Source: Spinactinospora alkalitolerans (GTDB lineage Bacteria > Actinomycetota > Actinomycetes > Streptosporangiales > Streptosporangiaceae). From it: a stretch of DNA of 64,000 nucleotides. The translations under genes were made by a program, and so were the position numbers. The number at the start of each line of letters is the position of its first letter. The stretch's first letter is position 1. The notes under the pieces are model-generated. The model did not search any database and had not been told where the DNA came from. It worked only from the letters and a program-made list of their open reading frames with translations. Positions 1-64,000 of the stretch are shown here, piece after piece. Where the stretch lies: NCBI RefSeq assembly GCF_013408795.1, contig NZ_JACCCC010000001.1, positions 5,766,001 to 5,830,000 of the forward strand, written 5' to 3'.

Positions 1-399
1 CCTCCACGTGCGTGGAGAACAGGGCACCGTTGCTCTCACGGATCAGCCCTCCACGGTCGTCCATGCGGTTCACCTCCACGTGCGTGGAGAACAGCGTTCC
101 CTCCGCACGCGGCCGGATTCCAGCAGCGGTTCACCTCCACGTGCGTGGAGAACAGGAAGGACACCCGATGTACACATTGGCAGCGGTCGGTTCACCTCCA
201 CGTGCGTGGAGAACAGACCAGGCGCTCGCACTCGAAGTCGAGCGCGATCGGTTCACCTCCACGTGCGTGGAGAACAGCGCCAGGCCACCATCCTGGGCGC
301 CCACGACAGCGGTTCACCTCCACGTGCGTGGAGAACAGGGTACTCAGCGGCCCGTGATCGGCTACACCTCCGGTTCACCTCCACGTGCGTGGAGAACAG
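1..399 (-). CRISPR. Type I-E-like CRISPR array, leader-proximal end (6 full repeats, 1 partial)
   Basis: Six identical 29-nt repeats lie at 66-94, 127-155, 188-216, 249-277, 310-338 and 371-399, and a partial one at 1-22. On the plus strand each begins CGGTTCACC and ends GGAGAACAG, around the near-palindrome CTCCACGTGCGTGGAG. Five spacers are exactly 32 nt, so the period is 61, as in subtype I-E. The spacer at 23-65 is 43 nt. Read on the minus strand, the repeat ends GTGAACCG, which parallels the 8-nt crRNA handle ATAAACCG of E. coli I-E. That orientation puts the leader at the right, and the array continues leftward out of the window. No cas gene is seen here. The subtype is inferred from repeat and spacer geometry only. 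Confidence 0.97.
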
Positions 400-470
400 A
401 CTTGTTGACCTGCGATTTCACAAAAGCACATTACCGTTTTCATGTCTAAGTTCAACGAACCGGGAACGGT
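400..470 (-). promoter_or_regulatory. Probable CRISPR leader with promoter
   Basis: The DNA right of the last repeat is clearly richer in A and T than its surroundings. On the minus strand a -35-like TTGAAC (455-450) and a -10-like TAATGT (433-428) are 16 nt apart, so transcription would begin near 421 and enter the first repeat at 399. This fits the orientation deduced from the repeat. The boxes are partial matches, so the promoter is an inference. Confidence 0.45.
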
Positions 471-990
471 CAGTAGTAACAGTCCCACCCCAGCCATCGC
501 CGGGCGCGCAGCGCTGCCCGGTACCCCTGCGAGAGGTACACACCAGCACATCCCTCATACCTTTCACGCTCCTCAGATTCCCTGAAACGTAGATGGCCAG
601 CCTGGTAGACGGATGCATAGAAATGCCCTGAACACAAGGCCTTGACACTGCCATCCGCTGACAGCGAGAACAAGACTGCCATTGCGGCCACCGTAGTGTG
701 CACCAGTCCGAGTATGCGGAAGTAGGCACCACCGCGTTGATCATCGCTAGCGGTGGGCCCGCCACGATCAATCCCCACCGTAGCCTCGGAGAGGGCTCCA
801 TTACCGGCCCATTTTCCTTGGGACCAGAGGGGGCAAGCGGCGGCTGAACGACGTGCCGAACACCTCACGAAAGAACGAGGCCCACGCTGGAGAGAGGCGG
901 TGAGACATGAACATCTCCCACTCGCGGTTACCTTGGCAAGGCAGAAGCCACAGATCCGGAATCTGTATCCCCGAACAGCAGTGACAGCGT
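471..990. other. No convincing gene
   Basis: This stretch of about 520 bases separates the CRISPR leader from the DUF2637 relic. A minus-strand reading frame continues open from the relic to 470, but past about 990 it has no recognisable family, start or ribosome site of its own. I see no tRNA, IS end or further repeat unit. Confidence 0.5.
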
Positions 991-1744
991 CTACCCGAAA
1001 CGACCTTGCTGTCCCCGCTGCTTGATCAGCCGTCCCCAGCGGTCCTTGCGGTCGAAGTGTGCGGCGATCTCTTTGCCACTGGGCAGTGAACCGTCCTTGC
1101 GCCGGTTGTCCAGCGCCCAGCGCCACGCCTCCAGCTGGATCCGTGGCACAGCCTCGAAGGACTCCGAAATATCCGAGACGGCCGCCTCCCCGCCATCGTC
1201 CGCCGCTTCGACCACCCGCAGTCGCGGACGCCGCTCCTCTTCCCCGTGTACAGGATCGCTGGCGGAGCGGCCAGCATGGGTGGACCCGACCTCGACAGCG
1301 GAGCCCGCTCTGCTCCGTGGGCTGCGCCTGCTCATCGCCTGCGATCGCGGTGCGTACGCCATGGGCACTCGCCTGGAACTCGCGCATGAGCAGTTCGTAG
1401 GCGCCCATCAGCGCGAAGCTCGGCCAGGCGTGGATCACCCGCGACCACAGGGCCGGGTCGGCGACCGCGACGTTGGCCGCGAGACTGGCCACGCTTCCCA
1501 GAACCAGCAGCGTCCACGGCAGCGCCCCGCCGTGGCGGCCGTGGCGGGCGTCGGTGAGCAGCGCCATCGACGAGGCCACGATCATCCCGCCGACCGACAG
1601 CGGGAGCAGGGCGGCTCGCCATCGCGGTTCACCGTGGCGCTGCGCCGGCTCGAGCATGTGCGAGTAGAACACCGCCGCCGCGATCACCGCCGGCAGCAGC
1701 ACCGCCAGGATCGTGGTCCACCGGGACCAGACAGACCGCTCCAC
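991..1744 (-). pseudogene. DUF2637 (SpdB-like) membrane protein gene, frameshifted
   Basis: The first ~130 residues give a four-helix membrane protein (WSRWTTILAVLLPAVIAA near the start, AWPSFALMGAYELLMREF near residue 115) that matches the intact gene at 33792-34550 almost residue for residue. The reading frame changes near 1310. The C-terminal half continues in another frame to 991, with the conserved end FDRKDRWGRLIKQRGQQGRF. DUF2637 proteins are found on actinomycete conjugative and integrative elements, where related Spd proteins act in plasmid spread. No transfer, replication or integrase gene accompanies this copy, so it looks like the residue of a lost element. A sequencing error could mimic the single frameshift. 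Confidence 0.8.
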
Positions 1745-1854
1745 CGCGCGTCACCGCCCGTCCGGGGACGGGTGGTGACGCGCGGCCCGACTCCGGAAGC
1801 TCCACACGCTCCTCGATGACGAGCTGGCCCGCGTTCCCATCTACGTGGCACCCT

Positions 1855-2277
1855 GCACGGGATGCCGACCCTGTGGTGCTCGACCAGTCCCAAGATCGAC
1901 GAGTACGAGAAGCTGGGGATGCTGGAGGCCGGGCCACAGCCGGCCGTGGCTCGGCCGACCCTGCTGATCGCCGGCAAGGAAGCGGCTCCACGACGTTCGG
2001 GGTCGGGCTGGCCGAGCAGGGGATCACGCTGCTTCGACCCTCGCCCAAGCGGGAGAAGCCCCAGCCCGGCGAGCACCTGCTGAAGTCTGATGCAGCAGCT
2101 GATCGAGTCGATCAACGCCCTTTAAGGGCCAGCGCGACCTGGAACGATCGACGGGTGAACCTTCGAGGACGTCTCGGTCAGATCGGCCGGCAGATCCCGA
2201 CCATGGCCGCAGCGACCTGACACAACCACCACACCGGAGCACTGGTCACGCGCTCCCTGAGCGCCTACGGCCACTGA
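1855..2277 (+). pseudogene. IS982-family transposase remnant (C-terminal part)
   Basis: Pieces of an IS982-type transposase appear in order but in different frames: GMPTLWCSTSPKIDEYEK (from about 1860), then LAEQGITLLRPSPKREKP (from about 2010), then a degraded QLIESIN segment and the ending VTRSLSAYGH before TGA at 2275-2277. Intact actinomycete IS982 transposases carry these segments contiguously and end in a similar AYDH motif. The N-terminal half with the first catalytic aspartates is missing. The element is inactive, and no clean terminal repeats were found. Confidence 0.72.
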
Positions 2278-2613
2278 CCGAAGAAACTACTCGTCTCGCT
2301 CGGCGAGTCGCGATTCCGGGTGCGGAGGAACCGGGAGCTCCCTGCCGTCCTCGACACCGATGGGTACCAGCCCGTAGACGTCGAGCTGGGCGGTATGTCA
2401 GCCGATGGCATCTTCACGTCGGTGGTACGACGTCTCGAAGACCTCGGCGAGCAATGGCTGCTTTCGCATGGCAGCGAGAAGCCGGAGCACTCCGCCAGTG
2501 TACCTGACAAGCCGGCTCCTTCACCGTCTGGTCATAGAGATACTCCGACGAGAGTTGGATCCAGTGCAGTCATAAGTCAAGGTCATCGCCGACATCGGCG
2601 CATCCCCACAGGC
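2278..2613. other. No convincing gene
   Basis: About 335 bases between the IS982 relic and the antitoxin gene. A plus-strand frame opens from about 2320 (start MRRNRELPAVLDTDGYQP) and runs over the antitoxin gene on the other strand, but I recognise no family in it. No toxin gene follows the antitoxin on the minus strand here. Confidence 0.4.
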
Positions 2614-2802
2614 TTACAGATGTCCGCCCTCCAACAGGCCGCGCATGGCGTCCTCAGCTCGTCGAATTATGAGGCATCCATCGTCCCCGCTGAAGACCAG
2701 CACATGACTGCCCGGATCCAGACCGGCCTCTGCCAACACTCCCAGAGGGATCACAACCTGGCCGCTCTCGCCGATCGTCAATTCCGCAGGCTCTCGAATC
2801 AT
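2614..2802 (-). CDS. AbrB/MazE/SpoVT-type DNA-binding protein (antitoxin-like)
   Basis: The 62-residue product has the swapped-hairpin AbrB layout. It starts MIREPAELTIGESGQVVIPL, continues through AGLDPGSHVLVF and ends with IIRRAEDAMRGLLEGG. GxSGQVVIP is the family's signature (usually GxxGRIVIP). Such proteins are often the antitoxin of a PIN-domain (VapC) pair, binding their own promoter and masking the toxin. The toxin normally follows directly, but none is visible in the 330 bases downstream. It is therefore either an orphan antitoxin or a stand-alone regulator. I chose the ATG at 2802 because residues upstream of it do not fit the family. Confidence 0.6.
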   Translation of the reverse strand: MIREPAELTIGESGQVVIPLGVLAEAGLDPGSHVLVFSGDDGCLIIRRAEDAMRGLLEGGHL

Positions 2803-3022
2803 GCCACCAGTGTGACAAGCATCGACCAGCACGTAGCGACACGGCTCGGACGTGTGGGATCCACGCCCGGAGGTCCCGGGAGCCTTTTCTCAGCAGATCG
2901 TCGAAAGCTCGACCGGCTCATGAGAGGGCTCGCCCCGGACTCTCCGAGCTCGGCCAGGCCGCCGTGGCACCGCGTCAGCGCCGCACGGGCTTCGGAGCGC
3001 ACCCGCCTGACAGTGATGATGT

Positions 3023-4330
3023 TCATGGTGACGTTGCGGGTGGTCTAACTCGCCGTCTGACAGCGCCGTCCGGGAGGACCACTCGACCACCGTCCGGCAC
3101 GGGCTTGTTGCCGATCACGCCGATGTTCCAACGAACGAGCGCTCCCGACTTGTTGCGTCGTCTGATGTACTCGAGCATCAGGTCCCGGGCCGCGTCGACC
3201 GTCTTCGGGTGGAACCTGTAAGCGTCGACGAAATCGAGCACCGGCTGCAACGAGACACCGCGCCAGAGCGCTCGGCCGGGCGCGAAGTCGGGGTCGGCCC
3301 GTCCCTCACGGTTCGCCTCCGCCAGCAGCGCTCTGACGGCGGTCGCGTTGGCCGCATGCCATTTTCTCGTCTTCCCCGGTCTTCTGACATGGGAAATACC
3401 GGTTCTCCACCAGTTGGCCGCCGTAAAGGCCGCCGCGCGTACGGCGTTCTTGGATTTCGAGGGTGCGGTGACGCGCATCTTCGGGTGGGTGCGGATTCTC
3501 ACCGCCATATCGATAAGGTGCCACGCTCGGTGAGGTGCCGATCGATCTCCCGGCGCATCTCCGCCTCGACGGTGGCCAGGTGGGTGAACCATCGACGCCT
3601 CTCCTCGGGCATGAAGATCCGCGGCAGGTCCTCGTACCCGGGCCGATATCCGAACCAGCGCCCCATCTGGAGGAGGGAGTCGTAGACGCTGGAAGAACGG
3701 ACGAAGTAGCTGACGACCAGGCCTTCCAGAGTCAGTCCTCACGAAGAGGTGTTGCCGCCGACCGCGATCACGTTGACGGGACCGGAGTCGTAGTCGAGAC
3801 GGTCGTTGCTCCGGTAATGGTCCATGACGATGATCGTCGTGAAGCGACATCCCCGAGTCGGGGGAGGATCTCGTCGAAGTCGAGCACGGTGTTGTTCCAC
3901 GACGCGGGGTCGCCCCTGCCTGCCTCCTCCTCCCACAGGACTCGCAGCTCGTCGATCACATCGGTGTGTTCGAACAGCCACGGGCGACTTCGCCGCACAA
4001 GGCGTTGAGTACCGGCCCGTAAGAGTCGTGGACACGGGTGTCCGAGTGCGCGTGGATCAACATCGAGGAGTGTTGACCGCTTTGACCGCGGACATGCCTG
4101 GCGGCAGTGGCCAACCAGAACCGGAGGACGACGCGGCGGAGGGAAGCCGTGGCTCGAGGAGCGAATCCCGCAGCGGCGGCCCTGCTCGCCGGTCGGAGAC
4201 TGCTCAGCTCATCGGCGGGCACGGTCCTGATCATGTCGAGCCCGCCGGGGACCTCCCCGTCCAGGGGGTTGCGTCCGAACAGGGTCTCCGGCTCTCGGCG
4301 TCCGAGTCAGGTGGGGAGGCACCTCGGGTA
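3023..4330 (-). pseudogene. Z1-domain endonuclease, C-terminal half, heavily broken
   Basis: Recognisable Z1-family segments run in order on the minus strand: ETLFGRNPLDGEVPGGLDMI (about 4270), ALR-like VVLRFWLATAARHVRG (about 4130), LFEHTDVIDELRVLWEE (about 3970), VNVIAVGGNT (about 3760), LTLEGLVVSYFVRSSSVYDS and LLQMGRWFGYRPGYEDLPRI (3730-3630), then RVRTHPKM-like sequence to 3023. They lie in several frames, with shifts near 3970, 3850 and 3520. A TGA at 3739-3741 replaces the arginine expected in NTxSRGLTLEG. The N-terminal half is absent: the dcm stop is only about 150 bases away. Z1 proteins accompany Dcm/Vsr genes in some restriction clusters, so this appears to be the dead nuclease partner of the methyltransferase upstream. 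Confidence 0.82.
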
Positions 4331-4485
4331 AGGGGCTGAGCTGCGGTGGGAACAGCGCTCGAGCAGGTCGGCGGTGCGATCGGCCATACGATGGCGACGC
4401 GCGGACACAGCCGTATCTACCCGATGACAGCCGACCTCGGCGGGGAGGCTTTCTCCACCGCCGTGCCGACTCATGGGCTCCTACA

Positions 4486-5682
4486 TCATCTTCGGATCGT
4501 CTGTGGCAGTTCACGGCGAACGGTGCCGACGACGCCGGCGGCCTGCCGAGTCGTCGGGTTCACGGTCTCCACGGAGCGGCGAGCGCGTACGGCGGGCGCC
4601 GGAAAGGAAGCGTCGCCGTTCTCCGGGCGTGGGCTGCTGTACGTGGAATCCGTACCGGCCGCTTTCCAGGGAGTTCCGCCGGACACCGCAGCCGTGAGGA
4701 CCTCGTCGCCGAAGTCGAGTGCGGCGGCGAGGACGTGAGCCGCGAGGCGTGGTGGGATGGCGTTGCCGATCTGCTGTGCGATGTCACGACCGGCCCAGGG
4801 ATAGTCGGCCGGGAAGGTCTGCAGCTGTCCAGCCTCGGCGAAAGTGAAGCGGGGACGTTCGAGACCGCCGAGCGTCACCACGCGGTTACGGGAGATCTTT
4901 CCGGTGACGGTGGCAGCAGGCTCGGCGGAAGTGCGCCGGCCCCGAGCCTTGGGATCGCCGCCGGTTCCGTAGTTGGAGACCACGACGAACGGTTCCGATC
5001 GATCGAGTGCGTCGCCCATCGTCACCCATTGCTTCCGCTCCGGGTCTCCGGCGTCCCGGGGCACCCTCTTTCGATAAGGGCGATGGGTCGCCTTGGGCAT
5101 CTCGGCCTTGTCGTTGAGACGAGCGATCAGAATGGCGCGTCGGCGAGTCTGCGGAACCCCGAACTCCTCCGCGCACAGCACCCCGCAGGCCACCGAATAG
5201 CCTCGGCTCTCGAGGGCTTCGCCCACCGCCTTCCACACCGGCAGTACGGCGGGCACCTGCTCCAGCACGATCGCCTCGTAGGGGCGGCCTCTCTCGACCG
5301 CCGCCAGTGCCCACCGTAGGGGCTCCAGCACCAAGGCCGTGCGCTCGTCCTTCAGTTCGGCCAGGTCCGCGGTGACGTCCTCGTCGGCGGCCATTCGCTT
5401 GGCGAAGTGGAGCACATCGTCCAGGGCGCGACGTCCGGCGCCGCTGCCTGCGACGGTATACGTCTGGCACGGTGGCCCGCCCGCGAGGACGGTGGCGTCG
5501 GGAAAATCCGCCGGCCCGAAGGCGCGCACGTCGCCCTCCTCTGTGCGCAGCCCGGCTGCGCGGCGAGTGGCGCAGGCGTCCGCGTCCATCTCGATGCCGA
5601 TCACGGGCACCGTCAGCCAGCATGCAGCCACATCCAGTCCGCCCGGTCCTGCGAACAGATCCACGATCTCGGCGGCGTGCAC
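4486..5682 (-). CDS. dcm: C5-cytosine DNA methyltransferase
   Basis: The 398-residue enzyme would transfer a methyl group from S-adenosylmethionine to cytosine C5 in a specific DNA sequence. Visible motifs are I (DLFAGPGG, residues 8-15), IV (GGPPCQTYT with catalytic Cys72), VI (EQV in place of ENV), VIII (QTRRRAILIA) and X (QQIGNAIPP). A ~70-residue tail without a known domain follows motif X. The GTG at 5682 is preferred because GGAG sits just upstream and motif I starts eight residues in; the longer frame upstream adds low-complexity sequence. It lies between vsr (upstream) and a dead Z1 nuclease gene (downstream), so it may now be a solitary methyltransferase. Methylation could also mark host DNA for the defence operon at 7.1 kb, but that is speculation. 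Confidence 0.93.
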   Translation of the reverse strand: MHAAEIVDLFAGPGGLDVAACWLTVPVIGIEMDADACATRRAAGLRTEEGDVRAFGPADFPDATVLAGGPPCQTYTVAGSGAGRRALDDVLHFAKRMAADEDVTADLAELKDERTALVLEPLRWALAAVERGRPYEAIVLEQVPAVLPVWKAVGEALESRGYSVACGVLCAEEFGVPQTRRRAILIARLNDKAEMPKATHRPYRKRVPRDAGDPERKQWVTMGDALDRSEPFVVVSNYGTGGDPKARGRRTSAEPAATVTGKISRNRVVTLGGLERPRFTFAEAGQLQTFPADYPWAGRDIAQQIGNAIPPRLAAHVLAAALDFGDEVLTAAVSGGTPWKAAGTDSTYSSPRPENGDASFPAPAVRARRSVETVNPTTRQAAGVVGTVRRELPQTIRR

Positions 5683-6283
5683 GTATTCTCCTGGCTGTGG
5701 GGGTGGAGGCGAGTGGTGGCAGAAGAATCTCGTGCGGGCAGTCGCCGCTGTTCCACCCTTGAAGCTCGCCACTGACGGCGACACAGCATATCCCTGTCCA
5801 TGGTGGCCAGCCACCATGGACACCCGGTTCCATGCCCGGTCGGCGCGGCTTCCTCTCGTCGCTCGCCGTCCGGATCCCGTGCTTCATCAGCGTGGCGAGG
5901 CGGCCGTCCTCCGGTCGAGCTTCAAGCGGTTGTCGCACCGGTCGTATGAGACGAAGGTCCCTGGTGAGATCGAACAGGCAGCCTGGAAGCGGTCTGCCGG
6001 TGCGAAGTGGGAGGACTCGGCTCTCCTCGAGAGTCCATCGCCCTTCCGTTCAGTGAGATGGAGCGACTACAGCGGGTCCCGCACGGGCGAATGTCGAAGA
6101 GCCGTCCACGTTTCGGAAGGTCTCGCACGAGTATCCTCAGCACGGCGGAGAACGATTCCGCCGTCACCCTTCGCCGAAGGCGCTGAGACGGTTTCCGGGG
6201 GGACGCCCCCACCTCGGCCAGATGGTCCCGAGAGGTTCCACACGCCCGGAACCGTCGACGGAGATCGCGGCAGACCCGCGGAA
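5683..6283. other. 600-base spacer between vsr and dcm
   Basis: I see no recognisable protein here on either strand, although several GC-driven frames stay open. The spacing is long for two genes that usually adjoin. The stretch may hold the dcm promoter or the remains of a deleted small gene. Confidence 0.4.
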
Positions 6284-6754
6284 TCACGGTTGCGGCCTTT
6301 TCACCGATTGCCGCGAGGCGGTCTCGTACAGAGCGCGTACGCGGGCGGCGGCTTCAAGGGGATCTTCGTGTTCCCAGACACGGAGTACCGCCCACCCTGC
6401 CTCTTCAAGCAGGCGATCCGTCTGTCGATCACGTTCGCGATTCGCCTCGACCTTGGACGCCCAGTATTCGGCGTTGGCCTTGGCGACCGTGTGGTGTTCG
6501 GGGCACCCGTGCCAAAAGCATCCGTCGAGGAACACGGCCAACCGTGCACGAGTGAATACGAGGTCTGCCGTGCGCCTGACAGAAGGAATCGGTCGGAAGG
6601 AGACACGGTATCGGAGACCCATGGCATGAATCGCGCGCCGCAAGGCCAGCTCGGGCTTGGTGTCACGCCCCTTGTTGGACTGCATGCTGCGTCGCGTGCC
6701 GGGAGTGGAAGCCCACGATGTGCCCGGGGCATTGCGCTTGGTGTGTCCGGTCAT
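6284..6754 (-). CDS. vsr: Very-short-patch-repair (Vsr) endonuclease
   Basis: Vsr nicks DNA 5' of T in T:G mismatches that arise when 5-methylcytosine deaminates at Dcm sites, so it protects the methylated genome from mutation. The 156-residue product has the family signatures TPGTRRSMQSNKGRDTKPE near residue 17, FLDGCFWHGCPEH near residue 79 and VWEHE near residue 124. Length is normal for the family. The ATG at 6754 is preceded by GAGGAA. It stands upstream of dcm on the same strand, as expected for a Dcm/Vsr pair, although 600 bases separate them. It is transcribed away from the large defence operon, so the two share a divergent upstream region. Confidence 0.94.
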   Translation of the reverse strand: MTGHTKRNAPGTSWASTPGTRRSMQSNKGRDTKPELALRRAIHAMGLRYRVSFRPIPSVRRTADLVFTRARLAVFLDGCFWHGCPEHHTVAKANAEYWASKVEANRERDRQTDRLLEEAGWAVLRVWEHEDPLEAAARVRALYETASRQSVKRPQP

Positions 6755-7123
6755 ATGATTCCTCGCCCCAGAGTGTGCCGCTGCAACTGCTCAGGCCCCG
6801 CCTCCTGTGGACTCCCGTGCTCGCTACGCCCCACGATAGTGAGCACGCCAACGGGAACATCGCTGGCCGTTGAAAACGCCCCACGATCTGCCGGCATCTG
6901 AAAGAATGGAATGTTCGTTGTAGGTTCCCATCCCCTGCCTTGAGGAACCGGTCCGATGGTGAGAAGTCGCCCTTGTCGGTGGTTGCGTCTACAGTCCATG
7001 GCAGGTCGATGGTGCGTGACGTGACGCACTGCCGAGGAACATGGGCGATCGGCGTTCAGGAGCCACATAGGTGCAGGTCTGGCAGGGATGCATTGCGTTG
7101 TCGGCGGCCGAGGCGGTGCAATC
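6755..7123. promoter_or_regulatory. Divergent intergenic region between vsr and the defence operon
   Basis: These 369 bases must carry the promoter of the four-gene operon to the right and probably that of vsr to the left. I could not assign -35/-10 boxes with confidence, and no regulator gene is encoded here. GAGGCGG at 7110-7116 is the likely ribosome site of the first operon gene. Confidence 0.4.
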
Positions 7124-10100
7124 GTGACGATGAAGCGTACCGAGTGGATCCCCGACGCGGGGCTGGTCCGTGAGGTCGACGACCTCTTCGGGCGGGCGAT
7201 CGATTCATACCGTGCTAATCCGAACCTGATTGCGGAGCACGCCAACCACGAGGAGTCCATCCGGGTCGGCGGTTACTCCAGCCGCACGCTCCTGGAACTG
7301 GTGCAGAACGCGGCCGACGCCATGTCGGGAGCTGACGAGCACGAGGAGGGAGCCGGGCGGGTCGAGATCGTCCTTGACCTCGACCACCAGACTCTGTACT
7401 GCGCGAACGCCGGTCGCCCGTTCTCGCGGAGTGGCCTCACCGCGATCGCTCACGCACACCTCAGTGGCAAGAGGGGCGACGAGATCGGGCGGTTCGGACT
7501 CGGGTTCAAGTCGGTGCTCGCCGTCACCGATGCTCCGCAGGTCTTCAGCCGATCGATCTCCTTCGAGTTCAATTCGACCAAGGCGAAGGAGACGATCGCG
7601 TCGATCGGGTCGGCGGCCAAGAGGTTCCCGGCCTTGAGAACCGCGACGCGGATGGATGCTCAGGCCGAGTTCACCAAGGACCCGATCCTGGCCGAGCTCG
7701 CGGAGTGGGCGGTGACGATCGTCAGGCTGCCGCACGCGTCGAAGCTGGAGAACCTCAAGAAGGAGATCGAGGAGTTCCGCTCCGAGTTCCTCCTCTTCGT
7801 CAACGCGGTGCGTGAGGTCCGGCTCCGGGTGATCGGGACGGACGAAGACTTCGTGACGAGCCATGTGTCGCGTGACCTCGGCGACGGCAGGTTCCGGATC
7901 GAACGTCCCGATGGTGACCACGATGAGTGGTACGTCGAGAACCGGATGCATGCACCCAGCTCCGAGGCTCGGGCCGAGGTCGGTGAAGCGGTGTCGCGCG
8001 ACCAGGTGAAGGTCACGGTCGCCATGCCGGCGCGCTTCGCCCAGAGGAGGACGGGCGAGTTCTGGTCGTACTTCCCGCTTCAGGACAAGACCTCTGCATC
8101 CGCCCTTTTCAACGCTCCCTGGAGCGTCAACGACGACCGCACCACGCTGCTCGAGAACACCTACAACCGAGAGATCCTCGTGACTCTCTCGGAGATGTTC
8201 GTCGACATGCTGCCGAAGGTCTCGTCTGTCGACGATCCGGCTGCGCACTTGGACTACATGCCGGCGCGTGGTCGTGAGGCCCACTCGTTCGGCGACGAGA
8301 TCCTCTGTGCCCACGTCCCGCAGATCGGGGCCGAGACGGCGCTGATCCCCGACGCGACGGGCGTCATGTGCACGCCGCAGGATCTCCGTCCTCTCGACTT
8401 CACCGTCAGTGACACGTCCGAGAGTGACCACGAAGAGTGGATCAAGTCACCCAACACCGGCGACGACGTTCCGCACTGGCGTTGCTACGTCAACAACCAG
8501 CGTGTGACTCGTCTGCGGCAGCTCTACGTCTACAAGTTCTCCTCTGCCTTCCCGGACCGACGGTCCAGGGACGAGATGAAAGCGCTGGAGGAGATGCCCA
8601 AGAGAGGCGTCCTGTCGTGGCTGCGTGAGTGGGCAGAGGGAGCCGACATGGACTCTGCCGCGAGGGCACTCGACTTCGTCCTGATGAACCCCAAGATCGA
8701 CGGCATCAGGTCTGCGAAGGTCATCCCGACGACCAGCGGGATGCGGTCCGTCAATGATCGTAACGAGGTCTTCCTCAAGCGTGTGGACGACGTCGACATC
8801 GAAGGAGCGAGTTTCGTCCACCCGGGTTTCCTGGCGATCCCCGGCATCGAGAAGAAGCTCCGTGAGAAGGCCGGGTTCCGGGACCTGGATCCGCTCGCGA
8901 TCCTCCAGGCCAGGCTGGGCAAGCTGTCTCCTGCGTCGGGAGACGAGGAACTCTCGAAGTTCTGGGACGCGGTCCTCGACGTACCCATGGACCAGGCTCG
9001 GAAGGTCGTGTCCCGCGACACGGCAGGCTGCATCAAGGTACCGACGCGCGACGGCGGCTGGTCTTCGCCCAGGCACGTGTTGGACATCGACGGGCTCGGT
9101 GACGGCATTCGAATTCGAATGTTGGACCGGACGAGGTGCGTTCCGCAGGTCGCGCATGCAGCAGGGGTCATCCATGCTGCGGTGTCCGTGTACTCGGTCG
9201 AGGACGAGGTCCACTTCGAGGACTACCACCAGTACGTCATAGACGAGCTCAACCGGAGGCTCGGGCCTGGAGAGCGCCCCGTCGAACGGATCGAGTTCGA
9301 CAGGAACGACGGCCCCGGTCCCTTCTCGACGCTCCTCATGCTGAAGGAGGCACAAGCACCGGACCAGGTCCGTGAGACGTGGACGGTTCATCTGCTCGCC
9401 TTCGATAAGGGGGACGACTGGACCTGCGAGGACATCGACACGGGCCAGACCCACCGAGTCGTCTCCCCTGTTCGATGGGCAGCGGAGCGGGCAGGGTTGG
9501 TGCGGTCGACTCGCGGCTACCGGGCTCCGGGCCGGGTCGTGTCTGCGTCGCTCGTCGAGTTCGAGGCCCTGCTGCCGCTCTTCCGCGGACCGCGCCCTGT
9601 CGAAGACGCTCTGGCGCTGCCGAAGGAACTGGACAAGGTTCCCGCCGACGTGCTGCGTGAAGCGCTCGAGGCGGAGCTCATCCCCTCGCAGGTCAAGGAC
9701 GGCACTCTGACGGAATTCGTCCTCGTCGCCGGCGGGATCGCGTTCCCCGACGGGCACCCGGTGCTCATCCCTGCCCGGGTGGGACGCGGCATCGAGGCGA
9801 GGCGGCCTGACACGGTGTACTTGGCGACCACCGAGGAAGAACGTACTTTCCTCGCTTCGCGGCACAAGCCGTACCTCCGGGCAGATCAAGATCAGGTGGA
9901 CCTGCTCGTCGAAGCGGTCGGATGTCGCCGGTTCGAGGACAGCTTCTCCTTCTCCCTGCTGGCCGAGGGCCGGCAGGACGGGGAGCGCGTCATCGACTTG
10001 TACACCGGACTCCGTTCGACGTTCGCGGAGGACAAGGTCATGAACGCGACCGTGGCGAAGGCCGTCCACATCGCGAAGCGCGTGACCACCGAGGACGGCG

Positions 10101-11848
10101 TCGAGGACCAGTCGCTCGAGTGGCACCTGGACGGGCTGACGCTCGTGGTCCGCGCGGACCTCGACGAACGGCGTGTCCTCGAGATCCTCAACGAGGCATT
10201 CGACTTGAGGCTGTCGAACGCCGAGCTGAGCGATGTCCTTCAGGCAGGCGTGGACCAGCGTCTGGAGGAACAGCGGCAGGAAGCCCGTGTCGCCTCCAGT
10301 GATGCAGAGCGTCTCGAGGTGTTCTTCGGCGAGGACACGCTGAAGGAGAAGCTGCCGAAGGGACTCTGGCAGGCGCTCGAGGGACAGGACCTGGTGGACG
10401 ACTCGACGTCCGTCGCGAAACTCTTCCTGACCGTCTACGGCAGCGACTCGATCCGGCTCCTCGAAGACCAGTTCCGTAACGAGGGATACACGGACGTTCC
10501 GACGACGTGGGCGGGCGGCGCACCGACGATCGCCTGGCTTCGGAAGATGGGGTTCGGCACCGAATACGCCGGACGTCGGAGCCAGCGCCAGGACGACGAG
10601 TTCGTCGTGCCCGGTGCCGTGAAGCTCAACCCTCTGCACAACTTCCAGAAGCACATCAGTCGGCAGCTGCAGGATGTGTTGACGCTCCAGGAGCCGAACG
10701 GTCGCGCGCTCAAGGGCATGGTCGAGCTTCCGACGGGAGCCGGGAAGACCCGTGTCGCCACCGAGACCGTGCTGCGACTCTTCATCGGCGGCGGAATGCG
10801 CGGAACGGTGCTCTGGGTCGCGCAGTCGGCCGAGCTTTGCGAGCAGGCGGTGCAGACCTTCAGCACCGTTTGGCGCGGGCTCGGCGATGAACGTCCGTTG
10901 ACGATCGGTCGGCTCTGGGAGAGCAACACCGTCCACGAGCCCGACACCGAATTCAGCGTGATCGTGGCCACCGACGCCAAGCTCGAGACCGTGATCGACA
11001 CCCCTGCGTATGAGTGGCTGAGCCGAGCCTCTGCCGTCTTCATCGATGAGGCACACCGTGCCGGCGGATCGAAACGGTACACGCGAATCCTGAGGTGGCT
11101 CGGTGTCGACGGCCGTAGTTGGGAGCGGCCTCTGGTGGGTCTCTCGGCGACCCCGTTCAAGGGGAAGATCGACGACGGAGAGCCGACGAAGGAACTGGCG
11201 GCTCGTTTCGGTAACCGCAAGATCAAGGCCTTCGAGGGCAACGCCTACGAGGAGCTGTCGCGGATCGGCGTCCTCGCTCGGGTCAAGCACGAGGTGCTGC
11301 CGGGCATCGACGTCGACCTGAAGCCGGAAGAACTGAAACACGTGCAGTCCAAGGGCAAGCTCGAGCCTCAGGTGCTCGACCGCATCGGCCGAGACCAGGC
11401 ACGAATAAAGGCTCTCGTGAACCACATTCTGAGCCAGGACCCCGAATGGCCCATCCTCGTGTTCACGCCGAACGTCCTGTCCGCCCAGGTCCTTGCCGCG
11501 ACGCTTCGTTATCGGCAGATCGAAGCCGCAGCGGTCAGCGGTCAGACCGGACGGCAAGAGCGCCGCGACATCATCGAGAAGTTCAAGAACGGCGATATCC
11601 AGGTTCTGGCGAACTGCGACCTGCTGATCCAGGGCTTTGACGCACCTGGTGTCCGAGCTCTGTACATCGCGAGACCGACGTTCAGCCCCAGCGCATACAT
11701 CCAGATGGCCGGCCGCGGGCTGCGCGGTCCCGCGAACGATGGCAGTAAGGAGTGCCTCATCGTGGACGTCGCCGACAACTTCGGGGCGGTCAACGACTTT
11801 CTCGGGTATCGCGCCTACGAGGACCTCTGGCTGGAGCAGGGAGCATGA
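7124..11848 (+). CDS. Sacsin-type GHKL ATPase fused to SF2 DEAH helicase (defence operon gene 1)
   Basis: A 1574-residue protein of two parts. The N-terminus is a HSP90-like (GHKL) ATP-binding module of the sacsin kind: LLELVQNAADAM with the Mg-binding Asn near residue 58, YCANAGRPFS, and IGRFGLGFKSVL near 121-132. About 1000 residues of unassigned sequence follow. The C-terminus is a superfamily 2 helicase: Walker A VELPTGAGKTR near 1200, FIDEAHRAG near 1305, SATPF near 1340 and IQMAGRGLRG near 1525. It probably works on phage DNA with the next three genes, the role held by DrmD in class 1 DISARM, but the GHKL module is not part of DrmD. The GTG at 7124 fits GAGGCGG seven bases upstream; an in-frame ATG lies at 7088. 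Confidence 0.85.
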   Translation: MTMKRTEWIPDAGLVREVDDLFGRAIDSYRANPNLIAEHANHEESIRVGGYSSRTLLELVQNAADAMSGADEHEEGAGRVEIVLDLDHQTLYCANAGRPFSRSGLTAIAHAHLSGKRGDEIGRFGLGFKSVLAVTDAPQVFSRSISFEFNSTKAKETIASIGSAAKRFPALRTATRMDAQAEFTKDPILAELAEWAVTIVRLPHASKLENLKKEIEEFRSEFLLFVNAVREVRLRVIGTDEDFVTSHVSRDLGDGRFRIERPDGDHDEWYVENRMHAPSSEARAEVGEAVSRDQVKVTVAMPARFAQRRTGEFWSYFPLQDKTSASALFNAPWSVNDDRTTLLENTYNREILVTLSEMFVDMLPKVSSVDDPAAHLDYMPARGREAHSFGDEILCAHVPQIGAETALIPDATGVMCTPQDLRPLDFTVSDTSESDHEEWIKSPNTGDDVPHWRCYVNNQRVTRLRQLYVYKFSSAFPDRRSRDEMKALEEMPKRGVLSWLREWAEGADMDSAARALDFVLMNPKIDGIRSAKVIPTTSGMRSVNDRNEVFLKRVDDVDIEGASFVHPGFLAIPGIEKKLREKAGFRDLDPLAILQARLGKLSPASGDEELSKFWDAVLDVPMDQARKVVSRDTAGCIKVPTRDGGWSSPRHVLDIDGLGDGIRIRMLDRTRCVPQVAHAAGVIHAAVSVYSVEDEVHFEDYHQYVIDELNRRLGPGERPVERIEFDRNDGPGPFSTLLMLKEAQAPDQVRETWTVHLLAFDKGDDWTCEDIDTGQTHRVVSPVRWAAERAGLVRSTRGYRAPGRVVSASLVEFEALLPLFRGPRPVEDALALPKELDKVPADVLREALEAELIPSQVKDGTLTEFVLVAGGIAFPDGHPVLIPARVGRGIEARRPDTVYLATTEEERTFLASRHKPYLRADQDQVDLLVEAVGCRRFEDSFSFSLLAEGRQDGERVIDLYTGLRSTFAEDKVMNATVAKAVHIAKRVTTEDGVEDQSLEWHLDGLTLVVRADLDERRVLEILNEAFDLRLSNAELSDVLQAGVDQRLEEQRQEARVASSDAERLEVFFGEDTLKEKLPKGLWQALEGQDLVDDSTSVAKLFLTVYGSDSIRLLEDQFRNEGYTDVPTTWAGGAPTIAWLRKMGFGTEYAGRRSQRQDDEFVVPGAVKLNPLHNFQKHISRQLQDVLTLQEPNGRALKGMVELPTGAGKTRVATETVLRLFIGGGMRGTVLWVAQSAELCEQAVQTFSTVWRGLGDERPLTIGRLWESNTVHEPDTEFSVIVATDAKLETVIDTPAYEWLSRASAVFIDEAHRAGGSKRYTRILRWLGVDGRSWERPLVGLSATPFKGKIDDGEPTKELAARFGNRKIKAFEGNAYEELSRIGVLARVKHEVLPGIDVDLKPEELKHVQSKGKLEPQVLDRIGRDQARIKALVNHILSQDPEWPILVFTPNVLSAQVLAATLRYRQIEAAAVSGQTGRQERRDIIEKFKNGDIQVLANCDLLIQGFDAPGVRALYIARPTFSPSAYIQMAGRGLRGPANDGSKECLIVDVADNFGAVNDFLGYRAYEDLWLEQGA

Positions 11849-13362
11849 TCCTCGTTCCGGACCTCGCCGACATCGAGACGACGACCACCAGCAGCGCCGA
11901 GCGTCGGGTCGCGCGCCTGCTGCAGTCGGTCGACGGGCCCAGCGACGCGGTCGCCTTCCACTCCGTCAAGTTGCGAAGCCACGCGGTCAAGCAGCAGGGA
12001 GAGGCGGACTTCGTCGTTCTCTGGGACGGAATCGTGATCCTCATCGAGGTCAAGGGAGGGGGCGTCAGGAAGTACGACGGCGTCTGGTACAGCATCGACC
12101 GCCACGGTGACTGGAAGAAGTTGCGTGAATCTCCGATGGACCAGGCGCAGTCGGCGATGTACGCGTTGCGGGGCATCCTGCGCGAGGAAGGTGTCGGTTG
12201 GTTCGCGACCGAGGCCGTTGCCGTCACGCCTGACATCGATGCCCCTCCTCCTGCCGTCGAGTGGAAGGGGAGCCACTGGTGGGCCAAGGACCAGATGAGC
12301 ATCGCTGGAATGACGAAAGCCTTTGAAGAGGTCGCCGACGAGGCCAGGACCGCCCCCTTCGGGGTCAAGATCGCGCGGTCCGAGCATCTTCGGGCTCGCC
12401 TGTTCGGTGAGTTCACGCGGATGCCCGTCATCGATGCGCAGCGTGGCGCCGTCATCGAGGAACAGAACCGAGCGACCGATGGCCAGGCCCGGGTTCTGGC
12501 CGCGCTCTCGCGCAACCCGAGGATGCTCGTCTTCGGTGGTGCGGGTACCGGGAAGTCTCTGGTGCTGGCAGAGGCTGCGAAGCAGGAGGCGGGCGAGGGG
12601 AAGTCGGTTCTCATCACCTTCCACTCGCCTTCCCTGGTCGACTTCTTCGGCCCGCGGATCGTGGGGAGAGACATCGATCTCCTTCCGTTCGCCGACCTGT
12701 CCGGTGACAAGCAGTACGACGCCGTCTTCGTCGACGAGGCACAGGACCTCATGAACGCCGCCGGCATGGACGCACTGGACGCCGTGATCCGCGGAGGTCG
12801 AGCGGGCGGCCGGTGGAGGATGTTCCTCGACCCCAACAACCAGGCACGCGTGGACGGCGAGTTCGATCCCGACGTGTGCGAGCTGGTGCAGCAGGAGGCG
12901 CTCCAGTACGACCTCGACCGGAACGTTCGCAACACCCGGGCGATCGTCCACGTCGTGCAGGAGTACCTCGGCGCTGACGTCGGAGACCCGGGCATCGTCC
13001 ACGGTGACCGAGTTCAGTGGCGGTGGACCGAGGGGACGGCCGACGTCGCGGCGGCCGAGGCCGTGGCTCGAGACCTCGTCGGGAACGGGGCTCGCCGCGA
13101 GGACATCTGGATCATCAGCGTCTCCGCAGATGCCGAGCCGCGAAGGAGCAGGGCCGGATTCCTCGTGACGAACCCGCGGTTCACCAAGGGGCTGGAAGCA
13201 GAGCACGTCATCGTCTGCGATCTGCCGCAGGAATACGACGACCGGGGACTGGCCGCGTTCTACGTGGCCGTCACGAGGGCCCGAGTCACGCTCCACGTGA
13301 TCGCTTCCAAGGAAGACAAGAAGCGGCTCCAGGACCTTCTTCGAGAGCAGGTTGGCAAGTGA
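11845..13362 (+). CDS. NERD nuclease-domain / SF1 (UvrD-like) helicase (defence operon gene 2)
   Basis: The product has 505 residues. The N-terminal NERD domain (nuclease-related, PD-(D/E)XK-like) spans roughly residues 15-130, with GEADFVVLWDG and ILIEVKGG supplying the expected acidic and E-x-K residues. A superfamily 1 helicase follows: Walker A FGGAGTGKSLVLAE near 230, Walker B VFVDEAQDL near 294 and the C-terminal UvrD-like FYVAVTRARVTLHV near 472. It is shorter than UvrD proteins, so the accessory 1B/2B insertions must be small. The ATG overlaps the stop of gene 1 (ATGA), which indicates translational coupling. It likely unwinds and cuts DNA within the defence complex. It is not a component of the standard DISARM sets. 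Confidence 0.88.
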   Translation: MILVPDLADIETTTTSSAERRVARLLQSVDGPSDAVAFHSVKLRSHAVKQQGEADFVVLWDGIVILIEVKGGGVRKYDGVWYSIDRHGDWKKLRESPMDQAQSAMYALRGILREEGVGWFATEAVAVTPDIDAPPPAVEWKGSHWWAKDQMSIAGMTKAFEEVADEARTAPFGVKIARSEHLRARLFGEFTRMPVIDAQRGAVIEEQNRATDGQARVLAALSRNPRMLVFGGAGTGKSLVLAEAAKQEAGEGKSVLITFHSPSLVDFFGPRIVGRDIDLLPFADLSGDKQYDAVFVDEAQDLMNAAGMDALDAVIRGGRAGGRWRMFLDPNNQARVDGEFDPDVCELVQQEALQYDLDRNVRNTRAIVHVVQEYLGADVGDPGIVHGDRVQWRWTEGTADVAAAEAVARDLVGNGARREDIWIISVSADAEPRRSRAGFLVTNPRFTKGLEAEHVIVCDLPQEYDDRGLAAFYVAVTRARVTLHVIASKEDKKRLQDLLREQVGK

Positions 13363-16300
13363 AGCTCGCAGCGGCCCAGCAGGAGGCGCTGAAACACCTC
13401 CGCGCGTCCTACGAGGGGCCTGAGGCGGGGGACGAGGAGGTCACGGCGAACCTGCCTCACCGGCAGTATGCCGTCGGCATGCTGTTCCCGAGCGAGACCG
13501 TGGCTCGTGGTTCTCATGACGGCGAGGACGCGGATGAAGAGGTCTCCGCCGACGTCCCCGACGGCGATGTCGAGGAGGACGGCGCCGGGATCCCCCTGGC
13601 CGAGGACTGGCGGCCCTCGTCGGTCGCGATCTCCTTCGTCACCGACGGCGACTCCGTCGACGTCGACTTCTCGTGCGGCACGTACGCCGCTGTCGACGGA
13701 GACGGACCGCCGAGGTGGCGTCGTACCCCGTTCTCTGCAGACGACCTCGTTCTCCGTCGGGGAGAAGGGCCCGTCGCTCTGGACGTAGGAGACGTTCCTG
13801 TCGAGGTCGGGGCACGTTGGCGCGATTTCAAGGGTGACTCCTTGGTCACGGTGCACGTCCGGGTTCTGACCGAATCCACGAGAGACGACCGACTCGACAT
13901 CGCTCGGATGCTGTTCCAGGTTCGGCTGGCCGTCGCTCCTTCCGCAGGTGCGCAGATCCTGGAGTACGACACGACGCGCTCGTTCGACGCCGATCCGGAA
14001 ACCGCCGAGCTGCGCCTGCGATACCGCAACAGAAAGGTCTACGCGGTCGGGCACGGCATGGCTGCGGACTGGGAGTTCACGGCGGGCCGCTGCACCAGGG
14101 CCTTCCTCGACCCGATACCGGCCTTCGTCGTGCCCGCCGTCGAAACCACGGGGTTCGACGAGGGGACGGCCGAGGCCAAGTCCTTGGAGCTGGAGCACCT
14201 CCAGCAGGTCGACACGGATCCCGATGCGGTACTTCGGTCGCTGGACGCCTTTGTCGACGCCTTCGCCGGGTGGGCTGCCGAACAGATGGAACGAGCAGAG
14301 GCCTTCGGCGATGACAAGGCCGTGGCGATCCGGATCGCCGAGCGTTCTCAGGATGCCGTCGACAGGATGAGGGAAGGCGTGAACCTCCTCCGGGCGCCGG
14401 GACGGCAAGACCTGCGAACGGCTTTTTCGCTCGGCATGGCTGCCATGCGTCTGCAGATGCGGCAGGCATCGATCAACCGCGGGGGGTCGGAAGGTCGGGT
14501 GCCGGAGCCGCGGTGGCGCCCGTTCCAGCTCGGTTTCCTGCTCGTCTCGTTGGCATCCACCGTTGACGTGACGCACAAGGATCGGGACCTCGTCGACCTC
14601 ATCTGGTTTCCGACCGGTGGCGGCAAAACCGAGGCATACCTCGGTCTCGCCGCGATCGAGATCTTCCGTCGGCGGCTTGCTCATGACGTGGCCGGTGGAG
14701 GGACCGCCGTGATCACCCGGTACACATTGCGGCTCCTGACCTCTCAGCAGTTCCAGCGTGCTGCGGCGCTGGTTTGCGCAATGGAGAAGCTGCGGGCCAC
14801 GGACGAACGAGTGAAAGGGATGGTGCGGTTCTCGATCGGTCTCTGGGTGGGCAACGAAGTCACCCCTGGCACGCGCAGAGAGGCGCGGAGTGCGCTCGAG
14901 CGTCTGCAGAAGGCCGCGCGTCCGGAAGAGGCGAACCAGTTCCAGGTCGAGAGCTGTCCGTGGTGCCTGACGCCGTCGGTGCCGAAGGCCAAGAGCAACA
15001 AGCCGCAGGACTATGGCATGCGCCTGGTGGGAAACGACGTCGTACTCCATTGCGTCGACGAATCGTGCGCGTTCAGCGGCGAACTTCCGCTCGCGGTCGT
15101 CGACGAGGTTCTGTACGACGAACCGCCCACGATCCTGCTGGCCACCGTCGACAAGTTCGCGCGTCTGCAGTTCAGGCCCGAAGCCGGCAGGCTGCTCGGG
15201 ATCGGGACCGCCTTCGAGCAGCCGTCCATGGTCATCCAGGATGAGCTGCACCTGCTCTCGGGGCCGCTCGGGACCACTGTCGCCGTCTTCGACGCAGTCA
15301 TCCAGCTCTTGCTGAGCCGTTCCGGCGCCAGCCCCAAGATCATCGCGTCGACTGCCACCATCCGTGCGTCCGAGGAGCAGGTACAGGGACTGTACGGGCG
15401 TGACGTCGCCCTGTACCCGCCATCAGGGCTCGACGACGACCGCACCTTCTTCTCTCGCCCCGTGGAGAGTGGAGAAGGACGTCTCTACGTCGGCCTGATG
15501 CCGCAGTCGGTCTCTCAGCCGTCGGCCGTCATCGCGGCGGTCACTCCGATGGTGGAGATGCCGGAGGCGCTCGCTGCCCGTGTTCCGTCTGCCGCATCCC
15601 GAGATGCGTACTGGACACTGGTCATGTACCACAACAGTCTTCGTGAGCTCGGCCGGACGGGGACGCTGGTCGTCGACGACGTCAACGGCCGTCTGGAGCC
15701 TCGCGCCGATCGGCTCGGCTTCCCGCTGCGTCCTGTCAGGGCGGGGAAGGTCTTGGAATTGACGAGCCGCCGCGGAGCCGAGGAGCTACCGAAGGATCTC
15801 CGTGCGCTTCGAGTCAGGGCCGACGAGACGTCGGACGCCGTCGACGTGGTCCTCTCGTCGAACATGCTCTCCGTCGGCATCGACATTCCGAGGCTCGCCC
15901 TGATGCTCATGGTGGGACAGCCGAAGACCACGGCCGAGTACGTTCAGGCCACCAGCCGTGTCGGGCGCGGAGACACGAAGGGCGTCGTCGTCACGCTTTT
16001 CAGGTCGAGCAGGGCCCGCGATCGGTCGCACTTCGAGACTTTCCGTGGCTACCACGAGGCTCTCTACCGCAGCGTGGAGCCCACGAGCGTGACGCCATGG
16101 TCGTTGGCCTCGCGCGACCGATCTCTCGCCGGCGCACTCGTCGCATTGCTGAGGCAGTCGTTCGGCCCGCTCGCCGACAACGACGCGGCAGGTCGGTTCG
16201 ACCTCGAGGACGACAGGATCAGCGACGCGGTCGAGCGACTCGTCGAGCGGTTCCTCGGGTACGTGACGCGTGCCGATCGCCTCGAAGCCGAGGAGACGAG

Positions 16301-16538
16301 CGACGCCGTGTGGAGCCTGCTGAGGGACTGGGACCGTCGGGCGGCACAAGCACGCGAGTCGGGCGACTCCTTGTACTACGAGCGTTCGGAGAAGGAGCAG
16401 GCGGCTCTGTTGAAGAGATTCGGTCAGCCCGGCGAAGGGTGGCTCGTCGGAGACTCGATGAGATCCGTCGAGCCCAACGTGGCGGTCGAGGTCCGGGAAC
16501 CGCAGGAAGAGGTGCACCGTGGAGAAGATCAGGCATGA
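13359..16538 (+). CDS. drmA: DrmA/YprA-like SF2 helicase (defence operon gene 3)
   Basis: The 1059-residue protein resembles the central helicase of DISARM. The helicase core carries WFPTGGGKTEAYLG near residue 415, TRYTLRLLTSQQF shortly after, an unusual motif II VIQDELHLLSGPLGT near 625 (DELH in place of DEAH), ASTATIRAS near 662 and ATSRVGRG near 864. A Cys-rich insert (CPWCLTP ... CVDESCAF) between motifs I and II resembles a zinc-binding element. The first 350 residues have no domain I can name. The GTG at 13359 overlaps the previous stop and has AGAGCAGG upstream. In DISARM, DrmA works with DrmB as a DNA-loaded complex; the same pairing is seen here. The symbol is by similarity and the exact YprA clade is undetermined. 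Confidence 0.87.
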   Translation: MKLAAAQQEALKHLRASYEGPEAGDEEVTANLPHRQYAVGMLFPSETVARGSHDGEDADEEVSADVPDGDVEEDGAGIPLAEDWRPSSVAISFVTDGDSVDVDFSCGTYAAVDGDGPPRWRRTPFSADDLVLRRGEGPVALDVGDVPVEVGARWRDFKGDSLVTVHVRVLTESTRDDRLDIARMLFQVRLAVAPSAGAQILEYDTTRSFDADPETAELRLRYRNRKVYAVGHGMAADWEFTAGRCTRAFLDPIPAFVVPAVETTGFDEGTAEAKSLELEHLQQVDTDPDAVLRSLDAFVDAFAGWAAEQMERAEAFGDDKAVAIRIAERSQDAVDRMREGVNLLRAPGRQDLRTAFSLGMAAMRLQMRQASINRGGSEGRVPEPRWRPFQLGFLLVSLASTVDVTHKDRDLVDLIWFPTGGGKTEAYLGLAAIEIFRRRLAHDVAGGGTAVITRYTLRLLTSQQFQRAAALVCAMEKLRATDERVKGMVRFSIGLWVGNEVTPGTRREARSALERLQKAARPEEANQFQVESCPWCLTPSVPKAKSNKPQDYGMRLVGNDVVLHCVDESCAFSGELPLAVVDEVLYDEPPTILLATVDKFARLQFRPEAGRLLGIGTAFEQPSMVIQDELHLLSGPLGTTVAVFDAVIQLLLSRSGASPKIIASTATIRASEEQVQGLYGRDVALYPPSGLDDDRTFFSRPVESGEGRLYVGLMPQSVSQPSAVIAAVTPMVEMPEALAARVPSAASRDAYWTLVMYHNSLRELGRTGTLVVDDVNGRLEPRADRLGFPLRPVRAGKVLELTSRRGAEELPKDLRALRVRADETSDAVDVVLSSNMLSVGIDIPRLALMLMVGQPKTTAEYVQATSRVGRGDTKGVVVTLFRSSRARDRSHFETFRGYHEALYRSVEPTSVTPWSLASRDRSLAGALVALLRQSFGPLADNDAAGRFDLEDDRISDAVERLVERFLGYVTRADRLEAEETSDAVWSLLRDWDRRAAQARESGDSLYYERSEKEQAALLKRFGQPGEGWLVGDSMRSVEPNVAVEVREPQEEVHRGEDQA

Positions 16539-18321
16539 CCTGCGCCTCTCCGAGACGATCTCGCCCTTCGGTGTCGGAGCGATCGTCGACGTCCGAGGCG
16601 AATCTCTCATGGCGCCGGACACGTCCTGGTGGGACAAGAAATACGCTCAGGAGATCAGCTGTGAGCGTCTGATGGCCCGCCTCGGGGCCGGTGTCCTGAG
16701 ACAACCGCCGACGCATGCGAGCCGTGCCGGTAAGGAAACTCCTGCGTTGCCGTACTGGCGCTTCCCTGCATGGCGGTTCTGCGAGCGCTGCGACAAGCTC
16801 TCGAAGCTGACCGGGAAGAAAAAGGGCAAGTGGAGCAACACCTGCGAGTGCGGTGGCCTGCTGGTGCCGATGCGATACATCGCCATCTGCGAAAAGGGCA
16901 GCCACGTTCAGGACATCAGCTGGTTCCGGTGGGTGCATCGTGGGCGTGCGGCGAGCCTGAACGAAGCAGTCCGGTTCTGCCGTGACTACAAGTCGCTCAG
17001 GTTCAGGAGACTGGCCAATCGTGGTGAGGGCCTCGCATCACTGATGGTCAAGTGTCATGGGTGTGGGAACTCGCGCACCCTCGCGGAACTCGTCACGAAC
17101 GGGGCTCTGCAGCGAGACGGGATCCGCTGCGCGGGGCGGCAGCCCTGGGAACCGGAAGGCTCGGTCAAAAAGCCTTGCCCGCATCAGCTGGTCGCCGTGC
17201 AGCGCGGTGCCACGGGTAACTACATCGCCGAGAGGATCTCGGCTCTCGACATACCGGAAGAACGTCCGCAGTCGGCGGAAGCGGCAGACCAGATCCGTGG
17301 GCATGTGTACTTCGAGAAGGTCGTGACGGACAACGGCGGCCCCCAGGCGCAGATGGTGGCAGGGTGGATCGCCGAGGAGCTCGGAGTGACGCCGGAGACC
17401 GTTCTCGCCGTGGCAGGAGGAGAGGAGACAAGCGCGGACGAGATGCTGCTCGACCTCAAGGACGGTGAGTGGGCGGCATTCCTGAAGAAGCTCGATGGCG
17501 GGCGCGACCGTACGGGGAGCGACTTCGTCGTCGACGGGCGAAGCCTCGAAGGCGTCGCGGGACCGCAGAGCCTCCTCAGCAAGATCAGGGGGATCGGGCA
17601 GGTGCGTCGGGTCCGTGAGGTCCGTGCCCTCCGTGGATTCCGGCGGCACGATGCGGACGCGGCCATGATCAACGCCGATCTGGGACCAGACCAGTGGCGT
17701 CGGCCCACCTATCCGGCGATCGAGCTGTTCGGAGAAGGGATCTTCCTGCGGTTCGACGAGGAGAAACTCGCCGAATGGGAGGCGCAGCCGGAGGTGCAGG
17801 CACGCGCCGGCATCCTCAAGAAGCGCAGAGTCGACTCTGCATGGGCCGGCCGCCTCGACGTGCCCGAGCCCAGGTACATCGCCCTGCACACGCTGGCGCA
17901 CCTGCTCATCCGTCGGCTGGCGTTCGCAAGCGGTTATGCGTCCGCCGCGCTGCAGGAGCGGATCTACGCGAACTCCGACCGTACCGACAAGACCGCCGGG
18001 ATCCTGATCTACACCGCAGCGGGAGATGCTCAGGGGACTCTCGGCGGGCTCGTCAGGCTCGGAGAGCCTGACAAGTTGATCCCGCTCCTGGTGTCAGCCC
18101 TGGACGACGCAGACTTCTGTTCCAACGACCCGGTCTGCATCGAGAGTGACCGGCAGGGGGCCTCGCAGCTGAACCTCTCGGCTTGCCACGGCTGCTCCCT
18201 GGTGAGCGAGACCTCCTGCGAGACCGGAAACCGACTGCTGGATCGACAGCTGGTCCTGGGCGGAAGCGACGTGAGGGGACTGCTGGACGACGTTCTGACG
18301 GAGGTCCGGCGGCCCAGATGA
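16519..18321 (+). CDS. drmB: DrmB-like DUF1998 protein (defence operon gene 4)
   Basis: The 600-residue protein starts with the DrmB-like LRLSETISPFGVGAIVDV. It has paired Cys clusters suited to zinc binding (CERCDKL near 90, CECGG and CEKGSH near 112-130, CHGCGNS near 180) and ends with the DUF1998 signature CHGCSLVSETSCETGNRLLD. DrmB partners DrmA in DISARM. The GTG overlaps the end of gene 3 by 20 bases, so the two are almost certainly co-translated. After its stop come only IS relics: there is no phospholipase-D-like drmC, which normally follows drmB in DISARM. Either the operon is complete as a four-gene variant, or a 3' gene was lost when the ISL3/IS3 elements arrived. Confidence 0.87.
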   Translation: MEKIRHDLRLSETISPFGVGAIVDVRGESLMAPDTSWWDKKYAQEISCERLMARLGAGVLRQPPTHASRAGKETPALPYWRFPAWRFCERCDKLSKLTGKKKGKWSNTCECGGLLVPMRYIAICEKGSHVQDISWFRWVHRGRAASLNEAVRFCRDYKSLRFRRLANRGEGLASLMVKCHGCGNSRTLAELVTNGALQRDGIRCAGRQPWEPEGSVKKPCPHQLVAVQRGATGNYIAERISALDIPEERPQSAEAADQIRGHVYFEKVVTDNGGPQAQMVAGWIAEELGVTPETVLAVAGGEETSADEMLLDLKDGEWAAFLKKLDGGRDRTGSDFVVDGRSLEGVAGPQSLLSKIRGIGQVRRVREVRALRGFRRHDADAAMINADLGPDQWRRPTYPAIELFGEGIFLRFDEEKLAEWEAQPEVQARAGILKKRRVDSAWAGRLDVPEPRYIALHTLAHLLIRRLAFASGYASAALQERIYANSDRTDKTAGILIYTAAGDAQGTLGGLVRLGEPDKLIPLLVSALDDADFCSNDPVCIESDRQGASQLNLSACHGCSLVSETSCETGNRLLDRQLVLGGSDVRGLLDDVLTEVRRPR

Positions 18322-18495
18322 CGACTCTTGAACGGCCGTTCTGAGGTCCGGCGGGGGACGCCGGGGCAGAGCAGGCCTCCTCGGCCGTCGGCATGATGTG
18401 ATGGCACTCCTCGTGTTCAGGCCGTCAACACCGTTCGAATGTGGGCTCCGACACGGATTCGGTGAAGCCCCTGCGGAGGCCCCTCCTGTCCCGCA

Positions 18496-18840
18496 ATGAT
18501 GCGAAGTTTCGCTCTCCGCTCCCTCCTCTCTAGTGACGCTGTTCTCCCGCACCTGGCCGGTCTGCGGATCGACGACGTCGTCCGGAGCGGGCTCTCGATC
18601 CGGACCGCGGTGACCACCCGAGTGCCGGAAGCCCTCTGCCCGGTCTGCGAATCCCCGTCGCGTCGGGTGCACAGCCGCTATGGCCGCCGCCTCGCCGATC
18701 CCCCCGTCTCCGGCCAGGAAGTGCTGATCCACCTGGGAGTTCGCCAGTTCTTCTGCGAGTAACCCGGATGCCAGTGCAAGATCTTCGCCGAGCAGGTACC
18801 CGGACTCACCGCCCTCCAACGCCTTGTTCTGTACCGGGTG
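18496..18840 (+). pseudogene. ISL3-family transposase, N-terminal fragment
   Basis: The frame encodes an ISL3-type start: LRIDDVVRSGLSIRTAV, then the zinc-finger and linker CPVCESPSRRVHSRYGRRLA and VSGQEVLIHLGVRQFFCE. A TAA at 18760-18762 stops it; the frame then continues PGCQCKIFAEQVPGLT to TAG at 18841. Intact ISL3 transposases are about 400-550 residues, so only the first quarter remains. The fragment ends where the IS3 relic begins, which suggests insertion of one element into the other. Confidence 0.8.
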
Positions 18841-18920
18841 TAGTGGAGGCTCTGGTGTGTCCCGTGTTTCATGGATTCGGGTTCCTGGGCTCTGGTTCCA
18901 CCTGACCCGAGAAGGGCATC

Positions 18921-19806
18921 GTGGGACGTCGTGGATACCCGCCGGAGTTCCGACGCAAGGCCGTGGACCTGGTCGAGTCCGGACGCAGCGTCGCGGACGT
19001 GGCGCGCGACCCCGACATCAGCACCGAGACCGTCTACACCTGGCGGCGCCAGGACCGCATCGGCCGCGGCGAAGAAACGCATCGCCAAACTGGCCGTGCG
19101 CCGCCGGGCCGGTGAGCTGCTGGGGAAGGCGGTGTCCCCGAAAGAAGGTTCGGAGCGATCGGGGTGATGGCCGACGAAGGCCACGCGGTGCAGGTCGCCA
19201 CACGGGTCCTGGGCACCTTGCGAGTCGGGCTTCTACGCCTGGCGCGGCCGAGGCCCCTCGGCGAGGTCGATCCGCCGTGTCATGCTTACCGGCGCGTTCC
19301 ACCGGATCCACGCGGCTTCCAAAGGTGTCTACGGCCTGCGAGGCGTCCATGCCGGACTCGCCCTCGGGTACGGGGTCCGGATCTGGCGCAACACGGTGGC
19401 GATGCTCATGGCCCGCGCCGGGCTCAAAGGGATCGGCGGGCGGCCGAAGCGGCGCCAGCCGCGTCCGGACCTGGCCTCTTCCGACCTGGTGGACCGGCAG
19501 TTCCAGCGGGAGCGCCCGGACGAGCTGTGGGTTACCGACATCACCGAGCATCCCACCAGGGAGGGCGAGGTCTACTGCGCGGTCGTGTTCGATGTGTGCT
19601 CCCGGCGCGTGGTCGGGTAGGCGAGCGACTCCTCCCCGACCGCTGCTCTGGCCACGAACGCACTCGGCATGGCCATCGAGGACCGCAATCCGGCCCCGGG
19701 GGCGATCCACTCCGGTCACGGGGGGCAGTTGGGTCCTGGGCCTTCACGCGTCGGGCCGGGGAGTCCGGTCTGCTGCCGTCGATGGGAACGATCGGGGACT
19801 GCTACG
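18921..19806 (+). pseudogene. IS3-family transposase (OrfA and OrfB), degenerate
   Basis: OrfA begins at 18921 with the helix-turn-helix sequence RRGYPPEFRRKAVDLVESG and is frameshifted after about 55 residues. OrfB pieces follow: FHRIHAASKGVYGLRGVHA (from about 19295) and the DDE-type core PDELWVTDITEHPTREGEV (from about 19515) with CAVVFDVCSRRVVG, stopped by TAG at 19618-19620. The continuation SSPTAALATNALGMAIEDR reaches SMGTIGDCYG near 19806, where the family normally reads DCYDNA. The last third, with the final catalytic Glu, is gone, replaced by unrelated coding sequence. Confidence 0.83.
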
Positions 19807-20306
19807 GCTGTGAGGATGAAGCCACCGCCGCCGAAACGACCTGGCTCGTGCTTACGACTGACTGGGACAAGGCCGGTGTAGCTGTCACCGCCACCGTTGC
19901 GGAAGTGGTCGAGACCGTGGAGTCGTGCGGAGCCGCCGTGTCCGGGATCCCGTGGCGAGCCTGGGCCAACGAGACCCCGGAGCGGAAGGGGCGGAGCATC
20001 ACCGCCGAGGGGCCGCACTGGCTGGAGAAGGTTCCCGTCACGGCGGACGGGCAAGCGGTCGCGGCGCTGTCGGAGGAGGTCGAGGTGCAGAACTTCGCGG
20101 CCCGGGACGAAATGTCGATATTCATCCCGGGCAGGGACTCGATGGACAAGTACAGCACCGCGCTCTCGCGCCTGGCCAAGCATCCCCTCGACGCCGCCTA
20201 CATCGACGTCTCCCGCATGCGCTTTGTATTACACGACGACGGGGTCGAGACCGCCGCGGCGATCTGCAGACTCGACGGGACCGGCGGGATCACAGCAGGG
20301 TGGTGA
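19807..20306 (+). CDS. Hypothetical protein, 5'-truncated by the IS3 relic
   Basis: About 165 residues follow in frame after the broken IS3 OrfB, beginning DEATAAETTWLVLTTDW and ending DGTGGITAGW. The composition is soluble and ordinary, with phrases such as IPWRAWANETPERKG and SIFIPGRDSMDKYS. I do not recognise the family. There is no plausible start codon with a ribosome site close to the junction, so the 5' end has probably been replaced by the IS. Its last 17 bases overlap the convergent Nramp-type gene. It may be silent. Confidence 0.4.
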
Positions 20307-21537
20307 CCAGGCGGAAGCAGGTAGCCGCGATCGCCAGCCAGCCGATCACGCCGAGGATGTTCTGCCACCAACGGTTGCGCATCGTCCCCATCAAGCCGCG
20401 GTGGTTGGCAAGCACCAGAATCAGCAGCCCCAGGAAGGGCGCCACGACCACAGTCAGTGCCTGGGCCACGATGATCAGTTCGATCGGTGCGGCGGTGGAC
20501 ACGGCTGTCACCGCCGCACCGAAGGCCAGCACGAGGAGGATCGCTGCCTTGACGCGCCGGTCACGCAGGAGGTTGCCCCATCCGAGAGCGTCGGAGAGGA
20601 GGGTGCCGCCAGCGCTAGCGTTGGCGACCATCGAGGAGAACGCCGCGCCCGCGAATCCCACGGCGAAGACGAGGCTGCCCGCAGGCCCGGCCACCGAGCC
20701 CAGGACCCCGCCCAGCCGCGAGGCGTCGGCACCGCCGGTCCCCTGCAGCACCGCCGCGCTGGCCACAATGACCAGGATCGTCATGATGCCCGGCGCCACG
20801 ATGCCTGGGACGGTGTCCGACAGGGTGGCCTCGCGGTACTGCGCGGGCGCCCGGCCGCGTTCCCGGGTGGTGTAGCCGGCGTAGAAGGCGGCGTTGATGG
20901 AGAAGTTCGTGCCGACCAGGGCGATGAGTAGCAGCCCCACCCCCGAGGGCAGCGTCGGAGCGAACCCGGCGCCGACCGCGCCCCAGTCGGGCCGCGACAG
21001 CACGGCCGCTGCGACGAAACCGGCGGCCATGAGCGCCACGACGAACAGCGTCATTCGCTCGAAGACGCGGTAGTAATCGCGAGCGAACAGCAGCGCCGCG
21101 ACCACTGCCGTGCATGCCAGTGTCCACAGCACCGGATCGCCGCCGAAGACCATGGACATCCCGAGTCCTGCCCCCACGGCGTTGCCGACCGAGAACATCA
21201 GGGTGATGGCGAAGACTCCGAGACCCGCGCAGATGCCCCACCAGCGGCCCAGTGTCCGCTTTGCCGTCTCGATCAGCGAATGGCGGGCCGCCAGGCCGAT
21301 GCGCACGGACATGTCGGTGAACACGACCATGAGCGCGGTGGAAATGACGATGACCCAGATCAGTGTGTAGCCGTACTCGCCGCCGGCCTGGATCGCGGAG
21401 GTAAGGTTGCCGGGACCGAACTGCCAGGCCCCGACGATGAAGGCGGGCCCCATGAGGGCCAGGGCGCGCAGCATGCGCGAGGAGCGGCGGCGCGTCGCCG
21501 AACCTGCTCGCTCGGGTTGCGGTCGGGCGTCGTGCAT
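20290..21537 (-). CDS. Nramp-fold transporter with altered metal-site motifs
   Basis: The 415-residue membrane protein has about eleven transmembrane segments and clear Nramp homology: MGPAFIVGAWQFGPGN and IQAGGEYGYTLIWV match the first helix region of MntH. Canonical Nramp proteins hold the metal with DPGN in helix 1 and MPH in helix 6. Here the first motif reads FGPGN (Asp to Gly), and the helix 6 region reads GTNFSINAAFYAGY with no MPH. Manganese or iron transport is therefore doubtful; magnesium, another cation or an organic solute is possible. It is followed by a DapA-family enzyme gene upstream on the same strand and probably shares its LacI operator, so the substrate may be metabolic. 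Confidence 0.85.
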   Translation of the reverse strand: MHDARPQPERAGSATRRRSSRMLRALALMGPAFIVGAWQFGPGNLTSAIQAGGEYGYTLIWVIVISTALMVVFTDMSVRIGLAARHSLIETAKRTLGRWWGICAGLGVFAITLMFSVGNAVGAGLGMSMVFGGDPVLWTLACTAVVAALLFARDYYRVFERMTLFVVALMAAGFVAAAVLSRPDWGAVGAGFAPTLPSGVGLLLIALVGTNFSINAAFYAGYTTRERGRAPAQYREATLSDTVPGIVAPGIMTILVIVASAAVLQGTGGADASRLGGVLGSVAGPAGSLVFAVGFAGAAFSSMVANASAGGTLLSDALGWGNLLRDRRVKAAILLVLAFGAAVTAVSTAAPIELIIVAQALTVVVAPFLGLLILVLANHRGLMGTMRNRWWQNILGVIGWLAIAATCFRLVTTLL

Positions 21538-21608
21538 GAGATGCCTCCTGGCCCGCGGCGCCGCGGGCGGCGCCGCAGGCGGCGCGGCGGGTGGTGTGGG
21601 GGATGGGT

Positions 21609-22526
21609 CTACATCAGTCCGGCGTGCTTCAGTGCGTCTGCGATCTCCGAGGTGGCCGACTCGGGCAGGGGAAGCAGCGGCGCGCGGACGGTCGCGTCGG
21701 GGATGATCCCGCGCAGGTGTAGCCCGATCTTGAGCGCGACGGTGCCCTCCATGTGAGAGCCGCGGTGGTAGACCGCCTTGGTCAACGGCAGCAGCTCGTC
21801 GTGGACGGCGCGGGCGGCTGCGTAGTCGTGCGCCTTGCCGGCCGCGACCAGACGCACCATGGGCTCGGGGGCGAGGCCCCCGTAGCCCACCAGCGCCCCG
21901 TCGACATCGAACATGGTGTGCAGCAGGTACTCATCGTGGCAGGTGAGGATCTGCAGTTCGGGGAACTCCGCGCGCAGGACGGGGATCTCGGTGTCCCAGC
22001 GACGCATGTTGCGCACACCGTTCTTGGTGGCGAACACCCCGGGCTGGGCAGCGATGTCGAGCTGGGTCTCAAGGTCATAGCTGGCCTTGGTGACGTCGGG
22101 GTACTGGAAAAGGATCAGCGGGAGCCCGGACTCCTCATGGACAGCGCGGTAGCGCTCCTGCGGGGCGCCCTTCTGGAAGCCGAAGCGCAGCCACCCGTGC
22201 GAGGGGTAGAGCAGGCCGGCGGCGGCACCGGCCTCGACCGCGCGCTGGGCCTCCTGGGCAGCGTTCATAGTGCCCTCGGCGGTGATGCCGGCGATGATCG
22301 GCACCGCGCCGTCGACGGCCTCGACCAGCGTCCGCACCACCGCGGTCTGCTCTTCGGGTGTCAGGCTGGTGCCCTCGCCCGCATGGCCCAGGCACACGAG
22401 CCCGGAGACCCCCTCGATTCCGGCGAGCCAGCGGCCCAGACCGGCAAGGGCCGCGTGGTCGACGGCGCCCTCGGCAGTGAACGGCGTGACAGGAGCCGGG
22501 GTGACTCCACGCAGATCGAGTGCCAT
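21609..22526 (-). CDS. Dihydrodipicolinate synthase (DapA)-family lyase/aldolase
   Basis: The 305-residue TIM-barrel protein belongs to the class I, Schiff-base pyruvate lyase family. Visible are VTPAPVTPF at the start, GHAGEGTSLTPEE (the GxxGE region), the active-site Tyr in LFQYPDVTK and the Schiff-base Lys in FATKNGVR. Members cleave or condense pyruvate-containing sugar acids or keto acids; lysine synthesis is unlikely in this setting. The ATG at 22526 has AAGGAG eight bases upstream. It lies between the Nramp-type gene and a divergent LacI regulator with tandem operators directly before it. These features suggest an inducible catabolic enzyme. The exact substrate cannot be read from the sequence. 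Confidence 0.88.
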   Translation of the reverse strand: MALDLRGVTPAPVTPFTAEGAVDHAALAGLGRWLAGIEGVSGLVCLGHAGEGTSLTPEEQTAVVRTLVEAVDGAVPIIAGITAEGTMNAAQEAQRAVEAGAAAGLLYPSHGWLRFGFQKGAPQERYRAVHEESGLPLILFQYPDVTKASYDLETQLDIAAQPGVFATKNGVRNMRRWDTEIPVLRAEFPELQILTCHDEYLLHTMFDVDGALVGYGGLAPEPMVRLVAAGKAHDYAAARAVHDELLPLTKAVYHRGSHMEGTVALKIGLHLRGIIPDATVRAPLLPLPESATSEIADALKHAGLM

Positions 22527-22542
22527 GGTCGAACTCCTTAGG

Positions 22543-22564
22543 AAACGTTTGCGGGAACGTTTGC
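22543..22564. promoter_or_regulatory. Tandem LacI-type operator half-sites
   Basis: AAACGTTTGC (22543-22552) and GAACGTTTGC (22555-22564) are near-identical and each contains the palindrome AACGTT. They lie 17 bases upstream of the DapA-family start, in the gap before the divergent LacI gene. Position and sequence suit binding by that repressor, controlling both directions. Confidence 0.65.
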
Positions 22565-22680
22565 ATTCTGCTGTTGTGACCGTCCCCACGTCAAGTCGTG
22601 ACCGCAGCCTCAGGACTACTCGGGCCACCGACGGCGGGCGGTCTACAGTGGCCTCAGCGAGCACGAACGGAAAGGACGCG

Positions 22681-23730
22681 ATGAGCCAGGAGGACACCGA
22701 CACCGGCGGCGCACCGCCTCCAGCGAGCACGCCGCCGACGATCCACGACGTCGCACGGCGGGCCGGGGTCAGCACCTCGACCGTCTCCCGGGCACTGGAC
22801 CCGCGCCTGCCCCGCTCGCGCAGCGCCGCGGCCGCCCGCGTACGCGAAGCCGCTCGCGAACTCGGCTACACCCCCCACTCGGTGGCCTCCAGCCTGCGCC
22901 GACGCGGCACGAACACCATCGGGGTCCTGGTGCCGCGACTGAGTGACACCGTGATGGCCATCGCCTACGAGGAGCTGGCCGCCGCCTGCCAGCGGCGCGG
23001 CTACTTCGCCATCGTGGCCACCACACATGACGACGTCGAGGAGCAGCGCTCCGCCGCCCAATCCCTGCTGCAGCGGCGGGTGGACGGGTTGGTTCTGACC
23101 ACCGCCCGACTCAACGACTCCTACCTCGACCACCTCCGTTCCCAGGGTGTGCCCCACGCCCTGGCGCTGCGCACCGACGGCATCAGCCCGTCTTCGCTCG
23201 GCGACGACGAACTCGGCGGCTACCTCGCCACCCGCCATCTACTCGACCTGGGACATCGCCGGATCGCATGCGTGGCCGGCCCCTCCTATGCCTCCAGCTC
23301 CACCGGCCGCTGCGAAGGCTACGTACGGGCGCTGCGCGATCAGGGCGTCGAACCAGACCCCGCCCTGATCCATCCCTCGGCCTTCAGCATCGAGGCCGGC
23401 GAGGAGGCTGCGGACGCCCTGCTCCGTGCGCCCGATCGGCCCACAGCCGTGTTCGCGATCAACGACAACACCGCCATCGGCGTCCTGTCCGCGGCGCACC
23501 GGGCCGGCCTCGCCGTCCCCGACGAACTCTCCATCGTCGGCTACAACGACATCCCCCTCGTCGGCCACCTGCCACTCCCGCTGACGACGATGCGCGTCCC
23601 CTTCCGCGACATTGCCGCGAGCGCAGTCGACCTCCTGTTGGCCGACCCCGACACCGCTGAGGAACGCCGATACGTCCACGCCCCCACCCTCATCCCCCGC
23701 GCCTCAACGGCCCCACCCGCCGACGCGTAG
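22681..23730 (+). CDS. LacI-family transcriptional regulator
   Basis: The 349-residue repressor has the helix-turn-helix TIHDVARRAGVSTSTVSRAL near residues 22-41 and a periplasmic-binding-like sensor domain (GVLVPRLSDTVMAIAYEEL ... AVFAINDNTAIGVLSAA ... LSIVGYNDIPLVGHLPLPLT). An unusually Arg/Ala-rich linker, RLPRSRSAAAARVREAA, follows the recognition helix. The ATG at 22681 has GAAAGGA upstream. It is divergent from the DapA-family gene and probably represses that operon through the AACGTT sites until a sugar-acid-like inducer binds. The effector is unknown. Confidence 0.92.
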   Translation: MSQEDTDTGGAPPPASTPPTIHDVARRAGVSTSTVSRALDPRLPRSRSAAAARVREAARELGYTPHSVASSLRRRGTNTIGVLVPRLSDTVMAIAYEELAAACQRRGYFAIVATTHDDVEEQRSAAQSLLQRRVDGLVLTTARLNDSYLDHLRSQGVPHALALRTDGISPSSLGDDELGGYLATRHLLDLGHRRIACVAGPSYASSSTGRCEGYVRALRDQGVEPDPALIHPSAFSIEAGEEAADALLRAPDRPTAVFAINDNTAIGVLSAAHRAGLAVPDELSIVGYNDIPLVGHLPLPLTTMRVPFRDIAASAVDLLLADPDTAEERRYVHAPTLIPRASTAPPADA

Positions 23731-23791
23731 AGACCGTCGGCACAGCGCCCCTGCCCGACGGCTCGACAAACGCCCGACCGAGCCTTCCCGG

Positions 23792-23808
23792 GAGTGTCAA
23801 GTTAATGG
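23792..23808 (+). repeat. IS256-type terminal inverted repeat (left-end orientation)
   Basis: GAGTGTCAAGTTAATGG is identical, inverted, to 40125-40141, which ends an IS256-type transposase relic. Outside the 17 identical bases, similarity continues loosely (GTTTT runs on both). No transposase N-terminus follows here; group II intron sequence does. Confidence 0.7.
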
Positions 23809-24406
23809 CTCTGTCCCGTTTTCGGTTTGCGCCGTGAGGCGCTGCTGGTTCGAGTGGAGGTGAAACCGCTGTCGCAGCAGCGGGGGTGAAGCTGAGGGCA
23901 GCCGCCCCGGGTGATGCCGGGAAGGGCGAGAGCCGCCCTGACAACGCCGGGACGTGACCAGCACCGCCAGATGGGGCGGGTCCGGCAAGCGTGATGGAGA
24001 GGAGTACGCGAGAAACCGGCGCTTTACGTCTCTTAATGGGACACCGGCTCGAACCTGGCGGACCAGGGCCGGAAGCGGTGCGCATCCAGGGAGAACTCCT
24101 CCGGGACTGGAGAACTCTTGGGGCGATATACAGAAGCCGCCCGGGAAGCCCGGGGAAAGGCTGCGGCGTACTCGTGGCGATACCGCAGGGACACAGTCGG
24201 GCTCCTCCTTCATCGAACGAACCACAGTGAACACGGGAACCGCCCCGAACTTCGCCCCATACCTGTCTCCGACAGGCTGTCGGGGCTGGGCGCATCGACC
24301 GCCGATCGGTTCGGGGCGGGGCGGAGCCGCCGTAGTACTCCGAGGCCGGGAAAGCCGGCCGCACGGGGAAGGGCGGCAGCGGTATCGAGAAGGGACGGAT
24401 GCTGCA
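23809..24406 (+). mobile_element. Group II intron 5' ribozyme region (partial)
   Basis: No protein is evident here, yet the sequence has the look of the domain I-III region before a group II intron reverse transcriptase, with GGTTCGAGTGGAGGTGAAAC and many short paired G/C blocks, such as GGCAGCCGCC and GACAACGCCGGGACGTGACC. The maturase start follows directly at 24407. The exact 5' splice boundary (GTGYG) is uncertain. The 3' domains V and VI are absent. Confidence 0.6.
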
Positions 24407-24650
24407 ATGCCAGAAGGCGCCCCGCCGAATGGCGGGGCGCCGGGCCCTGGGGCTCGGGTACTGGAGATGCAGGCCAAGCTTCACCGTTGGGCGGTGGCCG
24501 ATCCCGGCCGCCGGTTTGATGACCTGTTCAACTTCGTGCACGACCCAGCGACGCTGCTGGTGGCGTTCGACCGGGTCGCGGGCAACCAGGGAGCCCGGAC
24601 CCCGGCATCGATGGCCTGACTGCTAGAGATGTCGAGGAATCGATCGCCAT
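24407..24650 (+). pseudogene. Group II intron reverse transcriptase/maturase, N-terminal fragment
   Basis: From ATG 24407 the frame gives LEMQAKLHRWAVADPGRRFD, then DLFNFVHDPATLLVAFDRVA and GNQGARTPA, the usual N-terminus of LtrA-like intron proteins. The family continues GxDGLTAR; that sequence occurs (GIDGLTARDVEES) but one base out of frame, and the original frame stops at 24617-24619. After about 24640 the sequence switches to an IS3-type element on the other strand. Perhaps 80 of the usual 450-600 residues remain, so the intron cannot make its own maturase. Confidence 0.83.
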
Positions 24651-24701
24651 CCTCGTCGCGCGCTCGCGCAACTCATCGGGGTACTTACGGGGTGCAGTCA
24701 T
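24630..24701 (-). pseudogene. IS3-family OrfA, first ~24 codons only
   Basis: On the minus strand, ATG at 24701 with AAGGA upstream starts MTAPRKYPDELRERATRMAI, the typical beginning of an actinomycete IS3-group OrfA. The frame then meets the group II intron relic. The rest of the element is not in this region. Confidence 0.68.
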
Positions 24702-24734
24702 GCTCGGAATCCTTCCGGGTCTTCGATGTCTCCA

Positions 24735-25095
24735 TCAAACCCGAGACAATCCAATCAACGTCTTCAGCGCCGCATCGGCGCGGGCCGTGGCTGCCGGAGT
24801 GGAGGAGACCGGGGTGGAGATGGCGATTCCCAGCACGTAACCGGTGTTGACCTCGGGGCTCTCCAGCCAGGCGCGCAGCCCCGGGTGGGTGCCATAGACC
24901 TCGTCGCCGGCCCCCACGACGACAGGCGGCCTTCGGCGTGCAGATCGGCCAGAGTCGGCGGCCCAGTTCCGGTTTGGTCGCGAAGGCGACCTCCTCGGGC
25001 CCCCGGGCCTGGCTGCGGCGCTCCTGGTCGGCGGCCTGCTCGGCCGGTAGATACAGGCGGGCACCCACCAGCGCGTGCCCGGCGGCGGTAGCCAG
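24735..25095 (-). pseudogene. IS701-like transposase fragment
   Basis: The minus strand encodes VGARLYLPAEQAADQERRSQ, then PEEVAFATKPELG, a frameshift near 24935, and VGAGDEVYGTHPGLRAWLES with NTGYVLGIAIST. IS701-type DDE transposases carry these segments in this order (LYLPxxW/Q, FATKPxLA, GDEVYGxxxxLR). Both ends of the protein are missing and the frame is broken. Confidence 0.72.
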
Positions 25096-25466
25096 ACGAA
25101 GTCACATTGATTTCACGTCGCCCCATTGACTTCACTAGCCTCTCGATACAAACTCCATATATGGAAAATACATCCGGGCGTGCCGAGAGCCCCCAAGACG
25201 ACGCGCAGCCGGACGGTTCGGGCCGACCAGCTTCTCTCCGCTGACCGCGCTGGCCGATCTTTCACCTCGTCGGAATTGCGGCTGTCGATCCTCTCGCAGT
25301 GTCATACGACGTCACTGCGTAGGTAATGCGCTTCGTAGTGGACGTGCGGGCGCACAGGTTCACCAGGCGGGTCACGATTTATACGGATACATGGTCCAGT
25401 TCTCTTGCGCCGCACAGGTCGGATATACCGTCTGCATTCGCAGACCCGTGAGACATAGGAGACCTG
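25096..25466. promoter_or_regulatory. Upstream region of the GntR/ABC operon
   Basis: About 370 bases without a gene. It contains a perfect 12-bp palindrome TCCATATATGGA (25154-25165) and, nearer the regulator gene, two related motifs, TATACGGATACA (about 25381) and GGATATACCG (about 25424). FCD-type GntR proteins often bind TATAC-like palindromes and autoregulate, so these are candidate operators. No firm promoter boxes were assigned. Confidence 0.35.
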
Positions 25467-26219
25467 ATGCCCCCCGGTGCGAGAACCAAGGCCGACCATG
25501 CCTACCAGGTGCTTCGAAAAATGATCGTGACCGGCGAGATCCCCGCAGGCGAGCCGATTGACGAGGCCGCACTGATGGCCATTGTCGAGTCCGGGAGGAC
25601 CCCGGTCCGCGAGTCACTCAAGCGTCTCGAACAGGAACAGTTCGTCGTCTGGCCCCCACACAAGACCCCCTACGTGCGGAGCATGTCGCTGGACGATGTG
25701 CACCGGCTATACGAGGCACGAATGCTGATGGAGGTCCCCGCTGCCAGTCTCGCGGCGTCCCGAGCGACATCAGGTCAGATCCAGCTGATACAGCAACGGC
25801 AGGAGGAACTCCGCCGGGCTGCGGAAGTTGGCGATGTCTACGGGTCCATCGAGGCCGACCACGCCCTCCACATCGCCATCACCGAAGGTTCCAACAACAA
25901 GTTCCTGACCGAAGCCGTGGACCGGTTGAACTGTCGATCGCTTCGGCTGTGGTACGTCGCCCACGAGCGAGTGGGTGTGGAAAAGGCTGCGGAGCGACAC
26001 CAGGAGATCATTGACGCCCTGCGAAAAAACGCTCCGGAGTCAACGGCCCGAGCGGTCCGGGACCATATTCGGACCTCTTATGAGCGCCAGATCAAGATCA
26101 ATTTCGAGACTCTCGTCGATCCGTCAACCAACATTGGCCGACTCTCCTTAGAACTTGCCGCCCCATCAGACGAGAAGGGGTCAACCCGTGCAGAATCTGC
26201 GACGCGCCTATGCCAGTAA
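25467..26219 (+). CDS. GntR-family regulator, FCD subfamily
   Basis: The 250-residue protein has an N-terminal winged helix (AYQVLRKMIVTGEIPAGEPI and RTPVRESLKRLEQEQFV, residues ~10-60) and a helical FCD ligand domain (LYEARMLMEVPAASLAA; HALHIAIT; ERHQEIIDAL). FCD regulators usually bind organic acids and repress neighbouring uptake and catabolic genes. It is the first gene of a co-directional group reaching 31854, and its end overlaps the next gene by 32 bases, so it probably controls and is co-transcribed with the transporter. Confidence 0.9.
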   Translation: MPPGARTKADHAYQVLRKMIVTGEIPAGEPIDEAALMAIVESGRTPVRESLKRLEQEQFVVWPPHKTPYVRSMSLDDVHRLYEARMLMEVPAASLAASRATSGQIQLIQQRQEELRRAAEVGDVYGSIEADHALHIAITEGSNNKFLTEAVDRLNCRSLRLWYVAHERVGVEKAAERHQEIIDALRKNAPESTARAVRDHIRTSYERQIKINFETLVDPSTNIGRLSLELAAPSDEKGSTRAESATRLCQ

Positions 26220-27276
26220 ATCCGGAATCGCAATCGCGTCTGCCTCCACGCTAATGCTCACTGCCTGCAGCGTCGGCGAGACCGTCGAAGACTCAAGCAG
26301 CAGTGGGCAGCTCAGAGTAATGGGGTACGCCGGTGTGGTGGAGCAGCATTACACGGAAGCGGTCATCGAACCGTTCATGGAAGAGTATCCCGATATCGAA
26401 GTGGAGTATGTCCCCAGCGCTTCGTCCGCCGAGATGCTTGGAACGCTCCGCAGTGAGCAGAATTCCCCAAACACCGATGTCGCGTTCCTGGATATATCCA
26501 TCGCGAACACCGGAAACGAGGAGGGGATATTCCAGGAGCTGGATCCAGAGAAAGTTCCAAACTCGGAGAACATCGAGGACTCCGATTCGGAGATCGACGG
26601 TGACTTCGGACCTCCGGTGACCTTCGACAACCTTGTACTCCTGTACAACAAGGAGAAAATAAGCGAGGAACCGACCAGCTGGGAGGCACTGTGGAGCGAC
26701 GAGGCCGCAGGTGAGATCATTATCGACGGCGCACCCGACCTCCAAGGGATGAGCCTCATGCTCATTCTCAATGACATCGAGGGGGCCGACTACAAGGACA
26801 CCGTCGACCCGGGGATCGCTCGACTGGCCGAAATTGCTCCCGACGTTCAATCATGGGAGCCCACTCCCGACGCCTACACCATGATCAACAACGGGACCGG
26901 CGCCATTGGGGTTGGGTGGAACGCGCGTGCCCAGTTCTACGCTGATGAACCCGACTCCAACCTCGGCGTGGCCATTCCGGAAGAGGGAAGCGTCTTTCAG
27001 ACCAATTCCATCAACCTCGTCGCCGGGACGGAGTATCCCGAGGCCGCCCAGACCTTCATCAACTACGCGCTGAGCCCTGAGGCCCAGCAGTCCTTCAGCG
27101 AGACGATGTATTACGCCCCCGCCAACAGCGAGGCAGAGCTGGACAACGCCGTGACCGCTCGGACCGCCACTACGCCTGAGCGGCTGGAGAGCATCATCGA
27201 TATCGACTGGAACTACGTCGCCGAGCAGAACGATGCATGGACCGAAGTCTGGCGGCGCGACATTATCGGAGGTTGA
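26188..27276 (+). CDS. ABC transporter substrate-binding lipoprotein (PotD/SBP_bac_8 type)
   Basis: The 362-residue protein begins with a lipoprotein signal ending in the lipobox LTAC (IASASTLMLTACS), so it is anchored outside the membrane. The mature part is a Venus-flytrap domain of the spermidine/putrescine or iron type (LRVMGYAGVVEQHYTEAVIE; VTFDNLVLLYNKEKI; NNGTGAIGVGWNARA; INLVAGTEYPEAAQTFINYA). It is very acidic. The GTG at 26188 is chosen because GAAGGGG lies seven bases before it and the signal peptide then has normal length. It delivers its ligand to the permeases at 29193 and 30111. The ligand is unknown; amino or organic acids are as likely as polyamines. Confidence 0.9.
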   Translation: MQNLRRAYASKSGIAIASASTLMLTACSVGETVEDSSSSGQLRVMGYAGVVEQHYTEAVIEPFMEEYPDIEVEYVPSASSAEMLGTLRSEQNSPNTDVAFLDISIANTGNEEGIFQELDPEKVPNSENIEDSDSEIDGDFGPPVTFDNLVLLYNKEKISEEPTSWEALWSDEAAGEIIIDGAPDLQGMSLMLILNDIEGADYKDTVDPGIARLAEIAPDVQSWEPTPDAYTMINNGTGAIGVGWNARAQFYADEPDSNLGVAIPEEGSVFQTNSINLVAGTEYPEAAQTFINYALSPEAQQSFSETMYYAPANSEAELDNAVTARTATTPERLESIIDIDWNYVAEQNDAWTEVWRRDIIGG

Positions 27277-27277
27277 C

Positions 27278-28402
27278 ATGGTCAGTCCGGCACCGCAACC
27301 GCCGAGCGCGGCGACGGATCACGCCACACACCTGCGTCTCTCCCACCTGTCGAAGATCTATCCCAAGCAGTCCGTGCCCGCGGTCGACGACGTATCCCTC
27401 AGCCTGGAAAAGGGCAAGATACTCGCACTGCTTGGCCCATCTGGGTGTGGGAAGACCACCATGCTACGGATGATCGCCGGGCTGATCGACGCCACGAGCG
27501 GACGTGTCGAGGTCGACGGTGCGGACCTGACTCATGTCCCTGTCCACAAACGTGGAATGGGCATGGTCTTCCAGTCCTATGCGCTGTTTCCTCACCTGGA
27601 CGTGTCCCGCAATGTCGCTTTCGGACTGGAGATGCGTAGCATCTCGGCAACCGAGCGGGACAGACGTGTGCGTGAGGCCCTGGAGATGGTCCAGTTGGGC
27701 CATCTCGGCCAGCGACGGGTCAAGGAACTGTCCGGGGGCCAGCAGCAGCGTGTCGCGCTCGCACGGGCGTTAGTCATTGAGCCGGCCGCGCTGCTCTTGG
27801 ACGAGCCCTTGTCGAATCTGGACGCCAAACTCCGCGACTCGATGCGCACGGAGATCCGCTCCATCGTTCACCGCTTGGGGGTGACCACCGTTTTCGTCAC
27901 CCACGACCAAGACGAGGCACTGTCCCTGGCCGACACGATCGCGGTCATGCGCGATGGGCAGATCGAGCAGGTTGGGCCCCCCGAACAGATCTACGAACGT
28001 CCGGCATCCCAGTTCGTCGCCGACTTCGTCGGACGCGCCAACCTGCTCACCGGTACCATCGTCGAGGCCGACAGCGATACGGTCAGCGTCGAGGTTAGCG
28101 ATCTGGGGGCGGTCCCCGCTGCCGTTCCCATCGACGGCGCGGTACCCGGGACCGAGGTCACCGTCCTAATCCGCCCGCACCAGGTGACGGTCGCCACCGA
28201 TACGCCTCGCGGCGCCCCTTTCCACATCAAGGGCCACATCAGCGACCGCTCCTACAAGGGCGAACTGCTCACCTACACCATCCGGGTCGGAACCCGCGAA
28301 ATCATCGCGGACTCACTGGCCGGGATGGGCGGCAGTGACCACGCGACCGGGACCGACGTGTTCGCAAGCTGGGACCCGCTCGACTCCCTTATTCTCCCGT
28401 AA
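27278..28402 (+). CDS. ABC transporter ATPase, PotA type
   Basis: The 374-residue ATPase energises the uptake system. It shows Walker A GPSGCGKTTMLR, Q-loop VFQSYALFPHL, signature LSGGQQQRVALARAL, Walker B LLLDEPLSNLDAKLR and the switch His in FVTHDQDEAL. A C-terminal TOBE domain (about residues 240-370) is typical for the PotA/FbpC group and may sense regulation. GGAGG and the previous stop lie just before the ATG at 27278. It is followed, unusually, by an RraA-like gene rather than directly by the permeases. Confidence 0.93.
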   Translation: MVSPAPQPPSAATDHATHLRLSHLSKIYPKQSVPAVDDVSLSLEKGKILALLGPSGCGKTTMLRMIAGLIDATSGRVEVDGADLTHVPVHKRGMGMVFQSYALFPHLDVSRNVAFGLEMRSISATERDRRVREALEMVQLGHLGQRRVKELSGGQQQRVALARALVIEPAALLLDEPLSNLDAKLRDSMRTEIRSIVHRLGVTTVFVTHDQDEALSLADTIAVMRDGQIEQVGPPEQIYERPASQFVADFVGRANLLTGTIVEADSDTVSVEVSDLGAVPAAVPIDGAVPGTEVTVLIRPHQVTVATDTPRGAPFHIKGHISDRSYKGELLTYTIRVGTREIIADSLAGMGGSDHATGTDVFASWDPLDSLILP

Positions 28403-28506
28403 TCGCGCACCGCTTTCGGTCACATACCGTCTCTCGCCATTTTCCTGCCGCGGCCCGCGATGCCTCGCGCATGCCCTGAATGCGACTCCAGAAAGGACAA
28501 ACCGCA

Positions 28507-29181
28507 ATGTCGATTATCATCAACAAAGACCTCCCCGAGCTTCCAAAGGAGCTGGTCGACGTCATCTCCGCCATCGAGCCGCCGACCTTCGGACATTTTC
28601 TGGAGGAAGGGTTCTGTGACCCGGCGATCTCCCGGCGGACCGGCACCGGCGTGCTAGTGGGACGCGCATTCACGGTACGGACCACCGCCACCGACTCCAC
28701 GCTGGTACACAAAGCCACATCGCTGCTGAGCCCGGGGGACGTGCTCATCGTCGACACCGGTGGGGACGTGCGCCACGCCCCGGTCGGGGGAGTCGTGGGC
28801 CACGCTGTCGCCGTCTCTGGAGCACTCGGTGTGGTCGTCGACGGCGTCTGCACCGATCTCGCGGCACTGCACAGCAGTGGGCTCAGTGTCTACTCCCGCG
28901 GAACGTCCGTACTGACCACCAAGCTGCACGGCATCAACGCCGGGGGCATCAATGTGCCAGTCGTGTGCGGCGACGTCGTCGTACGTCCGGGCGACGTCGT
29001 GATCGGCGACGAGAACGGCCTGATCATCGCTGATCCCGCAGCGGTACAGAGTGCGCTCCCCGCCGCGCGGGCCTCTGACGACAACGAGCCCGAGCTGCTG
29101 CGCCGCATCGATAACGGTGAGGCCCTCCCTCAGCTATCCAAGGCGGATGCACTGCTGGCCGAACTCAGCGTCTCCAGCTAG
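28507..29181 (+). CDS. RraA-like / HMG-type aldolase family protein
   Basis: The 224-residue protein belongs to the RraA/4-hydroxy-4-methyl-2-oxoglutarate aldolase fold: GRAFTVRTTATDSTLVHKA, GDVLIVDTGGDVRHAPVGG, VSGALGVVVDGVCTD (the G-x-R/V-D region) and VRPGDVVIGDENGL. In aldolase members Arg and Asp of GxxRD hold pyruvate and the metal; here the motif reads VVVDGVCTD, lacking that Arg, so lyase activity is uncertain. The ATG at 28507 follows GAAAGGA. Its place between the transporter ATPase and permease genes implies that the imported compound, or a product of it, is its substrate. An RNase E-inhibitor role is unlikely here. Confidence 0.8.
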   Translation: MSIIINKDLPELPKELVDVISAIEPPTFGHFLEEGFCDPAISRRTGTGVLVGRAFTVRTTATDSTLVHKATSLLSPGDVLIVDTGGDVRHAPVGGVVGHAVAVSGALGVVVDGVCTDLAALHSSGLSVYSRGTSVLTTKLHGINAGGINVPVVCGDVVVRPGDVVIGDENGLIIADPAAVQSALPAARASDDNEPELLRRIDNGEALPQLSKADALLAELSVSS

Positions 29182-29192
29182 GGCCGATCCCT

Positions 29193-30092
29193 ATGGCCAG
29201 CCCTGTCGCGACACGCCCAGACTCCGGCCGAGACCGGGTCCCTCGCACCCGGCGCAGCAAGCCGATCCCGCTGCTGTTGCTGCTCCCGGGCATCATCGGC
29301 CTCGGTATCTCGTTCATCATCCCGTTGCTATGGGTGGCGCGGATGTCGCTGAACGAGGGTGGTTCGGCTGGCGCGATCATCGAGACGATCACGCTAAGGA
29401 CCTACGTCGAGGCGCTTACCGACGGCTTCACCTGGGAAGTCACACTCAATACGCTCCAGCTGGGTGCCCTCGTAACGGTGATCACGCTTGTCCTGGCCTA
29501 TCCCGTGGCGTTGTTCCTCACCCGCACCACGTCTCGTTGGCGTGGCCTGCTACTGGCTCTGGCGGTCGCTCCGCTGCTAACGAGCCAAGTGGTGCGGACT
29601 TACGGCTGGATGGTCATACTCGGCAACTCCGGGGTGGTCAACGAGAGCCTTTTGTCCATGGGACTCATCAACTCCGCATTGCCGCTCGCGAACAACTTCA
29701 CCGGGGTCATCATCGCCCTTGTGGAGATCCTGATGCCCTACGGCATCCTTGTCATGGTTGCGGGCTTCGGGAGAATCTCTCAAGAATTGGAACAGGCGGC
29801 CGGGTCGCTGGGAGCGAACGCCTGGCACCGCTTTTGGCGCGTCACCTTCCCACTCTCCCTGCCGGCAGTTTTCACCGCGGGCCTGCTTGTGTTCGTACTG
29901 GCCATCAGCTCCTTCGTGACCCCGGCACTGTTGGGTGGCGGACGGGTCTTCGTGCTTGCCACCGAGATCTACAACCAGGCCATGTTGACCCTGAACTGGC
30001 CGCTGGCAGCCGCCCTCTCAATGATCCTGTTGACCATCTTCTCGGTGTTGGTCGCCCTGTACCTGCGAACCATCCGCCGGTTTGAGTTCTGA
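29193..30092 (+). CDS. ABC transporter permease, PotB type
   Basis: The 299-residue inner-membrane protein has about six transmembrane helices, starting with PIPLLLLLPGIIGLGISFII after a basic N-terminus. The cytoplasmic EAA coupling loop is visible as EQAAGSLGANAWHRFWRVTF near residue 195. It pairs with the PotC-type permease just downstream and the ATPase at 27278. It starts 11 bases after the RraA-like gene. Confidence 0.92.
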   Translation: MASPVATRPDSGRDRVPRTRRSKPIPLLLLLPGIIGLGISFIIPLLWVARMSLNEGGSAGAIIETITLRTYVEALTDGFTWEVTLNTLQLGALVTVITLVLAYPVALFLTRTTSRWRGLLLALAVAPLLTSQVVRTYGWMVILGNSGVVNESLLSMGLINSALPLANNFTGVIIALVEILMPYGILVMVAGFGRISQELEQAAGSLGANAWHRFWRVTFPLSLPAVFTAGLLVFVLAISSFVTPALLGGGRVFVLATEIYNQAMLTLNWPLAAALSMILLTIFSVLVALYLRTIRRFEF

Positions 30093-30110
30093 CCCGGAAG
30101 GAGGAGACAA

Positions 30111-30968
30111 ATGTCGGAATCTCAAACCACTGTCCCGTGGCAGGACATGACCCGTCGCGGGACGCGGCCCCGACGGCGCCGACCCCGGCTCGGCCGAACT
30201 GTATGGAACAGCATCATCTTCCTGCTGTACCTGTTCCTGCTGGCTCCCGTCCTCATCGTCTTCGTGATTTCCTTCGACACCCAGACCTACCTGGGATTTC
30301 CGCCCGAAGGCTTCACTCTGGACTGGTACATCGGCTTTCTGAACAACCAGGAGTTCATCCGGGGACTCCAGGTCAGCGCGGTCGTCGCCACCGCCACCGC
30401 GACCGTAGCCGTGCTGGTGAGCCTGCCAGCCTCACTGGCCTTGACACGCCATAGCTTCCGGGGGCGCAGCGCCTTCGCCAACCTGTTCCTCAGCCCACTG
30501 CTGGTGCCGACGGTCGTCCTGGGGCTCGCACTCCTGCTGGCTCTGAGCCCGTTCGGGCTGATCGGCACCTACCCAGGGCTCGTAGTGGCGCACCTCGCCA
30601 TCACAATTCCCTATGTCATCCGAACCACGATGATCGCGCTGTCTTCCGCCGATGTCAGCTGCGAGGAGGCGGCCAGGACGCTGGGGGCCAGTCCGTGGAA
30701 CACATTCCGCAGGGTCACTTTGCCGTTGGCCGCACCCGGCATCCTGGCCGGTGCGGCGATCGCCTTCATCATCTCTTTCGACGAGGCAGTGATCGCACTG
30801 TTTGTCGTCGGCCCTGATGCCACAACTCTGCCCGTCGAGATCTATCGATACGTCGAATACCGAACTGATCCACAGATCGCCGCTGTCTCCGTGTTCGTCG
30901 TATGTGTCTCGGTCATCTTCGTAGTGCTCATCGAGCGCATCCTCGGCCTGAAGCGGGCGTTGCGGTGA
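30111..30968 (+). CDS. ABC transporter permease, PotC type
   Basis: The 285-residue permease has a basic cytoplasmic N-terminus, then about six helices (SIIFLLYLFLLAPVLIVFVI onward). Its EAA loop reads EEAARTLGASPWNTFRRVTL near residue 183. GGAGGAG lies just before the ATG. Together with the PotB-type protein it forms the membrane channel of the importer. Confidence 0.93.
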   Translation: MSESQTTVPWQDMTRRGTRPRRRRPRLGRTVWNSIIFLLYLFLLAPVLIVFVISFDTQTYLGFPPEGFTLDWYIGFLNNQEFIRGLQVSAVVATATATVAVLVSLPASLALTRHSFRGRSAFANLFLSPLLVPTVVLGLALLLALSPFGLIGTYPGLVVAHLAITIPYVIRTTMIALSSADVSCEEAARTLGASPWNTFRRVTLPLAAPGILAGAAIAFIISFDEAVIALFVVGPDATTLPVEIYRYVEYRTDPQIAAVSVFVVCVSVIFVVLIERILGLKRALR

Positions 30969-31035
30969 TCACTCCCGACCGTGAATAGCGCAGAGTTCGA
31001 CGGCCCCACCCCCACTCACGAAGGAGGCCCATCAC

Positions 31036-31854
31036 ATGCTCGCCTCGGTCGCACAGTTCGCCGCCGCAACCGACAAATCCGCCAACCTCGGCACTGTGTC
31101 CGCCCTCATCCAACGCGCCGCTGCCAGTGGCAACGAACTCGTCGTCTTGCCCGAGAACGCAATGTGGTCCGACCCCGGTCACGCCGCCGACATCACCACT
31201 GCGGCGGAACCCCTCGATGGCCCGTTCACCGTCGCCGTAGAGAAGTCCGCGCGTGAGTTCGGCATCACGGTCGTCGTTGGAATGTCGGAGGCCAGCCACC
31301 ACGACTCGGGCAAGCCGACGAACACAGTGATTGCTGTTGGCAGCGACGGTACCCGCCTGGGCGTCTACCGCAAGGTCCACCTGTACGACGCGTTCGGATA
31401 CCGGGAGTCGGACCGCATCGAGGCCCGCGCGCCACAGGCACTCACCTTCACGCTGGGCGGAATCACCTTCGGTGTGATGACCTGCTACGACATTCGCTTC
31501 CCCGAGATGGCCCGTTTCCTCGTCGACGCCGGTGCTCAGGCCCTGATCCTCCCGGCGGCATGGGCGGTTGGCCCAGCCAAGGAGGACCACTGGATGACAC
31601 TGGCCCGCGCCCGCGCGATCGAGAACACGGTCTACGTTCTGGCCAGTGGGCAAACCGGGCCCGCCTGCACAGGGCAGAGCACAATCATTGACCCCATGGG
31701 ACACCTCGCCGCGAGCGCGGGCGAGGCTCCTGGAATCGCATCGGCCGTCCTCGACCCGTCCCGCCTAGAGACCGTGCGCGCGAAGAACCCCAGTCTCGCC
31801 AACCGAAAATTCGCTGTGACAGGAATGGGGCTGTCGGCGACACGTGAATACTGA
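31036..31854 (+). CDS. Carbon-nitrogen hydrolase (nitrilase superfamily amidase)
   Basis: The 272-residue enzyme has the Glu-Lys-Cys catalytic set of nitrilase-superfamily amidases: Glu in VVLPENAMW (about residue 40), Lys in YRKVHLYD (about 113) and Cys in MTCYDIRFPE (about 150). Length and motifs resemble omega-amidase and deaminated-glutathione amidase (Nit1/Nit2) types. It would hydrolyse an amide to an acid and ammonia. As the last gene of the operon, with AAGGAGG before its start, it suggests that the imported compound or its breakdown product carries an amide or nitrile group. Confidence 0.88.
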   Translation: MLASVAQFAAATDKSANLGTVSALIQRAAASGNELVVLPENAMWSDPGHAADITTAAEPLDGPFTVAVEKSAREFGITVVVGMSEASHHDSGKPTNTVIAVGSDGTRLGVYRKVHLYDAFGYRESDRIEARAPQALTFTLGGITFGVMTCYDIRFPEMARFLVDAGAQALILPAAWAVGPAKEDHWMTLARARAIENTVYVLASGQTGPACTGQSTIIDPMGHLAASAGEAPGIASAVLDPSRLETVRAKNPSLANRKFAVTGMGLSATREY

Positions 31855-31934
31855 CCCCTAGCCTCGATCTTTCGTGGGGCTCCGCCATCGGGGTGAGGAG
31901 CTCGGTCCTTGCTCCAGGAGCGGGAAAGGGCCGG

Positions 31935-32257
31935 CCGAGCTTGGCCGGTCGGGTGGTGGCCGTCTGAACGACGAGCATCTGTTCGTCGGGGCGGAGTTGG
32001 CGAGGACGGCCTCCCGCCCACTTAGGGTCCAGGCAGCCCAGCCCCTGGGCGTTGAAGGCATGGATGACATCGCGGACGGTGTCCTCGTCGGCGGCGACCA
32101 GGTTGGCGATGGCGCCCACGGTGTTGCCGCTGGAGGAGGCCAGGATCATCATCGCGCGGCGGTAGCGCACGGTGCTGCTGCTGCCGCGGCGCACGATGTG
32201 CTGGACTTTCTGTCCTTCCTGGTCGGTGAGTCGGCGGGCTCGGACCGGTTCCGCCAC
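31935..32257 (-). pseudogene. IS630-family transposase, N-terminal fragment
   Basis: The minus strand begins MAEPVRARRLTDQEGQKVQ and continues SSSTVRYRRAMMILASSSGN, VAADEDTVRDVIHAFNAQGL and WAGGRPRQLRPDEQ to ATTRPAKLGRPF. This is the helix-turn-helix half of an IS630 transposase. The sequence then departs from the family; the DDE catalytic part is missing. A strong hairpin lies directly upstream of its start. Confidence 0.83.
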
Positions 32258-32266
32258 TGCTTTTCC

Positions 32267-32300
32267 CCAGGGTTGACTGCGCGGTCGCAGTCAACCCTGG
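32267..32300. repeat. Perfect hairpin, 15-bp stem, 4-base loop
   Basis: CCAGGGTTGACTGCG (32267-32281), loop CGGT, then the exact complement to 32300. It sits ten bases upstream of the IS630 transposase start. It may be the element's end structure or a transcription terminator between converging fragments; there is no clear T-run on either side, although GCTTTT precedes it on the plus strand. Confidence 0.75.
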
Positions 32301-32345
32301 CACCGATCACTCGACCCGGCGAACGTTTCCGGTCAGAGCACTAGC

Positions 32346-32614
32346 TTAGACCCGAGACCGGGTTCAAGTTCCTGCGGCGCGAAGCGCCCCAAGACCTGTT
32401 CGACAAGGCCGAGGCCCCCAGATGGTTCTTCAACGCCGAGCTCGTGATCGGCACACGCTCGAAGGGGTACCGGATCACTGAGATCCTTTCGGTGTTCACC
32501 CGCAGGGCGGTCATGGGCACCCTCCGGGGGCTGCTCGCCTACCGCCGCCAGACCCGCGGTGCGCCTGGCGCGATCCCTGCTACCAAGCCGGGCCTTTGGC
32601 TCCGATCCACATAG
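32346..32614 (+). pseudogene. Family 2 glycosyltransferase, C-terminal fragment
   Basis: The plus strand encodes ETGFKFLRREAPQDLFDK, then APRWFFNAELVIGTRSKGYR and ITEILSVFTRRAVMG, ending at TAG 32612. Dolichol-phosphate-mannose-synthase-like GT2 enzymes have the matching TGFKxFRR ... WFFDxEL ... GYRIxEIPVxFxxR segment near their end. Everything before it was lost at the junction with the IS630 relic. Confidence 0.72.
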
Positions 32615-33031
32615 GAGCGCTTCCGGCCACGAGTTCCGCGGCCACGACCCACGTGGCAGCCACGCCGAACTCCGAGCTGAGGCCAGTATCCATCGCTCGT
32701 CCGGTGGTGGTGCGGTACCGGCCGGAGTAGTGGCGCCTCCCGTCAGGGCGCCTGTCGACCGGAACGATGCCTCACGCAGCGCACGGCCGACACAAGTCGC
32801 AAGATTCCCAAGGATTATTGGGGGCCAGTCCCCCGGAGAGCTTCCCTATGTGCGATGCTGAATCCTTCTCCACGCAGTCCGGGCGGTACCCGGGCTGACA
32901 CGAGCCCCACGGCAACACGGCGGGCGCGGACCCAGCCGACATGCCTCCTCGATCTTCGATTTCCCTCCCACGGGTGTGCCCGCGGTCGCGTCGCGGGCGC
33001 ACCCGCCTACCCCTGCACTGAGGAGCCTCCC
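32615..33031. other. Intergenic, no gene seen
   Basis: About 415 bases. No protein family, tRNA or IS end is recognisable. It should hold the promoter of the hypothetical gene at 33032, which has GAGGAG a few bases before its GTG start. Confidence 0.4.
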
Positions 33032-33742
33032 GTGCGCATCGAACGGTTCGTCGCCCACCACAGCCCGAGCAAGGCCCGCATCTTCGCGCTCACCAACGAG
33101 GGCGAACACGACCTCGAAGCCGTCACCACCCTGTCCGCCGACCACACCGCCCTCGCGGGAGAGCTGGTGGACGCCCTCAACTTCCACCTCTTTGAAAGGG
33201 ACGAGGATGAGCTCACAAGTGTGCTGGACCAGCTCCCTGACCCGGTCCAGACTGCCGTCCGCCGTTTCCTCCACGAGGCCGGGCCACCTGCTCCGGGGGA
33301 CTACACCGATATGGGGCCCATCAGTACCGTCCGTCAGATCTACTTCAGCGATTCCCCCGAAGACGTGATCGAATTCCTCGACGCCGCTTACATGATCGGC
33401 TTCGGTGTCCGTGTCGCCAACGAGATCCGAAGTGACGGGGAGACAGGTTGGGAGTTCCAGATGCGCTCCGAGGAGTCCTTCGTTCCCGCCACTGCTGAAC
33501 CCCGCAGCTGGCCGCTCCCCGAAGGTCTGCCGCTGATCAGGACCTGGACCTCAAAGGAACCCACCGGCGGTCACCCGGCCGGTGCGGCGTTCGCCGTCGC
33601 CCGTAAGGCCTCCCTAGAGGGGAGATACGTCCGCATCCACACCCTCTCCCACGGGGACAGCAGCGATGCCGAAGGCACGGCCACATCAGAATTCGTGGTG
33701 GATGTGTTCGACGCCCCGCTTCCCAACGAGGAAGCGGAGTGA
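33032..33742 (+). CDS. Hypothetical protein
   Basis: The 236-residue, acidic, soluble protein starts VRIERFVAHHSPSKARIFAL and ends EFVVDVFDAPLPNEEAE. There is no signal peptide or membrane segment, and no family I can name. Codon use and third-position GC are normal. The GTG at 33032 is chosen because TGAGGAG precedes it; an upstream extension to 32855 is Pro/Arg-rich and unlikely. Neighbours are all relics of mobile DNA, so it may have arrived with them. Confidence 0.6.
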   Translation: MRIERFVAHHSPSKARIFALTNEGEHDLEAVTTLSADHTALAGELVDALNFHLFERDEDELTSVLDQLPDPVQTAVRRFLHEAGPPAPGDYTDMGPISTVRQIYFSDSPEDVIEFLDAAYMIGFGVRVANEIRSDGETGWEFQMRSEESFVPATAEPRSWPLPEGLPLIRTWTSKEPTGGHPAGAAFAVARKASLEGRYVRIHTLSHGDSSDAEGTATSEFVVDVFDAPLPNEEAE

Positions 33743-33791
33743 CGCCAGGACCCAAGTGGTGACTCCACCTGGAACATAGATCGGGGCGGCC

Positions 33792-34550
33792 TCACACCAC
33801 TGCTTGGTCGAATCGTCCTTGCTGGCCCCATTGCTTGATCAACCGGCCCCAGCGGTCCTTGTGGTCGAAGCGGGCCGCGATCTCGCGGCCGGTGGGGAGG
33901 GAGCCGTCTTCGTGGCGGTTGGCCAGGGCCCAGTGCCAGGCCTCGATCTGGACCCGCGGCACTGCATCCGACGGGTTCACGGTCTCCGTGGTAACGGCCA
34001 CCCCAGGCTCGTCCGCTGCTTCTACCACGTGCAGGCGCGGGCGACCGTCAACGTGGTGAGACAGCACGCCTTCGTGCTCGGCTTGAGCGGGCGCCTCCGA
34101 CGCGGCCGATTCGGCCTCGGACGGGCGTGCGGCCTGCTCATCGTCGGCGTTCGCCGTGCGTACGTCATGGGCGTCGATGCGGAACTCGCGCATGAGCAAC
34201 TCGTAGGCACCCATCAGAGCGAACGACGGCCAGGCGTGGATCACTCGCGACCACAGGGTGGGGTCGGCCACCGCGATGTTGGCCGCGAGGCTGGCGACAC
34301 TGCCCAGGACGAGCAGCGTCCAGGGGAGCAGGCCGCCGCGCCGACCGTGTCTGGCGTCGGTCAGCAGCGCCATGGATGAGGCGACGATCATCCCGTCTAC
34401 GGAGAGGGGAAACAGGGCCGCGCGCCAGGCGGGTTCGCCGTGGCGCTGGGCCAGCTCGTACATATGCGAGTAGGAGACCACCGCGGCGATGACGGCCAGC
34501 ATGAAGACGGCGGCGATGGTTGTCCAGCGGGACCAGCGGGAAGAATCCAT
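33792..34550 (-). CDS. DUF2637 (SpdB-like) membrane protein
   Basis: The 252-residue protein has about four transmembrane helices in the first 125 residues (TTIAAVFMLAVIAAVVSY; FPLSVDGMIVASSMALL; WTLLVLGSVASLAANIAV; WPSFALMGAYELLMREF). An acidic linker follows, then a conserved tail, HEDGSLPTGREIAARFDHKD and RWGRLIKQWGQQGRF. The tail looks like a DNA-binding winged-helix end. DUF2637/SpdB proteins belong to actinomycete conjugative plasmids and integrative elements. A frameshifted near-copy lies at 991-1744. A serine recombinase relic adjoins it, but no transfer gene does, so it is probably a stranded remnant that is still intact. Confidence 0.85.
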   Translation of the reverse strand: MDSSRWSRWTTIAAVFMLAVIAAVVSYSHMYELAQRHGEPAWRAALFPLSVDGMIVASSMALLTDARHGRRGGLLPWTLLVLGSVASLAANIAVADPTLWSRVIHAWPSFALMGAYELLMREFRIDAHDVRTANADDEQAARPSEAESAASEAPAQAEHEGVLSHHVDGRPRLHVVEAADEPGVAVTTETVNPSDAVPRVQIEAWHWALANRHEDGSLPTGREIAARFDHKDRWGRLIKQWGQQGRFDQAVV

Positions 34551-34599
34551 TCCAGGTCACCGCCCGTCCAGCGCGAAGGATGTGGACAGCACCAGGGGT

Positions 34600-35143
34600 T
34601 GCGATCCGTATGGGGGAATGGTTCGAGTCCCCCCTCGGACACTTTCGGATCTCCTATGAGGTGCGGGCTGAAGACCACTTCGGCTCGCACTTTCTGTTCG
34701 TCGGGCTCGTAGGTGAGCTTCAAGCCGAGCGTGCGGTACAGGTCGGCCTTGTCATCAGGATCAGCCTGCGCCAGGGCATCGACGATGTCACCGACTTCAC
34801 GGATCATCTGAGCGATAGCTGTCTCGTCGAGACGGTCACGAGGGGCTTGAAGTCGACTCAGTCGGATCTGGGCGGCTTGGCGCTGAGTCTCGGTCTCGGG
34901 TGGCTGAGACCGCAGCGCCGCCGTCAAGCGCTTCGCGGTACTGGCGAAGCTTGCGTTCGCACTCCTCGATCTCCATGCGGATCTTCTGCTCCTCTGCCGT
35001 GTGCGGGACGTCTCCTTGGTCGGCGGCCATGGCGGCGATCGCCTGGTTCAGCCGTTCCGGAGCGAACTCGCGCGACAGCCACGCGTCCAGTTCGGGACCA
35101 ATAGGTCTTCGCGCAGGTAGACGTTGCTCAGCCCCATCGCCTA
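34600..35143 (-). pseudogene. Large serine recombinase, C-terminal fragment, frameshifted
   Basis: Minus-strand pieces: PELDAWLSREFAPERLNQ, DVPHTAEEQKIRMEIEECER and KLRQYREALDG in one frame, then TETQRQAAQIRLSRLQAPR, DETAIAQMIREVGDIVDAL and KADLYRTLGLKLTYEPDEQK in another after a shift near 34920. These are the coiled-coil and C-terminal region of a large serine integrase. The catalytic resolvase domain and most of the zinc ribbon are missing. It is probably the integrase of the element that carried the adjacent DUF2637 gene. Confidence 0.8.
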
Positions 35144-35204
35144 CGAGCAACAGACAGCTAGTCTGAAGCTCACCGCCTGATTACCAGGTCTCCACACTCC
35201 AGAG

Positions 35205-35263
35205 GGAAGCCCCGGCATCACCGTAACGGTGGGGTTCCAGCCGTACACGAGAGCACGGCTGGA
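35205..35263. repeat. Cluster of hairpins upstream of the recombinase relic
   Basis: CACCGT-A-ACGGTG (35219-35231) lies within an outer pairing of GGAA/CCCC with GGGG/TTCC. Next to it is a 9-bp stem, TCCAGCCGT (35236-35244) with ACGGCTGGA (35255-35263). Such nested stems suggest a structured RNA or an IS end, for example an IS605/IS607-type right end. No transposase is left to confirm this. Confidence 0.4.
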
Positions 35264-35366
35264 CAGAAGTGTCTTCGCCGCAGGACATAGGCAAGCGTGG
35301 GTCTGGTCGTGGGCAGCCGGGGTGTGGACAAACCGCCGTCGCTGTGCCTATCGACGGAGGGTACGG

Positions 35367-36134
35367 TCATCGCGCGGTGTAGCCGCCGTCGACAGGCAGG
35401 GCGACTCCGGTGACGAAGCCGGCTCCGGTGCTGCACAGCCACAGGACGGCCTGGGCGATCTCCTCGGACGTTCCGAGTCGGCCGATGGGCTCAAGAGCTA
35501 CAGCCTCGGCCTCGTCGAGATCCCCCTTGGCGATCATGTCGCTGACCATGGGGGTGTCGATGGTGCCGGGGCAGACGGCGTTGACGCGGATGTTCCGGGG
35601 GGCGTATTCGAGAGCAGCGCTCTTGGTGAGGCCGATGACTCCGTGTTTGGTGGCGTGATAGGAGGCGCGCCCTGGGCCGCCGACGAGGCCGCCGAGGGAG
35701 GAGCAGTTGACGATGGCGCCGCTGCCCTGGGCACGCATGTGCCGCAGTTCGTGCTTCGTGCTGGCCCATACGCCGCGCAGATTGATGGCGTTGACGCGGT
35801 CGAACGCTTCGGCGCCTTCGTCGGCCGCGTCGCTGAGTGGAATCTGGATGCCGGCGCTGTTGAAGGCCATGTCCAGGCGTCCGAAGCTCTCCACGGTCTG
35901 GTCGGTTGCGGCGGCGACGTGGCCCTCGTCGCTGACGTCGCAGGGGAGGGCGAGGACTTGGTGGCCTGCGGCGGTCAGGTCATCGGCTGCTGCGGTCAGT
36001 GCGGCTTCGTTGATGTCGGTGAGGGTGACGGCGGCGCCGGAGGCGGCGAAGGCGCGAGCGGTGGCCAGCCCCATGCCGGAGCTGGCTCCGGTGATGAAGG
36101 CGACCTGCCCGGTGAAGTCGTAGGTCGGGTTCAT
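35367..36134 (-). CDS. Short-chain dehydrogenase/reductase (SDR)
   Basis: The 255-residue classical SDR has the cofactor motif [12 protein letters not shown], an Asp at the end of the second strand (TLTDINEA) favouring NAD, the FNSAG (NNAG-like) motif, Ser in NCSSLGG, and the catalytic Tyr/Lys in YHATK. It ends [15 protein letters not shown], the usual SDR tail. It would oxidise or reduce an alcohol/ketone. It is upstream-adjacent on the same strand to a zinc alcohol dehydrogenase and an MFS gene, but gaps of 200 bases make one operon uncertain. Confidence 0.93.
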
Positions 36135-36281
36135 GACGGCCCTTTCGAAGGCTCAACGGTGTGAAGGCGCGAAGATCAGGGTGAGGCTGTGGCCGGCGGT
36201 GGCGAGTGGTGGGTCCAAGTCGGCGCCGATGAGGGCGAACCTGGTCGTGATCAGATCCAAGAAGTGACGCGTGCGAGGGTG

Positions 36282-36319
36282 CCCGGGCCGCCCAGCCCGC
36301 CCAGGGCTGGGCGGCCCGC
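36282..36319 (-). terminator. Probable rho-independent terminator after the alcohol dehydrogenase
   Basis: GGGCCGCCCAGCCC is followed by GCCCAGGGCTGGGCGGCCC, giving a long G/C stem about 15 bases after the dehydrogenase stop. A T-run is weak, as is common in actinomycetes. Confidence 0.5.
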
Positions 36320-36332
36320 GAAGGGGACTGGA

Positions 36333-37355
36333 TCAGACGGTGAGCATGGCCTTGATCGCGCGGCGCTCATCCATGGCCCGGTACGCCTGGGCGGCCTCGC
36401 CGAGCGGGACGGTGAGGTCGAAGACCTTGCCGGGGTTGATCCTCCGCTGCCAGATCAGGTCGATCAGCTCGGGCAGGAACCGCCGCACCGGCGCGGGGCC
36501 GCCGATCAGGTGGACCTGGGAGAAAAAGAGTTCCTCGCCGCTGAGGGTGACGTCGTGGTTGACGCCCACGAAGCCGACGTGCCCGCCGGGGCGAGTGGAG
36601 CGGATGGCCTGTTCCATGGACTCCTGGGTGCCGACCGCTTCGACGACGGAGTGAGCGCCCAGCCCGCCGGTCAACTCCTCGATCTTCGCCACGCCGTCGT
36701 CGCCGCGTTCAGTGACGATGTCGGTGGCGCCGAACTCGCGGGCGAGCTTCTGGCGCGGCTCGTGGCGGCTCATCGCGATGATGCGCTCCGCGCCGAGCTG
36801 CTTGGCGGCCAGGACCGCGAGCAGGCCGACCGCGCCGTCGCCGACGACCGCAACCGTCTTGCCGGGGCCGGCCTCGGCGGCGACCGCGCCGAACCATCCG
36901 GTGCCCAGCACGTCGGAGGCGGCCAACAGGTCGGGGACCAGGTCGGCGTCGGGCGTGCCCGGCAGGGGCACGAGGGTGCCGTCGGCGTGCGGGATCAGGG
37001 CGCGCTCGGACTGGGTGCCGACCTGGGCCATGAAGACGCGGTTCACGCAGGAGGAGGGGTAGCCGGAGCGGCAGATCTCGCAGGTGCCGCAGGAGGCGAC
37101 GAACGAGCCCACGACGAACTGGCCGGGCTTGACGTTCGTGACCTCGCTGCCGACCTCCTCGACGATGCCGACGTACTCGTGCCCCATCGGCATCGGCCCC
37201 TCGACCGGCTCGATGCCGCGGTAGGGCCACAGGTCCGAGCCGCAGACGCAGGCCGCCGACAGCCGGATGACCGCATCCGTCGGGGCGGTGATCTTCGGGT
37301 CGGCGATCTCCTCCACCCGGACGTCGCCGGGAGCGTGCAGTACAGCAGCGCGCAT
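36333..37355 (-). CDS. Zinc-dependent alcohol dehydrogenase
   Basis: The 340-residue medium-chain dehydrogenase has the catalytic zinc ligands in ACVCGSDLWPY (Cys) and MGHEYVGIVEEVG (His-Glu), the four-Cys structural zinc loop SCGTCEICRSGYPSSC, and the NAD(P) fold GDGAVGLLAVLAA. The protein is complete with typical length. Substrate is unknown. A run of G/C-rich inverted sequence (GGGCCGCCC ... CCAGGGCTGGGCGGCCC, about 36282-36318) after the stop probably acts as its terminator. It shares direction with the frameshifted MFS gene just upstream. Confidence 0.93.
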   Translation of the reverse strand: MRAAVLHAPGDVRVEEIADPKITAPTDAVIRLSAACVCGSDLWPYRGIEPVEGPMPMGHEYVGIVEEVGSEVTNVKPGQFVVGSFVASCGTCEICRSGYPSSCVNRVFMAQVGTQSERALIPHADGTLVPLPGTPDADLVPDLLAASDVLGTGWFGAVAAEAGPGKTVAVVGDGAVGLLAVLAAKQLGAERIIAMSRHEPRQKLAREFGATDIVTERGDDGVAKIEELTGGLGAHSVVEAVGTQESMEQAIRSTRPGGHVGFVGVNHDVTLSGEELFFSQVHLIGGPAPVRRFLPELIDLIWQRRINPGKVFDLTVPLGEAAQAYRAMDERRAIKAMLTV

Positions 37356-37533
37356 GAGAGTTACTCCTCGTGTTTCGGGCCGGCCGCGGAGGCGGCCGGG
37401 ATGGTTATCGGCGATTGGAAGGGCCCGGGCCGGTGGGCGCTGTGCGGTACGTGGGAGTGTCGCCCCTTCGTCACCTGCGCGCCCGCTCCGGGCAGGCCCC
37501 CTCCCCGCCGACCGCGCAGTCGGCGGGGAAGTC

Positions 37534-38776
37534 TTACGTTCCGGCTGCGCGGTGGATGCCCGCGCCCGTGGGTGTCGTGGGTCGGCGCCGTTGGACGACG
37601 GCGATGGCGATCGTGGGGATCAGAGTGAGCGCGGTGATGGCGGTACCGACCGCAGAGGGACGTGCTCCCCAGGGGGAATCGAGAGCGAGGCCGGCGATCC
37701 AGGAGCCGATGGCGGTGCCGAGGTTGAACGCCGAAACGGCCAGTGCGGAGCCCAGGGTGGGTGCCTCGCCTGCGAAGCGGACGCCCAAGGAGATCAGCAC
37801 CGGGTTGGCGCCGAGCCCGAACAGCCCCAGCAGGGCGACCAGCGCGACCGTCGGCGCGGCGTAGCCGGACAGCAGGCAGATCACCGGCAGCAGGACCGTG
37901 GTCGCCGCAGCCGCAACGATCGTCGTCGCGTGCGGACGCCTGTCTCCGAAACGGCCTCCGGCAAGGAAGCCCGCCAGGGCGCCGACGCCGAAGCCGACCA
38001 GGACCAGCGGCACGAGGCCGGTGGCCAGATGGGCCCGGCCGGTCAGCAGCGGCGAGATGGAGGAGTACGTCGACAGCACGCCGCCGGTCGTGGTCGCGCA
38101 GGCCGCCGGCGCCGGCCGCAGGCGGCCAGAGCGCAGAGCGGACAGCTCGGACCTCATCGAGACCGCCTGGTGGCCGACGGCGTCGTGCGGAACATAGCGG
38201 GCGATGAGCGCCATGGCGGCCACCGCGAGGACGGCGAGCGCCCAAAACGGTCCCCGCCAGCCCACGAGCTGCCCGGCGAAAGCGCCGAGCGGCACCCCGA
38301 CGACGTTGGCGAGCATCGCGCCGGCGCCCACGACGCCCAGGGGCGCGGGAGCTCGCGGCGGGACCGGCGGCGCGGGCGGCCACCACGTTGGCCACCGCCC
38401 AGAACGCTCCCGTCGCCAAGGCCGTCACGAACCGCGCCGCCAGCAGCAGCGCAAAGCTGGAGCCGAGAGCCACGATGACGTGTCCGGCCGCGAAGACGCC
38501 CAGCGCGAGGATCAGCGTCAGCATCGCCATCAGCGGCGCGCCGACGGTCATCCCGACCGCGGAAACCGTGATCAGCAGCCCGGCCTGGGCCACGCTGACC
38601 TGCACCTCTCCCGCAATCTGGGGCAGTAGACCCGCCACCACGGACTCGGTCGTGCCCATCAGAAACGTGCCCAGGGCCAGCACGTACACCACGAGCGGAA
38701 GCCGAGTGGGCGGACGCTCGCGGTCACCGACCCGCAGGTCGGCGGGGGCGTGGAGGGTTCCTCCTCGCGTAGTCAT
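37534..38776 (-). pseudogene. MFS exporter (AraJ/Cmx-like), frameshifted
   Basis: The first 130 residues (LPLVVYVLALGTFLMGTTES; LLPQIAGEVQVSVAQAGLLI) are those of a 12-helix drug/sugar efflux MFS protein. At about 38345 the frame changes inside SSRA(L)GVVGAGAMLANV, where CCCC would have to be CCC; the rest continues to 37534 (SGYAAPTVALVALLGLFGLG; FAGEAPTLGSALAVSAFNLG). About eight residues of the loop after GAPLMAMLTL also seem to be missing. A homopolymer sequencing error could explain the first change but not the second. It is divergent from an XRE regulator that may control it. Confidence 0.8.
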
Positions 38777-38913
38777 GCGTTGTCTCCGCAGGAGATCGGA
38801 ATCGAGGTACGCATCCCACGAAACCGTCCCTCTCGCATGCGCGGGAGGCTGCGTTTATGGGGGGCACAAGCTCAACCCCCCTTCCGCCGGGTTCGGGCCG
38901 TAGCGTGGAGGGC

Positions 38914-39825
38914 ATGGAACGCCGCTCCGACAACCGCGCCGACATCCGTGACTTCCTCGCCCGTCGGCGCGCCCAGCTCGCCCCGGAGCAGGTCGGGCTG
39001 CCTACCAGCGGTCGGCGCCGGGGGCCCGGGCTGCGCCGCGAGGAGGTCGCAGTCCTCGCGGGCGTGAGCACCGAGTGGTACACGCGGCTGGAGAAAGGCC
39101 ACATCAGCGGCGTGTCCGAGGACGTCCTCGATGCGGTGGCCCGCACCCTTCAGCTGAGCGAGGACGAACGCACCTACCTGTTCGACCTGGCCAAAGCCGC
39201 GCAACCCACCCGGCCCGCCGCCCGGCGCCGTCGCAAGGCCGTCGACGTCCCGCCCCGCGTGCAGTGGCTGCTCGACTCCATGACCCTGTCCGCGGCGTTC
39301 GTCAGCAACGGCCGCCTGGACATCGTGGCCACCAACGCACTCGCCCGCGCCCTGTTCGCGCCCATGTTCGGCAGCGGCACCACAGACGAACGCGGCCGCC
39401 CCAACTTCGCCCGGTACTACTTCCTCGACCCCGCCTCGCACGACTTCGTCGACGACTGGGACAGCGCCGCCGACACCACCGCCGCACTGCTGCGCGCCGA
39501 GGCCGGCCGATACCCCAACGACAAGGCATTGCGCGAGCTCGTCGGCGAGCTATCCACCCTCAGCGCCGAGTTCCGCACCCGGTGGGCCGCCCACAACGTG
39601 CGCATCCACCACGGCGGCGTCAAACGCTTCCAGCACCCCGACGCCGGCCCCCTCGAGCTCACCTACCAGCCGCTGGACCTGCCCATGTCCGCCCACGAGG
39701 CGCACTCCCTGACCATCTACACCGCCGAACCGGGCACCACCGACGAGGACCGGCTCAAGCTCCTCGCCAGCTGGACAGCGACCCGGTTCCGGGAAACAGG
39801 GTCCACCGGCGATAGGGACCTTTGA
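38914..39825 (+). CDS. XRE-family regulator with MmyB-like ligand domain
   Basis: The 303-residue protein has an N-terminal helix-turn-helix (LRREEVAVLAGVSTEWYTRL near residues 35-55) and a C-terminal MmyB-type PAS-like sensor domain (LDSMTLSAAFVSNGRLDIVA; FARYYFLDPASHDFVDDW; HHGGVKRFQHPDAGPLELTY). Such regulators are common in actinomycetes and often control a divergent dehydrogenase or exporter gene. The ATG at 38914 has GGAGGG upstream; an earlier in-frame ATG at 38857 lacks a ribosome site. The 137-base gap to the divergent MFS gene must contain both promoters. Confidence 0.92.
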   Translation: MERRSDNRADIRDFLARRRAQLAPEQVGLPTSGRRRGPGLRREEVAVLAGVSTEWYTRLEKGHISGVSEDVLDAVARTLQLSEDERTYLFDLAKAAQPTRPAARRRRKAVDVPPRVQWLLDSMTLSAAFVSNGRLDIVATNALARALFAPMFGSGTTDERGRPNFARYYFLDPASHDFVDDWDSAADTTAALLRAEAGRYPNDKALRELVGELSTLSAEFRTRWAAHNVRIHHGGVKRFQHPDAGPLELTYQPLDLPMSAHEAHSLTIYTAEPGTTDEDRLKLLASWTATRFRETGSTGDRDL

Positions 39826-39893
39826 ATTTGGCTCCGACCGGAGCTCCGTAAAGATCACGGACGGGTGAGGACGCGGTCGGACAAAGAATCCGT

Positions 39894-40106
39894 CGCCGAG
39901 ACGCGGTCAACGCCCGCATCCGCCGGGCGGTGAAGGCCTGCGGGCACCTCCCCACCGAACACGCCGCACCCAAATGCGTCTACCTGGCGCTGATGAGTCT
40001 GGATCCCAAGGGCACCGGCCGGGCCCGCTGGAGCGCACGCCGGAAGAAGGCGCTGAACGCCTTCGACCTCACCTTCGACGGCCGCCCCACCACGACACGC
40101 CGCTGA
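39894..40106 (+). pseudogene. IS256-family transposase, C-terminal fragment
   Basis: The frame VNARIRRAVKACGHLPTEHA, APKCVYLALMSLDPKGTGRA and RKKALNAFDLTFDGRP ends at TGA 40104-40106. This is the last ~70 residues of a mutator-type transposase. The DDE core is absent. The terminal inverted repeat follows 18 bases later. Confidence 0.88.
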
Positions 40107-40124
40107 CCAGGAAAAACAGCCACA

Positions 40125-40141
40125 CCATTAACTTGACACTC
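40125..40141 (-). repeat. IS256-type terminal inverted repeat (right end)
   Basis: CCATTAACTTGACACTC is the exact inverse of 23792-23808. Its place after the transposase stop marks it as the element's right end. Confidence 0.78.
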
Positions 40142-40280
40142 TCCCTCCCCCAGGTCGTGCAGTCCGTGCGGGTCCCGCCGGCGGCCGAATAGCTGCGGTG
40201 ACTCCCCGATGTATTCCACGTACCGGTAGGAGCTGTCGGCGATCATTGAGGGGCCTTCCAGGCCTGCGTCGTCCCGGGGA

Positions 40281-41264
40281 CTAGACCCGCGCCCGGGCCG
40301 GGAACAGGTCGTTCTTCGCCAGTGGATCGAGGGATTTCGGCAACCACTGCGAGGCGGGGTGGACCGTGCGCCAGTGGCGGGCGATGTCTGCTCGGCGTGC
40401 CACCCAAACGTCAGGATGCTCTGCCACGAGGTCGAGGAACCGGCGCAGATCCGCAGCACGTCCTGGTCGTCCGCTGATACGCAGGTGCAGGCCGACGCTC
40501 ATCATCCGTGGGCGCTCCGCGCCCTCTTCGATGAGGAGCTCGAGGGCCCGTGTGAGGTAGGTGGAGAAGGACTCGGACTGGAAGCCGTAGGTGTTGACGT
40601 ACCGGCCGTCGTTGTTGTCGAGAGTGTAGGGGAGCACGAGGTGGGCGGTGCCCTCGACGTCGACCCAGTACGGCAGGTCGTCGCTGAAGGAATCGGAGTC
40701 GTAGAGGAAACCTCCGTGCTCGACGACGAGGCGGCGGGTGTTGGCGCTGTTGCGGCCCGTGTACCAGCCGAGCGGCGCCTCGCCGCAGACGTCGGTGTGA
40801 ATCTGCACGGCGCGCTCGATGTGGGTGCGCTCGACCTCCGGCTCGAGTTCGGCGTAGTTGACCCACCGCAGGGAGTGCGAGGCGATCTCCCATGCGGATT
40901 CCCGCGCGGCCGCCACCAGGGCGGGATTGCGGCTGAGCGACTCCGCGACGCCGAAGACCGTCACCGGCAGACCCCGCTCTTCAAAGAGCCGGCGCAGCCG
41001 CCAGAAACCGGCGCGAGTGCCGTATTCGTACTGGGATTCGACGTTGAGGTTGCGGCGGCCCCGCAGCGCGGTGGTCGGTTCCTCGGTGAGGAAGGCTTCC
41101 GAGGCCTCGTCGCCGTGCAGGATGCTGTTCTCGCCGCCCTCCTCGACGTTGACGACGAACTGGACAGCCACCTTCGCGCCACCGGGCCACTGTGCGTGGG
41201 GGGGCTCGCTGCCATAGCCGGCAAGGTCGCGGGGGTAGTCGCTGGACGGGGAGGCGAGCGTCAT
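40281..41264 (-). CDS. puuE: PuuE-type allantoinase / polysaccharide deacetylase family
   Basis: The 327-residue protein has the marked N-terminal signature of the PuuE group: YPRDLAGYGSEPPHAQWPGG and FVVNVEEGGENSILHGD. A NodB-like deacetylase barrel follows (VTVFGVAESLSRNPALV; WEIASHSLRWVNY; WYTGRNSANTRRLV). PuuE hydrolyses allantoin without a metal, unlike the amidohydrolase-type enzyme. No other purine-catabolic gene (urate oxidase, allantoicase, ureidoglycolate enzymes) is in the window, so a different cyclic amide remains possible. It is divergent from the FCD regulator at 41471. Confidence 0.85.
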   Translation of the reverse strand: MTLASPSSDYPRDLAGYGSEPPHAQWPGGAKVAVQFVVNVEEGGENSILHGDEASEAFLTEEPTTALRGRRNLNVESQYEYGTRAGFWRLRRLFEERGLPVTVFGVAESLSRNPALVAAARESAWEIASHSLRWVNYAELEPEVERTHIERAVQIHTDVCGEAPLGWYTGRNSANTRRLVVEHGGFLYDSDSFSDDLPYWVDVEGTAHLVLPYTLDNNDGRYVNTYGFQSESFSTYLTRALELLIEEGAERPRMMSVGLHLRISGRPGRAADLRRFLDLVAEHPDVWVARRADIARHWRTVHPASQWLPKSLDPLAKNDLFPARARV

Positions 41265-41470
41265 CGGAAATCCTTGCCTTGATCGGGGATGCCGCTGCAG
41301 AAGGGGAACGATACCCTGAGCGCGGCAAGCGTCGGTCAGTTTTGACTAACCATGGTCGCCGAGGGGCGCCGCGTCAAGTGCGTCGCCTCGGCAGCCTGCC
41401 CCCGGCCGCGGGGTGAGGATGAGCCGGCAAGAGAGACGAGGCGTCCGGAAGGACAAGCGAGAGGACGACC

Positions 41471-42238
41471 GTGAACGACCGCGAAGGAGCAATGCTCGCG
41501 CTCCTACAGCTGATGTCGGCGTCGAGCGGACCACTCGGTACGCGCAACGCCCAGCGCGAGTTGGCGAAACGGGGCAGGGAGCTCAGTGAGTCCTCCGTCT
41601 CGCGTCTGCTGCGGGAGATGGACGCTCGGGAGTGGACCACGCCCGTGGGCACCAAGGGGCGGACACTGGCCAGGGAGGGGCGGCGCCGCGCGGCCGAGGC
41701 GGTGCTGGCCCATCGCGCTTCGGACTCGTTGCAGCACTCGGTGCGTGACGCCAAGGACCTCCTTGACCTGCTCAGGGCGCGTTGCGCCGTCGAAAGCGCG
41801 GTCGCGGGCGATGCCGCCCGCGCACCCGATGAAGGTCGGCTATTGCAGCTGCGGGACCTGTGCGCCCGGCATTCCCGTGTCGTCGGCAGCGCTCCGCTGA
41901 TCGAGCAGCCAGGGCTGCAGTTTCACCGAGGTGTCGTTGAGATGTCGACGAACAGGATGCTCAAGGTGGCCGCGGAGATGATGCTTGCGCCGCGCCTGGA
42001 CCGGGTCGAGGCGGTGCTCGACACGGTCCTCGCCACTCGCCGGGACGAGGAGAAGGTCGTCGCCGAGCATCAGGCGGTCCTGGACCGTATTGCGCAGCGG
42101 GACGCCGACGGCGCAGAAGAGGCGATGAGGGCGCACTTCGAGGCGATGATCGCGGCCGTGGAGACGTCGATCGTCGGGGGGAACGAGGTGCTCGTTCAAC
42201 GACTGCTGGACTGGGTGCCTGCGGGTGACCATCAGTGA
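41471..42238 (+). CDS. FCD-domain regulator with NrpR-like winged helix
   Basis: The 255-residue protein has a C-terminal helical FCD sensor domain (LLDLLRARCAVESAVAGDA; LQFHRGVVEMSTNRML; VAEHQAVLDRIAQRDAD). The N-terminus, however, is not the usual GntR helix set. It reads ELAKRGRELSESSVSRLLRE followed by VGTKGRTLAREGRRR, resembling the winged helix of NrpR-type proteins. It probably senses a sugar acid and represses the transporter/catabolic operon that starts 99 bases downstream, through the palindrome at 42290. GTG 41471 has GAGAGGAC upstream. Confidence 0.82.
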   Translation: MNDREGAMLALLQLMSASSGPLGTRNAQRELAKRGRELSESSVSRLLREMDAREWTTPVGTKGRTLAREGRRRAAEAVLAHRASDSLQHSVRDAKDLLDLLRARCAVESAVAGDAARAPDEGRLLQLRDLCARHSRVVGSAPLIEQPGLQFHRGVVEMSTNRMLKVAAEMMLAPRLDRVEAVLDTVLATRRDEEKVVAEHQAVLDRIAQRDADGAEEAMRAHFEAMIAAVETSIVGGNEVLVQRLLDWVPAGDHQ

Positions 42239-42254
42239 GCAACGTTCGTCACTA

Positions 42255-42311
42255 TTGACAGACATCTTTTCCTGTTCAAAACTGTCGGACACCATCGCAC
42301 GTGCGATGGTG
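42255..42311 (+). promoter_or_regulatory. Promoter with 22-bp perfect palindromic operator
   Basis: TTGACA (42255-42260) is a perfect -35 box; 17 bases later AAAACT (42278-42283) can serve as -10, giving a start near 42290. Exactly there begins the perfect palindrome of CACCATCGCAC and its complement (42290-42311). A regulator bound there would block RNA polymerase at the start point. The gene at 42337 has AGGAG just ahead of its ATG. Confidence 0.72.
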
Positions 42312-42336
42312 CAGCACACCGACGACAGGAGTAGGC

Positions 42337-43527
42337 ATGCGCCAGGCAGGCACCATGTCCCCAGCCCGGATCTACTCGCGCCCCAGCGGGGCCCGGTACC
42401 AGGACGAGCACCGCAAGTGGCAGGGCATCCCGTCGATCGAGCGCACGCGCGGCGGTCGGCTGTACGTCAACTGGTACACCGGGATGGAGACGGAGACCGG
42501 GGGGAACTTCGTCGTCGTCACGAGCAGTGACGACGACGGCGCCACCTGGAGCGGTCCCAGGTTCGTCGTCGAGCACGACGACCCCGAGGTGCGCGTGTAC
42601 GACCCGTGCCTGTGGCGGGACCCCTCCGACCGGCTCTGGCTGACGTGGAATCAGAGCCGCGACTTCTTCGACGGCAGGGTGGGTGTCTGGATCGCCACGA
42701 CCGACAATCCCGACAGCGACGAGCCGGTCTGGACCGAGCCTCGCCGGATCGCCAACGGACTCATGATGAACAAGCCCACCGTGCTCTTTGACGGTACGTG
42801 GCTGTTCCCAACGGCCATCTGGGCCTGCCACACACCCACTGAGGAGCACCCGCTGGAGGCGGAGCGGTTCTCCAACGTCTACGTGTCGACCGACGAGGGT
42901 GAGACGGTCTCCTACCTCGGCGGGGCCGACGTGCCCAACCGCAGCTTCGATGAGCACATGGTCGTCGAGAAGAGCGACGGCAGGCTGTGGATGCTCGTGC
43001 GGCGGTTCGACGGCGTGGGCGAGAGCTTCTCGGAGGACGGCGGCAAGACATGGTCGCCCGGCCGCCTCAGCCACATCGACGGCCCCTGCTCCCGCTTCCA
43101 CATCCGCCGACTGCCGTCGGGCCGCCTGCTCATGATCAATCACGCGGACTTCGGTGACCGGCGGTCCCGCGAGGAGATCGAACAGCAGGGCAACGTCAAG
43201 GAGTGGAAGGGCCGCACCAACCTCACGGCCTTCCTCAGCGACGACGACGGTGCGACGTGGCCACACCGGCTCCGCCTCGACGACCGCGAGGACGTCTCCT
43301 ACCCCGACGCAGCCATCGGTCCCGACGGCCAGATCTTCGTCGTCTACGACCATGACCGCTTCGGCGACCGGGGCGTCTACCTCGCCCGGTTCACCGAGGA
43401 CGACATCCTGGCCGGCCGACTGAACAGCGCCGGCTCCGCCACCCGTGTCCTGGTCAACCGCGCCCTCGCCCTGCCCGAACCCGAAGGCGACTCACCGTCG
43501 CCGCTCAACCCGGCAACGACCGGGTGA
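42337..43527 (+). CDS. Sialidase-fold (Asp-box beta-propeller) protein
   Basis: The 396-residue protein carries four Asp-box repeats (S/T-x-D-x-G-x-T-W): SSDDDGATWSGP, STDEGETVSYLG, SEDGGKTWSPG and SDDDGATWPH. These mark a six-bladed sialidase-like propeller. No signal peptide is visible, so it probably acts in the cytoplasm on the imported compound. The family includes exo-sialidases but also other glycosidases and lyases, and I cannot see a full sialidase Arg triad. As the first structural gene of the ECF operon it may release or open the sugar acid that feeds the KDG pathway. Confidence 0.82.
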   Translation: MRQAGTMSPARIYSRPSGARYQDEHRKWQGIPSIERTRGGRLYVNWYTGMETETGGNFVVVTSSDDDGATWSGPRFVVEHDDPEVRVYDPCLWRDPSDRLWLTWNQSRDFFDGRVGVWIATTDNPDSDEPVWTEPRRIANGLMMNKPTVLFDGTWLFPTAIWACHTPTEEHPLEAERFSNVYVSTDEGETVSYLGGADVPNRSFDEHMVVEKSDGRLWMLVRRFDGVGESFSEDGGKTWSPGRLSHIDGPCSRFHIRRLPSGRLLMINHADFGDRRSREEIEQQGNVKEWKGRTNLTAFLSDDDGATWPHRLRLDDREDVSYPDAAIGPDGQIFVVYDHDRFGDRGVYLARFTEDDILAGRLNSAGSATRVLVNRALALPEPEGDSPSPLNPATTG

Positions 43528-43601
43528 CCCCACGGTGATCACATCCGCAAAAGGGCGCAAACCCACATCTGCTTCCGCACCCACCAGCAGAGGAAAGATC
43601 C

Positions 43602-44234
43602 ATGACAGCGGCACAATCCATGTCGGCGAAGCGCTGGAGTACGCTCCCCAACTGGAAATTCCAGCTACTCCCCCGGGACACCCGCACGATCATCACGTGC
43701 GTGTTCCTCGGGCTCACCATGGCGGTCATCCTCCAGATCACCGAGCGCCTCGACCTTGCCCTGACCGGCGGCAGCATCCCGATCGTCTCGGCGATCGTCG
43801 TCTGCGCGATCTGGGTGCCCTCCGCGGCGTTCTACGGTCTGACCGGAGCACTGATCACCGCCTGGATCAACCCGATCATCTCCAACCTCACGGCCTCCCA
43901 GCCGATGGCACCCTTCCTTTTCCTCACCAACGCCGCGCACACGGTCCCCGTTGCGCTCCTGGTGTGGCTGATGAAGTCCCGTGACAAGGGACTGAAGCTG
44001 TGGCAGCTCGTCATCATCGGCCAGATCGGCGGCCTGGGCGACGCGCTGATGTTCGGTGTGGGCAACCGTGCCATCCTTCACCTGCCCTGGGATTTCATCG
44101 TCGGCCAGATCCTCGTCGTCCAGCCGTGCTACCTCGCAGGTTCCTTCATCACCTACGGGATCATGCGCAGGCTGATCAACACGGGACTCGTCCGGAAAGA
44201 ACGCGACTTCAAGGCGGCCACCGATGCCATCTGA
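43602..44234 (+). CDS. ECF transporter S component (substrate-binding membrane protein)
   Basis: The 210-residue protein has about six hydrophobic helices (IITCVFLGLTMAVILQIT; IPIVSAIVVCAIWVPSAA; FYGLTGALITAWINPIIS; LKLWQLVIIGQIGGLGDAL) and no ATPase features. That pattern, and its place directly before EcfT, EcfA and EcfA', identify it as the dedicated S subunit of an energy-coupling-factor importer. The usual ligands of S proteins are vitamins or metal ions. Here the neighbours are sugar-acid enzymes, so the ligand is probably a carbohydrate. GAGGAAAG precedes the ATG. Confidence 0.82.
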   Translation: MTAAQSMSAKRWSTLPNWKFQLLPRDTRTIITCVFLGLTMAVILQITERLDLALTGGSIPIVSAIVVCAIWVPSAAFYGLTGALITAWINPIISNLTASQPMAPFLFLTNAAHTVPVALLVWLMKSRDKGLKLWQLVIIGQIGGLGDALMFGVGNRAILHLPWDFIVGQILVVQPCYLAGSFITYGIMRRLINTGLVRKERDFKAATDAI

Positions 44235-44264
44235 CCGGTCCACACGGCTCCGAGGAGTTCCACG

Positions 44265-45062
44265 ATGAGCGGAACGATGCTCTACCAGCCAGGAGAAACG
44301 TTCCTGCACCGTGCTGACGCACGAGCGAAGATCGCCGCCATCATCGTCGTCCTCGTCGTCGCACTGACGACGACGCGCATCGATGTTCTCGTCGCGCTGA
44401 CCGCCGCCGTCGTACTCGGCCTCGCCGTGCTCGCACGGATCACGCCGGCCTCGTACGCCAAGGCGCTCTTCCTGATCGTCCCGCTCATCCTCCTGCTCAC
44501 CCTCCTGCAGGCCCTGGTCCAAGGCGGGCCGGCGATCGCCACGATCGGCGGAGTATCCCTCTCCAAGGAGGGCGTCCTGCTCGGGCTGGGTATCGGGATG
44601 CGCCTGTTCGCCATGGGCATCTGCTTCTACGGGTTCTCGGTGACCACCAGCCCGTCGGACATCGCGCTCGCGCTTCACAAGGTCGGCGTGCCGTACAAAT
44701 TCGCCTACCTGACGAGCTTCGCGTTCCGGTTCCTGCCCCTACTGCAGGACGAGGCGAGGACCTTGCTCACCGCCATGGCGGTCCGGGGATCGGCCGAGAG
44801 CAGCTCACGCCATCCGCTCCGCCGCGGCCGCGCGATCGTCCGGATGCTGTTCCCCATGCTCGCCGGCTCGATGAAGCGCAGCGGTGAGATCGCCCTGTCG
44901 ATGGAGCTGCGCGGCTACAGCCTGTCCGGTCCGCGGACGTTCTACCGGGCCTCTTCGTTCCGCGCGAGCGACGCCTTCCTGGTCATCGGCGTGCTCGTCC
45001 TGGCCGCCGCACTCTTCGCCATGCGATGGCAGCTGCCCGCACTGATCGCTGAGGGGGCATGA
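44265..45062 (+). CDS. ecfT: ECF transporter transmembrane component EcfT
   Basis: The 265-residue protein links the S subunit to the ATPases. After FLHRADARAKIAAIIVV at the start come about five helices. Two short arginine motifs that couple to the ATPases are visible: AMAVRGSAE near residue 165 and SMELRGYSL near residue 213 (the A-x-x-x-R-G type). GAGGAG precedes the ATG, and its TGA overlaps the next start (ATGA). Confidence 0.93.
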   Translation: MSGTMLYQPGETFLHRADARAKIAAIIVVLVVALTTTRIDVLVALTAAVVLGLAVLARITPASYAKALFLIVPLILLLTLLQALVQGGPAIATIGGVSLSKEGVLLGLGIGMRLFAMGICFYGFSVTTSPSDIALALHKVGVPYKFAYLTSFAFRFLPLLQDEARTLLTAMAVRGSAESSSRHPLRRGRAIVRMLFPMLAGSMKRSGEIALSMELRGYSLSGPRTFYRASSFRASDAFLVIGVLVLAAALFAMRWQLPALIAEGA

Positions 45063-45931
45063 ATATGACTGCGCCGGCTCTGGCAGTGTCCGGCCTGACC
45101 GTCCGCTACGAGGGGGCCGACCGGCGTGCGCTCGACGATGTCGGCTTCGACGTCGCCCAGGGAGAGATCCTGGGCATCCTCGGTCCGACCGGCGCCGGGA
45201 AGTCCACCCTCCTGCAGTGCCTGTCCGGCGTCATCCCTCGGCACGAGGACAGCGCCGCGATGCGGGGCGACATCGAAGTCTTTGGGCGCCGGCTGTCGGA
45301 CTTCGCCGGCCTTTCGGAGGTCACCGAGACAGTCGGTCTGGTCATGCAGGACCCGGAGGTGCAGCTCGTCAACACCGTGGTGCGAGAGGAGCTGGTCTGG
45401 GGCATGGAGAACCGGGGAGTCCCGGTACCGGAGATCGAACGGCGCCTGCAGCGGGCTGCCGACCTCTTCGACCTCGGCAACCTCCTGGACCGGTTCACCC
45501 ACGCTCTGTCGGGCGGGGAGAAGCAGCGCGTCGTCGTCGCCTCGATCTTCTGCCTCAACCCGCGGATCATGCTTCTCGACGAACCGACGTCCGAGCTCGA
45601 CCCCGCCGGCACCGAAGGCGTCATGGACGCCGTCCGCGTGCTCGCAGACGAGGGCGTCACCGTCATCGTCGTCGAGCACAAGGTCGAAGAGCTGGCCGTC
45701 TACGCCGACCGCCTCATCGCCATGCGGCACGGCCGGATCGAAGCGGTCGGCACACCGCGCGAGGTGCTCCCGGGCCCCGCGGCACCGGACCGGCCCCAGG
45801 TACTCGACATCGCCCTGCAGCTGAGCGAGCAGGGGCATTGGGACGCTGAGCTCCCGCTGTCCGTCCCGGCAGCAGTGGCCACCTGGCAGTCGATGACGCA
45901 CGACCAGCACAGCGACAGGAACCCCTCATGA
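45059..45931 (+). CDS. ecfA: ECF transporter ATPase EcfA (first)
   Basis: The 290-residue ATPase shows Walker A GPTGAGKSTLLQ, Q-loop LVMQDPEVQLVN, signature LSGGEKQRVVVASIF, Walker B IMLLDEPTSELDP and switch His in VVEHKVEEL. The VMQDPxxQ form of the Q-loop is characteristic of ECF ATPases. It overlaps EcfT at its start and the second ATPase at its end, each by four bases, so the module is translationally coupled. Confidence 0.94.
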   Translation: MNMTAPALAVSGLTVRYEGADRRALDDVGFDVAQGEILGILGPTGAGKSTLLQCLSGVIPRHEDSAAMRGDIEVFGRRLSDFAGLSEVTETVGLVMQDPEVQLVNTVVREELVWGMENRGVPVPEIERRLQRAADLFDLGNLLDRFTHALSGGEKQRVVVASIFCLNPRIMLLDEPTSELDPAGTEGVMDAVRVLADEGVTVIVVEHKVEELAVYADRLIAMRHGRIEAVGTPREVLPGPAAPDRPQVLDIALQLSEQGHWDAELPLSVPAAVATWQSMTHDQHSDRNPS

Positions 45932-46812
45932 GCCACTCAGACGCCGCCATCGAGATCGTCAACGTCGAGCACACCTACGGCGGGAGCACAAAGGCCCTGC
46001 GAGGGGTGAACCTGACGATCGGCCGCGGCGAATTCGTCGCGATCATCGGCAAGAACGGCTCCGGCAAGACGACTCTCGCCAAGCACTTCAACGGCCTGCT
46101 CCGGCCGACGAACTCCGACGGTCAGGTCCGTCTCCACACCGGGGACGGCAAGACCATGGACACCCGCCGCTCACGGCTGCACCACCTCGCCCCGACCGTC
46201 GGATACGTCTTCCAGAACCCGGACCGCCAGATCTTCCACGACACCTGCCGGGAAGAACTCGAATACGGGCCGCGCAACATCGGTGTGGACCCCGCGGCCC
46301 TCGCCCGATCGGTGTCCGAGACCCTGGAGCTGGTAGGTCTCGAGGGACGCGAGGAGGCCAACCCCATCCGCCTCTCCCGAGGCGAACGCCAGCGCCTCGC
46401 CATCGCCTCGACCCTCATCATGGGCTGCGACGTGGCGGTCATCGACGAACCCACCACGGGCCAGGACCGGGCAGAGTCACGCAAGATCCTCGACTCACTC
46501 GCCCACCACCACGCCCGCGGCCGAACGGTCGTCATCATCTCCCACGACATGGCGCTGGTCGCCGAATACGCCACCCGTGTCATCGCCATGCGCAACGGCC
46601 ACGTCCTCACCGACGGCACGCCGACGGAGGTCTTCTCGCAGCGTGAGGTGCTCCAGGAGACCAACATCCGGCCCCCGCAGGCGGCGGTACTCGCCGCCGA
46701 ACTCGGCCTGTCAGCCGTCCTCACGGTGAACGACGCGGTCCGCGAGATGAGCAACGTCCGCACGCACGCACACCCCAACACACCCCTCCCCCACGGCGAC
46801 AAGGTCTACTGA
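45928..46812 (+). CDS. ecfA: ECF transporter ATPase EcfA' (second)
   Basis: The 294-residue ATPase has Walker A GKNGSGKTTLAKHFNG, Q-loop VFQNPDRQIFHD, signature LSRGERQRLAIAS (Arg in place of the usual second Gly), Walker B VAVIDEPTTGQDR and switch His in IISHDMALV. The two different ATPases form the asymmetric pair expected of ECF systems. The altered signature means that one of the two ATP sites may be weakened. The ATG overlaps the preceding stop. Confidence 0.93.
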   Translation: MSHSDAAIEIVNVEHTYGGSTKALRGVNLTIGRGEFVAIIGKNGSGKTTLAKHFNGLLRPTNSDGQVRLHTGDGKTMDTRRSRLHHLAPTVGYVFQNPDRQIFHDTCREELEYGPRNIGVDPAALARSVSETLELVGLEGREEANPIRLSRGERQRLAIASTLIMGCDVAVIDEPTTGQDRAESRKILDSLAHHHARGRTVVIISHDMALVAEYATRVIAMRNGHVLTDGTPTEVFSQREVLQETNIRPPQAAVLAAELGLSAVLTVNDAVREMSNVRTHAHPNTPLPHGDKVY

Positions 46813-46814
46813 AC

Positions 46815-47807
46815 ATGCACTACCTGGTCACCGGCGCCCGCGGCTTCGTCATGAGCGTCCTGGTCAAGGAGATTCTCACCATCGAGCCCGACGCCGTCGT
46901 CACCGCCGTCGACCTGCACGCACCCGATGACATGCTCACAAGTTTCCTTGCCGGCCACGAAGGGCGAGTGCAGTACGTCCAAGCCGACGTCACCGACAGC
47001 GGCACGGTAACGGACACCCTCGCGAGAGCTACACCGGACGTGATCGTCCACGGCGCCACGGTCACCCACGACGCGCAGGCCGAGCACCGTGATCCCAAGC
47101 GCTTCATCCATGCCAACGTCGGGGGCACGACGACTGTGCTCGACGCTGCGCGGCGCACCGACTGCGTGCAGCGGTTCCTCCTCGTCAGCAGCGGTGCCGT
47201 CTACGGATCTTCCCCGGAGCGGTTGCTCACCGAGGAGTCCCCGCCCGTGCCCGACGAGATGTACGGCATCAGCAAGGTGGCCGGCGAACTCATCACGCAA
47301 CGATTCGGCCGGCTGTACGGCTTCGATGTTCCCGTCGCACGACTGACCAAGATGTTCGGCCCCATGGAACGGCCGAGCTCGGGGCGCGCCATCATGTCCC
47401 TGCCCTACCACCTCGCGGCAGCAGTGGTACGGCGCCAACCCATCCCGCTCACCGAACGGACACTTCAAGCGGGCGGTGACTGGCTCAGCGCCACCCAGGC
47501 CGCCCGTGCCCTGCACCTGCTCGCCCGTGGGGAGGGTGAAGGCAACGGGACCTACAACATCTCCAGCGGCATCCGAACCAGCGTCCCCGATCTCCTATCC
47601 CTGTTCGGCGTTGACCCCGTCGAAGTCCCAGCCGAAGCGGCTGACGCCGACATGGACTCTGACACCGAGCACGGAAAGAACGGCATCTACGCATCCGACC
47701 GCGCGCAGCGCGAACTGGCCTGGACGCCGACCGACCTCAAAGACCAGGTCGCTGAATACGTCGAATGGGCCCGCGAGCACCCGGACTGCTTCGCGGCAGG
47801 CCGGTGA
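46815..47807 (+). CDS. NAD-dependent epimerase/dehydratase-family SDR
   Basis: The 330-residue extended SDR has the cofactor motif VTGARGFVMSVL, Asp in TAVDLH favouring NAD, Ser in VSSGAVYGSS and the catalytic pair YGISK. Extended SDRs of this kind include nucleotide-sugar epimerases, but also free sugar-acid enzymes such as uronate and D-erythronate dehydrogenases. Followed at once by KDG kinase and KDPG aldolase, it most likely oxidises or epimerises the imported sugar (acid). It starts two bases after the ECF ATPase stop and ends in a GTGA overlap with the kinase. Confidence 0.88.
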   Translation: MHYLVTGARGFVMSVLVKEILTIEPDAVVTAVDLHAPDDMLTSFLAGHEGRVQYVQADVTDSGTVTDTLARATPDVIVHGATVTHDAQAEHRDPKRFIHANVGGTTTVLDAARRTDCVQRFLLVSSGAVYGSSPERLLTEESPPVPDEMYGISKVAGELITQRFGRLYGFDVPVARLTKMFGPMERPSSGRAIMSLPYHLAAAVVRRQPIPLTERTLQAGGDWLSATQAARALHLLARGEGEGNGTYNISSGIRTSVPDLLSLFGVDPVEVPAEAADADMDSDTEHGKNGIYASDRAQRELAWTPTDLKDQVAEYVEWAREHPDCFAAGR

Positions 47808-48790
47808 CCGCCGTGGCACTACAGCGCAGCGGGCTCGTCACCTTCGGCGAGTCAATGGGACGAATCGCCGCCGACCAGATCGGCCTCCTTGACTTCTCCC
47901 GCACATGCACCATCTCGGTCGGAGGCGCCGAGAGCAACGTCGCCATCGCCGCCGCTCGTCTTGGCGCGGACGTGACCTGGGCGGGCCGCTTGGGTCGTGA
48001 CAGTGTCGGAGACCTCATAGAACGACGCCTCAGGACAGAAGGGGTACAGCGACAGATCACGCGCGACGACAGCTTCACCGGGCTCATGGTCTGCTCACGC
48101 AGGACCAACGCCGGCGTCCGGGTCGACTACCACCGCGCCGGGAGCGCCGGCTCGCGCCTGACACCCGACGACGTAGGCGAAGACCTGATCCGTCAGGCGG
48201 CCGTCCTCCACGTCACCGGCATCACGCCGGCCCTGAGCGACACAGCGCGGGCCACGACGCTGTGGGCCGTGCGCACCGCACAAGCAGCAGGCGTGCGAGT
48301 GTCCGTAGACGTCAACTACCGCAGTAAGCTCTGGCGTCCCGACGAGGCGGCACCGGTGCTTCGAGAACTGGCAACCCATGCCGACACCGTCTTCGCCGGC
48401 CCCGACGAGGCCGCGCTCGTCCTGGGAATCGACGAGGCGTATGCCGCCGTGGAGACTCGCAAGCCGATGGCACTCGCTCACGCCATGACCACCCTCGGCG
48501 CACGCTCAGCGATCGTCAAGGACGGCCCGCGGGGCTGCGCCGCCGTCATCGACAACCAGCCGTATGTACAAGCCGCAGTCCCCGTGGACACGGTAGACCC
48601 CGTGGGCGCCGGCGACGCGTTCGTAGCGGGCTACCTCGTAGAACTCCTCGCCGGCAGCGACGCCCGAACGCGCCTGGCGACCGCGACACGCGCCGGCGCC
48701 TATGCGGTCACGGTCCCGGGAGACTGTGAGGGCCTGCCGTTCCGTCACGAAATCGACACCTTCACCGCGGCGGAAGACGTCGCCCGCTAG
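47804..48790 (+). CDS. kdgK: 2-keto-3-deoxygluconate kinase (PfkB family)
   Basis: The 328-residue sugar kinase has the PfkB signatures: VGGAESNVAIAAARLGADV near residue 40 and the C-terminal VDPVGAGDAFVAGYLVELLA with the catalytic Asp. It would phosphorylate 2-keto-3-deoxygluconate (or a stereoisomer) to KDPG, the substrate of the next gene's aldolase. That neighbour makes KDG kinase more likely than ribokinase or fructokinase. The GTG at 47804 overlaps the SDR stop. Confidence 0.88.
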   Translation: MTAVALQRSGLVTFGESMGRIAADQIGLLDFSRTCTISVGGAESNVAIAAARLGADVTWAGRLGRDSVGDLIERRLRTEGVQRQITRDDSFTGLMVCSRRTNAGVRVDYHRAGSAGSRLTPDDVGEDLIRQAAVLHVTGITPALSDTARATTLWAVRTAQAAGVRVSVDVNYRSKLWRPDEAAPVLRELATHADTVFAGPDEAALVLGIDEAYAAVETRKPMALAHAMTTLGARSAIVKDGPRGCAAVIDNQPYVQAAVPVDTVDPVGAGDAFVAGYLVELLAGSDARTRLATATRAGAYAVTVPGDCEGLPFRHEIDTFTAAEDVAR

Positions 48791-48837
48791 GGCCTGGCCC
48801 AGCCCCGCCATCCGAACAGGAACAGGAACCCACCCTC

Positions 48838-49491
48838 GTGCCCGCCACCCCAGCAGACTTCGCCCGGTTCTTCGACGACTCCTTCGCCGCCGCCCCACTC
48901 ATGGCCATCCTCCGCGGCTACTCGCCCGAACGCACCGTCGATCTGGCCACCCGAGCCTGGGACCTCGGCGTGACCCAGGTCGAAGTCCCCCTCCAAGACC
49001 CCGACGCCGTACCGTCCCTCGAGGCGGCCATTACCGCCGGGGCACAACGGAATCTGAGCGTGGGAGCCGGCACCATCACCACACCCGAACAAGTCCACAT
49101 CGCCCGAAAGGCGGGTGCGGCCTACACCGTCGCCCCCGGGTACGACGAAGACGTCCTCGACGAAAGCCTCGACGTCGGCCTCCCGCACCTCCCAGGTGTC
49201 TCCACGCCCACAGAGGTAAGCAAGTTGCAACGGCGTGACATCCACTGGGTCAAGGCGTTTCCGGCCTCCCACCTCGGCCCCTCCTGGATACGCGCGGTAC
49301 GGGCGCCGTTCCCGAGCCTGCGCATCGTCGCCACCGGCGGCGTCGACGCCGAGAACGCCGCGTCGCTCCTCCACGCCGGTGCACGCGTCGTCGCGCTGGG
49401 CTCCGCCCTGATAGATCCAACCCAGCTCGATCGCGTCACCGCGCTCATCTCGAAGAACCCAGCCGACAGCGAAGAGCCGTCGACCCCCTGA
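48838..49491 (+). CDS. eda: KDPG/KHG aldolase
   Basis: The 217-residue class I aldolase splits 2-keto-3-deoxy-6-phosphogluconate into pyruvate and glyceraldehyde 3-phosphate. It shows MAILRGYSPERTVDLA, the acidic VEVPLQ (the general-base Glu), GAGTIT (the phosphate/keto region), the Schiff-base Lys in HWVKAFPAS and ATGGVDAENAASLL. The length is normal. It closes the ECF operon; after it comes transposon debris. A GTG start at 48838 follows AGGAACAGGAA. Confidence 0.93.
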   Translation: MPATPADFARFFDDSFAAAPLMAILRGYSPERTVDLATRAWDLGVTQVEVPLQDPDAVPSLEAAITAGAQRNLSVGAGTITTPEQVHIARKAGAAYTVAPGYDEDVLDESLDVGLPHLPGVSTPTEVSKLQRRDIHWVKAFPASHLGPSWIRAVRAPFPSLRIVATGGVDAENAASLLHAGARVVALGSALIDPTQLDRVTALISKNPADSEEPSTP

Positions 49492-49895
49492 TGGCCTCAA
49501 GCACTGACACAGGGCCGCCCGTTGCCACACTGGACTCAACCGGTCGATGCAACACCGGCTTACTGGAGTAAGGCTAGCTGGTCATCGAGTGCCTCGGCGG
49601 GTGTCTTCCACTGGAGTGTCTTGCGGGGTCGGGACTTCGCCGACTACGCCCGGACCGCGGCCGCGCAGGGCGCGTGGGACCTCTGAGAGCCGTGGCGACC
49701 GTATCCCGCGCTGCTGAAGGCCCGTTCCCGGCCATTGTCAGACTCCCGGTCTAACGCGGCGATTCGGAACGCCGGGCCCATGTCGGTTTCCAGGTCTCGA
49801 CGATGTCGGGACGGAAGGGCTGTATGGAGGCGAGGTGGTTGCGCAGCGTGGTGAGGGCGGGATGCGGGGGTCGAAGTTCGACTGGTCAGTCCGTG
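49492..49895. other. Intergenic with small relics
   Basis: Apart from the IS30 relic at 49562-49640, the stretch shows only a short plus-strand tail, DFADYARTAAAQGAWDL followed by TGA near 49686, possibly the last codons of a lost enzyme gene. No complete gene is seen. Confidence 0.4.
49562..49640 (-). pseudogene. IS30-family transposase, last ~25 codons
   Basis: The minus strand reads SRPRKTLQWKTPAEALDDQL before a stop. IS30 transposases end with RPRKTLxWxTPAExL. The rest of the element is absent. Confidence 0.7.
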
Positions 49896-50455
49896 TCAGT
49901 CCTTGGGCAGCCAGACGCGCATCGTCGACGGCCCGCGCCGCGCCCAGCGGTGGTAGGGCACGAGGCGGACGGGTTGTGCTTCGGCCCCCTCTCGCGCGGG
50001 TTCGGTCGGGGCGTAGGGCGCTCCGTCGCCGACCGGGGGTTGGAAGCGGCCGTGCACGGTGGCACCGCTCGCGGCGTCGCGGGGGCGGGCGCCGGTGTCC
50101 ACGCGCAGGTCGTCCAGGTCGCCGCCGTCCTGGTCGGTGGATTCGGCGCAGAGCACGAGCGGGCCGCGTTCGACGGCCGCGCAGCCGCGCACCGCGTCGA
50201 TCCGCGGATCGGGGAAGGCCCAGCGGGGCGGCATGGGCAGCTCCAGCCGCAGTTCCTCGCCGACCTCGAACGCGCGGTGGAGACCGCGGCTCCCGGTTCC
50301 ACCAGGCGGCGGCCTGCGGCGTCGGTGAGGAACGCGCCGAAGGCCCATTCGGGGACCCGCAGGGTGAGGGACCACGGCCCGCCGCCGGTCTCGGTGACGC
50401 GGACGGTGACGGTGCCGGTGTCGGGGTAGCCGGTGCGCACGCTCAGGCCCACCGG
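49896..50455 (-). pseudogene. GH127 (DUF1680) beta-L-arabinofuranosidase, C-terminal fragment
   Basis: The minus strand gives VGLSVRTGYPDTGTVTVRV, GPWSLTLRVPEWA, a frame change near 50285, then ELPMPPRWAFPDPRIDAVRG, CAAVERGPLVLCAES and a tail ending STMRVWLPKD. GH127 enzymes have this RxPxWA ... MPPRxxxPxPRVDAxRGxxAxxRGPLVYC region at their end. The catalytic N-terminal barrel is missing, and the fragment abuts a LacI C-terminus on the other strand. Confidence 0.78.
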
Positions 50456-50725
50456 TCGGCCGTCGTCGAGGCGGTCCGCGACCTGGGCCGGCGCATCCCC
50501 GAGGACGTGGCGATCGTCGGATACGACAACTGGGAGGTCTTCGCGGCCGAGTGCCGTCCGCCGCTGACGACCGTGGACCTGAACCTCCAACAGCTCGGCG
50601 CCACCGCGGTGCAGCACCTGTTCAGGGCGCTGAGGGGAGAGAAGACCTCCGGCGTCGTCCGGCAGCCGGGCCGATTGGTCATTCGGGAGTCCACCGGCCC
50701 GGCCCCTCGCACCGCGGCGCCGTAG
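50455..50725 (+). pseudogene. LacI-family regulator, C-terminal fragment
   Basis: Plus-strand sequence AVRDLGRRIPEDVAIVGYDN, FAAECRPPLTTVDLNLQQLG and PGRLVIRESTGPAPR is the last ~85 residues of a LacI repressor. Its ending resembles that of the intact LacI at 59367 (VIRDSTGPAPR). The helix-turn-helix and most of the sensor domain are lost. It was perhaps the regulator of the GH127 gene it now collides with. Confidence 0.82.
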
Positions 50726-50761
50726 AGACCGCCGGGATCCGGCCGGGCAGCGGAGGAGTGT

Positions 50762-53209
50762 TCATTCGGTCGGTTCCAGGACCACGGTGCCGGTCCCGCC
50801 GTCGATCGTGATCATCTGCCCCGTGGAGATCCGCCGGGTGGCGCCGTTGAGGCAGATGACGGCGGGGATGCCGTATTCGCGGGCGACGGTGGGGCCGTGG
50901 GCCACGACCGATCCGGTCTCGGTCACCAGGCCGCCGGCCGTCATGAACAGCGGCGTCCAGCCCGGGTCGGTGGTCGGTGCCACGAGGATCTCGCCCGGCT
51001 CGACGCGGGCGCCGACGGGGTCGAGGACGACCCTGGCGCGGCCGGTGGCCCTCCCCGGGGCGGCCGGCGCTCCGGCCAGTGTCCCGTCGGAGGCGGGAGG
51101 CGGCGGCAGGAGCGCCTCGACGTCGGTGCCGTCCGACATCAGCGCGCCGGGGACGCTCCTGCGGCGCAGTTCGCGCGCATAGACGGCTTTGCGCTCGGCG
51201 ACGAGCCGCCGGTGGTCGACGTCCCGGTGAACGGCCGAGCGCGCCTCCGCCAGGTCGAGGAACATGATGTCGCCCTGGGCGTCGAGGAGTCCGCGCTCGG
51301 CGAGTTCCCCGCCGACGAGGTGAAGCTGCCGGCGCATCTCGGCGAACGGGATCAGCCAGGCGAACTTCGCCAGCTCGCGCATACCGGCGAGTTCCCGCGA
51401 GCGGCGCATGAGGAAGGCGGCCAGGCGGCCGCGCACCGGCCGGGCGCGGCGGGCGCGGCGCGACAGTTCGCCGATCTTCGCCTCCGCCCTGGCCGCGGCG
51501 CGTTCGAAGCGCCGGTCCGGGGCCTGGTCGGGGTCGTCGAGGCGGAGGTAGTTCGCGATGCTCGCGAAGAGCGGGGCGGGGTCCTCCGCCCAGCGAGGCG
51601 TGCCGATGTCGACCTCCGCGGTGGCGCGGTGGCCGTAGCGGCCCAGGAAGTCCGCCATGCCGATGTCGGGCAGTGTTCCCGCGCGGTACATGGCGGCGAG
51701 CTCGCCCGGGTCGGTCTCCGTCAGCAGGGCGCGGTGCTCGGTGGCGTCCGCGGCCATGCGCCACAGGGCGAGGTCCATCTCGGTGGTGACGTTGAACGGC
51801 ATCCCACCGAGGACGACCGCCGCCTCCGCTTCGGTGGCGACGCCCTTCAGCAGCGCCGGGACCATCTGGGGAAGGAGGACGCCGGCCATCGTCGGCATCA
51901 CCACCTTCGCCATCGGCCCTCCGACGACAGAGGCGTAGGCGTCGTCGACGAGGTAGCGCAGCCGCTCGGCGGCGGAGGCCGATCCGCCGGGGCCCTTCTG
52001 CCGCCTGAACTCCTCGACCCCCCGCCGGGCCCGGGCGCGGGCCGCCTCGGGGCGGGCGATCGCGTGGGCGATGCCGAAGAGGGCCGGCGGGCCGAACCTC
52101 AACGCCAGCAGGAGGACGGACCCCACGGGGAAGGACGCGCCGGGCCCGGGGGAGAAGCGCGGATCGTCCAGCAGGTGCTCGACGGAGGACTGGACACGGG
52201 GCCCGTAGACCTCCAGTCCTTCGGCCAGACGCGGACGGACCCACTTGTTGCGCATGAGGCCGGTCATGTCGATGTAGAGCCGCCCGCCGATGTCGACCAT
52301 GTCGAAGAGGGCCCCGCCGGGGCCGGGTGTGAAGCCGGCGACGGCCAGGACGCGTTCCCAGGCCAGTCTCATCATGGCCATGCCCATCGGGGTGAACGGC
52401 CGGAGCATGCCCTGGACGTGGCCGACTTCGAGGTAGAGGCGGGGATCGGGGAGCCCGGTGTCCGGGGGGAGTGGGAAGAGCGTGGTGATGGGCCGCGACT
52501 GCAGCAGCCAGAGGGTGCCGTCGCGATCGTAGGCCCACTCGACGTCCTGCGGCGCCCCGAAGTGCCGCTGGAGCCGCTCCCCGGCCGCGCGCAGCTCGTC
52601 CAGCCGGGCGCGGGTCAGGCATCCGTCCTCGGGCCCTTCCGGGGGACCGGCGGCGTCCATGACGTAGTGGTCGGGTGCGACGGTGCCCTCCACGACGGAG
52701 GTGCCCAGGCCGGGGGCAGCGTCGACGACCATCCGGGATCGGCTGCCCGTCAGCGGGTCGGCGGTGAACAGCACTCCCGCGGCCTCCGCGTCGATCATGC
52801 GCTGCACGACCACCGCCATGCGCACTCCTTCGCGGGCGATGCCGTTCGCCTCGCGGTAGGCGAGCGCGCGTTCGGAGTCCAGGGAGTCCCAGCAGCGGCG
52901 CACGGCCTCGACCACCTCGCGCTCGCCCCGCACGTCCAGGAAGGTGTCCTGCTGGCCGGCGAAGCTGGCATCGGGCAGGTCCTCCGCTGTCGCGCTGGAC
53001 CGCACCGCGACGGGTCCGCCGCCGAGGCGGCGGTAGGCGTGGACCAGCTCGTCCTCGGGAAGCTCACCCGACTCGTAAGCGCGGGTGGTCAGGCAGAAGC
53101 CCGGGGGCACGCGCTCCCCCATCGCCGCCATCGCGCCGAGTCCGGCGGCCTTGCCGCCGACCGTGTCGGCCGTTCCCGCCGCGATCTCGCCCAGAGCGGT
53201 CACGTTCAT
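50762..53209 (-). CDS. PEP-synthase/rifampicin-phosphotransferase-like enzyme
   Basis: The 815-residue protein has an ATP-grasp domain at the N-terminus (VGGKAAGLGAMAAMGERVPP; VAVRSSATAEDLPDASFAGQ; QDVEWAYDRDGTLWLLQSRP). A large middle part follows, then a C-terminal swivelling phosphohistidine domain (TTDPGWTPLFMTAGGLVTET, then GSVVAHGPTVAREYGIPAV with the His). This three-part order is shared by rifampicin phosphotransferase (Rph, ~865 residues) and PEP-synthase-like proteins; a true PEP synthase would have a PEP-binding barrel at the end, which is absent. It could inactivate an antibiotic or phosphorylate another small molecule. The ATG at 53209 has GAGGA upstream. Confidence 0.85.
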   Translation of the reverse strand: MNVTALGEIAAGTADTVGGKAAGLGAMAAMGERVPPGFCLTTRAYESGELPEDELVHAYRRLGGGPVAVRSSATAEDLPDASFAGQQDTFLDVRGEREVVEAVRRCWDSLDSERALAYREANGIAREGVRMAVVVQRMIDAEAAGVLFTADPLTGSRSRMVVDAAPGLGTSVVEGTVAPDHYVMDAAGPPEGPEDGCLTRARLDELRAAGERLQRHFGAPQDVEWAYDRDGTLWLLQSRPITTLFPLPPDTGLPDPRLYLEVGHVQGMLRPFTPMGMAMMRLAWERVLAVAGFTPGPGGALFDMVDIGGRLYIDMTGLMRNKWVRPRLAEGLEVYGPRVQSSVEHLLDDPRFSPGPGASFPVGSVLLLALRFGPPALFGIAHAIARPEAARARARRGVEEFRRQKGPGGSASAAERLRYLVDDAYASVVGGPMAKVVMPTMAGVLLPQMVPALLKGVATEAEAAVVLGGMPFNVTTEMDLALWRMAADATEHRALLTETDPGELAAMYRAGTLPDIGMADFLGRYGHRATAEVDIGTPRWAEDPAPLFASIANYLRLDDPDQAPDRRFERAAARAEAKIGELSRRARRARPVRGRLAAFLMRRSRELAGMRELAKFAWLIPFAEMRRQLHLVGGELAERGLLDAQGDIMFLDLAEARSAVHRDVDHRRLVAERKAVYARELRRRSVPGALMSDGTDVEALLPPPPASDGTLAGAPAAPGRATGRARVVLDPVGARVEPGEILVAPTTDPGWTPLFMTAGGLVTETGSVVAHGPTVAREYGIPAVICLNGATRRISTGQMITIDGGTGTVVLEPTE

Positions 53210-53481
53210 CGCGCATCCTCCTCGCGGCCTCGGCGAACGACTCTGCGGCTGAAAAACCGCACGAGCGCCTCAATGCGGTATACCACTCCGCCCCCGACCG
53301 CGTCGGCGCCGTCCGCATCCCAACGGCGCATCGAGGTCGCCCGAAAAGCCTTTATGGCCTTCTGGTCGGACTCTGACCGCCGCGTTCGCGGGGTGGGGCG
53401 GGGTTTCCGGGGATCGGACCCGCCGTGCCGCCGGCGCCCCGACGCGGCCTCCGCGGACCTCGGCACAGGAGATCGGGCCGG

Positions 53482-54402
53482 CTACTCCCTGGCGAGCAGC
53501 TCCCGGAAGTGGCCGAGCATGCGCTCGGGGTCGGGGGCGATGCCGGTGATCAGCTCGAAGGCGTGGCAGGCCTGGAAGACCGCCATTCCGCCGCCGTTCA
53601 GCGTCGGGCAGCCCCGCTCTTCGGCGCGGCGCAGCAGCTCGGTGCGCACCGGCCGGTACACGATGTCGGCCACCCACATCGGCGGCCGCAGCAGCGCGAC
53701 CGGCACGGGCGTTCCCGGATGGTGCGCCATTCCGATCGGCGTCGCGTGCACGAGGCCGTCGGCTCCGGAGAGGAGCCGGCCGGGCTCGGCGGCGTCTCCG
53801 GGGCGGCACCGGCCCCCGGGGAACCGCTCCTGGATGCGCGCGGCGAGCGCGGCGGCCCGGTCCGCGGCGACGTCGGCGATGACCAGCTCCCCCACTCCGG
53901 ACACCATCAGGGCGTGCGCCACGGCGGCCCCGGCGCCCCCGGCGCCCAGCAGCACCACCCGCTCCCGGGGCGCGCCCGGGAGCCCGCGGGCCAGCGACCG
54001 GGCGAACGCCGACCAGTCGGTGTTGTGCCCGATGGCGGATCCGCCCTCGAAGACCACCGTGTTCACCGCGCCCAGAGCGGCCGCCTCGGGAGAGAGGCCG
54101 TCCAGGGCCGCCAGGACGAGCTGCTTGCACGGGTGGGTGATGTTCAGCCCGTTGAAGCCGAACCCGCGCGCGGCGTGCACCAGGTCCCCGACCGACTCCG
54201 GCGCCAGACCGAGATCGGCGATGTCGATGGTGCGGTAGACCAGGCGCCGCCCGAGTTCACCGGCCTCGCGCTCGTGCATCGGCGGGGTGAGCGACGGGCC
54301 GACCCCCGAGCCGATGAGCCCCACGAGGAAGGATCTGGGGTCGGAATCTGCCTCGACGCCGGTGGCCTGCACCGCTACCTCGTTTCGGATCGTGCCGGTC
54401 AC
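53482..54402 (-). CDS. Shikimate/quinate dehydrogenase
   Basis: The 306-residue enzyme has the shikimate-dehydrogenase fold: SGVGPSLTPPMHEREA (substrate Ser pocket), GLNITHPCKQ with the catalytic Lys, ALGAVNTVV, GHNTDWSAF with the Asp, and the cofactor loop LLGAGGAGAAVAHAL. The strand end VIADVAAD, with Asp and no Arg, suits NAD, as in catabolic quinate/shikimate dehydrogenases. It overlaps the next upstream gene, a 3-dehydroshikimate dehydratase, by four bases. It therefore probably oxidises shikimate (or quinate) for breakdown rather than for aromatic amino acid synthesis. Confidence 0.9.
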   Translation of the reverse strand: MTGTIRNEVAVQATGVEADSDPRSFLVGLIGSGVGPSLTPPMHEREAGELGRRLVYRTIDIADLGLAPESVGDLVHAARGFGFNGLNITHPCKQLVLAALDGLSPEAAALGAVNTVVFEGGSAIGHNTDWSAFARSLARGLPGAPRERVVLLGAGGAGAAVAHALMVSGVGELVIADVAADRAAALAARIQERFPGGRCRPGDAAEPGRLLSGADGLVHATPIGMAHHPGTPVPVALLRPPMWVADIVYRPVRTELLRRAEERGCPTLNGGGMAVFQACHAFELITGIAPDPERMLGHFRELLARE

Positions 54403-56303
54403 TGGGACCGCTCTGCTCGCTGGGCCGCCATCCGGAAGGGGGTGTTTGCGGCGCCGTAGCCGTCGTAGCCCCCCTTCCGCTGCACCACCTCGAAGAACAG
54501 CCGGCCGTCCAGCATCGGTGTGTAGAAGTGGAAGAACTCGCCGTCGCCGGCGCGGTCGTAGAGGATCCCGTGCTCCCGCATGCGCTCACGGATGGCGGGG
54601 CTCAGATCCGTACGGCTCGCGAGGTCGGCGTAGTAGTTGTCCGAGATGCGCAGCGTCGCCACACCGCCCTCGCCCATCGCCTGCGCGACGGCGAAGACGT
54701 CGCCGCAGCCCAGTGCGATGTGCTGGGCACCGCCCGCGGCGTCGGCTTGGAAGCCGCGCCCCAGCACCGACGCGTTCAGCGCGATGCGCAGCGCGGCGTC
54801 CGGCCGGGTGAGCGCCCGGCTGCGCACCAACCCGTCCGGGGCGGCCAGCTCCAGGTTCTGCGCGGGTTCCAGCCCCAGCACGGAACGGTAGAACAGCGAC
54901 GCCTCGTCGAAGTGGTCGAAGGGCTGGAACAGGCCCACGTGGTCGATCCCGGTCAGCGGAGTGGCGCTCCCCCGCCGAAGCCCCTGCGCGGCGGGGGCGG
55001 AGAAGTCCTCCAGCCAGGAGTCCCCCTCCACGGCGCCGGCCGGGCAGAAGAAGACGGACGTCCCGTCCGGCGCCGCGACCGCGTGCAGGCGCGATTCCGA
55101 GGGGTCGCGCCGCCGCGGCAGCGGGGGCGCGAGCAGCCGCTCGGCCCGGTGCGCCGCACCGTCGGGGTCCGCGACCGCGATCCCCAGGGCGGTCGCGGCC
55201 GCGTCCCCGCTCCAGGTGTGCCCGAGCCGCGGATCCGCCGAGTTGAGCAGGATCCGCGTGGCGCCGTGCCGCCACATCTGGACGGGTTTCGAGCGGTGAT
55301 CACGCGTGTGCTCGAAGCCGAGCGCCGCCAGGACGGCGCGCACGCGCTCCGCCGAGTCCTCCTCCGCGGCCACCTCGACGAAGGCGTACCCGGCGGGTTC
55401 GACGGGGTCGGGCAGACGGGTGAGCGTCACCGCGGGCCGCGCACCGGTGGGCGCCGCACCGTCGCCTCCCGGCCCGTCCTGCTCGCGGCTCAGCGCGTCC
55501 TCCAGAACCGACAGGGACCGCAGCGCGTCGGCCGCCGTGCGCCGGGGGTCGGAGGCGCGGAAGACGTCGTTGAAGACCTCCAGGGAGAGGGGCCCGGTGT
55601 AGCCGGCCGCCAGCACGTGCCCGGTGAACGCGGTCAGGTCGAACCCGCCCTGCCCGGGGAAGCACCGGTGGTGGCGGCTCCACTGCAGCACGTCCATGGC
55701 CATGTGCGGGGCGTCGGCGAGCTGCAGGAAGAAGATCTTCTCCCCGGGGATGCCGCGGATCCCGGCGGGATCGTCGCCCTTGGAGAGGATGTGGAAGCTG
55801 TCCAGGCAGACCCCCAATGAGGGGTGGTCGGCCTCGGCGACGACGCGCCAGGAGTGCGCGTAGTCGTCGACCCGGCTGCCCCAGGCCAGCGCCTCATAGG
55901 CGATGCGCACCCCGAACGGCGCGGCCGTCTCGGCGAGACGGTGCAACTGCGCCGCCGCGCGCGCGTCGTCGTCGATGGCCGACTCCGAGGCGTTGGAGCA
56001 GACGAGCAGGGTGTGCACGCCGAGCTCCACCATCAGCGCGAACTTGGCCTCGGCCCGCCGCAGGTTGCGTTCCAGCCGGGCGTCGTCGACGCCTTCGAAG
56101 TCGCGGAAGGGCTGGTACAGGTCGAGGCCCAGTCCGAGCGACTCCGCCAGCCCCCGGACCTCCCGCGGCGGCATCGGGGAGGCGACGAGGTCGTTGTCGA
56201 AGACCTCGACGCCGTCGAATCCGGCTGCCGCGGCCGCCCGCAGCTTCTCCTCCAGGGTTCCACTGAGCGACACGGTGGCGATGGAACGCCGCATGCTCCT
56301 CAC
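54399..56303 (-). CDS. quiC: 3-Dehydroshikimate dehydratase (sugar-isomerase/HPPD two-domain type)
   Basis: The 634-residue enzyme joins an AP-endonuclease-2-like TIM barrel (residues ~1-270; SIATVSLSGTLEEKLRAAAA; VCLDSFHILSKGDDPAG) to a C-terminal 4-hydroxyphenylpyruvate-dioxygenase-like VOC pair (GIDHVGLFQPFDHFDEASLF; QHIALGCGDVFAVA; FHFYTPMLDGRLFFEVVQRK). This arrangement is known for bacterial 3-dehydroshikimate dehydratases, which form protocatechuate. The iron ligands in the second part appear conserved (His ... His ... Glu). The GTG at 56303 follows GAGGAA; an ATG three codons later is the alternative. The symbol is by function. Confidence 0.87.
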   Translation of the reverse strand: MRSMRRSIATVSLSGTLEEKLRAAAAAGFDGVEVFDNDLVASPMPPREVRGLAESLGLGLDLYQPFRDFEGVDDARLERNLRRAEAKFALMVELGVHTLLVCSNASESAIDDDARAAAQLHRLAETAAPFGVRIAYEALAWGSRVDDYAHSWRVVAEADHPSLGVCLDSFHILSKGDDPAGIRGIPGEKIFFLQLADAPHMAMDVLQWSRHHRCFPGQGGFDLTAFTGHVLAAGYTGPLSLEVFNDVFRASDPRRTAADALRSLSVLEDALSREQDGPGGDGAAPTGARPAVTLTRLPDPVEPAGYAFVEVAAEEDSAERVRAVLAALGFEHTRDHRSKPVQMWRHGATRILLNSADPRLGHTWSGDAAATALGIAVADPDGAAHRAERLLAPPLPRRRDPSESRLHAVAAPDGTSVFFCPAGAVEGDSWLEDFSAPAAQGLRRGSATPLTGIDHVGLFQPFDHFDEASLFYRSVLGLEPAQNLELAAPDGLVRSRALTRPDAALRIALNASVLGRGFQADAAGGAQHIALGCGDVFAVAQAMGEGGVATLRISDNYYADLASRTDLSPAIRERMREHGILYDRAGDGEFFHFYTPMLDGRLFFEVVQRKGGYDGYGAANTPFRMAAQRAERSQ

Positions 56304-56339
56304 TCCGATTCCTCGTGGTCGGGCTCGCGGTCGGGCGGG

Positions 56340-57338
56340 TTACTCGGTCCCCTGGAAGGACTCGTAGAGCGCCAGCTCATCGCCGTCGAGGTCGTCCAGG
56401 AAGTACTCCCGGGCCCGGGAGCGGAAGGCGTCCACGTCGACGTCGTCGACGACCTCCATGGCCCCGGTCTCCTCCCACTCGGCGAGGATCTCGGCCTCGG
56501 CCTCCTCGACGCAGGCGCGGTTCTCGGCGCGGACGTCGCTCACCGCCGTCTGGACCGCCTCGCGCTGCTCCTCGTTGAGCCGGTCCCAGGTCTGGCCGGA
56601 GACGACGATCATCTGCGAGCCGATCTGGTGGCTGGTGAGGCTGATGTGGGTCTGGACCTCCTGGAAGTTGTCCCCGTGGATGGTCGGGACGGGGTTCTCC
56701 TGGCCGTCGACGGTGCCCTGCTGCAGGGCGAGGTAGACCTCCTCGAAGGCGACGGTGGTCGGGGTCGCGCCCAGGGCCTCGGCGTTGGCGAGGTAGATCG
56801 GCGAGTCCGGGAAGCGCATGCGCAGCCCGTCCAGGTCGCCGGGGGTGCGGATCGGCTTGTCGGCGGTGAAGTGGCGGTCGCCGAAGTACCACACGTCCAG
56901 GATCCTGGCGCCGGTGGCCTCCTCGAAGTCGCTCTTCAGCTCCTCCGACCGGTCCGAGTCGAAGAACGCGAACATCTGGTCGGCGTCCTCGAAGGCGTAG
57001 GCCGCGTCGAAGACCCCGATCGGCTCGTAGGCCGAGCCGAGCGCGGCGGAGCCCTGGACGTCCATGTCGATGTCGCCGGACATCACCGAGGCGAAGGTCT
57101 CGGTGTTCGCGCCGAGCTGGCTGTTGGGGAACGTGTCGATGGAGACGCCGACACCGGCGTCCTCGACCTGCTGTGCGACCAGGTCGATGCCGCACCGGGT
57201 GTGCGGGTGGTCCTCGGTGTAGCTGTTGGCGAAGGAGAGCGTGAGCTCCCCGTCGGCGGCCTCGCCGCCACCGCCGCAGCCGGCGAGGCCGAGAGCGGCA
57301 GCGGGGACGAGCGCCATCCAGCGGTATCCGGTACGCAT
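56340..57338 (-). CDS. dctP: TRAP transporter solute-binding lipoprotein (DctP family)
   Basis: The 332-residue protein starts with a signal and lipobox (VPAAALGLAGCGGGG), so it is tethered outside the membrane. The DctP fold is recognisable: LTLSFANSYTEDHPHTRCG, FPNSQLGANTETFASVMSGD, the carboxylate-binding Arg in GLRMRFPDSPIYLANAEALG, and VYLALQQGTVDGQENPVPTI. TRAP systems take up organic acids with a sodium gradient. The following enzymes point to shikimate, quinate or 3-dehydroshikimate as the ligand. Confidence 0.94.
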   Translation of the reverse strand: MRTGYRWMALVPAAALGLAGCGGGGEAADGELTLSFANSYTEDHPHTRCGIDLVAQQVEDAGVGVSIDTFPNSQLGANTETFASVMSGDIDMDVQGSAALGSAYEPIGVFDAAYAFEDADQMFAFFDSDRSEELKSDFEEATGARILDVWYFGDRHFTADKPIRTPGDLDGLRMRFPDSPIYLANAEALGATPTTVAFEEVYLALQQGTVDGQENPVPTIHGDNFQEVQTHISLTSHQIGSQMIVVSGQTWDRLNEEQREAVQTAVSDVRAENRACVEEAEAEILAEWEETGAMEVVDDVDVDAFRSRAREYFLDDLDGDELALYESFQGTE

Positions 57339-57380
57339 CGAACGCCTCCTAGGGGAATGGTGCGGCGGGGTGATTCGGGG

Positions 57381-58655
57381 TTAGAGGCCCAGGTGGTCGG
57401 GGAGGAACAGGACCAGATCCGGCGCCACGGTCAGCAGCACGAGGACCAGTACGAGCGGGATCAGGAACGGGGCGGTGCCGCGGAACACCTCGTGCATCGG
57501 TGACCTGGTCGCCGAACCGAGGACGAAGAGCACGCCGCCGATGGGCGGAGTGAGCAGGCCCAGCATGAGGTTCAGGATCGCGATGACGCCGAAGTGCACC
57601 GGGTCCACACCGAACTGCACGGCGATCGGCAGCAGCACCGGCACGGTGATCACCAGCGCGGCGACCGGCTCCAGGACCATGCCGATGAGGATCAGGACGA
57701 GGTTGACCAGGAGGAGGAACACGACCGGGCTGTCGGTGAGGCCCAGCAGGAACGACGCGACGTCCTGCGGCACCCGTTCGCGGGCGAGGATCCATCCGAG
57801 GAGTCCGGAGGCCGCCAGGATGATCGCGATGGACGCCGCTGCCGTCGCGGTCTCCACCGCGATCCGCCACAGTGTGCGGAGGCTGAGCTCGCGGTAGCAG
57901 AAGCCGAGCACCATGACGTAGGCCGCGCCAACCGCGGCGGCCTCGGTGGGGGTGAAGAGCCCGCCGAGGATGCCGCCGAGCAGGATGACCGGTGCGCCGA
58001 GCGGGCCGATGACGCGCACGGTGGCCGCGCTCACCTCGCCCCGCGTCGCGCGCCGACCCGCCAGGTGGGGCTTGTCGCGGCTCCAGAGGAACACGGCCAG
58101 GACGAGCCCGCCGGCGACCAGAAAGGCGGGGACCACCGCGGCCGCGAACAGGGCCGCGGTGGACACCGCGGCGACCGACGCGTAGACGATCGCGGGGATG
58201 CTGGGCGGCATGATCGGGCTGATCAGGCTGGACGCCGCGGAGAGCCCCAGAGCGAAGCGGCGGGGGTAGCCGCGGCGGACCATCGCCGGGACCTCCATCT
58301 TGCCCAGCCCGGCGACGTCGGCCAGCGCGGCCCCGCTCATCCAGGAGAAGCCGACGCTCACGCCGATGTTGACGTAGCCAAGGCTCCCGCGCACCCGGCC
58401 GAAGAGCACCTGGGCGAAGGCGAAGATGCGCTCGGCGATGCCGGTGTGGTTGGCGGTGACACCGACCAGGACGAACAGGGGGACCGCGAGCAGCGGGAAG
58501 CTGTTGACCTCCTGCGCGGCCGTCCGCAGGCTCAGGCCGGTGGACTGGTCGGTCACCGCCATGTAGGTGACGCACGGGCCGAGGATGGCGAAGGCGATGG
58601 GGACCCGCAGCGCCAGCAGGACGAGGATTCCCAGGATGACCAGTCCGGCACTCAT
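57381..58655 (-). CDS. dctM: TRAP transporter large permease (DctM family)
   Basis: The 424-residue membrane protein has about twelve helices (VILGILVLLALRVPIAFAIL at the start) and the DctM signatures FPLLAVPLFVLVGVTANHTG, GLSAASSLISPIMPPSIPAI and LGLLTPPIGGVLFVLGSATR. It forms the transport channel with the small DctQ subunit, whose gene overlaps it by four bases upstream. Confidence 0.95.
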   Translation of the reverse strand: MSAGLVILGILVLLALRVPIAFAILGPCVTYMAVTDQSTGLSLRTAAQEVNSFPLLAVPLFVLVGVTANHTGIAERIFAFAQVLFGRVRGSLGYVNIGVSVGFSWMSGAALADVAGLGKMEVPAMVRRGYPRRFALGLSAASSLISPIMPPSIPAIVYASVAAVSTAALFAAAVVPAFLVAGGLVLAVFLWSRDKPHLAGRRATRGEVSAATVRVIGPLGAPVILLGGILGGLFTPTEAAAVGAAYVMVLGFCYRELSLRTLWRIAVETATAAASIAIILAASGLLGWILARERVPQDVASFLLGLTDSPVVFLLLVNLVLILIGMVLEPVAALVITVPVLLPIAVQFGVDPVHFGVIAILNLMLGLLTPPIGGVLFVLGSATRSPMHEVFRGTAPFLIPLVLVLVLLTVAPDLVLFLPDHLGL

Positions 58656-59209
58656 CGAATCGGCTCCTCCGGGTCGGCGCCTTCGGCGGGCAGCGCGTCG
58701 GGATCGGGGGATCCCGGCAGGAACGCGTTGGCGACGGCGCGCAGCGCGGCCAGGGCCAGCCCGGCCATGGGGATCGCGTAGGTCCAGGACACGGGGATGC
58801 CGAGCGCCGGCGTGGTCTGCGGCGAAGCGCTGAGCACCAGTTCGGCGGCCTCAACGGTGAACGTCAGGCACACGGCCGCGACCACGAGGTTCGACAGGAT
58901 CCAGATCGTGCGCTTGACCCCGGCCCAGGGCAGGAAGTCGGCCAGCTTCAGGGTGATGTGCTCATCACGGCCCACCAGGTATCCGGCCAGGGAGAAGGTC
59001 AGCCACACCAGCGCGTAGCGGGCGAGCTCACCGGTCCAGACCCAGCCGACGACGGGCAGGTGGCGCTGGCTCGCCTGAGTCAGCATCAACGCGGAGATCA
59101 CGAACAGCAGCGCGACACCGACGATCATCTCGCCGGTTTCCAGCCATCGGATCGGCGCAGGGCGGGACCGCGGTGGTCCATCGCCGGATGTTTCGGGGGC
59201 ATCAGTCAT
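58652..59209 (-). CDS. dctQ: TRAP transporter small permease (DctQ family)
   Basis: The 185-residue protein has four transmembrane helices (TGEMIVGVALLFVISALMLT; GELARYALVWLTFSLAGYLV; WILSNLVVAAVCLTFTVEAA; WTYAIPMAGLALAALRAVA). VGRDEHITL between helices two and three is a DctQ hallmark. It is the first gene of the minus-strand operon that runs to 53482, and possibly 50762, and faces the divergent LacI gene. Confidence 0.93.
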   Translation of the reverse strand: MTDAPETSGDGPPRSRPAPIRWLETGEMIVGVALLFVISALMLTQASQRHLPVVGWVWTGELARYALVWLTFSLAGYLVGRDEHITLKLADFLPWAGVKRTIWILSNLVVAAVCLTFTVEAAELVLSASPQTTPALGIPVSWTYAIPMAGLALAALRAVANAFLPGSPDPDALPAEGADPEEPIR

Positions 59210-59320
59210 CCGGAAAGGCTCCGCTCAACGAACAAGACACGTATATGCGCTGCTCAGAGAGCAAATCAGCCCCCATCCGCAGAACATGTGTGTGAACACT
59301 AGATTTCCGGGGACGGCGAC

Positions 59321-59334
59321 GGCAAGCGATTGCC
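59321..59334. promoter_or_regulatory. LacI-type operator
   Basis: GGCAAGCGATTGCC is a near-perfect palindrome (six of seven pairs) with the central CG and outer GCAA/TTGC of LacI-family operators. It lies 33 bases before the LacI start and about 110 bases before the divergent TRAP operon, where it can control both. Confidence 0.7.
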
Positions 59335-59366
59335 AAATATTGTCATCAGGTGTGCAAAATGGACGC

Positions 59367-60368
59367 ATGAGCTCCCCCAAGCGCACGACCATCTACGACG
59401 TCGCCCGCGAGGCCGGCGTCGCGGCCTCCACCGTCTCCCGCGCCTTCAGCAATCCCCGGCGGGTCAACGCCACCACCCGCGAACACGTGCTGGAGATCGC
59501 CGAACGCCTCGGCTACCGGCCCAACCCGCTCGCCACCGCCCTGCAGTCGGGGCGCACGGCCACGATCGCGATGCTCGTCCCCGACATCACCAACCCGCAC
59601 TTCTTCGGCACGATCCACGGCGCGGAGCGCCGGGCGAGCGCGGCGGGGATCACCTTCATCCTCAGCTACACCGAGGAGTCCGCCGACAACGAGCGCAGCC
59701 AGATCGAGCGGCTGGCCCGGTCGGTGGACGGCTTCGTGCTCGCGGCGAGCCGGATGTCGGACGGCACGACCGTCGAACTCGCCAGGGAGCACAACCTCGT
59801 TCTGGTGAACAGAGAGGTCGAAGGGCTGCCCAGCGCGGTCGTCGACAACGGACCGGGAAGCTGGCAGATCGTGGAGCACCTGGCCTCACTGGGGCACCGT
59901 TCGCTGGTCTACCTCTCCGGACCGCACCAGTCGTGGCTCGCCGGGGAGCGGTGGCGCGCGCTGCGCGCGGGAGCGGAGCAGCGGGGTATGACGGCGGCGC
60001 GGCTGGGACCGTTCCCACCGCGAGTCGTCGGCGGCGGCGCGGCCGCGGACGCCGCCCTGGTCTCCGGGGCGACGGCCGTCGTGGCCCACAACGACCTGCT
60101 GGCGATCGGCATCCTGCGCCGGTTCGCCGAGCGCGGCGTGCGCGTCCCCCAGGAGATCAGCGTGGTCGGCTACGACGACATCTTCGGCGCCGACTTCTGC
60201 GTGCCCGCGCTCACCACCCTCGCCGGCCCGCACGAGGAGGCGGGCCGCGCCGCCGTGGAGCTCCTCCTGAGGAGAGGATCCCCCTCCGCCGCGGAGACGG
60301 CCCCCCGCCGCGTCACCCTCTCCTCCCACCTCGTCATCCGCGACTCCACCGGCCCGGCTCCGAGGTGA
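59367..60368 (+). CDS. LacI-family transcriptional regulator
   Basis: The 333-residue repressor begins TIYDVAREAGVAASTVSRAF (helix-turn-helix, residues ~8-27), with NPLATALQSGRTATIAMLVP after the hinge and a sugar-binding-type sensor domain (VVAHNDLLAIGILRRFAERG; ISVVGYDDIFGADFCVPALT). The ATG at 59367 directly precedes the helix-turn-helix; a longer frame to 59286 would overlap the operator. It is divergent from the TRAP/shikimate operon and is its probable repressor, with the imported acid or a product as inducer. Confidence 0.93.
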   Translation: MSSPKRTTIYDVAREAGVAASTVSRAFSNPRRVNATTREHVLEIAERLGYRPNPLATALQSGRTATIAMLVPDITNPHFFGTIHGAERRASAAGITFILSYTEESADNERSQIERLARSVDGFVLAASRMSDGTTVELAREHNLVLVNREVEGLPSAVVDNGPGSWQIVEHLASLGHRSLVYLSGPHQSWLAGERWRALRAGAEQRGMTAARLGPFPPRVVGGGAAADAALVSGATAVVAHNDLLAIGILRRFAERGVRVPQEISVVGYDDIFGADFCVPALTTLAGPHEEAGRAAVELLLRRGSPSAAETAPRRVTLSSHLVIRDSTGPAPR

Positions 60369-60538
60369 GGCGCGCCGGGGCCCGGGGCGGGGACGCGGCC
60401 GGGCGGACCGGTGGAGGCGGGTGGTCGGGGTCCGGATGTGCTCCACCGGTTCGATGAGTCCGCGGACGTCGCACCGATTACGGACAAGGGGTGACCGCAA
60501 ATGCTCCTAGCGTCTCCGCCATGACGGAAGGAGTTTCC

Positions 60539-61363
60539 ATGACCATTCTCGTGACCGGCGCCACCGGCAACGTGGGCCGCCCGCTCGTCGAGCGGCTTCT
60601 GGCCGCCGGGCACCGGGTCCGCGCCCTCACCCGCACCCCGGAGAAGGCCGGCCTCCCGGCCGGCGCCGAAGTGGTCGCGGGCGACCTGACCGAGGCGGCG
60701 AGCCTGTCCGCGGCCTTCGAGGGCGTCGTCGCCGCACATCTGATCAGCTTCAACGGAGCGGACTTCGCGCCGCTGGCCAACGGCGCGGAGATCATGGACC
60801 TGGCGAAACGGGCCGGCGTGCGCAGGGTGACGGTCCTCAAGGAGGACGTGGCGAAGAGCCCACTGGACGAGGCGGTCGAGGCCAGCGGGCTGGAGTGGAC
60901 CCACCTGATGCCGGTGGAGTTCATGTCCAACGTCCTGGAGTGGGCGGAGTCGGTCCGGACCGAAGGCGTGGTCCGCGAGGCGTTCGCCGAGGCCAAGAGC
61001 GCGATGGTCCACGAAGCCGACATCGCCTCGGTCGCCGCGACCGCGCTGACCGGCGACGGCCACGCCGGCCGGGAGTACTGGCTGACCGGGCCGGAGGTGC
61101 TGACCCACCCGGACAAGGTGCGCACGATCGGCGACGTCCTCGACCGCGACGTGCGCTACGTCGAACTCGGCGGGGACGAGATCGTCGCGGAGTGGCGCCG
61201 CAGCGGCTTCTCCGAGGACGACATCGAGTTCTTCCTGGCCATGCGGACCGACCCGCCGGAGGCCGGGTACACCGTGCTGCCCACCGTGGAGGAGGTCACC
61301 GGCCGCCCGGCCCGGACCTTCGCACAGTGGGTGCGGGAGAACGCCGCCGCCTTCGGAGGCTGA
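60539..61363 (+). CDS. NmrA-like NAD(P)-binding protein
   Basis: The 274-residue atypical SDR starts MTILVTGATGNVGRPLVERL with the Gly-rich cofactor loop. Basic residues after the second strand (ALTRTPEKAG) favour NADP. There is no YxxxK pair, as usual in the NmrA/HSCARG/quinone-reductase-like group, which senses redox cofactors or reduces quinones. AAGGAG lies before the ATG. It seems to be a single-gene unit between the LacI gene and the DHA2 exporter. Confidence 0.88.
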   Translation: MTILVTGATGNVGRPLVERLLAAGHRVRALTRTPEKAGLPAGAEVVAGDLTEAASLSAAFEGVVAAHLISFNGADFAPLANGAEIMDLAKRAGVRRVTVLKEDVAKSPLDEAVEASGLEWTHLMPVEFMSNVLEWAESVRTEGVVREAFAEAKSAMVHEADIASVAATALTGDGHAGREYWLTGPEVLTHPDKVRTIGDVLDRDVRYVELGGDEIVAEWRRSGFSEDDIEFFLAMRTDPPEAGYTVLPTVEEVTGRPARTFAQWVRENAAAFGG

Positions 61364-61819
61364 AACGGCGGTACCGGTGCCGCGCCGCCCACGCCGCCTG
61401 CTCGGGCTCCGGACCGAAACCGCGGTGTCGGTGCGCGTCCAAGGCGACGGGTCCGCTCCGCGTACCGGGGTACGACGGTCCTCACCGAATCAACGACTCA
61501 GGACACCAGGGGTCACGCGGGACAATGGTCCACCCGCACGCCGCTTCCGTCCTGGGGCGGGCCTTGAAAGCCCCTTGGGATGAGGGCGGAACCCAAGAGG
61601 AGCACCGCGATGGTCACCTGGCGCCGGCTCGGGCCGGAGGGCGCTCCGCCGTCCGGGGCGCCGACCGCCTGACCGCCGAGTGCGGCCGGGCCTCGCGCCG
61701 GGCCGTTCCACTCGAAGAGGCCCACGTCACATCGGGCGCCGATGAGTTCCGCGTCGACCCGTCGTCTACATAAGCAGCGCCTCGAACAGGCGTTCGCCAT
61801 TGTGGACGAGAGGACCTCC
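61364..61819. other. Intergenic upstream of the DHA2 exporter
   Basis: About 455 bases in which I see no gene. The usual divergent TetR-type regulator of DHA2 exporters is not present. Open frames on both strands here have Arg/Pro/Gly-rich composition and no family. The exporter frame itself stays open to 61742, but the preferred ATG is at 61820. Confidence 0.4.
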
Positions 61820-63415
61820 ATGGAAACCGAAACCCTGACCGGGCGCGGGACTCGGGCCGGGCGGCGCGAGTGGCTCGGGCTCGCGGTGCTGGCGCTGCCG
61901 ACGCTGCTGCTGTCGCTCGACATGAGCGTGCTGTACCTGGCGCTGCCGCACATGGCCGCCGACCTCCGGCCCACCAGCAGCCAACTGCTGTGGATCATGG
62001 ACGTCTACGGGTTCATGATCGCCGGGTTCCTGATCACCATGGGCACGCTCGGCGACCGGATCGGCCGCCGCAGGCTGCTGCTGATCGGGGCCGCGGCGTT
62101 CGGCGCCGCCTCCGTCCTCGCCGCGTACTCGACCAGCGCCGAGATGCTGATCGCGGCGCGCACCGTGCTCGGCGTCGCCGGCGCCACCCTGATGCCCTCC
62201 ACGCTGGCGCTGATCAGCAACATGTTCACCGACCCCAAGCAGCGGTCGATGGCGATCGCGGCGTGGATGAGCTGCTTCATGGGCGGCACCGCGATCGGCC
62301 CGGTGGTCGGCGGGGTGCTGCTGGAGTGGTTCTGGTGGGGGTCGGTGTTCCTGCTCGGGGTGCCGGTCATGGTGCTGCTGCTGGTCGCCGCTCCGGTGCT
62401 GCTGCCCGAGTACCGCGCCCCGGCCGCGGGGCGGCTCGACCTGGTCGGCGTGGCCCTGTCCCTGGCGGCGATCCTGCCGATCGTCTACGGGCTCAAGGAG
62501 CTGGCCAAGGACGGCCCGTCGGTCGGGGCGGCCGCGGCGATCGCGGTGGGCGCCGCGGTCGGGGCGGTGTTCGTGCGCAGGCAGTTGCGGTCGGCCGACC
62601 CGCTGCTGGACCTGCGCCTGTTCCGCAGCCGCTCGTTCGGCGCCGCGGTGGCGGCCATGATGGCGGGGGCCGTGGTGATGGGCGGGATGTTCCTGCTCAT
62701 CTCCCAGTACCTGCAGATGGTCGGCGGGCTCTCGCCGCTGCGGGCGGGCCTGTGGCTGATACCCCCGGCCGTCGCGATGATCATCGGCACGCTGCTGGCC
62801 CCGTCGCTCGCGCAGCGGATCGGCCGCGGGAACGTGATCGGCGGCGGCATGGCGGTCACCGCGGTCGGGTTCGCGGTGCTGACCCAGGCCCCGGCCACCG
62901 GCGGGGCGGCGGTGGTGGTCCTCGGGATGGTGATCGCCGTGATCGGGCTGGGACCCGGCGGGGCGCTGGGGACCGACATCGTGGTCGGCTCGGTCCCGCC
63001 GGAGAAGGCCGGGTCGGCGGCGTCGATGTCGGAGACCAGCGGGGAGTTCGGGATCGCCATGGGGGTGGCGCTGCTGGGCAGCCTCAGCACCGCGATCTAC
63101 CGGGGCGAGGTCACCGTCGCCGAGGACGTCCCGGCCGAGGCGGCCGCCGCCACCCGCGACACCCTCGCCGGCGCGGTCGCCGCGGCCGAGCGGCTCCCCG
63201 CCGACGCAGCCGTCCACCTGCTCGAACCGGCCCGCGAGGCGTTCACCCACGGACTGAACGCGGTCGCGGGGCTGGGCGCGGTCGCGATGGCGGTGTTCGC
63301 CGTGCTCACCGTGGTGCTGCTCCGGCCGGGGCGCCCGAGCGGCGAGCACCGGCCGACCGGGCAGGGGACCGCGCAGGAGCCGGAGCGGGAGGTCGAGCGG
63401 GCCGCCGCCCCCTGA
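61820..63415 (+). CDS. DHA2-family (14-helix) MFS multidrug exporter
   Basis: The 531-residue membrane protein resembles QacA/SmvA exporters. It shows LPTLLLSLDMSVLYLALPHM (the membrane Asp of helix 1), motif A GTLGDRIGRRRLLL, motif C GGTAIGPVVGGVLLE and the later SGEFGIAMGVALLGS segment. It would export cationic or amphipathic drugs by proton antiport. The ATG at 61820 has GAGAGGACC ahead. The C-terminal cytoplasmic tail is acidic and Pro-rich. No regulator is adjacent. Confidence 0.93.
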   Translation: METETLTGRGTRAGRREWLGLAVLALPTLLLSLDMSVLYLALPHMAADLRPTSSQLLWIMDVYGFMIAGFLITMGTLGDRIGRRRLLLIGAAAFGAASVLAAYSTSAEMLIAARTVLGVAGATLMPSTLALISNMFTDPKQRSMAIAAWMSCFMGGTAIGPVVGGVLLEWFWWGSVFLLGVPVMVLLLVAAPVLLPEYRAPAAGRLDLVGVALSLAAILPIVYGLKELAKDGPSVGAAAAIAVGAAVGAVFVRRQLRSADPLLDLRLFRSRSFGAAVAAMMAGAVVMGGMFLLISQYLQMVGGLSPLRAGLWLIPPAVAMIIGTLLAPSLAQRIGRGNVIGGGMAVTAVGFAVLTQAPATGGAAVVVLGMVIAVIGLGPGGALGTDIVVGSVPPEKAGSAASMSETSGEFGIAMGVALLGSLSTAIYRGEVTVAEDVPAEAAAATRDTLAGAVAAAERLPADAAVHLLEPAREAFTHGLNAVAGLGAVAMAVFAVLTVVLLRPGRPSGEHRPTGQGTAQEPEREVERAAAP

Positions 63416-63547
63416 GCGTCGGGGCCCGGAGGCGTCCGGAACACGGGGCACCGAGAAAACCGCGGCCCGAGCGATGAGTTCCCGCTCGCCGCGCGGTCTG
63501 CACCGGTGACGGACGAAAGAGATCACCGGAGAAACCAGGAGGAGAAC

Positions 63548-63922
63548 ATGACGAAGCCCAAGCTGGACGGCATGCTGCTCGCCAGCACCGACCCGGAGCG
63601 GCTGCACGCGTGGTACGCCGCGCTGGACCCCGAGGAGGACAGCAAGGTCGACTCCTACCGGGTGCTCAAGTTCGGCGGGTTCCACCTGCTGATCGACTCC
63701 CGCGAGGACATCGGGGGCGGCAACCCCGAGCCCGGCCGGATGATCGTCAACTTCGACGTGACCGACGTGCGCGCCATCGCCGAGCGCCTCGACGGCATGG
63801 GCACGCGCTGGCTCGCCGAGATCGAGGACCGGGACGGCAGCCTGTTCGCCACGGCGATCGACCCCGACGGCAACTACGTCCAGTTCATCCAGCTCAGCGA
63901 GGAGCACCGAGCGGCCATGTAG
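63548..63922 (+). CDS. VOC (glyoxalase/bleomycin-resistance) family protein
   Basis: The 124-residue protein has a single VOC module (LDGMLLASTDPERLHAWYAA; FGGFHLLIDSREDI; MIVNFDVTDVRAIAERLDGM; FATAIDPDGNYVQFIQLS). Single-module VOC proteins dimerise to form a metal or drug site. Candidate metal ligands are few, so a binding role is as likely as catalysis. GGAGGAG precedes the ATG. It lies 21 bases before another VOC gene and probably forms an operon with it. Confidence 0.9.
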   Translation: MTKPKLDGMLLASTDPERLHAWYAALDPEEDSKVDSYRVLKFGGFHLLIDSREDIGGGNPEPGRMIVNFDVTDVRAIAERLDGMGTRWLAEIEDRDGSLFATAIDPDGNYVQFIQLSEEHRAAM

Positions 63923-63943
63923 GAGGCCGGTCAGGAGGCGATC

Positions 63944-64000
63944 ATGTTCGGTGACAGCAGGGCGTTCAGCGGTTTCTCGGTGGACGACCCCGCCGCGGCC
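63944..64000 (+). CDS. VOC family protein, 5' end only (cut by window edge)
   Basis: ATG at 63944 with AGGAGG upstream begins MFGDSRAFSGFSVDDPAAA, the typical start of a VOC/glyoxalase-like protein (FSGFSVDDxxAA). Only 19 codons lie inside the window. Confidence 0.72.
   Translation, partial: MFGDSRAFSGFSVDDPAAA

Follow-up and report, generated by a model that had tools for sequence, protein, structure and literature searches.

The window, a 64,000-nucleotide stretch of DNA from the soil-type actinobacterium Spinactinospora alkalitolerans, contains an operon of four overlapping genes at 7124-18321 (Table 1). The open reading frames and their families were as described in the original prediction. 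Each junction is an overlap: ATGA at 11845, GTGA at 13359 and a 20-base stretch spanning 16519-16538. Genes for a C5 cytosine methyltransferase and a Vsr endonuclease are located 0.4 to 2.6 kb upstream of the operon on the opposite strand, and a type I-E CRISPR locus adjoins the operon region. Sequence inspection and alignments revealed catalytic motifs in the helicases, the nuclease, the methylase and Vsr.

Table 1 Positions of the operon genes, their subfeatures and the divergent upstream genes in the window
Feature	Position	Strand	Description	Basis
SacSF2	7124..11848	+	Sacsin/Hsp90-type GHKL ATPase module, ~800-residue arm, C-terminal RadD-like SF2 helicase	
SacSF2 middle arm	8261..10693	+	Residues 380-1190; no solved relative found	AlphaFold model, Foldseek search
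NERD-SF1	11845..13362	+	NERD nuclease-SF1 helicase, 505 aa	Profile matches, conserved motifs, structure model
NERD active-site residues	12007..12054	+	D55, E68-x-K70	Alignment of 31 sequences
DrmA relative	13359..16538	+	YprA-type SF2 helicase, 1059 aa	Profiles, PDB 7s9v, trees
DrmA acidic loop	13515..13613	+	~Residues 53-85	HMMER alignment, sequence
DrmB-family protein	16519..18321	+	MrfA-type Zn-binding (DUF1998) domain	Profile matches
Vsr endonuclease	6284..6754	-	Very short patch repair; divergent	Profile match, linkage
C5 cytosine DNA methyltransferase	4486..5823 (ORF as listed)	-	Divergent	Profiles, motifs

The first gene codes for a protein of 1574 residues from the GTG at 7124, with an alternative ATG start at 7130, which we call SacSF2. 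It matched the sacsin N-terminal ATP-binding profile NF047352 (73.9 bits; cut-off, 50), and ResIII and Helicase_C scored above their cut-offs in the helicase part, which is RadD-like. The motifs are kept in the window protein and in 28 homologues, free of stops. AlphaFold modeled the middle arm with a pLDDT of 86.7 and a pTM of 0.56, and Foldseek searches of the PDB with this arm returned 0 matches at E≤0.001, giving no sign of a known fold hidden in it. As the arm has no recognized relative, its role is a guess. The PADLOC model for TmtA, which we take to stand for Tiamat, gave 188.5 bits with SacSF2, in a match confined to the N terminus (residues 28-382, numbered from 7088; profile positions 11-358 of 1538) that leaves the RadD-like motor unmatched. 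Tiamat is a single-protein system, and its sacsin-type N-terminal ATPase module is what it has in common with SacSF2.

In the second protein, the NERD profile scored 36.8 bits (cut-off, 22.1). The remainder was assigned to SF1 on the basis of a Viral_helicase1 match (22.8 bits; cut-off, 21), a UvrD_C_2 score slightly below its cut-off (26.3 versus 27.4), together with motif conservation and a structure model with a pLDDT of 85.2. All 31 aligned sequences have D55 and E68-x-K70; the PD-(D/E)XK-like nuclease predicted for the operon is the NERD domain, and the three predicted helicase engines are SacSF2, SF1 and DrmA. Among the matches listed by Foldseek were SLFN11/SLFN14, Dna2, Upf1 and RecD2, with E values down to 1e-14 and query TM-scores of at most 0.46. 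GajB-like matches to the SF1 protein were weak (best PADLOC model, 31.3 bits), and none of the four operon proteins matched GajA of Gabija, for which the neighbor scan covered five ORFs.

The likeness to DISARM that had been proposed for this operon was borne out by its last two genes. The DrmA relative scored 807.8 bits with NF038325, under the NCBI equivalog cut-off of 950, and 634 bits with the PADLOC DrmA model; it aligned with Serratia DrmA (PDB 7s9v) along most of its length at an E value of 2e-143. A domain profile search found no nuclease domain in it. In the HMMER alignment its acidic loop faces the trigger loop of Serratia DrmA (residues 176-232), suggesting that the two may be functionally equivalent. 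The DrmB-family protein scored 418.5 bits with NF038324, above the cut-off of 240. DrmAB is described as binding single-stranded DNA and 5′ overhangs through structure rather than sequence (PMC9142583).

With SacSF2 as the only query, we obtained 65 genome loci, every one of them actinobacterial according to its title. A greedy gene caller overlooked many SF1 genes lying across other reading frames, so gene presence was recounted with tblastn. The SF1 helicase was present at 64 loci, DrmA at 65 and DrmB at 64, and all four genes occurred in order at 63, the exceptions being L103, at a contig end, and L134, which lacks SF1. A 66th locus, L139, is a viral-collection contig that ends directly after SacSF2 and was for that reason left out of the tally. 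Pairwise distances of the four core proteins correlated at 0.96 to 0.99 over 60 loci whose SF1 is of the NERD type, and at 0.85 to 0.94 among close relatives. Hypothesis-free clustering of 1172 called genes from the 66 loci returned the core four, the C5 methylase and Vsr as the most recurrent families; outside the core, the methylase was seen at 38 loci, Vsr at 28 and the next family at 10, all of these being underestimates because the genes were greedily called. The four genes thus recur together, which the original prediction had made a condition for its standing, and the combination is more than chance. A pair of adjoining systems, with SacSF2 and SF1 as a Tiamat- or Gabija-like helicase pair and DrmAB as a separate one, would be compatible with the TmtA match of the SacSF2 N terminus, the weak GajB match of SF1 and the other partners that DrmAB has elsewhere. 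Given that the four genes stay together at nearly all loci, overlap and have matched divergence, we consider this reading very improbable.

DrmA phylogeny further set the operon apart. From 101 collected proteins, 55 entered a first tree and 31 a second; many near-duplicate rows were excluded from both, the second also omits five long branches (L146, L147, L155, L156 and L071), and both were built without class 2 DrmA. Six class 1 DrmAs formed a branch of their own (SH-aLRT, 90 in the first tree and 99 in the second), with the window DrmA outside it. For DrmA, the AU test ruled against a single vertical lineage of the two SacSF2 groups (delta lnL, 238.5; p-AU, 1.1e-24). Since the SacSF2-associated DrmAs are not one clade, the SacSF2 fusion has combined with two separate DrmAB/SF1 lineages.

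The lack of a methyltransferase noted in the original prediction holds only for the four-gene transcript: the genes for the C5 enzyme and Vsr are immediate upstream neighbors of the operon, and this linkage recurs in most relatives. The methyltransferase contains FAGPGG, PCQ, EQV, QTRRR and QIGN, which we take to be C5 methyltransferase motifs, and its true start is probably internal to the listed ORF. Vsr was carried by 42 of 42 SacSF2-positive genomes versus 146 of 299 others in the same family (Fisher p=1.5e-12, uncorrected for relatedness). It lay within 5 kb of SacSF2 in 17 of the 42, within 10 kb in 30 and within 16 kb, a limit picked after the data were seen, in 39; the other three had no Vsr on the SacSF2 contig, one of these loci (G050) being at a contig end. 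For the C5 methylase the corresponding counts were at least 17, 28 and 29 of 42; these are minimum values, as the enzyme encoded in the window itself escapes PF00145 at E≤1e-15. By tblastn, methylase or Vsr was found at 47 of 66 loci, and neither at 11 of 50 full-flank loci in the stretch covered; a looser ORF criterion placed the methylase at 47 of 65. C5 methylase and Vsr also stand beside MZA genes at some loci. Z1 homologues occurred at 7 or more of the 66 SacSF2 loci, a lower bound because the stretches end, and set beside methylase or Vsr at 47 this count speaks against the linkage being only a by-product of MZA/Z1 neighbors. In the window itself, an MzaC (Z1) remnant is present at ~3511-3840.

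Distances of methylase and Vsr correlated weakly with those of the core (r=0.06 to 0.16; 0.26 to 0.57 among close relatives), so that the two genes look exchangeable; the weak correlation also fits mere neighbors in a defense island. The core might act by structure sensing only, with methylase and Vsr as an independent cassette of the same islands. The at most weak correlation is consistent with this, as are the loci that lack both genes, their separate, divergent transcription and the C5 methylases near class 1 DISARM. Against it, the linkage is far over background and no other family comes close among the 66 loci. We regard such independence as possible, if on the unlikely side; it overlaps our preferred explanation, the part played by the methylase being the sole point of difference, and the odds of the two are not exclusive.

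We then compared the operon with DISARM proper. An adjacent DrmA-DrmB pair and a nearby DNA methylase are common to both, and in relation to class 1 (drmD, drmMI, drmA, drmB, drmC) SacSF2 and NERD-SF1 are additions, in agreement with the non-standard partner set noted in the original prediction. Profile models found neither DrmD nor a DrmMI/MmeI-type methylase among the four operon proteins, and among the families that clustering placed in 5 or more of the 66 loci, none was comparable to DrmD or MmeI in size. The adjacent C5 methylase scored 296.5 bits with MTase_II and 64.0 with the best DrmMII model. Class 2 is defined by DrmE, whose profile PDLC02636 hit 0 of 346 Actinomycetota genomes, the window's included, at E≤1e-20. 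DrmC-type phospholipase D (PF13091, E≤1e-5) was encoded in 38 of the 42 SacSF2 genomes, but no SacSF2 contig, over the length available, had a match closer than 16 kb; the nearest lay at 22 kb, consistent with the predicted lack of such a protein. An ordinary DISARM subtype with accessory genes lost or replaced would account for the DrmA and DrmB homologues and the nearby methylase; DrmC, moreover, is described as dispensable and often missing (PMC9142583). The lack of DrmD- or MmeI-sized families, DrmE and nearby phospholipase D and a DrmA that is under the equivalog cut-off and outside the class 1 branch argue otherwise, and we consider this interpretation unlikely. Class 1 plasmid loci had a C5 methylase nearby in 3 of 6 cases and Vsr in 1 of 6, indicating that methylase linkage is not special to the SacSF2 system. 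Uncharacterized DISARM-like operons on Deinococcus gobiensis, Rhodococcus opacus, Rhizobium, Azospirillum and Tsukamurella plasmids likewise pair DrmA-DrmB with an adjacent SF1 helicase of the NERD or UvrD type; a C5 methylase is often present and Vsr sometimes, and two include McrC-like DUF2357 genes. They differ in that none is among the 15 plasmid records matching SacSF2 at E≤1e-20, none of which reaches 80% cover.

Other YprA-helicase systems resemble the operon, as had been proposed, without including it. ARMADA, BRIGADE, TALON and Druantia (PMC12458937) have a YprA-type helicase, with Vsr-type or NERD nucleases among the known partners or fusions; TALON combines an ARMADA-like YprA with a NERD nuclease and TPR-CSD and TBP genes. 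Unlike in these systems, the helicase and the DUF1998 part are separate genes here, in all 64 loci having both. Unlike in TALON, NERD is fused to an SF1 helicase and the DrmA matches DrmA models. BrxHII-PglX, TPR-CSD/TBP and 7-deazaguanine partners were not seen among the operon proteins or, viewed without dedicated profiles, the recurrent neighbors. The DpdJ model of Dpd gave 26.2 bits, short of its cut-off of 800, and DpdJ is unsplit whereas the window helicase is split; DruE matched none of the four proteins at more than 13.1 bits. We found no matching named subtype among PADLOC protein models, and no description of a SacSF2/NERD-SF1/DrmAB partner set in the open-licence literature.

The distribution of SacSF2 was patchy, with 42 of 341 genomes of the host's own family positive. 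The window protein was 81% identical to a Streptomyces homologue versus at best 72% within its own family, suggesting transfer. G+C content was discarded as a sign of transfer: at 65.5% the operon resembles its immediate neighbors (64.0% at 25-35 kb of the window; 70.6% at 35-64 kb), and composition therefore says little on this point. These data bear on a host DNA repair or recombination machine as an alternative to defense. The RadD-like, Dna2-like and MrfA/YprA-like parts each have repair relatives; the patchy presence, the sign of transfer, the CRISPR locus and Z1 remnant nearby and the DNA methylase linkage make a repair machine very improbable.

Altogether, we estimate at roughly 60% the probability that the SacSF2 operon is a DISARM-related but separate, unclassified type of predicted defense system against foreign DNA that works by the following mechanism, of which we infer every biochemical step, the marking of self and the phage or plasmid DNA target. 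The C5 methyltransferase would mark host DNA, and Vsr would repair T:G mismatches arising from 5-methylcytosine. DrmAB, with its YprA-type helicase, Zn-binding canopy and acidic gating loop, would load on exposed single-stranded or tailed incoming DNA. SacSF2 (Hsp90/sacsin-type ATPase clamp and RadD-like motor) might then recognize or remodel the loaded structure and license attack. NERD-SF1, built like a Dna2-type nuclease-helicase, would degrade the strand, taking the place of DrmC in DISARM. A more speculative version, which we think rather doubtful, sees a sequence-blind, structure-sensing DNA destroyer under an Hsp90/sacsin-type clamp, with C5 methylase and Vsr as freely exchanged markers, the core as one unit and the clamp-motor as recruiter of two DrmAB/SF1 cassettes. 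DISARM-type systems raise the question of how self is told from non-self, as DrmAB responds to the structure of DNA and yet has a methylase beside it. A core inherited as a unit while its linked methylase seems exchanged offers a natural experiment on this question. The Hsp90/sacsin-type ATPase-helicase fusion is an addition to the YprA world, and one that has combined with two separate DrmAB lineages.

Lastly, we considered carriage by phages. The SacSF2 homologue of L139 (IMG/VR; 38% identity) is not convincingly viral; by eye, its neighbors look like genes for type I restriction and a transposase. In the phage collection, 2 records matched the helicase part of SacSF2.

The four core genes overlap one another, all on the + strand, in a window that covers positions 5766001-5830000 of a 6.68 Mb genome on a single contig. 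In SacSF2, the ATP-binding module, which scored 73.9 bits against NF047352 (cut-off, 50), is separated by a middle arm some 800 residues long from a helicase matched by the RadD structure PDB 6jde (E 1e-15). The Pfam SF1 matches of NERD-SF1 fell near their cut-offs, on either side of them, and its top PADLOC model, at 56.3 bits, was a NERD-helicase of RT-associated type. Serratia DrmA (PDB 7s9v) matched the window DrmA with an E of 2e-143, but against the NCBI model the window protein scored 807.8 bits, under the equivalog cut-off of 950.

Features of the window and of related loci
Feature	Locus	Position	Strand	Remarks
Type I-E-like CRISPR array	Window	1-400		29-base repeats, six complete and a seventh truncated at the window edge; mostly 61-base spacing; runs on past the left edge
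Membrane-protein gene, first copy	Window	996-1763		Looks frameshifted
Z1/MzaC remnant	Window	3511-3840	-	Inside ORF 3023-3850, between CRISPR array and core
C5 methyltransferase	Window	4486-5823	-	Upstream of core; catalytic motifs present
Vsr	Window	6284-6754	-	Directly upstream of core
SacSF2	Window	7124-11848	+	First gene; sacsin-type N-terminal ATP-binding module, middle arm, RadD-like SF2 helicase
NERD-SF1	Window	11845-13362	+	Second gene; NERD nuclease joined to SF1 helicase
DrmA relative	Window	13359-16538	+	Third gene; PADLOC DrmA, 634 bits
DrmB-family protein	Window	16519-18321	+	Fourth gene; over its profile cut-off
Membrane-protein gene, second copy	Window	33809-34569
Divergent second operon	L024	787-4714	-	Group B
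Divergent second operon	L025	1681-2613	-	Group B
Extra UvrD-type helicase	L024	16915-18996		Right behind DrmB
Extra UvrD-type helicase	L025	16819-18915		Right behind DrmB
~210-250 aa gene	L064	5457-6122		Directly upstream of SacSF2
~210-250 aa gene	L066	5635-6273		Directly upstream of SacSF2

An alignment of six SacSF2 proteins served as query against the 84,980 genomes of a species collection. Taking the best 80 of 447 relatives gave 65 distinct loci, a sample that favours close relatives and is no census; SacSF2 was the only query, and the other three core genes played no part in choosing the loci. Within this sample from the best 80 of 447, all 65 loci were actinobacterial, judged from record titles. 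DrmA was present in 65/65, DrmB in 64/65 and an SF1 helicase in 64/65 (60 of NERD type, 4 of UvrD type), and 63 loci held the complete set. L103 is incomplete where the locus stops at a contig edge, and in the Cryobacterium locus L134 SacSF2 is followed directly by DrmA, without an SF1 helicase. SacSF2 was matched at E<=1e-40 in 42 of the 341 genomes of the window's own family, including G366, in which the helicase part alone matches and the MZA-bearing locus has a different order. At least five loci are common to both sets (L077=G232, L082=G165, L086=G237, L117=G050 and L135=G284). Pairwise distances of the core proteins were correlated at 0.96-0.99 over 1711-2016 pairs, which are not independent, so that no significance is claimed, and at 0.85-0.94 inside the close group.

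The original prediction had noted the lack of a methyltransferase in the operon itself, missing the C5 methylase and Vsr genes directly upstream on the other strand. Hypothesis-free clustering of all 1172 called genes from 66 loci placed both among the six top families (SacSF2 65 loci, DrmA 63, DrmB 60, NERD-SF1 47, an under-called number, C5 methylase 38, Vsr 28); the seventh reached 10 of 66. Vsr was found in 42/42 SacSF2-positive genomes vs 146/299 others of the family (188/341 overall; Fisher p 1.5e-12, relatedness of genomes ignored). In 39 of the 42 genomes Vsr and SacSF2 lay no more than 16 kb apart, 41 of the 51 Vsr matches in these genomes falling inside that distance, and 39 of 50 full-flank loci carried a C5 methylase or Vsr. 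Methylase and Vsr distances correlated with those of the core at 0.06-0.16 overall and 0.26-0.57 in the close group, and three of six fetched class 1 DISARM loci had a C5 methylase near (Vsr, 1/6). This weak correlation and the methylases near class 1 DISARM count against one fixed system. The simplest reading is that methylase and Vsr form an exchangeable cassette, in most cases accompanying a fixed core; a bystander cassette sharing the same islands is less likely. The class 1 DISARM loci with a C5 methylase near are the plasmid loci L148, L145 and L149, L148 having Vsr too.

As far as the contigs of the 42 genomes extend, no PLD match was found within 16 kb of SacSF2, the nearest being at 22 kb. 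DrmE was found in 0/346 phylum genomes, and the clustering of called genes gave, judged by size, no DrmD- or MmeI-like family in five or more of the 66 loci. ARMADA, BRIGADE, TALON, Druantia and Dpd did not fit, judged by their descriptions in PMC12458937, and the partner set of the core was not found in the parts of that article examined or in the open-licence papers searched. A DISARM-like system adjoining McrBC is mentioned in PMC11090510. We place the four-gene system outside DISARM proper, as an unclassified relative of it.

A first DrmA tree held 55 proteins, 37 of them SacSF2-associated, and 36 of these split between two well-supported positions. Group A comprises 25 rows including the window, most with a NERD-SF1 gene, and lies next to DISARM-like operons from Streptomyces fungicidicus, Photobacterium and Deinococcus gobiensis. 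The 11 rows of group B, which have an SF1 gene of UvrD type, are adjoined by Tsukamurella. The 37th, that of G366 (L071), stands alone at the end of a long branch. After removal of the long branches, in a second tree of 31 rows, a single clade of the 17 SacSF2-associated DrmAs was rejected at a cost of 238.5 log-likelihood units (p-AU 1.1e-24), this clade having been named ahead of the test, yet after the first tree was known. The six class 1 DISARM DrmAs formed their own branch (SH-aLRT 90 in the first tree, 99 in the second). As SacSF2 of A and B is homologous over its full length (~31-35%), one fused ATPase-helicase was paired with two distinct SF1-DrmA-DrmB cassettes, or cassettes were swapped out. 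Plasmids from other phyla and from other Actinomycetota carry similar cassettes, and none of these plasmids had a SacSF2 match at E<=1e-20.

Some loci carry further genes. The divergent second operon of L024, L025 and relatives encodes, in order, an HTH protein (PADLOC PDC-M33A match), a ~310 aa protein, a DUF6339 protein and a C5 methylase. The extra helicase of these two group B loci has an N-terminus that is RelE-like by eye and resembles the fourth gene of ARMADA type II as described in PMC12458937. Several group B loci, L064 and L066 among them, have the ~210-250 aa gene in either orientation, and the two scanned matched no Pfam family over cut-off. In L071, matches to MzaB, C, D and E, a C5 methylase and Vsr adjoin DrmB and a long DrmA. 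The DISARM-like plasmid operons L144, L150 and L157 have NERD- or UvrD-type helicases and, in 3/3, a C5 methylase; two of them, L144 and L157, add McrC-like DUF2357 genes. On the IMG/VR contig L139, a SacSF2 homologue (38%) adjoins type I restriction-like genes, and the contig stops before a DrmA would come into view.

DrmAB of relatives is described in PMC9142583 as binding ssDNA and 5' overhangs, with a trigger loop as gate; in the window DrmA, a short, strongly acidic segment aligned with this loop. The NERD-SF1 structure model (pLDDT 85) resembles SLFN11/SLFN14, Dna2, Upf1 and RecD2 (E down to 1e-14), with no query TM-score above 0.46 in the 50 matches listed, indicating a shared core, not one fold. 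Its PD-(D/E)XK residues D55 and E68-x-K70 were invariant in 31/31 sequences, and the ATPase and helicase motifs of SacSF2 were kept in 29 sequences without stops. The SacSF2 arm gave a good model (pLDDT 86.7, pTM 0.56) but no PDB match at E<=0.001. Where strands of incoming DNA are exposed, DrmAB might thus load onto them, SacSF2 as a clamp-motor might license or remodel, and NERD-SF1 would degrade, taking the place of DrmC. The C5 methylase would provide self protection, and Vsr would limit its mutagenic cost. That methylases seem to be swapped without a matching change of the core would fit recognition of DNA structure, not sequence.

The window SacSF2 shares 81% identity in the best segment with that of Streptomyces regalis (among the best 80 of 447 relatives) and at most 72% with those of its own family, a pattern suggestive of transfer. 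Operon G+C is 65.5%, vs 70.6% at 35-64 kb; the flanks match the operon (64.0-68.8% just right, 65.8-67.2% just left), so composition is no marker of the operon itself. Cse1 has four matches in the genome, one ending ~4.8 kb left of the window, and across 110 residues the Z1/MzaC remnant shares 65% identity with a Z1 protein adjoining a relative of the core operon. Together with the CRISPR array, these make the surroundings look like a defence island. The two related membrane-protein gene copies, which we take to be DUF2637-like, share 74.7% DNA identity.
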